Part shown: piece after piece, positions 1-25,135 of the stretch
Layout of the letters: each line of letters starts with the position of its first letter
Numbering within the stretch: position 1 is the first letter of the stretch
From: a virus
Reading direction: 5' to 3' (one strand)
Virus record (IMG/VR): IMGVR_UViG_3300027140_000019
Span: 1 to 25,135 of that record
Length of the DNA: 25,135 bases
Program-made: the position numbers and the translations under genes
Notes under the pieces: model-generated
Told to the model about the DNA's origin: nothing
Databases searched by the model: none
The model's input: the letters and a program-made list of their open reading frames with translations, nothing else

Positions 1-297
1 GCCAACGGCAACAGCAGAGATGCTGGTTATGCCATCAGGTACAACAAATGATCCGTTTGTTGTAAACGTGTTACTAACTGTGAGATACTCTTCAAATTCA
101 CCATTAATCAATAAAGTTCCATCGCTCAATTGACGTTGTTTTACTGATCCAGCACCAAGACTCACTTCGTCAAATTCAGAAGCAAACACCGTGTTTGATG
201 TAGTGCGAAACTTTGATGGGGCAATAGAAGTATTCTCGTCAAGCTCACCGTTGACCATCAATGTCCCTGTGCTGAGAAGTCTAGTGGCTATTGGCAT
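1..297 (-). CDS. Tail protein, N-terminal 99 residues (continues outside window)
   Basis: The ATG at 297 overlaps the previous stop (TAATG), and an open frame of 99 codons runs to the window edge without a stop. It begins MPIATRLLSTGTLMVNGELD and contains two parallel pieces, LMVNGELDE and LLINGEFEEY, each following a STGT or SDGT motif, suggesting an internal repeat. It ends FVVPDGITSISAVAVG, an entry into what in other marine phage proteins is a Gly-rich region, which is not visible here. It is probably another tail/fibre protein of the same block. Confidence 0.7.
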   Translation of the reverse strand, partial: MPIATRLLSTGTLMVNGELDENTSIAPSKFRTTSNTVFASEFDEVSLGAGSVKQRQLSDGTLLINGEFEEYLTVSNTFTTNGSFVVPDGITSISAVAVG

Positions 298-1673
298 TAT
301 CCAAACACCGTATCTAAACTATTTGACGTTACATTGTAAACTTGATAAACTACACTGATATTAGTAGAATTAGTAAACCCAACTCTATTCTTAACATATA
401 CACTATCTCCAACACCAACACCGCCTGTGACTTGTAAGGCACCGGAACTATTGTTACCTGATGTTGTACTACTTGTTATTACAACATTTCCTGATATATT
501 AGCTAATCCTGTGATAGTAGTGTTGCCAGCAGCTAGAGTTGTTATGCCCGATACTGCTCCGGAGAACGAACCCGTATTAGCTGATAATACAAACCTACCA
601 GTTGAATTACCTAATAGTATAGTATTGGATGTTGGAACAATGGCTGTTGTATTTGCACGTAATCCACTAGTAGTAAAGCTAGCAGCATTAACAGTACCAG
701 TATGATATACACCAGTTGTATTTGCAATCAAAGTAGATCCAATTGTAAAACTAGCAGCGTTAACTGAGCCAGCAACTACCAAATTACCAGTCGATGAAAG
801 AGTCATCCAGCGTGTGCCGTTAGTATAAAACGCCAATGGGGTTGCTGCTCCATTAAAAATAACAGCAGCATGTGTACCTGCGCCAAAATCACCTGCGTCA
901 TTATCGAGACCTACTTGGAAAGTGCCTCCAAAATTTGTGGCTTTGAACATTGCTTCTTGTGTGTTTACTACCGGAACAGTTGAAACAAAATTACCCGTAA
1001 ATAAACCATTACCAACAACTTCTAACTTTTGGGCGGGAGAATTAGTACCTATGCCCACATTTCCAGATGTATTGATTGTATTGGCTGATATAATAAATCT
1101 ACCAATAGTATTACCAAGTAATATTGTGTTTGATGTTGGTACAATAGCTGTAGTGTTTGCAACTAATCCACTAGTAGTAAAGCTAGCAGCATTTATACTA
1201 TTGGCTACAGATACATTGTTACTTGTCTTATTAAATGTAAATCCCGATGTTGCATTAGAACTACCAGAATCATTAAACTGTATTTGTGTATTAGAACCAC
1301 TAGCACCACCTCCTGCTACGGTTACCCAATACGGGGAACCAGAAGATCCATTAGACGCTAGTACCTGGCCAGCAGTCCCTACCCCACCATTAGCAGATAA
1401 CAATACACCAGCTGCTATAGTAACCTGTGTAGTATTAGCAATAAAATTAGTACCAACTGCGAAACTAGCTGCATTTACGGTACCGGTAACAATTTGGTTA
1501 GCTAGGTTAGCACCAACTTCAAAATACACTGTTCCATTAGACGAGAACATCTTACCATCGGTAAGATTGAGCGCCAGTTCGCCAGTGTCAATGAAATGAG
1601 TATTACCAGAGTTGGTAGTGTTTGGAGTACGGCCGGATACCGTCGTACGTTTGACTTGTAATTTATTAGCCAT
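297..1673 (-). CDS. Repeat-built tail-fibre-like protein (458 aa)
   Basis: The N-terminus (MANKLQVKRTT, then DTGELALNLTDGKMFSSNGT) is again the Mtd-like fibre attachment start found in the 487-aa protein. The body carries the same modules as the two fibres of the first block: GTVNAASFTTSGLRANTTAI, IVPTSNTILLGNSTGRFVLS (twice), plus GNVGIGTNSPAQKLEVVGN. A C-terminal piece (SGALQVTGGVGVGDSVYVKN) ends the protein. A stretch coding for one module, 651-728, is identical to DNA in the 533-aa fibre gene. Start: ATG at 1673 after GAGGGG; an upstream TTG at 1685 would add four residues but overlaps that site. The stop overlaps the next ATG as TAATG. Confidence 0.75.
   Translation of the reverse strand: MANKLQVKRTTVSGRTPNTTNSGNTHFIDTGELALNLTDGKMFSSNGTVYFEVGANLANQIVTGTVNAASFAVGTNFIANTTQVTIAAGVLLSANGGVGTAGQVLASNGSSGSPYWVTVAGGGASGSNTQIQFNDSGSSNATSGFTFNKTSNNVSVANSINAASFTTSGLVANTTAIVPTSNTILLGNTIGRFIISANTINTSGNVGIGTNSPAQKLEVVGNGLFTGNFVSTVPVVNTQEAMFKATNFGGTFQVGLDNDAGDFGAGTHAAVIFNGAATPLAFYTNGTRWMTLSSTGNLVVAGSVNAASFTIGSTLIANTTGVYHTGTVNAASFTTSGLRANTTAIVPTSNTILLGNSTGRFVLSANTGSFSGAVSGITTLAAGNTTITGLANISGNVVITSSTTSGNNSSGALQVTGGVGVGDSVYVKNRVGFTNSTNISVVYQVYNVTSNSLDTVFG
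651..728 (-). repeat. Inter-gene fibre module, copy in the 458-aa fibre gene
   Basis: 78 bases identical, by eye, to 11131-11208 in the 533-aa fibre gene. A diverged third copy with the core 'aatccactagtagtaaagct' lies near 1166-1185. Confidence 0.92.
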
Positions 1674-1688
1674 GTGGCCCCTCAATAA

Positions 1689-1700
1689 CTCTATATAGAG
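1689..1700. repeat. 12-bp perfect palindrome between fibre genes
   Basis: CTCTATATAGAG lies in the short gap between the stop of the 68-aa gene and the ribosome-binding site of the 458-aa fibre gene. It has no loop as a hairpin beyond the central bases and no T-run follows, so a terminator is unlikely. It could be a weak structure or a binding site, or chance. Confidence 0.4.
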
Positions 1701-1703
1701 CTG

Positions 1704-1910
1704 TTAAAAGTTAGTGTCAGAATTTTCTGACTTTTTTCTCGATGTTTGTTTTTCTAACTTATTATTTAGCTGGGCTACTTGATCAGCAAGTTGTGCTGCA
1801 TTAGCTTCAGCCATATGTACTCGGACTTCTAATATAATATGTTTTGCAAGTAAATCTTCAATCCAGCTTTTTTGTTTAATTATATATGCATTAATGAATT
1901 CAGGTTCCAA
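1704..1910 (-). CDS. Small coiled-coil protein (68 aa), TTG start
   Basis: A short protein starting with TTG immediately after the previous TAA (TAATTG); GGAGG lies about ten bases upstream. No in-frame ATG follows before codon 33. The middle and end (IEDLLAKHIILEVRVHMAEA, AAQLADQVAQLNNKLEKQT) have heptads of Leu/Val/Ile, so a coiled coil is predicted. Together with the 72-aa protein before the 533-aa fibre, this is a second coiled-coil mini-gene placed between fibre genes. Function is unknown. Confidence 0.65.
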   Translation of the reverse strand: MEPEFINAYIIKQKSWIEDLLAKHIILEVRVHMAEANAAQLADQVAQLNNKLEKQTSRKKSENSDTNF

Positions 1911-3374
1911 TTAGAAGGTTCCTCCGTCTAGTGTTGAGTAAATAACAGCTGTTCCGTTTGATTGAAGAACATACCCATCGGCACCCAGTGCAAGTTTTCT
2001 GAATCCGTTTGATGAATTAGCAACAAGAACATCTTCAGCTGTATATGATGCAAGACCAGTACCACCACTTGTCCCGACTAAGGCAGTTGTTAAAGTCAGA
2101 GAGTTGGCTGTCATATTAACAGCAACGGTTGAATTTGCTGTTAATGTTACAGCTGTTGAATTAGATACAAGGCCATGAGAAGATAAAAATGTATCTAATG
2201 TTCCTTTTGTATAACCTGTTGCAGTTGTATTGACAGTTGCTGTAGGAGCTGATTGAACATCTTTAAATACTTTAAAAATACCATCAGAAGCATCTCTGAA
2301 AATACCAGCATATGAAGCAGTGCCTGGATTATAAGTTCCAAAGAAACCAATATCCAACGTATCAGAAATTGTATTATTAGAAGCTAATTGAATTAACGAG
2401 TCTGTTACAGTCAATGTAGCAACGTTAATTGTGACTAATGATCCAGAAACCACCAAGTTACCATTGATCGTAGCATCCGTATCAACAGTTAGTGTTCCAG
2501 TACGGGTCGTATTAGCAAATACGTTATCCCATCTAAGAAGGTTTGTACCTAACGAAACTGTTCCATTAGTAGACGGAATTATACTGGAATTGACATAACC
2601 TGTAATACTAACTCGATCAGAAATAGAATTTCCAAGTACTGTGTTACCATTTATTGTCAGATCATTATGTGTAACATTGTCTGTTGTTCCAATTGCTTGT
2701 CCAATGTGTACACCGGTTGCATTAGATACTACACCAGTTCCAGCTACAACATGAACACCGGTTGCATTAGAGGCAATACCATTACCAGCAACAACAGCAA
2801 TTGTGGGTGCAGATCCTTCTGTTGTTGCGTTACCAGATAAACCGTTACCTGCTGTTATTGTTGCAACGTAGTTGCCAGTTGTATCTGTACCAAGAGCAAC
2901 AGAATCAGCTGCAATTGAAACAACACCAGTAGCAGAAACAGTAATGTCACCAGAAAGAGTGACGTTATTAAAAAAGCTTGTTGAATTAGCAATCAGTACC
3001 TGACCGGCTGACGCACTTGTAACTGCAACGTCCGATAAACCATCGAGGTTCGTTACAGGAGCAGCAAAGTACACACCACCGGTTGAATTAGATGAAAGAA
3101 CTTGACCAGCTGTTCCAAACGCACCATTAGCATATATCTTATCAATTGTTGCATTTGCAACTTTGATTGCATCTAAGTAACTGGTTGCGTTAGCAACAAG
3201 TGCTTGGTTTGCTGTAAGGGTACCAGGGGTTCTTTTACCGCCAATAGCAAGTACTGTAGAGTTACTACCAACATAAAGTACGTCACCGTTAGCTGTAACA
3301 GCTAATTCACCGTTTGCAAGTGAAGCTGGTACGCTTGTAGAAAGTGATCGTTTGATCTGAATTAGATTGGCCAT
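1911..3374 (-). CDS. Tail-fibre-like protein with Mtd-type N-terminus (487 aa)
   Basis: The start MANLIQIKRS, PASLANGELAVTANGDVLYVG fits the N-terminal 'major tropism determinant' type domain of phage fibres (xxIQIKRGT...LAxGELA). The middle is Asn/Thr-rich beta repeats (for example AGNGIASNATGVHVVAGTG, NGNTVLGNSISDRVSITGY). Residues about 310-380 (TLTVTDSLIQLASNNTISD, DIGFFGTYNP, AGIFRDASDGIFKVF) form a module familiar from marine phage fibres. The end is VLQSNGTAVIYSTLDGGTF. It is preceded by AGAGGAAAAATAATAA before the ATG. It is probably a host-contact fibre; no metal or chaperone motif is visible. Confidence 0.75.
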   Translation of the reverse strand: MANLIQIKRSLSTSVPASLANGELAVTANGDVLYVGSNSTVLAIGGKRTPGTLTANQALVANATSYLDAIKVANATIDKIYANGAFGTAGQVLSSNSTGGVYFAAPVTNLDGLSDVAVTSASAGQVLIANSTSFFNNVTLSGDITVSATGVVSIAADSVALGTDTTGNYVATITAGNGLSGNATTEGSAPTIAVVAGNGIASNATGVHVVAGTGVVSNATGVHIGQAIGTTDNVTHNDLTINGNTVLGNSISDRVSITGYVNSSIIPSTNGTVSLGTNLLRWDNVFANTTRTGTLTVDTDATINGNLVVSGSLVTINVATLTVTDSLIQLASNNTISDTLDIGFFGTYNPGTASYAGIFRDASDGIFKVFKDVQSAPTATVNTTATGYTKGTLDTFLSSHGLVSNSTAVTLTANSTVAVNMTANSLTLTTALVGTSGGTGLASYTAEDVLVANSSNGFRKLALGADGYVLQSNGTAVIYSTLDGGTF

Positions 3375-3404
3375 TTATTATTTTTCCTCTATTAGGCAAC
3401 CATA

Positions 3405-3647
3405 TTAAAAAGAACCGCCATCAAGTGAAATTTGTTGTACTACATATTTATCGTCTGAAGATCTGTAGACAAGGGTCGACCCATCTACGGGAGAATTTTC
3501 AACCACATCTGCAAGTGAGTCTAATCGATTACCAGTAGAAGTAAGCGTAACAGGCGCAGTCGATTGGATCTGCCCACCACCGGTGTTAACAGATGCTTTA
3601 ATGTTTGAAGAAGTTACCAACCTAACGGTTGCTGAGTTTAACGACAT
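3405..3647 (-). CDS. Small fibre-cap-like protein (80 aa)
   Basis: A short protein with LDSLADVVENSPVDGSTLVY, RSSDDKYVVQQ and the end ISLDGGSF. The pattern 'LxxLxDV...DGxxLVY...DGGxF' is the same as found at the C-terminus of the downstream 487-aa fibre (TLDGGTF) and inside it (NLDGLSDVAV). It may be a stand-alone end piece of a fibre. Start: ATG at 3647, preceded by GAGG five bases upstream. A GTG at 3653 would add two residues but has no spacing for that site. Confidence 0.68.
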   Translation of the reverse strand: MSLNSATVRLVTSSNIKASVNTGGGQIQSTAPVTLTSTGNRLDSLADVVENSPVDGSTLVYRSSDDKYVVQQISLDGGSF

Positions 3648-3649
3648 TG

Positions 3650-3979
3650 TCACCTCGTGACTTCAGGTGTTACTGTAACAATTCCTTCAACTATTCTAGA
3701 AACAACATTGGCACCACTAGTTACCTCGACATCATAAACATATCTACCTGCTGTTAAATTTGCAGTCTGACCAGCAGTTAAACTCAAGGTAACGGTTCCA
3801 TTATTACCTCCAAGAGATATTGAAAAACTTTGAGAATTAGATGATGTATAGTGCTTACGTATCTCAGAGTCTCCAGTGTAACCGGTTAGATCAACAGGAT
3901 TTCCAGCATCATCAGTTAAATTAATGACTGTTGAGAATGTAGTTCCTTGATCAATTAAAATATTAGCTTTTGTTGCCAT
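3650..3979 (-). CDS. Ig-like/beta virion-associated protein (109 aa)
   Basis: MATKANILIDQGTTFSTVINLTDDAGNPVDLTGY followed in the family by a RKHYTSS motif, then GRYVYDVEV and VSRIVEGIVTVTPEVTR. This is a small beta-sandwich protein that I recall as conserved in cyanophage and related tail regions, where it also resembles the N-terminal domain of baseplate upper proteins of Siphoviridae. Its exact role is unknown; it is probably structural. It is the first gene after the late promoter. It ends in TGA within CGAGGTGACAATG, where the ribosome-binding site and start of the next gene overlap its end. Confidence 0.78.
   Translation of the reverse strand: MATKANILIDQGTTFSTVINLTDDAGNPVDLTGYTGDSEIRKHYTSSNSQSFSISLGGNNGTVTLSLTAGQTANLTAGRYVYDVEVTSGANVVSRIVEGIVTVTPEVTR
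3653..3656 (-). promoter_or_regulatory. Ribosome binding site deciding the start at 3647
   Basis: GAGG on the minus strand with five bases to ATG at 3647. It lies within the last codons of the 109-aa gene. The alternative GTG at 3653 directly touches the site and is less likely. Confidence 0.6.
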
Positions 3980-4033
3980 TTGTTATCTCATTGTTATGAT
4001 GGTGAAATATATGGTCTTATCCCATTTGTTAAC

Positions 4034-4041
4034 TATTTATA
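4034..4041 (-). promoter_or_regulatory. T4-type late promoter
   Basis: On the minus strand this reads TATAAATA, the exact T4 late-promoter core recognised by the phage sigma factor gp55 with the gp45 clamp. It lies in the 74-base gap after the desaturase stop, the largest non-coding gap in the window, 54 bases before the ATG at 3979. It is the only exact copy I found at a gene boundary. It probably drives the second fibre block. Confidence 0.75.
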
Positions 4042-4053
4042 TTGTTGAAAATA

Positions 4054-4854
4054 CTAATATTTAATCATCCTTATCACCCATACAGTCGGATCAATCTCCC
4101 ACCATTTTTCACCATGATTCCATCTTGAGGGATGTTTATGGTGGTTATTGTGCCACCCATTTGTACCTAGACTAATGATTGCACCAAAAATACTGTTTTT
4201 TGATTTACCGGCCGTCTTATAATTTTGGTATCCAATTTGGTGTGTAATTATATTAGATATACCGAGCGTATGAAGCACAAACCCGGCAGGGATAACATAC
4301 GCAGCCCAAAAGAGCATTGGATCTATACATGCAAGAAATATAACATATAGCATAATAATCTTGATATAGTTATTATCAAAGAATGTGATTATTTTATCAC
4401 GTCTCACATCTTTTGTATGGGCAACCCACTCTCTTGCAGAATGAATTATTGGAAAATTGTTTGTGTAAAGACGCCACCAAGAAACATACTCATACGATTG
4501 AGGGTCATACACAGTATCTTGATATCTATGATGAAGTCTATGTGTTCCTACTAAAACACTAAGATTACCAATTGAAGCTAACCCTCCAAACATAATAAGT
4601 ATAAAATTAAAAAATTTATTCGTCTGAAAACTTTTGTGGGTCAGGTACCTATGTACACCGGCATCCATACCAATATTATTAAATAAAAAAACAAAAATTA
4701 AAGTTACAATAACATATACAACAGTATTAGCTGTCAATATTTTGTACACCCCAATAAAAAACAACAGAAGAACACAAAACTTTATGAAATTTATTCTTCT
4801 GTTGCTTGCTTGTAAGGATGGATCAAGGAATAACGATAATATATGAATGTTCAT
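4054..4854 (-). CDS. Membrane fatty-acid (acyl) desaturase (266 aa)
   Basis: All three histidine boxes of the membrane di-iron desaturases are present: H68-RYLT-H73, H105-RL-HH109 and H235-NN-HH239. The spacing and flanking residues (DAGVHRYLTH, GTHRLHHRY, TNGWHNNHH) are those of delta-9-type acyl desaturases. Hydrophobic segments at about residues 25-60, 82-102 and 165-200 fit the usual membrane hairpins. The enzyme would insert a double bond into fatty acyl chains of the host membrane during infection. Desaturase genes are known as auxiliary metabolic genes in cyanophages; substrate and position of the double bond cannot be read here. It begins inside the end of the 162-aa gene without an evident ribosome-binding site and is followed by a late promoter. 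Confidence 0.92.
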   Translation of the reverse strand: MNIHILSLFLDPSLQASNRRINFIKFCVLLLFFIGVYKILTANTVVYVIVTLIFVFLFNNIGMDAGVHRYLTHKSFQTNKFFNFILIMFGGLASIGNLSVLVGTHRLHHRYQDTVYDPQSYEYVSWWRLYTNNFPIIHSAREWVAHTKDVRRDKIITFFDNNYIKIIMLYVIFLACIDPMLFWAAYVIPAGFVLHTLGISNIITHQIGYQNYKTAGKSKNSIFGAIISLGTNGWHNNHHKHPSRWNHGEKWWEIDPTVWVIRMIKY

Positions 4855-5311
4855 ATGATTTAACTATAACATTTGGCGGACATGTGATTTCTGTTTCTTC
4901 ATGGTAATCCACACCACCAACCACCAACTTCCCTTTACATAGATACATTTTGGTTTCTTTTTCAAACAATCTTGTTTCACCTGGATACATTACCAATGTA
5001 TCGTAATTTAATTTTCTACCTTCATTATTTTTTGAGTCATAACAATAAACTACCGTATTTCCGTGTGATAGCGTATTATATATTCCATGTGGCTCACTAT
5101 TAGCATATACACATTTACCAGCAACACTGTCGTTAACTTGACTCAGGTTACCGGTATTTTGCTCTACGAACTCTTGTGTAATTTTACCACTTACAAAAAA
5201 ATACTTACTTGTTGAGTTATGGTCAATTAAAACTTTACTTCTTGAATTATCCGGAAAAGTATTTCTCAAAAAATAATTACCAAAAATAGAAACTTTTTTT
5301 AATTTAATCAT
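4823..5311 (-). CDS. Unrecognised protein, possibly beta-barrel/cupin-like (162 aa)
   Basis: I do not recognise this protein. It looks beta-rich in the second half (TLVMYPGETRLFEKETKMYL, then GKLVVGGVDYHEETEITCPP, then YIIVIP), a pattern compatible with a cupin-like fold, but no complete metal-binding motif is apparent. There is no signal peptide or membrane segment. The start has no clear Shine-Dalgarno sequence; it begins 11 bases after the stop of the 107-aa gene. Its last 32 bases overlap the start of the desaturase gene in another frame, which suggests the two genes were inherited together. Confidence 0.6.
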   Translation of the reverse strand: MIKLKKVSIFGNYFLRNTFPDNSRSKVLIDHNSTSKYFFVSGKITQEFVEQNTGNLSQVNDSVAGKCVYANSEPHGIYNTLSHGNTVVYCYDSKNNEGRKLNYDTLVMYPGETRLFEKETKMYLCKGKLVVGGVDYHEETEITCPPNVIVKSYEHSYIIVIP

Positions 5312-5322
5312 AAGATATTTAA

Positions 5323-5646
5323 CTATGCATTGAATGTTTGATTGTCTGGTATAGTAGCACTTCCCTCTGCCAGTAATCTTTCAAATTCAGACATCTCATT
5401 GGCAACTGCCGATAGTTCTTGTTCTTGTTGTTGCGCAAGTGCAATCAAATCGCTGTATGGGCTAATGTCGGTTATTTCTTCGTTTCTAGTTTTTTTCCCA
5501 GTAACAACATTTTTATATTCTATCTCTCCTATATTTCCATTCCACTGAACAGCATGAATGGATGGATCTAAAGAAGAACAGTCAACAGTTGCGTTGAAGT
5601 TATCTAGATAAATCATATTATCAACTGGTACAATTGTTACTCTCAT
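5323..5646 (-). CDS. Conserved small tail-region protein (107 aa), function unknown
   Basis: The sequence MRVTIVPVDNMIYLDNF, SSLDPSIHAVQWNG and GEIEYKN...NEEITDISPYS matches a small protein I recognise from the tail-fibre neighbourhoods of many phages and prophages (pattern MRVTIVP...IDPAIHAVQW.G..GEVEY). Its function is not established; a role in tail-fibre assembly is often guessed from location. The C-terminal part (ALAQQQEQELSAVANEMSEFERLLAEG) is helical and may be a coiled coil. AAAGGAATTTCG precedes the ATG. Confidence 0.75.
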   Translation of the reverse strand: MRVTIVPVDNMIYLDNFNATVDCSSLDPSIHAVQWNGNIGEIEYKNVVTGKKTRNEEITDISPYSDLIALAQQQEQELSAVANEMSEFERLLAEGSATIPDNQTFNA

Positions 5647-5656
5647 CGAAATTCCT

Positions 5657-6262
5657 TTAATTTAAATCTATATCGTACGATACTGGTACAAAGTGAAAAA
5701 ATACAAGGTTACAAAATTTACCTTTAATTTTCTCTCTGTAGTGTGGGCTATCTGTTCCCGAGTAACAAACAGCATCATTTGGTTCTAAAATATAATCTTG
5801 ATCTTGTATGTTAATTGGCCAAACTTGATCTTGATCTATACAAAAATCAATAGTATATTTACATTGAGGCCTATCAGTATGAAATGGACATATCCCTTTT
5901 TCATTATACATACTCAAGAAACTATAAGAAGGCTTTACTTCTTCACCAAAGATATTACAAGCATCTGCTGTAAGTTGTGGATGAATAGTTCTCATCATAA
6001 ACTCATTATGGTAAAATGTACGATGAAAATTATCTGTATCCACACTTCTCATCGAAGTATTTAGGTCATTATATATGTGATGTTTAATTCTTTGATGATC
6101 TTCTTTTTTGAAGAAGTTTTTTACCACAACTGGAGTAAACACGTTTTTGTTAAAGTTCAATATATCATTGTTTTCATTAACAAATCCATCTTTTGTTCTT
6201 CTAATAAAGCAACTAGGGTTAAGGAATTTGATATCGCCTTCTTTAAGATCAAATAAACTCAT
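5657..6262 (-). CDS. Second, divergent 2OG-Fe(II) oxygenase-like protein (201 aa)
   Basis: Contains CPFHTDRPQ (His128-x-Asp130) and DSPHYREKIKGKF (His174), the expected iron ligands of a 2OG-Fe(II) oxygenase, separated by strands WPINI and YILEPNDAVCYSG. The 2-oxoglutarate-binding Arg normally found about ten residues after the distal His is not at the usual place: Lys180/Lys182 stand there, with Arg176 only two residues after the His. Either Lys substitutes for Arg or the cosubstrate is bound differently. It shares little sequence with the neighbouring 192-aa oxygenase beyond the fold. The N-terminus (TPVVVKNFFKKEDHQRI) fits the start of such domains. GAG lies upstream of the ATG. The substrate is unknown. 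Confidence 0.72.
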   Translation of the reverse strand: MSLFDLKEGDIKFLNPSCFIRRTKDGFVNENNDILNFNKNVFTPVVVKNFFKKEDHQRIKHHIYNDLNTSMRSVDTDNFHRTFYHNEFMMRTIHPQLTADACNIFGEEVKPSYSFLSMYNEKGICPFHTDRPQCKYTIDFCIDQDQVWPINIQDQDYILEPNDAVCYSGTDSPHYREKIKGKFCNLVFFHFVPVSYDIDLN

Positions 6263-6271
6263 AGATATATC

Positions 6272-6850
6272 TCAATTAAACCATGAAACTATTGAATACC
6301 TAGTACCAGACATTACTGGTAATATTTGATGAGGATATATAAAAGTAGATGGAAATACAATAGCAGATCCTTTTTTGGGTTTCAATATATACTCACCATC
6401 AAAGAAAGCCCACTCTCCACCTTCATAATTATCATTCAATAGTAGAGAACAAGATACCATTCTGGAAAGATTACCAACATGATCTGTGTGTTGCACATAT
6501 CTTTGTCCTACTTCATACCTGAGAAGCTGGTATCCGTCATCTTTAAATATCTTACACTCTGGAAATTTATTGGCGTACCTTTTTATTATATTACCAACAC
6601 ATGCAAATACCCTGTTATCAAGTTCTCGTCTTAGTAAGCTGTCGACAATAACTGACTCATGGGATAAAGATATTTCTTGACAACTTCTAATGTTTCGATT
6701 TACAACTGTCGAACCAGAATCATATCCAACAGTAGTATTACTCCACAAATTGCAATCTTTGTATTCTTCTATAATATCATCACACAGTGAGATTGGGATC
6801 ACATCTTCTAATACAACAATATAATCTTTAATATTATCAGGATATTTCAT
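6272..6850 (-). CDS. 2OG-Fe(II) oxygenase, prolyl-4-hydroxylase-like (192 aa)
   Basis: The protein has the complete facial triad and substrate arginine of the 2-oxoglutarate/Fe(II) dioxygenase fold: His121-Thr-Asp123 in VQHTDH, distal His174 in IYPHQ, and Arg184 in SGTRYSIVSWF. The sequence between (MVSCSLLLND, GGEWAFFDG, ILKPKKGSAIVFPS) matches the jelly-roll strands of the P4H-like family. Family members hydroxylate proteins or small molecules using 2-oxoglutarate and oxygen. The substrate here is unknown. The location, within tail genes, makes a structural protein possible but this is inference. The length (192 aa) is that of the bare catalytic domain. It starts at an ATGA overlap with the four-Cys gene. 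Confidence 0.88.
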   Translation of the reverse strand: MKYPDNIKDYIVVLEDVIPISLCDDIIEEYKDCNLWSNTTVGYDSGSTVVNRNIRSCQEISLSHESVIVDSLLRRELDNRVFACVGNIIKRYANKFPECKIFKDDGYQLLRYEVGQRYVQHTDHVGNLSRMVSCSLLLNDNYEGGEWAFFDGEYILKPKKGSAIVFPSTFIYPHQILPVMSGTRYSIVSWFN

Positions 6851-7185
6851 TGTCTATTTCCTTCAACATCATTAATTAACTGATCCACTACAACGTGTGT
6901 ATTCCTCAAATAGTCTTTTACAACAGTTTGTTTTAAGACATTGATATTGGACTCATTAGCTTTTACCATTTCATTTCTAAATGATTCAACGGCCGCGCCT
7001 GTTTGTCGTTGTTGCTGACTGTTTTCAATCATTAACGTTGGTAGCCATGCAATTGCACACTCAAAGGAATCTATCTCTTTTCCTGTATTTGGATCAGATC
7101 CTCTGATTTGGATAAACCAAGAACATTCTAAACCAATACATTTCTTTTTCAAAAGAGGACAAAAGTCCCCGCGTTCAAACTTCAT
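6847..7185 (-). CDS. Small four-cysteine protein of the tail region (112 aa)
   Basis: The N-terminal half carries FCPLLKKKCIGLECSWFIQI and later FECAIAWLP: four cysteines in a pattern (C-x6-C-x4-C, then a distant C) that could bind zinc or an iron-sulfur cluster. The C-terminal half (IENSQQQRQTGAAVESFRNE...) looks helical. Similar small Cys-containing proteins are, from memory, frequent in tail gene clusters of phages, with no known function. I chose the ATG at 7185 because GGAG lies seven bases upstream; an in-frame TTG at 7197 would give 116 aa but sits before that ribosome-binding site. The stop overlaps the next start as ATGA, pointing to coupled translation with the first oxygenase. Confidence 0.75.
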   Translation of the reverse strand: MKFERGDFCPLLKKKCIGLECSWFIQIRGSDPNTGKEIDSFECAIAWLPTLMIENSQQQRQTGAAVESFRNEMVKANESNINVLKQTVVKDYLRNTHVVVDQLINDVEGNRQ

Positions 7186-7191
7186 AATAAA

Positions 7192-7195
7192 CTCC
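7192..7195 (-). promoter_or_regulatory. Ribosome binding site deciding the start at 7185
   Basis: GGAG on the minus strand, seven bases before ATG at 7185. It lies inside the longer reading frame that would start with TTG at 7197, so the ATG start is favoured. Confidence 0.65.
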
Positions 7196-7209
7196 AAATG
7201 ATAAAATAA

Positions 7210-7704
7210 TTAAACAGCAGGATATGCATCCTTTGTTGCAATGATAACATCTACATACTGAACAGCAAGGTCAATAGCAGTACCTGAAAAAGTTCCAGTG
7301 TGATTGTGAGCCCCACCACCACCGGTAGGACCAGATGACTGTGGTGTTGGGCCAGAGGCGCCGCTAGCGGATCCCGAGGTAGCTTTTCCGGGACCAAGTA
7401 ACGTACCCAGCGTGTGGGTGTGCGCCGGTATCTGTGGTGTGGATAGTGTTGTATTATCAACAGTAACCGAGCCGGCTACCGACTTACTAGCAAATGCTGT
7501 TGTAAACGCCACCGTTCCACCAGGAGTAACCGTTCCTGTAACCACACGCAAAGCTTTATTATTGTGTGTTGATACATCCTTTGTCCATCCTGTCGGAGCT
7601 GCGGTTTGCACAAACAGCATAACAGTACCAGCCGGGATCGGATTTGTTGTTAAAACTGTTGTATCATTAAATGTAATACCACCAGAGCTTACGGTTGTTC
7701 CCAT
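7210..7704 (-). CDS. Phage tail-collar-like tip/adhesin protein (164 aa)
   Basis: The first 40 residues carry ITFNDTTVLTT and PAGTVMLFVQTAAPTGWTK, the start typical of tail-collar domains (IPAGxxxxFxxxxAPxGW). IPAHTHT at residues 93-98 and GAHNHTGTFSG at 131-141 provide two HxH motifs (H95/H97 and H133/H135), which in T4 gp12 and gp37 tips bind metal ions. Between them is a low-complexity Gly/Ser/Pro loop (about 103-130), a likely variable host-contacting surface. The end (VQYVDVIIATKDAYP) is a typical last beta strand of collar proteins. It starts directly after the chaperone-tipped fibre, with GAAGGAAAG upstream. It is likely a receptor-binding tip or short-fibre protein, but the receptor is unknown. 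Confidence 0.8.
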   Translation of the reverse strand: MGTTVSSGGITFNDTTVLTTNPIPAGTVMLFVQTAAPTGWTKDVSTHNNKALRVVTGTVTPGGTVAFTTAFASKSVAGSVTVDNTTLSTPQIPAHTHTLGTLLGPGKATSGSASGASGPTPQSSGPTGGGGAHNHTGTFSGTAIDLAVQYVDVIIATKDAYPAV

Positions 7705-7998
7705 TTACTTTCCTTCAATTATACTATTGTTTATTTTGCTAGACAACGCGTCTATCTGAATTTGTTGTTCTTTTATTGCTTCAATTAGTAGACCAACAAT
7801 GTGACCATATGAAACAGATTTCCATCCTTCACTATCTGTGACCACTACTTCCGGAATTACTTCTTCGGTTTCTTGCGCAATAACACCGATGTATTTACCT
7901 TTTGTTTGCTTATGGGTATACGATACACCTCTTAATCTATTTACTTTATCTAAAGCATTCGGAATTGTAACAATATCATCTTTTAATCTTTCATCAGA
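7705..7998 (-). other. Peptidase S74 intramolecular chaperone domain
   Basis: The domain begins at Ser875 in the motif S-D-E-R-L-K, with Lys880 five residues later, the Ser/Lys pair described for endosialidase-type chaperones. Autocleavage is expected just before Ser875 and would release a 97-residue chaperone with a C-terminal helical end (LLIEAIKEQQIQIDALSSKI). All the characteristic parts (IGVIAQE, PEVV, VSYGHIVGLLIEAIKE) are intact, so it looks functional. Confidence 0.88.
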
Positions 7999-10620
7999 TG
8001 AGCTGACATGAGATGTTGATGTCAAAGCACCTGTAGATGGGTTATACGTAAGTTTTGTTGTACTGACATTCAAACCAGTAGACTGGCCACTAGATGAGCT
8101 TGTAAAGGTTACATATCTTACAGCCGCAGTAGCAACATCATCGGTTATAGTAACACCAGCATCTGCCCAGTATGCATTTGTAGAAGTGCCACCAGAAGTC
8201 AACACGGCGCCAGCTGTGCCTTGCGAGGCATTGGCGGATAGGAAATTTAAAGCAACATTACTTGCATTCAACGTCCATCTCTTTGTACCTGCCCCAAGTT
8301 CACTACCAACTGTATTAGATAACGGATAAGAACCAGTATTATTTGCAGTAAAGTTAGTTGTTGTAAAACTAGCTGCATTAATGGTACCAGTATGATATAC
8401 CCCAGATGTGTTTGCATCAAACTGTGTACCCAAATCTATACTTGTTGGTGTTATAGCAACATTGACTGATGTGTTACCAACAGAAATTGAAGTGGCATTG
8501 GCAAACAAACCATTCGATGCAGCTCCGATGGTTCCTGAACCAAACCCAGTGCTTGCATTAACTTGGCCGGTTATTGTTGTGCCGGCTGTGCCAGTTATCA
8601 AGCCAGAGAAGTTACCAGTGTTGGCTGTTAAATTAAATCTGTTTGTTGCACTTCCAAGTACAATTCCTTCTGTGTTAGATAATGGGATTAGTCCTGTATT
8701 ATTTGCTTTTAAGTTGGTGGTTGTAAAACTTGCAGCGTTAATTGTACCAGTATGATATGCACCAGATGCATTTGCAGTAAATGCATTTGCAGTTAATGAT
8801 GTTATAACATTCAGCGTTGTTGTTACATTTGCAGATCCAGTTACTTTAAATGTCGAATCTGTTTGCTCTGCAGAACTACCAACATGCACTCTACCTGTGT
8901 TTGCAGCACTGAACGCGTATGTTGTTGTACCGTCATTATTTTGAAAATAAGCACGTAATATAGGAGTAGAAGCAGTATTGCCCCCAACAATATCAAAGCT
9001 GAATGTGTTATTTGCTAGCCCGGTAATAGATGAAGCAAGATTATTACCATATCCAAGAACAATCTGACCACCCTCACCGGTTGCATTGCCGCCAGATACA
9101 ATTAGATGAGACGGTACAATAGCGCCGCTTGTGTTTGCAATAAACGATGTGCCAACAGTCAACAATGCCGAGTTGACACTGGTTGACATATTAGCAACTG
9201 TACCGGTTACTGTTCCACTGAAACTACCAGTGTTGGCTGTTAAATTAAATCTGTTTGTTGCACTTCCAAGTACAATTCCTTCTGTGTTAGATAATGGGAT
9301 TAGTCCTGTATTATTTGCTTTTAAGTTGGTAGTTGTAAAACTTGCAGCGTTAATTGTACCGGTATGATAAGCACCAGTTGTATTAGCTATGAATGAAGTA
9401 CCAACTGACAAGCTAACAGTAGCATTAGCATATCCAGTAATATTAGTGTTACCTTGTGTCCATGAGTCTGATGACTCGTTCCATAAGAAGCTGACGTTTG
9501 CAGCACTTCCTCTATTAACCTCTAACCCAGCATTTTCTGTTGGAGCTACTAGCGCATCAAGATCTGCATTAAGAGTAACAATATTATCACCAACATTCAA
9601 TGTAGTTGTGTTAATATAAGTTGTTGTACCAGATACTGTAAGATTTCCAGATATAGTAACATCAGCAAGATTGGATTGACCAGTAATATTGGCGCCAGCT
9701 GATCCTGTAATTAAGCCAGATGCATTTATAGTATTTGCATTAACTATCCATCGCTGAGTAGAGGATCCAAGAGCAGCTCCAACTGTATTTGATCCTGGGT
9801 ATGCTCCAGATGTATTTGCAGTGAAGCTAGTACCTACAGTCAATAGTGCGGAGTTAACACTAACAGATACATTGGCTGCACCAGTAACTTCGAGTGCAAC
9901 ACCAGGAGTAGTGTTAGCGATTCCGACTCGGTTATTTGCTGCATCAACAAAAAGAGTACCGCTATCGAAGTTAACATTACCAGCTATAGTTTGAAGAGTG
10001 CCACTCAATGTAGCATTACCGGTCAGTGTTGAGTTACCCGATACAGTTAGCTGTCCACTAAAATTACCAGTATTTCCATTAACTACCCAACGCTGTGTAG
10101 AAGATCCAAGAGCTGTACCAACAGTATTGCTTGAAGGATAAACACCAGAATTGTTGGCAGTCACAATACCAGTAACTGTTGAGTTACTTAATGTGACTGA
10201 TGCAGAATTAATTGTACCAGTGTGGTATGCACCAGTAGTATTTGCAATAAATGATGTTCCGACAGATAGTAGAGCACTATTAACACTGACAATAGCATTT
10301 GCATATCCAGTAATTACAACGTTATTGCTGGCATTAATCGTTTTTGTAACAGTTAGATCATCTTGTAGAGTGGCTGAACCTACAACAGTTAATGTGTTAC
10401 TGAAATTACCTGAGTTTGCAAGTACAGTCCAACGATTAGTAGTATTACCTAACTGAAGTCCGTTAGTAACTGGAATCAAGTCGCCATTCGTGGTAATAGA
10501 GCTGAGGATTGTCCCAGTGAAAAATACATTTCCAGTAACTCTAAAGTCACCAGTGACGTTACTAGTACCAAAAGAATCAAATCCATAATCAATCTTTAAT
10601 TTACTATTTGCTGTTGCCAT
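7705..10620 (-). CDS. Tail fibre with C-terminal S74 intramolecular chaperone (971 aa)
   Basis: Residues 1-870 are beta repeats. Modules such as VGTSFIANTTGAYHTGTINAA, NLKANNTGLIPLSNTEG and SATNRFNLTANTG recur, and one DNA module is present twice almost unchanged (8613-8765 and 9225-9377). Around residues 320-390 is a different piece (TYINTTTLNVGDNIVTLNAD, then ENAGLEVNRGS, FLWNES) familiar from marine phage fibres. The last 97 residues are a Peptidase S74 chaperone domain with SDERLKDDI, YIGVIAQETEEVIPEVV and SVSYGHIVGLLIEAIKEQQ. Known S74 domains help trimerise the fibre and then cut themselves off. The gene ends TAA immediately before the ATG of the collar protein, suggesting the two products work together at the fibre tip. 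AAGGAA lies upstream of the start. Confidence 0.88.
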   Translation of the reverse strand: MATANSKLKIDYGFDSFGTSNVTGDFRVTGNVFFTGTILSSITTNGDLIPVTNGLQLGNTTNRWTVLANSGNFSNTLTVVGSATLQDDLTVTKTINASNNVVITGYANAIVSVNSALLSVGTSFIANTTGAYHTGTINSASVTLSNSTVTGIVTANNSGVYPSSNTVGTALGSSTQRWVVNGNTGNFSGQLTVSGNSTLTGNATLSGTLQTIAGNVNFDSGTLFVDAANNRVGIANTTPGVALEVTGAANVSVSVNSALLTVGTSFTANTSGAYPGSNTVGAALGSSTQRWIVNANTINASGLITGSAGANITGQSNLADVTISGNLTVSGTTTYINTTTLNVGDNIVTLNADLDALVAPTENAGLEVNRGSAANVSFLWNESSDSWTQGNTNITGYANATVSLSVGTSFIANTTGAYHTGTINAASFTTTNLKANNTGLIPLSNTEGIVLGSATNRFNLTANTGSFSGTVTGTVANMSTSVNSALLTVGTSFIANTSGAIVPSHLIVSGGNATGEGGQIVLGYGNNLASSITGLANNTFSFDIVGGNTASTPILRAYFQNNDGTTTYAFSAANTGRVHVGSSAEQTDSTFKVTGSANVTTTLNVITSLTANAFTANASGAYHTGTINAASFTTTNLKANNTGLIPLSNTEGIVLGSATNRFNLTANTGNFSGLITGTAGTTITGQVNASTGFGSGTIGAASNGLFANATSISVGNTSVNVAITPTSIDLGTQFDANTSGVYHTGTINAASFTTTNFTANNTGSYPLSNTVGSELGAGTKRWTLNASNVALNFLSANASQGTAGAVLTSGGTSTNAYWADAGVTITDDVATAAVRYVTFTSSSSGQSTGLNVSTTKLTYNPSTGALTSTSHVSSSDERLKDDIVTIPNALDKVNRLRGVSYTHKQTKGKYIGVIAQETEEVIPEVVVTDSEGWKSVSYGHIVGLLIEAIKEQQIQIDALSSKINNSIIEGK
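8613..8765 (-). repeat. Fibre module copy A (153 bp)
   Basis: Aligned by eye with 9225-9377, this stretch differs at only 3 of 153 positions and has no length difference. It encodes LKANNTGLIPLSNTEG and SATNRFNLTANTG of the 971-aa fibre (about residues 618-669). Confidence 0.93.
9225..9377 (-). repeat. Fibre module copy B (153 bp)
   Basis: Partner of 8613-8765 in the same gene (about residues 414-465 of the fibre). The three differences are single-base substitutions near the low-coordinate-to-high-coordinate end of the copies (about 9331-9370). Confidence 0.93.
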
Positions 10621-10632
10621 CTAGCTTGTTCC

Positions 10633-12234
10633 TTAGCTGATCATGTTTGCTATAATTTTTACATTAGAATTAGCAACTCTTTGTTGTAATGTAACATCTA
10701 TATTAGTTGTGTTGACACTCAAAGCTATGTTATTAGCTAGTTCAGAAGAGCTGGTAGGGGCAAATACTGTTCCGTAAACGGTTTGGTTAACATCTGTACC
10801 GTTGTGAACAAACAATATTTTTGTTGTTTGAAACTCTACTCCTTTTGTTACATATAATAACAGCTCACCAGCTTGGTAAGAAGCTTTTGGAAAACTGACA
10901 ACTGTGACATTAGCTGTTGTGTTCGAACCAAGATCCGTATTTGCTAGGGTGAGGAAAGTTGCAAAAGTATTTATCGTTACATTGCCAGTGACATTCAAAG
11001 ATTGTGAAACGTTAGCTGTTCCTGATACTACCAAATTACCGCTGAAATTACCTGAGTTAGCAGAGAGAACAAATCTACCAATGGAGTTACCTAGTAAAAC
11101 AGAGTTTGATGTTGGTGCAATAGCTGTTACATTTGCACGTAATCCACTAGTAGTAAAGCTAGCAGCATTAACAGTACCAGTATGATATACACCAGTTGTA
11201 TTTGCAATTAAATTTGCACCAACAGTAAATGAAGCTGAATTAACTGATAATGTTACGTTTGCAGATCCAGCCACCTCAAGAGCAACTGTAGGAGCGGTAT
11301 TGTTAATACCAACTCTGTTATTAGTTCCATCAACAAAAAGCACACCCGAGTCAATATTAACGTTACCAGATATTGTTTGTAGTGTCCCACTCATTGTGAC
11401 GTTACCAGTCAAAGTCGTCACACCAGCAACTCCAAATGTACCACCTACGTTTGCGTTTCCTTGAACGTTTGCGGTTAAACTAATATCAGTTGCACCAGTC
11501 ACTCTTAGTGCAACACCAGGAGCAGTATTACCAATACCAACTCTATTATTAGTTGCATCAACAAAAAGAGTACCAGTATCAAAGTTAACGTTGCCAGCTA
11601 TAGTTTGAAGACCGCCGTTTAGTGTTGTGTTACCAGATACACCAAAAATACCGCCTATGTTTGCGTTTCCTTGAATATTAGCTGTTGCACTTATATCAAT
11701 ATCGCCAGTCAGTCTTAGAGCAACGCCCGGTGCTGTATTATTGATACCAACCCGGTTATTAGTTGCATCTACAAACAGCACACCAGAGTCAAAAGTAGCA
11801 TTACCAGATATTGTTTGAAGAGTGCCGCTGAGTGTTGCATTGCCAGTCAATAATGTATTACCACCAACTGATAATGAATTAGAAAGAGTAGTGGCGCCAA
11901 GAACGGTAAGTGTAAGATCAGTATCAATTGAGGTTGTTGTGAATACAGTGTTTACTGATGTATTACCGATTGATACATTACCTGTAATATAAAGAACATT
12001 GGCGGTTGTTGTATTACCACCTCTGAGCCCGAACGTAGTGTTACCGTTAATAGTGACTGAATTCGCTGTAAAGATGCCGTTAACTGTTCCGTTGCCAGTA
12101 GTACTACCGCCCTCTGTATTGGCAGCAGTTGTAACGATAGTTGTTGAATAGGCATCCAGCAAGACGTTAGTTTTATCAATCCAGTTCTGGAATGAATCAG
12201 TTATTGTACTTACGTTCGTGGTTGGTAACGCCAT
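10633..12234 (-). CDS. Repeat-built tail-fibre-like protein (533 aa)
   Basis: A Thr/Asn/Val/Gly-rich protein made of short beta repeats. Three copies of a module with LQTI(S/A)GN...SG.LFVD.TNNRVGI.NTAP.VAL.(V/L)TG lie near residues 136-178, 206-246 and 281-322, separated by NVQGNANVGG-type linkers. A later module (GTVNAASFTTSGLRAN...LLGNSIGRFVLSAN) also occurs in the 971-aa and 458-aa fibres. The last ~100 residues are less repetitive (FPKASYQAGELLLYVTKGVEFQ) and may form a separate C-terminal domain. No chaperone or collar motif is seen. The N-terminus (STITDSFQNWIDKTNVLLD) looks helical and may be the attachment end. It is likely a trimeric fibre shaft component, by composition and context. 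The start is the ATG following AAAGAG. Confidence 0.75.
   Translation of the reverse strand: MALPTTNVSTITDSFQNWIDKTNVLLDAYSTTIVTTAANTEGGSTTGNGTVNGIFTANSVTINGNTTFGLRGGNTTTANVLYITGNVSIGNTSVNTVFTTTSIDTDLTLTVLGATTLSNSLSVGGNTLLTGNATLSGTLQTISGNATFDSGVLFVDATNNRVGINNTAPGVALRLTGDIDISATANIQGNANIGGIFGVSGNTTLNGGLQTIAGNVNFDTGTLFVDATNNRVGIGNTAPGVALRVTGATDISLTANVQGNANVGGTFGVAGVTTLTGNVTMSGTLQTISGNVNIDSGVLFVDGTNNRVGINNTAPTVALEVAGSANVTLSVNSASFTVGANLIANTTGVYHTGTVNAASFTTSGLRANVTAIAPTSNSVLLGNSIGRFVLSANSGNFSGNLVVSGTANVSQSLNVTGNVTINTFATFLTLANTDLGSNTTANVTVVSFPKASYQAGELLLYVTKGVEFQTTKILFVHNGTDVNQTVYGTVFAPTSSSELANNIALSVNTTNIDVTLQQRVANSNVKIIANMIS
11131..11208 (-). repeat. Inter-gene fibre module, copy in the 533-aa fibre gene
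   Basis: Identical over 78 bases to 651-728. Codes for GTVNAASFTTSGLRAN-type sequence. The flanks on both sides are similar but diverged. Confidence 0.92.
11268..11828 (-). repeat. Three tandem protein modules in the 533-aa fibre
   Basis: Units at about 11268-11390, 11496-11616 and 11701-11826, spaced roughly 205-230 bases apart, each encoding LQTI.GN...LFVD.TNNRVGI.NTAP.VAL. A fourth member is in the 971-aa fibre gene at about 9883-10010. Similarity is moderate, so these are older than the 153-bp and 78-bp pairs. Confidence 0.8.
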
Positions 12235-12236
12235 CT

Positions 12237-12455
12237 TTAGTTCTCTTTACTGTTTTGTTTGATTAAAATTAGCAACATATCTTTTATATCAGCAACATCT
12301 CTTTTCAAATTATCTACATCACACTGTACACCTGATACAGCAGATTGTGATTCTCTTTGCTGACGATATATTGTAAATGCATTTACATCTGTATTTAGTA
12401 GAGCACTACTTTGCTGATCTCTTAAAAAATTATCCGCATCAGTTTTGATTTTCAT
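12237..12455 (-). CDS. Small coiled-coil protein (72 aa)
   Basis: A short protein, two bases after the stop of the giant structural gene (TAA-AT-ATG) and two bases before the next fibre gene. Residues 15-26 (SSALLNTDVNAF) and the stretch TIYRQQRESQ resemble small conserved proteins I recall from the tail regions of marine T4-like phages. The C-terminal half (VDNLKRDVADIKDMLLILIKQ) has heptad spacing of Val, Leu, Ile and Met, predicting a coiled coil. A role as an oligomerisation or linker protein between baseplate and fibre is inferred only from position and the coiled coil. No catalytic motif or signal peptide is visible. Confidence 0.75.
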   Translation of the reverse strand: MKIKTDADNFLRDQQSSALLNTDVNAFTIYRQQRESQSAVSGVQCDVDNLKRDVADIKDMLLILIKQNSKEN

Positions 12456-12457
12456 AT

Positions 12458-15400
12458 TTAAATAGACACTGCAAGTGCCCTCACATCTTTCATTATCGGT
12501 GGATTCTGAGTTGTACTTGATAATAAGACTACTTTGATTGCAAACACCTTATAACTTGAGTGACGTCCATTACTTGCATCAAAATATGTAACAATATTTG
12601 ACTCTCTATTATATTTAAATGCAGCTTTTTTCTGCGTAACTTTTTCAATTGAGCAAGCACCACTGAAAGAAGTATTTGACTTCAATGTTAAGTTAGTGGC
12701 GTTTGTAACAGCATCCACAACACCGATATCATAACTTGTCTCTGTATCACTTTGAACAATTTTAATGATATCATTAGCTACCAAATCTGTATTAAACGCA
12801 CTTCCAGAACCTGTTAATGTGGTAGTAGTTGCAGATGTTATAATACCAGCCAAAGCGGTTGATGGAGGAGTTCTAGGGAAGCTATATTCAAACTCAATAT
12901 AATCTTTATCATTCAAAGAATCACTGAATAGGTTTGAGTTGTTTGAGGCACTCATTAAGGTCCAGTCCTTATCTTTAAATACATCAGGATCATCAGAGCT
13001 TAGAATTTTTGAATATACTTGTATTGTAGATGTTGGTGGTTTATATGCTGTCAGGAATACTTTCATATCCTCAGCATCAAGACCCTCCGCCAATACTACG
13101 TTTTTAGAAATATATCTAACAGAAGCATTCCCATATCCTGTTGTTTCATTTGTTGCACTGTTGTTAATAATATTATTAAAAGAGATAATTGATGCAGGGA
13201 ACAAATCTACAGCAGGAGATAGTTTTGTCAATGCAGTATCATTACGAGCCATAGAAACGTTGAACTTTAATGATTTGTTATTGCTATTAGCAATTTCATT
13301 ACTTCTAGATTTAACCTCGGCCTCGTATGCCATTTTATTAGTTACACCTTCAATAATATCTATACTTGAAGGGGCAGCACTTGCAGTCTGATCAACTGTC
13401 ATAGTGTAACTTGTAGATGTTGTAGGAGGTGTTATATCTAATATATGCGCCTCTGCATAATTAACTACTATATCATCAACGCTAGATATAGTACTTGTTG
13501 CACCAGAGGCTTCTCCAATAATAGACTTATTTGCTTGAAATAAGAATGTGGTATTAGCTGCATTTGATTCTTCAAGAACAACGGTTTCATCGTTACCAAC
13601 ACTCGACATTACCGCTCTTACAACTTTCTGAACTCCAACAAAAACGGTTGAGTTATCAATTGCTTTACTTGGATAATCTTTAACAGTTATTGTTGAAGAG
13701 TTAGCAGCATTGATTCTTTGAACTTGGAAAGACTTTGATGCACCTTTGTGAGTATTAGCAGCAACAGCCCCAAGTAAAGGTGCATCAATAGTTAATGTCG
13801 TATTACTTGCAATTGCAGTAACCTCGCGTATTGAGGTATCAATTTTTATATAATCACCAACAGTATATTCAGTTTCAAAAACTGTAGTTGTACCGACTAC
13901 AGTTGTGTTTGAAGCTAATACTGTAACAGTACCTGTTTTATTAGATGTCAGACTGTCACCATATACAAACAAACCATAATCGCCCACTGAGAATGTTCCT
14001 AGTAAAGATGTGCTTGTGTTTACTACCTGACTCGTGGTATTACAAGTGAACGTAGCATTGATATATGTGTTTGATTTTTGTGCAATCTCTTCCCCACCCT
14101 GGAACGATCCGTACGTATTAGATACTGATAAAAACTCATACGGTTTATTTTCAAGGACCAATGTTCCGGTATTTTTTGTAAATTTTGCACAGTATATTGT
14201 AAATTTAACATCTTCCCTCTGTACTGGGGTCCAAGCTGTATCATTAGATGATAGGAACATTACTCCTGCACCCCAATTACTTACATACACTAACGATGAG
14301 TCTGCAATATCAGGCATACCTACTTCCGCAGTCCATAATAGATAATTGGGATTGTTTTGATCAGGAATAATTACAAAACAATAGTCTTTACCTGAGCTTA
14401 GATATATTGGAGTGTCAAAGGTAACAGCTGTTACACTACTAGCAGTGTCACTAGTATTGATAGAAGAGGACTTTAAATATCTAGATCCAAGTATTGCTGT
14501 TGCAGGATATCCATTATCAGTCTCCCTTATCTGAACTGTTGCACCTAAAGTAGAGTCCTTTGATTTAAAATATAAATCAAGCTTGGTTAGATAAACACCA
14601 TGTGTACCGTCACTATTATCGATTCTGAAGGTCTGAGCAAGAGGATCGGTCCCACCTGCGCCAGCGCCTTTATTATGGACCACAAGACCGTTAGCAATGT
14701 AGGTATTATTACCATCCAATGTAAAGTTGTAAACCTGTAGGTCAGGATCATTGATGTGTTCTGATATATCCACAATTTCCAATCCGACACGATCAACAGT
14801 TTCTATTACATCTCCTACTTGTAACTTACCAATATCCCATGTAGACAACGCTTCATACTTCTTCTTTGTTGCCTCTGGATTAAATGATTTCCATGTACCA
14901 TCTTTCATGTACACAGGATGATCATTTGTCATGAATGGAACACTACCGTTCAATGAGACTAGAGTTCTATCACCTAGTAAAGGCCTTATAAAATCAATAA
15001 CAATATTAATAGAGTTATCTTTACCAATCAACTTATCGCCTATCTCAACATCTTCAATCGACTTTGTTGATCCATCAGCCAGCGTAATGGTAGTTCCTCT
15101 AATAAAACAACAACCCCGTGGCTGTGGAGCAGGAACAGTAATATTTCTTTGCTCTGTTCCAGCTCTGGTAGATATAGAAGTATTAGAAGAAGGAGTAAGC
15201 TGACCTGGAGTTTTGGTAGTAAGAGTTAGATCAGTTATATCTTTATAAAAATTAAAAGCATTGAAAACATTCTTACCAATTGAAATAGATTGATCTATAT
15301 CATCATAATTTTGAACATCAGCTACAACAATATCACGCGATCCAACAAAAAACTGATTACTATTAATGTGGATCTCGCCAACTAGTGTTCCTGCGTCATC

Positions 15401-18400
15401 TGTTTTGAGAGTAGCTCCAAGAGCACCTGTAATAGTTGCATTTGTATCAAACTTTAATCCTTTTGAATTAACACTCTCCAGGTTTGTTATAATGGCTGGT
15501 CTTGTTTGAGATGATACATCTACTTTGTCAAAAAATACCTTGTGTTCAGCTAGGGGTCTTAATCCGGTCACGACAAAAGATATATTTTGTTCTCGAATAT
15601 ATGGATTTAATCCGAAGTTTGTTACAAATGAACCAACAGGCTGAACAGATAGTTTCGAATCTGAAGGTTTCAGTGTTGTCACGGTTGTCGCTACAGTTTC
15701 AATTGTCTCTCTCTGTTGCAACTGGGTAGTAGCTCCTCCACCAAGGTTTGTACTACTAACAGTAGACCAGTTACCCGTACCAACTGATGATGTAACAACT
15801 GCACCGTCTTTTTTGAATTGAACGTTGTTGTTGATTGTATCAACTAACCCATTAAGAGGGGTTGCTAAATCAATAGTAACATTTTGACTTCCTTGTGTTA
15901 CATCATAATAATTGTCATACTTGGGAAATACATTAAGAACCCCGTTATATGAATATTGTAATTGAACAGGGTTTCTGTAACTATTAGCTATTGTTTGACT
16001 GATCAGAATGGCTTGATCATATTCTAAAAGAGCATAATCACCTACAAAAGCAACATTAGAAGATGAGGCTGTGTTTGGCTGTAAGTCGATCACATACTTG
16101 TTAATTTGTGGTCTAGCAACTCCATTTGTAGTATCGATAGCTATTGTATACGCATCGCTTAAGTTTGATATATCATAATTATTAAATGAATCAACAAAAA
16201 ATCCATTCTTGAATCTAGAAATACTTGAATTTGATTCACTGGGAATAACTAAATCCTTTGTATCTTTTTCAAGAGTATTAAGCAATGAATAATATTCTAA
16301 TCTATTAATTCTATCTTCGATTTGCTTGATATCCTTCATAGTGTACCCACGAACCTGGTCGTGTTGAACAAGCGTGCTATATTCGGATCTTTGAGCCTCA
16401 GATGCTTGCTGTGGTGATAGTGATGGATAGGGAGGAATATGCACAACACCAAGAGTCATTGTAGTATCTGGCTGTTTTGGTGGGTTTGGATTGAGTGCAG
16501 GAATTCCCTCAACAATCTTCACTGTTGAAGAAGGATCAATAACAATCCTATCTATTCTTCTAAGATAGTGTTCGATATCTGCTTGAAAGTCTTTATCTGG
16601 TGTCGGGAAATAGAACGTACCAGTAAGAGTTTCTGTTGTTATAGGGTCGATAGATGCACCACCTACAGTTGATGCATTAGATACATTTGCTGTGTTGGCT
16701 ACGATCGGTCTAAAATCAATAACATCTCTTAGATTAAAGTACTTACCAGTTTTTGGAGATTGAAAGTATGGGATGTCTTGAGTTTTTATTGTTGCCGTAG
16801 CTGTTTCAGCACCAGCATCATTTACAGGATATGATTCAGTTGATAGGTAGTAACCAGATCCATGTGTAAAACAACTAACTTTTACAAGTAAGCTACTTGA
16901 TGAAGTAAGAGATAGTGTGCTTCCTGGCTTCTTTCTTATGTAAGAAAGACCATATAAATTATCTGTTTGACCAGATATCAATTCAAAAGATGATGCTCTA
17001 TTAGTTCCTGTTGCAACATAAGTATTTGCCGATCCAACATAAACAGCTTCTATTTTAAAGGCGTCAGGAATACCCAAACACCACGGTCCTGTATTACTGG
17101 TTGTTAAAGAAGTAGTTGATAGTTTGACAAAAACTGCATTCGCATTTCTATATACTGTCTTGGTTTTTTGAGCTGCATTTGTAACTTTAGCATTATGGAC
17201 TACACTTGCAGCAGTTGAAGAAAATACTGTATTTCCAAGGTTTATTGATGCAATCTTTCCTGTAATATCAATTGATACACTTGCCCCTGTTCTATCAAGT
17301 CTAACAGGTACATTTTTAACATATCCATATGATAAGGTATTGGCAGATATTGCTGGACCAGTTCCATTGACCTTCATAGAAGTAGCAGACACTAGCTCCG
17401 TAACTCTGAAGTAGGTTGTGTTACCAGAGAATTTGACATAATCCCCTACAGCTAGCTGTGTTAAGAATGATGTACTTGTTCCAGTTATAGTATTACCAGA
17501 TGACGTAACAGTTCCAGATAAATTTGTTGTTGAATATACGTTAGCGGAAGGTATAACAATGAAATCTCGTTCCTGAGTATCATTTAATGTACTATTATTA
17601 CTATAAGGAAAGCTCTCAGATCCCGAAAGAGTAACAGTACCAATTCCGGTAGTTGCAATTGTAGTTGTACCAACTGCTCTGTATATGAATTGCTCATTAG
17701 TAAAAGCTTTTACAGATTCTGCCCCAGACGGGAAAACTAAGTAATCATAGCTTGCATCTTTAAGAACAGCAGCTGCTGGTGTTCCTTCTAAAACAACATC
17801 GGCAATACCCGTAGTTGATAACTGGATAGCCCTCACGTTACTGAATGTTTTTCCAGACTGCATTCTCACATCAAACAAATATAATCTATATCTACATGAA
17901 GAAGTGCCAACTGTGCCTGAATCATATACAATAGAACGAACTCTTGCTGTTCCAATTGTAGATGCTGAAGTGCTTGGAGCTCCACCAAAATTATCTGTTA
18001 CATCAGTACTAACAGCATCTTTTAAACTTACTGTTGGGCCTGTTGTAAAATCAAAAACTCCCAATACTTCACTAACTAAAACATAATTTCCGTAGTTAGT
18101 TGTAATAGTCTGACTTGAATCTACGACCGTTGTAGATCCTTTCTTAATAGGAAGTCTTATTGTATCGCCAACTTCAACTTTGTACCCGCTCACATACCCA
18201 GAACCAGCTGCTACAGCAAGATTTAAGTAGGTAGTATTGCCAGACTTCTCTTCTGTATAAAGTTTAAAAGGATTTAGAACATAGTTACCGCTTTCTTCAG
18301 CAGTACGTCTGGCTAGTTCAACACCAACAGAATTAAATTGTGTATTTGTTCTTCTTCTTGTTACTCTTCCATTTTCAAAATCCATAAGAGATAGAAATTC

Positions 18401-19441
18401 CGAATTAGAAGCTGCCGCTGTAGTAGAAATAGATATTAGTTGGGGTTGTAATTTTAATCTATATGCACCAGGAGCTGTATAATTACTATATCCCTGAGCA
18501 TTATCCAGAATAGTCGAGTCGATGCTATTATTAACAATAGACTCTACTGTTGTGAATCCAACAGAAACATTATTTGGTTGGTTTGTATATTTTGAAACAA
18601 TAGTAGTCTGCTCAGCAACCCTTACAAAATGTCCCTTTTGGTAAATTATACCATCGCTTACTGTGAGGGCATATCCAACACCAACAGCATTGGTAAATGA
18701 AGAATTTGCAACTCTAATACGAGCAATGTAATTAAAAGCTTCTAAACTACCGCCAGCTCCACTACTTGCTGCTCCGTTAGCTGCCAAGAAAGATAGAGTA
18801 GGTGCAGTTGTATATCCTGATCCCTGTCCAGTAATAATAACATCACGTATTGATCCATTAGATGTATATGTAACAATATTAGCAGATGCTCCTGTGCCGC
18901 CACCGCCAGCAAATACAACCACATCACTATTACTATATCCAGCACCGATAGATGTAACTGTAATATCTTGAATGGAATATGTAGGTGTAAATGATGTTAA
19001 TGTCTCATTTACTGAGAATTGCTTTTCGCCAGCAGTACCAGAGTTTGTATATTTAATAAACAGAGTTGATAAGTCAGGATTTTGAGATTGAAGTCCCTGT
19101 ACTTGATTAATAACTATAGCTTGTAGATTAGAAGAAGAGCTTTTAACTATTGAATTAGCATAATTAGAAACAAGAGTTGATTGTCCATCAACTTGAAGAT
19201 CTTGTAATTTTATGTATTGGTAATTATTATCAAACGTAAAACTACATCCTTTGATAATTGTACCTTCAATGTAAATATTGTCACCAAATCTTTCAACTTG
19301 GTTTTGAAGGATAGTTTGTAGCTGAGTAAGTTCTCTAGCTTGAATAGGGACGGCCGGCCTGAAAAGAACTCTATGGAAGTTCTTTGTTTCATTATAGTCA
19401 TCGTAAAAAGGGCTTACGTTAAAGTCTGTATCTAGTGCCAT
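12458..19441 (-). CDS. Giant structural protein (DUF4815-type) with embedded Hint/intein-like domain
   Basis: A 2327-aa protein directly after gp8, where T4 has gp9/gp10. The N-terminus (NVSPFYDDYNETKNFHRVLF, then PIQARELTQLQTILQNQVE) fits the DUF4815 family of marine phage virion proteins. Residues about 1445-1590 form a Hint domain, annotated separately. Right after it comes DPLAQTF (from residue 1599) followed by GVYLTKLDLYFKSKD...NGYPATAI...GKDYCFVII, a beta-sandwich-like region known in cyanophage structural proteins. Three roughly 60-residue units of the type also found in the gp7-position protein occur near residues 641-705, 1836-1896 and 2198-2263. Gly-rich GAGYSNSDVVV-type repeats lie near residue 160. 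Start: ATG preceded by GAGG five bases upstream. It is probably a baseplate-periphery or fibre-attachment protein, by position. If the Hint domain is active, the product would be cut into about 1444-aa and 737-aa parts. Confidence 0.85.
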   Translation of the reverse strand: MALDTDFNVSPFYDDYNETKNFHRVLFRPAVPIQARELTQLQTILQNQVERFGDNIYIEGTIIKGCSFTFDNNYQYIKLQDLQVDGQSTLVSNYANSIVKSSSSNLQAIVINQVQGLQSQNPDLSTLFIKYTNSGTAGEKQFSVNETLTSFTPTYSIQDITVTSIGAGYSNSDVVVFAGGGGTGASANIVTYTSNGSIRDVIITGQGSGYTTAPTLSFLAANGAASSGAGGSLEAFNYIARIRVANSSFTNAVGVGYALTVSDGIIYQKGHFVRVAEQTTIVSKYTNQPNNVSVGFTTVESIVNNSIDSTILDNAQGYSNYTAPGAYRLKLQPQLISISTTAAASNSEFLSLMDFENGRVTRRRTNTQFNSVGVELARRTAEESGNYVLNPFKLYTEEKSGNTTYLNLAVAAGSGYVSGYKVEVGDTIRLPIKKGSTTVVDSSQTITTNYGNYVLVSEVLGVFDFTTGPTVSLKDAVSTDVTDNFGGAPSTSASTIGTARVRSIVYDSGTVGTSSCRYRLYLFDVRMQSGKTFSNVRAIQLSTTGIADVVLEGTPAAAVLKDASYDYLVFPSGAESVKAFTNEQFIYRAVGTTTIATTGIGTVTLSGSESFPYSNNSTLNDTQERDFIVIPSANVYSTTNLSGTVTSSGNTITGTSTSFLTQLAVGDYVKFSGNTTYFRVTELVSATSMKVNGTGPAISANTLSYGYVKNVPVRLDRTGASVSIDITGKIASINLGNTVFSSTAASVVHNAKVTNAAQKTKTVYRNANAVFVKLSTTSLTTSNTGPWCLGIPDAFKIEAVYVGSANTYVATGTNRASSFELISGQTDNLYGLSYIRKKPGSTLSLTSSSSLLVKVSCFTHGSGYYLSTESYPVNDAGAETATATIKTQDIPYFQSPKTGKYFNLRDVIDFRPIVANTANVSNASTVGGASIDPITTETLTGTFYFPTPDKDFQADIEHYLRRIDRIVIDPSSTVKIVEGIPALNPNPPKQPDTTMTLGVVHIPPYPSLSPQQASEAQRSEYSTLVQHDQVRGYTMKDIKQIEDRINRLEYYSLLNTLEKDTKDLVIPSESNSSISRFKNGFFVDSFNNYDISNLSDAYTIAIDTTNGVARPQINKYVIDLQPNTASSSNVAFVGDYALLEYDQAILISQTIANSYRNPVQLQYSYNGVLNVFPKYDNYYDVTQGSQNVTIDLATPLNGLVDTINNNVQFKKDGAVVTSSVGTGNWSTVSSTNLGGGATTQLQQRETIETVATTVTTLKPSDSKLSVQPVGSFVTNFGLNPYIREQNISFVVTGLRPLAEHKVFFDKVDVSSQTRPAIITNLESVNSKGLKFDTNATITGALGATLKTDDAGTLVGEIHINSNQFFVGSRDIVVADVQNYDDIDQSISIGKNVFNAFNFYKDITDLTLTTKTPGQLTPSSNTSISTRAGTEQRNITVPAPQPRGCCFIRGTTITLADGSTKSIEDVEIGDKLIGKDNSINIVIDFIRPLLGDRTLVSLNGSVPFMTNDHPVYMKDGTWKSFNPEATKKKYEALSTWDIGKLQVGDVIETVDRVGLEIVDISEHINDPDLQVYNFTLDGNNTYIANGLVVHNKGAGAGGTDPLAQTFRIDNSDGTHGVYLTKLDLYFKSKDSTLGATVQIRETDNGYPATAILGSRYLKSSSINTSDTASSVTAVTFDTPIYLSSGKDYCFVIIPDQNNPNYLLWTAEVGMPDIADSSLVYVSNWGAGVMFLSSNDTAWTPVQREDVKFTIYCAKFTKNTGTLVLENKPYEFLSVSNTYGSFQGGEEIAQKSNTYINATFTCNTTSQVVNTSTSLLGTFSVGDYGLFVYGDSLTSNKTGTVTVLASNTTVVGTTTVFETEYTVGDYIKIDTSIREVTAIASNTTLTIDAPLLGAVAANTHKGASKSFQVQRINAANSSTITVKDYPSKAIDNSTVFVGVQKVVRAVMSSVGNDETVVLEESNAANTTFLFQANKSIIGEASGATSTISSVDDIVVNYAEAHILDITPPTTSTSYTMTVDQTASAAPSSIDIIEGVTNKMAYEAEVKSRSNEIANSNNKSLKFNVSMARNDTALTKLSPAVDLFPASIISFNNIINNSATNETTGYGNASVRYISKNVVLAEGLDAEDMKVFLTAYKPPTSTIQVYSKILSSDDPDVFKDKDWTLMSASNNSNLFSDSLNDKDYIEFEYSFPRTPPSTALAGIITSATTTTLTGSGSAFNTDLVANDIIKIVQSDTETSYDIGVVDAVTNATNLTLKSNTSFSGACSIEKVTQKKAAFKYNRESNIVTYFDASNGRHSSYKVFAIKVVLLSSTTQNPPIMKDVRALAVSI
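14672..15109 (-). other. Hint / bacterial intein-like (BIL) domain within the giant structural protein
   Basis: Residues 1445-1590 show the ordered Hint motifs. Block A is CFIRGTTITLADGS...IEDVEIGDKLIG, starting at the second of two adjacent Cys (1444-1445). Block B is VPFMTNDHPVYM, with the TxxH signature. Block F is VYNFTLDGNNTYIANG, and block G is LVVHN. There is no room for a homing endonuclease: the domain is about 146 residues. The residue after the final Asn is Lys, followed by GAGAGG, whereas classical inteins need Cys, Ser or Thr there. That pattern fits A-type BIL domains, which mainly cleave and splice only sometimes. The flanks are linker-like (PAPQPRG before, KGAGAGGT after), so the domain sits between two structural domains. 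Confidence 0.88.
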
Positions 19442-19452
19442 TTATTCCTCTA

Positions 19453-21741
19453 TTAAAATTCTAGAATCAATTTAATTGTTTCTGTCTGTCCTGGTGTTTT
19501 AGTAACAGGAGTGAAGTTCTCAATATATATAACGTCTCCAGAACCGTCAACCAAATCTCCGGACGTGATTCCGGAAACAAGAAACTGAGCTCCGGAAGTG
19601 GTCCCAGTGATATAATATGGAGTAGTTGCTTCACTTTGATTAATGGTTCCTTTTTTATCTACTAGCCTAACAGTAGTATTATTAGAATAATAGAAAAATC
19701 CGTTGGCATTTTCATTTTGTACCACCAACTCATCAGCACTGAAGTTCTGTGCTGTAAGCGTTCCAGTAACTTTATATGTCTGGTCAATATATGTTGTTGG
19801 TTGGGTGACAGTATCGGATACAGCCGTATACGTACTTGAATTACCGTATAATAGACTCACTGTAGAGTTACCAGTTACAAAAAATCCATATGCATTAGTC
19901 AGCTTAACTACGGAATCATTTGCTGCATAAACAATTCCTCTTGCTGTTGTCGTCTTTGTCAAATCCACTACAGGAATGACTGTAGCAGTCTGACCAGTAA
20001 ATGAATGACCGTTTTGTGTTAGACCTTTTGTTATGTTAACATTTGCTCCATTGAGAGCAGTCGACAACTTCAATCCAGTTGAGTTAGCGGAAACAACATA
20101 ATAAGATGTGTTGTTTGATAGACCAGATATTGCTGTATTTCCTGTAGCCACAAGATATTTTACATAATCGTTATTTTGAAAAACGTTATTAGATATCGAT
20201 ATAAAATCGGTTGCATCTGTAACATCGCTATTTGCATTAAAATAAACAGGTGATGGTGGATTTACAGTTGCTGTAGGAGTGATATATCCCGCTCCATTAT
20301 TTGCTATCTTTATTACTGATATTCTACCAGAAGAATTGGCTTCTGCATTTGCTAGAGCATCAACCGTACTTGATCCAGATATGGTTACCGTTGAGTTGGA
20401 TGTATATCCAGAACCAGCACTTGTAATCACAATACTAGATATTGGTGATCCCAAAGACTGACTAACCGTCTCTCCGTCTAAAAAGGTACCTGACGATAAA
20501 CTAATATCTATTTCTACATTTGCAAACAACGGATCTTTTATAATTCCAACCACTCTAAAATCATTAGAGTCGACAACTTTACCACCAGAAAGACTACTAT
20601 CAAAAATAGTGCTAATTCCAACATAGTGTGCACCTAGTTCTGCTGCAGCATTACTACCATGACCACCTTTTGGAGACAGAATAACCTTTGCAGTTGCAGT
20701 ATTGGCTGTTATTGTACTTCCAGTATTAACGTTTATAATTCCTGTATTTCCAGTAACAACAACAGATGCATGTGTATATCCTTCTCCTCTACTTACTACT
20801 TCAATACTGTAGATGGTATTGCTTTGTGTGTTTACTATAGCACGAGCTTGTGCACCCGAACCATCTCCTGTAACAGTAACAAGCGGTGTTATTTCATATT
20901 GAGATGAAGTAGTTGGAGTAGTATCAAATGCTGAGTCTATAATAACACGCCTTGTTGTACCAGAGACAGTGTACCCTGTAACATACCTTTGTTGGCCACT
21001 ACCAGTACCATTAGTAATCTTTAAAGCTGAGTTGATGTAGAAGTTAGCATTTGATGATGCTGTAGTAGAATCAATAGCAAATATTAATGGATTACCACCA
21101 ACCCTAACTTCTTGAAAATATCCACTTGTGTATGAAGCATATCTATCTCCACCTGAAGTAACAACTATACTATCAATAGATCCATACACCGCATTACCTA
21201 CTACATTAGCATTTATAAACACTGGTATATGTGACGTAGTTGCAAATTTATTATACTGAGTGGTTGTGATTGAATACATATACTTCCATTGGTACCCATC
21301 TGTGGGTGTGAAGTAAAAGTCATCGTCAGCTGATGTGTCAGAAAGTCTTGGTCGGTATGTTGATGGAACTCCGTTATTATTGTTTAAACACTTAAACACA
21401 CTATATGAGCTTCCTTCATCAGAAAGAACATAGAAATTATTTTGGTAGTTATTAGTATCATGAACATACTGTTGGTATACTGTACCAGCTACCCAATTGT
21501 GTCTTGGTGCCATACTACAAACGTCTTCAGATGTTATTCTTTTACCGTAAATCATATTATTATATGTGTCAAACAGAGTGGTTTGCACTGTATCAACTAA
21601 AGTAGGAGGTGAGGCGTCTTCCGTATACGGTATAGGATTACCTATAAAATAATAGTAGATATTGAAATTAGGTTCAGAAAACGATTCAATAAATTGATCT
21701 ACGTTAAATAACTTAATGTTGTTTGTTATAAGTTTACTCAT
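19453..21741 (-). CDS. 8: gp8-like baseplate wedge protein, enlarged
   Basis: This 762-aa protein resembles T4 gp8 at both ends. At the N-terminus (residues 1-180) it has FNIYYYFIGNPIPY, MAPRHNW at 78-84 (compare IPRRDW in T4), and TDGYQWKYMYSI at 147-158 (compare GDGYVWEYLFEI). The last residues, GDVIYIENFTPV...QTETIKLILEF, match the T4 gp8 end, which has the form GEMIYMENRPPI...QTEEINILFTF. T4 gp8 is 334 aa, so about 430 residues are inserted between the two conserved ends. The insert is beta-rich with repeated 'GxGY' motifs (GEGYTHASVVVTG, GSGYTSNSTVTISG, GAGYITPTATV). In T4, gp8 is a wedge component of the baseplate periphery. It starts at an ATG overlapping the previous stop (ATGA). The stop lies 11 nt before the next start. 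Confidence 0.85.
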   Translation of the reverse strand: MSKLITNNIKLFNVDQFIESFSEPNFNIYYYFIGNPIPYTEDASPPTLVDTVQTTLFDTYNNMIYGKRITSEDVCSMAPRHNWVAGTVYQQYVHDTNNYQNNFYVLSDEGSSYSVFKCLNNNNGVPSTYRPRLSDTSADDDFYFTPTDGYQWKYMYSITTTQYNKFATTSHIPVFINANVVGNAVYGSIDSIVVTSGGDRYASYTSGYFQEVRVGGNPLIFAIDSTTASSNANFYINSALKITNGTGSGQQRYVTGYTVSGTTRRVIIDSAFDTTPTTSSQYEITPLVTVTGDGSGAQARAIVNTQSNTIYSIEVVSRGEGYTHASVVVTGNTGIINVNTGSTITANTATAKVILSPKGGHGSNAAAELGAHYVGISTIFDSSLSGGKVVDSNDFRVVGIIKDPLFANVEIDISLSSGTFLDGETVSQSLGSPISSIVITSAGSGYTSNSTVTISGSSTVDALANAEANSSGRISVIKIANNGAGYITPTATVNPPSPVYFNANSDVTDATDFISISNNVFQNNDYVKYLVATGNTAISGLSNNTSYYVVSANSTGLKLSTALNGANVNITKGLTQNGHSFTGQTATVIPVVDLTKTTTARGIVYAANDSVVKLTNAYGFFVTGNSTVSLLYGNSSTYTAVSDTVTQPTTYIDQTYKVTGTLTAQNFSADELVVQNENANGFFYYSNNTTVRLVDKKGTINQSEATTPYYITGTTSGAQFLVSGITSGDLVDGSGDVIYIENFTPVTKTPGQTETIKLILEF

Positions 21742-24700
21742 ATGATTATTTGTACACCGGAGGTTGTTATTGCCAGGTTAACATTTGATGTTTTAACCAC
21801 ATTTCCAAAAAGCTTTGTACCTGCAACATGCATTAACTTCTTCAAAGTTTCTCCATATACGTCTAATGGAACTGCTGCTTGAACTTGATATGAATAAGTT
21901 TGGTAAAAATCACCATCGTGTATGTATTTATCACTGTTCAAGAACCCTTTAGTGGATTTGAAGTACCCTTCTCCAACTCCTTGGTTAATTAAATTTATAT
22001 AACCACTAGCAATGTACGGACTGTCTTCCTTGCTTAAAGTAATTGGCTCGCCTTGCTCATATGCAAATCCTGAGTCAATAATAGATAGATCGGATATAGA
22101 TCCATTGACAATCCCAGCAAAGGAATTAACAACTGCGTTGTTACCCATAAGAGAAGAACCTGCAATCTGAGAAACACTTCCAACATCAGCTGTTGCTCCT
22201 GAAATACTTCCTGTTATTGGTATTCCTGCCGTGAATGATTGGTTAAATGTCTTTCTTGTTGCATTAATAAATGACGAAGATGAATTAATAACATTTCCTC
22301 TTGATATTGATATTTGTGCGTTTGCTAATGATGTATCAATGAAGAATATACGTCCTGAAGTCATACCAATAGCGACGTTAGTTGCTTTAGATATTGTATT
22401 TGTACTTGTGATTACAGCACTGTTTGTTTTTAAATTTAATGTAGTATTATTACTAATTGTGTTAATTTGAAATACTAAATTATTTCCTGAGAACTTAATA
22501 AAGTCACCAGCAGTAAATGATGATGTAAATGTCGTTCCTGTACCATTAACCTGTGGACTTGTTGCATTTGATGTTACAGTACCTGTTGCTGCAGCACTGA
22601 GGGCTGAGTTAACAAAGCTGTTACCATAGGTTGAATTAGACGTACCACTAACTACTACAAAAGCAACACTTGTATTAGAAGAAGTAACTTGTCCATATCC
22701 GTTTGCGGTAGAATTGATTACTTGAGTGATATTCTCATTTGTAGTATATGATGTGTTAGATCCACTAATAGATAAAGTGTAAGAAGGTTTAGAGAAGTTC
22801 TGTACTAGCTCTTCACCCACAGTAAAATTACCAGATTTGTTAGATATTGCAATATGCAAATCACGTCTGTTAAATTGAGATATTCCATCATCTCTAACTA
22901 GAACGAATGGAGATATATTATAGCCTGATCCAGGATTGATACCTGCAAGAGAAGAAATTGTACCTATATTATATGAATCAGTTGTAAGAACATTATTTAA
23001 TATAATGTTAATATTAGCAGTTGGCATTTTTGGAAAACCATATTGCAAAGCATTCAATGGAATAGTTTTATATTGGCCGTTGGTAACAGATATTGTGTTT
23101 GATGTTGCTAATCGGGAATTTGCTGTGAGGGTAAGAATAGTGTTATTAGATACAACGTTGACCTGATATACTGCCGTATTACCACCAAATTTTATATAAG
23201 CGCCACTGTATAGATCCGTTGTAAACGATGTACCTACTCCGTTAACTTGAGGACTTGTTGTATTGGATGTTACTGTTCCAGATAATAATAATGTAGTGAT
23301 TCCATTGTTTCCTCCAATCAAATCTGTATTTAAAAATACAGATTCTTCATCGGTCAATCCACCAACAGTGAACGTAGCACCAGAACCTGAACCAACTACA
23401 CTTACATTTGCATATACGTTTGATGTTGCTCCGTAAAAGAAGTTATAGTTATTAGATGAAAAAGAATTGGATACCTCTGTTAACCCAATTGCTTCTGCAT
23501 TTACTCCTATTACTCTACCTGTTGCTGTTCTATCTGTATAGGAAGATATAAGAGCAGCTGAACCAGATATCCTGTCTGTTAATGACCAATCTCCTGATAG
23601 TTTGATTACCAAGAAACTTCCGTTAGCCTGCGTCATCCCGTTTGCCGTGACATCTGGTCCAACAGTTGTTAATGTCAACTGAGTATTACTGGTAACTGAG
23701 TATACTTGAAACGTTGACGTACATGCTTGAAATTTGACATAATCATTATTAGCAATTTGAGACACAAACGATGTACCGACTCCTACTACAGTGTTTGAAG
23801 TAGAATTGGAAGTAACTGTACCTGTAATATTATTCTGGAATTTACCAACAATTCTACCAGTCGATAAAGATGTTGTTGCATTTGCTCCAGTTACAAAATC
23901 ACCTATTTGAAAAGATGTATTGGATGAGTAGAAAGCAATGTTTGCTAGGGGCTGGTATACGTACTCATCAATAGAAAAATCATTTATGTATACATTAGCC
24001 GATGACTTATTAGTAATGGATAACATAACTTCAGCAATCTTGGGAACTGTCACTAATCTGTATCCAGTACCACCGTCCAAAAGCGTAAATGAAACCTTAC
24101 CAGTAGAATTCACACTGCTGTTAATTCTTGCTTTACCCTGTTTACCGCGTCTTTGAGAGACAATATCAACAACATCTCCAGCACTGAATTCACGACCTCC
24201 ATCATTAATAGTTATAGTGGTAGCAGATCCAACTACTACAGGACATTCTTGAAGATCTCCATCTACAGTTATCACTTCATCATATAAAAAGTTACCTCTA
24301 ATATTGGAAAGGTAGAGTATATCAATATATCTACCAGCCAAAGTCTTTCTACTGATACCCTCAACAAAAGCAGTAGCATTTGATGTGGATCCTGTGATTT
24401 GTTTTCCTTGGAATGTAGGAGTTTTAGGCGATAGAGATATCTCAAGATATGAAGGAACAAACCATTCTCCGTCAGATGGTTTTATTACATCGCTACCTGG
24501 ATAGTATAAATTTATATCAGATAGTCCCCATACTTCTTGAAATATTAACTTAACACCTCTTTCTGTTCCTTTGGATCTATAGATATCTAGAGAGTTTTTA
24601 ACATTTGATCTAGTTTTATTATAAAATACAGGAGCGCCAGGAAGGTATTTTTCTTTAAAGTGATATAAAAACTCATCTATGGTTTTATCAATATCACGAT

Positions 24701-24860
24701 ACTCTAACAGGTTTCTTGCAAAATATATGTTATTATTTGTCTGCTGAGTCCAGTTATAATACTCTTTTACAAACTCAATAAAATTATTTCCTTGCTCATT
24801 ATAAAAATCAGGAAAATGATTCTGTACAAAAATACTAATGTTGTCTTCTATCTCTTTCAT
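21738..24860 (-). CDS. Large baseplate/virion structural protein in the gp7 position
   Basis: A 1040-aa protein between a gp6-like and a gp8-like gene, the place of the wedge protein gp7 in T4. The N-terminus has an aromatic helix-rich segment (FPDFYNEQGNNFIEFVKEYY around residues 15-35, then RSKGTERGVKLIF around 95-107). The C-terminus has a recognisable end (FYQTYSYQV, then a LMHVAGTKLFG motif around residues 1010-1020) that I know from other marine T4-like structural proteins. The middle is Ser/Thr/Asn-rich beta sequence. It includes three copies of a roughly 60-residue unit beginning GTVTSN (about residues 346-406, 527-589 and 758-827) with pattern GTxF...GDxIKF...QV..I..NT.L.L. I see no sequence resemblance to T4 gp7 itself, so gp7 is a positional guess. 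It overlaps both neighbours by ATGA. Confidence 0.7.
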   Translation of the reverse strand: MKEIEDNISIFVQNHFPDFYNEQGNNFIEFVKEYYNWTQQTNNNIYFARNLLEYRDIDKTIDEFLYHFKEKYLPGAPVFYNKTRSNVKNSLDIYRSKGTERGVKLIFQEVWGLSDINLYYPGSDVIKPSDGEWFVPSYLEISLSPKTPTFQGKQITGSTSNATAFVEGISRKTLAGRYIDILYLSNIRGNFLYDEVITVDGDLQECPVVVGSATTITINDGGREFSAGDVVDIVSQRRGKQGKARINSSVNSTGKVSFTLLDGGTGYRLVTVPKIAEVMLSITNKSSANVYINDFSIDEYVYQPLANIAFYSSNTSFQIGDFVTGANATTSLSTGRIVGKFQNNITGTVTSNSTSNTVVGVGTSFVSQIANNDYVKFQACTSTFQVYSVTSNTQLTLTTVGPDVTANGMTQANGSFLVIKLSGDWSLTDRISGSAALISSYTDRTATGRVIGVNAEAIGLTEVSNSFSSNNYNFFYGATSNVYANVSVVGSGSGATFTVGGLTDEESVFLNTDLIGGNNGITTLLLSGTVTSNTTSPQVNGVGTSFTTDLYSGAYIKFGGNTAVYQVNVVSNNTILTLTANSRLATSNTISVTNGQYKTIPLNALQYGFPKMPTANINIILNNVLTTDSYNIGTISSLAGINPGSGYNISPFVLVRDDGISQFNRRDLHIAISNKSGNFTVGEELVQNFSKPSYTLSISGSNTSYTTNENITQVINSTANGYGQVTSSNTSVAFVVVSGTSNSTYGNSFVNSALSAAATGTVTSNATSPQVNGTGTTFTSSFTAGDFIKFSGNNLVFQINTISNNTTLNLKTNSAVITSTNTISKATNVAIGMTSGRIFFIDTSLANAQISISRGNVINSSSSFINATRKTFNQSFTAGIPITGSISGATADVGSVSQIAGSSLMGNNAVVNSFAGIVNGSISDLSIIDSGFAYEQGEPITLSKEDSPYIASGYINLINQGVGEGYFKSTKGFLNSDKYIHDGDFYQTYSYQVQAAVPLDVYGETLKKLMHVAGTKLFGNVVKTSNVNLAITTSGVQIII

Positions 24861-25135
24861 GATTTTACAGGCGTCATGGTTACTATAAGATCTTCTTCTT
24901 TGATTTTGAGAATATGCTGTAATGTTGTATTGTAATCTCTGCTTATAGGTTTTACATATAATTTAATTCCGCTACCAGAATAACTCTCAACATTGAGGTT
25001 TGTAATATTGATTACCCCTGTAGTATAATTAACTGTTCCTACTCTTAAAATTTCTATGTGACTATCAGCAGTCTGCTTTACAATTCTAATGATTCCTAAA
25101 CCATCATCCTCTAGCTGACAGGTTACTCCTTCTAC
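24857..25135 (-). CDS. gp6-like baseplate wedge protein, C-terminal fragment
   Basis: An open frame enters from the window edge and ends at a TGA at 24857-24859, giving the last 92 residues of a protein that starts outside. The visible part is beta-rich (VGTVNYTTGVINITNL, then IKLYVKPISRDY, then LKIKEEDLIVTMTPVKS at the end). The 'GTVNY..GVI.I' pattern followed by a terminal 'ILKIKEEDLIVT' resembles, from memory, the C-terminal end of T4-like gp6, which forms the ring-like core of the baseplate wedge. The position directly before the 1040-aa gene and a gp8-like gene fits the T4 order 6-7-8. Its stop overlaps the next start as ATGA, so the two are probably translationally coupled. The gp6 name rests on synteny and a short resemblance. 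Confidence 0.6.
   Translation of the reverse strand, partial: VEGVTCQLEDDGLGIIRIVKQTADSHIEILRVGTVNYTTGVINITNLNVESYSGSGIKLYVKPISRDYNTTLQHILKIKEEDLIVTMTPVKS

What the first reader, a model, noticed from the sequence alone, without database searches (positions are those of the whole stretch)
4054..4854. Fatty-acid desaturase inside the tail-gene region
A complete three-histidine-box desaturase is placed between fibre-related genes, immediately upstream of a late promoter and overlapping a gene of unknown function. Membrane-lipid desaturation by a phage could alter host membrane fluidity. The placement in a structural block, and not among the usual early metabolic genes, would suggest late or middle expression.
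Basis: partly seen in the sequence, partly recalled or inferred. Interest (0 to 1): 0.6.

Follow-up and report, generated by a model that had tools for sequence, protein, structure and literature searches.

The report
Phage fatty-acid desaturase among tail-fibre genes
A T4-like aquatic phage carries an intact membrane-lipid desaturase gene in a swappable block of extra genes between its tail-fibre genes; this is a new example of a kind of phage gene already known, and it belongs to a virus-only branch of the enzyme family.

Summary
Confirmed: 4054-4854, on the minus strand, encodes a complete 266-aa integral-membrane desaturase. Its model matches stearoyl-CoA desaturase (Z 23.8, 2.9 A over 246 residues) and all ten SCD1-type metal-ligand positions are kept. 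It ends a tightly packed run of cargo genes (two 2OG-oxygenase-like genes among them) inside the VrlC-to-neck 'host recognition cluster' of a T4-superfamily phage. A sister phage (74-80% identical in flanking genes) lacks the whole run, so the block is exchangeable. The late promoter TATAAATA lies downstream of the desaturase and serves the next fibre gene; but two T4-like relatives (L029, pelagiphage Mosig) have TATAAATA upstream of their desaturase or its operon, which supports late expression. Phylogeny puts it with hundreds of viral desaturases, apart from all cellular ones sampled (100/100). Phage desaturases, this placement and virus-only clades are published: a new member of a known kind. 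Odd: it alone, among 171 relatives, has G-T-N-G instead of the near-invariant G-E-G before histidine box 3. Side lead: its nearest relatives lie on viral contigs with 7-11 desaturases, a ketoacyl synthase and a phosphopantetheinyl transferase.

The parts
4054..4854 (-). Integral-membrane fatty-acid (acyl) desaturase, 266 aa, SCD/DesC type, virus-side clade
   Evidence: Pfam PF00487, PDB SCD1, model pLDDT 93.9, SCD1 Z 23.8, tree
4636..4653 (-). Histidine box 1 HRYLTH (H68, H73)
   Evidence: invariant in 80 viral and 90 of 91 cellular relatives, one gapped
4528..4542 (-). Histidine box 2 HRLHH (H105, H108, H109)
   Evidence: invariant
4240..4254 (-). NIITH: N201 and H205, equivalent to the SCD1 Asn and His ligands
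   Evidence: H205 invariant; N201 kept here but replaced by I/T in many viral relatives
4156..4167 (-). G230-T231-N232-G233: window-only change; relatives have G-E-G or G-D-G, one residue shorter
   Evidence: no other viral contig with GTNGWHNNHH
4138..4152 (-). Histidine box 3 HNNHH (H235, H238, H239)
   Evidence: all three histidines invariant in viral relatives
4034..4041 (-). TATAAATA, T4-type late promoter core, for the downstream fibre-assembly gene
   Evidence: only exact match in the window, in the 74-nt gap
4823..5311 (-). Cargo gene of unknown function, overlaps the desaturase start by 32 nt
   Evidence: no Pfam/PHROG match; no relative in phages or viral contigs at the sensitivity used
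5323..5646 (-). Cargo gene, unknown function
5657..6262 (-). Cargo gene, 2OG-oxygenase-like (phrog_2954, annotated there 'ferrochelatase'; a desaturase-adjacent relative in L049 weakly matches 2OG-FeII_Oxy_2)
6272..6850 (-). Cargo gene, 2OG-Fe(II) oxygenase
   Evidence: PF13640 E 1.7e-17
6847..7197 (-). Cargo gene, unknown function
7210..7704 (-). Tail-collar/tail-fibre-like protein
   Evidence: phrog_5795 tail protein
7705..10620 (-). Large tail fibre with SDERLK chaperone-like C terminus
   Evidence: sequence; homologue in sister phage L245
3650..3979 (-). Fibre-assembly gene after the cargo block
   Evidence: phrog_1084 / phrog_3304 L-shaped tail fibre assembly; 80% identical in L245
12458..19441 (-). 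VrlC-like baseplate/tail protein that opens the host recognition cluster
   Evidence: PF16075 DUF4815; synteny with phiM12
19453..24860 (-). Baseplate wedge gp8 and gp7 homologues

Best explanation
The gene encodes a phage-borne di-metal acyl desaturase of the SCD/DesC type. SHOWN: an intact ORF, predicted fold, all ligand positions, virus-side ancestry and a cargo position in the tail-fibre region. INFERRED: late in infection it is made from read-through transcripts of the tail-fibre operon, inserts into the host inner membrane, takes electrons from a host ferredoxin- or rubredoxin-type carrier, and adds a cis double bond (probably delta-9, C16-C18) to host acyl chains. That would make the membrane more fluid while virions are assembled and the cell is prepared for lysis. 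The gene is part of an exchangeable cargo block in the VrlC-to-neck host recognition cluster of a T4-superfamily phage.
For: Pfam and SCD1 matches. AlphaFold model mean pLDDT 93.9; SCD1 TM 0.78, Z 23.8, rmsd 2.9 over 246 residues, against Z 7.5 for alkane monooxygenase AlkB. H68, H73, H105, H108, H109, N201, H205, H235, H238, H239 all present. Viral-profile score 249 bits with the window left out, against 185 bits to a cellular profile; no cellular protein exceeds about 218 bits to the viral profile, also in 493 sampled genomes. Cellular sequences are one side of a branch, 100/100. gp7-gp8-VrlC-fibre order as in phiM12. Sister phage L245 lacks the block. TATAAATA upstream of the desaturase in L029 and of the hydroxylase-desaturase pair in Mosig. 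From memory, paper not held: Roitman et al. 2018 report delta-9 C16 activity for two cyanophage desaturase families; it is cited in PMC7300359.
Against: Substrate, position of the double bond, electron donor and timing are not shown. The near-invariant Glu before box 3 is replaced by Thr-Asn with one extra residue, so activity could be altered or lost. The protein sits on a very long branch (1.8-2.3 changes per column) and its nearest relative is only 40% identical. No promoter directly upstream of the gene was identified. The tested vFADs of Roitman et al. could not be compared. The gene is seen in one assembly only.
Confidence: 0.7

Rival explanations
1. A degenerating or functionally shifted desaturase: the GEG-to-GTNG change next to box 3 and the long branch mean that it no longer acts as a delta-9 desaturase, and it is either inactive or does other di-metal chemistry such as hydroxylation or acetylenation.
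For: Glu/Asp at that position in all 80 viral and 91 cellular relatives; no other viral contig with the variant; very long terminal branch.
Against: All ten ligand positions and all three boxes are intact, the ORF is full length, the model is confident through this region (block means 94-96 for residues 221-250), and N201, lost in many viral relatives, is kept.
Confidence: 0.15
2. The enzyme acts on carrier-bound acyl chains in a phage-specific pathway (an unusual polyunsaturated acyl product), not on bulk membrane lipids.
For: Its three nearest relatives (L014, L082, L015) lie on contigs with 7, 7 and 11 desaturases; L015 and L082 have a ketoacyl synthase directly after the desaturase; the three loci together also hold a phosphopantetheinyl transferase, Rieske and rubrerythrin genes.
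Against: The window has one desaturase and no ketoacyl synthase, carrier protein or PPTase seen in 25 kb; many viral relatives have a single desaturase; the viral identity of these three contigs rests on IMG/VR and a head-protein family match in L015.
Confidence: 0.1
3. A recent copy of a host desaturase, or host contamination in the contig.
For: Phages do pick up host desaturases; PMC7300359 and PMC7678222 describe such cases.
Against: Embedded in a T4-type structural block with an overlapping gene; no cellular relative above about 35% identity; it falls on the viral side of the tree with full support; low GC like the neighbouring cargo genes.
Confidence: 0.03

Closest known systems
Phage-encoded fatty-acid desaturases (vFAD): cyanophage vFADs of Roitman et al. 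2018 (from memory, not held); Arctic vFADs (PMC7300359)
   Same: SCD-like three-box desaturase on a phage genome; virus-only clades; proposed role in membrane fluidity
   Different: Only 40% identical to its nearest viral relative; GTNG before box 3; not compared directly with the tested cyanophage proteins
Putative FA_desaturase of Pelagibacter phage Mosig EXVC030M (MT647606, Mosig_00080)
   Same: T4-superfamily phage, desaturase in an extra-gene block close to tail-fibre genes and next to an Asp/Arg-hydroxylase gene
   Different: 23% identical, 216 aa, shorter; its operon starts with exact late-promoter cores
Host recognition cluster (HRC) of pelagimyophages and cyanomyophages (PMC7029224); PMP-D phages with fabF, stearoyl-CoA desaturase and a 2OG-Fe dioxygenase
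   Same: Interval after VrlC with fibres and cargo; desaturase and 2OG-type enzyme in the same genome
   Different: This phage's wedge proteins are closest to rhizobial phiM12-type phages; the far end of the cluster (gp13/gp14) is outside the window
Mammalian SCD1 (4ymk, 4zyo) and cyanobacterial DesC-type desaturases
   Same: Fold, ligand positions; GWHNNHH ... WWEID C-terminal motif shared with DesC-type proteins
   Different: 18-20% identical to SCD1, shorter, in the virus-side clade

Membership tests
SCD/DesC-type acyl desaturase (PF00487) | Pfam profile above its gathering score | tested here: met
   57.3 bits against 29.7
SCD/DesC-type acyl desaturase (PF00487) | Three histidine boxes plus the Asn/His ligand pair | tested here: met
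   all ten positions present
SCD/DesC-type acyl desaturase (PF00487) | SCD1 fold | tested here: met
   TM 0.78; Z 23.8, rmsd 2.9, 246 residues
SCD/DesC-type acyl desaturase (PF00487) | Typical, not strictly defining: conserved G-E-G before box 3 | tested here: not met
   G-T-N-G; Glu or Asp in all 171 relatives. A strong family trait, but not shown to be required for activity
SCD/DesC-type acyl desaturase (PF00487) | Delta-9 desaturation of acyl chains | not testable with these tools
   needs expression and fatty-acid analysis
Virus-encoded desaturases (vFAD) | Lies on a phage genome among phage genes | tested here: met
   gp7, gp8, VrlC, fibres
Virus-encoded desaturases (vFAD) | Groups with viral desaturases and apart from cellular ones | tested here: met
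   cellular rows one side of a branch 100/100. Inside the viral clade or sister to it is unresolved: AU p 0.476 for the window outside the viral rows
Virus-encoded desaturases (vFAD) | Membership in either cyanophage family shown to be delta-9 (Roitman 2018) | not tested
   paper and sequences not held
Host recognition cluster of T4-type aquatic phages | Variable block after VrlC holding tail fibres and cargo | tested here: met
Host recognition cluster of T4-type aquatic phages | Closed at the other end by neck gene gp13/gp14 | not testable with these tools
   outside the 25-kb record
T4-type late promoter | TATAAATA core placed before a gene | tested here: met
   single exact site, in the 74-nt gap before 3650-3979; not before the desaturase itself

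The most novel reading that the evidence does not exclude
The window enzyme belongs to a virus-specific acyl-modification lineage whose core is a multi-desaturase pathway with ketoacyl synthase and phosphopantetheinyl transferase, and it makes or finishes an unusual (poly)unsaturated acyl group for the phage, using an active site altered next to box 3, instead of simply raising membrane fluidity.
Probability: 0.08. Interest if true: 0.65.

Novelty: new member of a known kind. Interest (0 to 1): 0.33.

Why it matters
It adds a desaturase to the cargo of T4-type tail-fibre clusters, with a sister phage that shows the block can be absent, and with promoter evidence in relatives that such desaturases are late genes. 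The virus-only clade suggests that phages have kept and diversified their own desaturases for a long time, so their role is probably specific to infection and not just borrowed host metabolism. The GTNG variant is a natural test of a near-invariant residue beside the metal site.

Tried and rejected
Single-sequence scan of viral contigs found no close relative; relatives appeared only with an alignment. Acinetobacter 'phage' MD-2021a as a second isolate with a desaturase: rejected, the surrounding genes are chromosomal. Sigma-70-type promoters near the gene: 27 found against 21.9 +/- 4.1 expected, so not informative. Sheath (PF04984) and terminase (PF03237, phrog_38) markers mostly missed the carrier contigs, so most are not individually proven as phages; gp23 or VrlC shows T4-type identity for L073, L038, L057, L029 and Mosig. 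psbA-type Photo_RC found in none of 53 carrier records, so no sign that these are cyanophages. A general enrichment of TATAAATA upstream of viral desaturases: rejected, 1 of 44 loci against 36 of 729 other ORFs; only T4-type L029 has it. Pseudomonadota and Cyanobacteriota genomes searched for a closer cellular source: none; other phyla were reached only by the capped scan. The unknown neighbour 4823-5311 has no relative found.

Full report
The observation. The ORF at 4054-4854 is real, complete and on the minus strand, 266 aa with an ATG start. Pfam FA_desaturase matches at 57.3 bits against a cut-off of 29.7, and the best solved-structure sequences are mouse and human stearoyl-CoA desaturase. 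The three boxes are HRYLTH, HRLHH and HNNHH. The gene overlaps its upstream neighbour 4823-5311 by 32 nt. TATAAATA, the T4 late-promoter core, occurs once in the window, at 4034-4041 on the minus strand, inside the 74-nt gap between the desaturase stop and the next gene 3650-3979.

The phage. Proteins 21738-24860 and 19453-21741 are gp7- and gp8-type baseplate wedge proteins, most like those of Sinorhizobium phage phiM12 relatives. In phiM12 the order is gp7, gp8, VrlC-like protein, small protein, tail fibre, fibre assembly, gp13 neck; the window has the same order up to the fibres. Pelagimyophage work named the VrlC-to-gp14 interval the host recognition cluster, a hypervariable block with fibres and extra genes, also present in cyanomyophages; two freshwater members carry fabF, a stearoyl-CoA desaturase and a 2OG-Fe dioxygenase (PMC7029224). 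The placement of the desaturase is therefore expected for this kind of phage.

The cargo block. Genes from 7704 down to 4054 are spaced by -32 to +12 nt: collar-like, unknown, 2OG-Fe(II) oxygenase, 2OG-like, unknown, unknown, desaturase. A sister phage, L245 (gp8 74%, fibre assembly 80%, next fibre 76% identical), has a shorter fibre with collagen-like repeats that overlaps the start of the fibre-assembly gene directly; collar, both oxygenases, the unknown genes and the desaturase are absent. A near-identical contig, L243 (99.98% over 18.8 kb), confirms the block down to window position 5315, where that contig ends just before the unknown gene upstream of the desaturase. The desaturase itself is thus seen in one assembly only.

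The enzyme. An AlphaFold model from an alignment of 38 viral sequences has mean pLDDT 93.9. It matches SCD1 with TM 0.78 and Z 23.8, rmsd 2.9 over 246 residues; the next relevant fold, alkane monooxygenase AlkB, has Z 7.5. All positions that align with SCD1 metal ligands are present (the ligand list itself is from general knowledge of the SCD1 structures). One feature is unique: where 78 viral and 91 cellular relatives have Glu (two viral ones Asp) in G-E-G before box 3, the window has G-T-N-G, one residue longer. No viral contig encodes the same string. Its effect is unknown.

Relatives. Only three isolate records match; two of them are Acinetobacter records that are chromosomal contamination as far as read, and the third is pelagiphage Mosig. 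With an alignment, over 570 stretches in IMG/VR encode relatives, the best 40% identical; cellular ones reach about 35%. In a 124-row tree and a careful 50-row tree all cellular proteins lie on one side of a branch with full support, and the window lies on the viral side. Whether it is inside the viral clade or its sister is unresolved (AU p 0.476); it is a long branch. Profile scores agree: 249 bits to a viral profile built without it, 185 to a cellular one, and no gene in 493 Pseudomonadota and Cyanobacteriota genomes exceeds 218 bits to the viral profile. Other phyla were sampled less.

Timing. In T4-type L029, TATAAATA lies 17 nt before the first ATG of the desaturase ORF, and 30 nt before a second ATG that follows AAGGA. 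In Mosig two TATAAATA copies precede an Asp/Arg-hydroxylase gene that is followed 8 nt later by the desaturase. These are consensus matches, not mapped promoters; no enrichment exists in the other, mostly non-T4 loci (1 of 44 against 36 of 729 control ORFs). For the window, read-through from the fibre operon is the inference.

Function. The most likely role is desaturation of host membrane acyl chains late in infection. Phage desaturases with this proposed role are published for Arctic viruses, including virus-only clades and five copies in one virus (PMC7300359), for a Nitrospirota virus of Lake Baikal (PMC7678222) and for cyanophages (Roitman 2018, known to me from memory and cited in PMC7300359; not held). 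Neighbours of the viral relatives are often radical SAM proteins (19 of 150 scanned neighbours), Asp/Arg hydroxylases (12) and tail-fibre domains such as Mtd_N (6), so the link to host-recognition genes and to iron enzymes recurs.

A side lead. The three nearest relatives lie on contigs with 7, 7 and 11 desaturases, with ketoacyl synthase directly after the desaturase in two, and with phosphopantetheinyl transferase, Rieske and rubrerythrin genes in the set. That suggests a carrier-bound acyl pathway in some viruses. The window shows none of these parts, so this remains the less likely reading for it.

Verdict. New member of a known kind, with one unusual change next to the active site.

Noticed in passing
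window 12458-19441 (-), protein residues about 1443-1590: An intein-like Hint domain of about 150 aa (starts GCCFIRGTT, ends VVHN followed by Lys) sits inside the VrlC-like baseplate protein and is absent from five homologues (L245-L248, phiM12). The missing Cys/Ser/Thr after HN suggests it may cleave, or be unable to splice.
   Followed up: partly
L015:3800-19142, L082:7996-16758, L014:2367-13174, L076:9932-19599, L087:6891-18845: Arrays of 5-11 desaturase genes on single viral contigs. L015 and L082 have a ketoacyl synthase right after the desaturase; L014, L015 and L082 together also hold a 4'-phosphopantetheinyl transferase, Rieske and rubrerythrin genes. Possible viral polyunsaturated acyl pathway.
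   Followed up: partly
window 5657-6850 (-): Two adjacent 2OG-oxygenase-like genes upstream of the desaturase; the sister phage L245 lacks them although its fibre carries collagen-like GPTGPTG repeats.
   Followed up: no
window 5315: The near-identical contig L243 (99.98% identity over 18.8 kb) ends exactly at the gap before gene 4823-5311, perhaps a strain-variation breakpoint inside the cargo block.
   Followed up: no
viral relatives at the position of window N201 (for example L029, L031, L043): Many viral desaturases have Ile or Thr where SCD-type enzymes have the Asn ligand, while keeping all histidines.
   Followed up: no
L003 (CAKLQH020000002.1): The record named Acinetobacter phage MD-2021a is a stretch of bacterial chromosome here (trpB, btuB, baeRS, aidB), so its desaturase is not phage-encoded.
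   Followed up: yes
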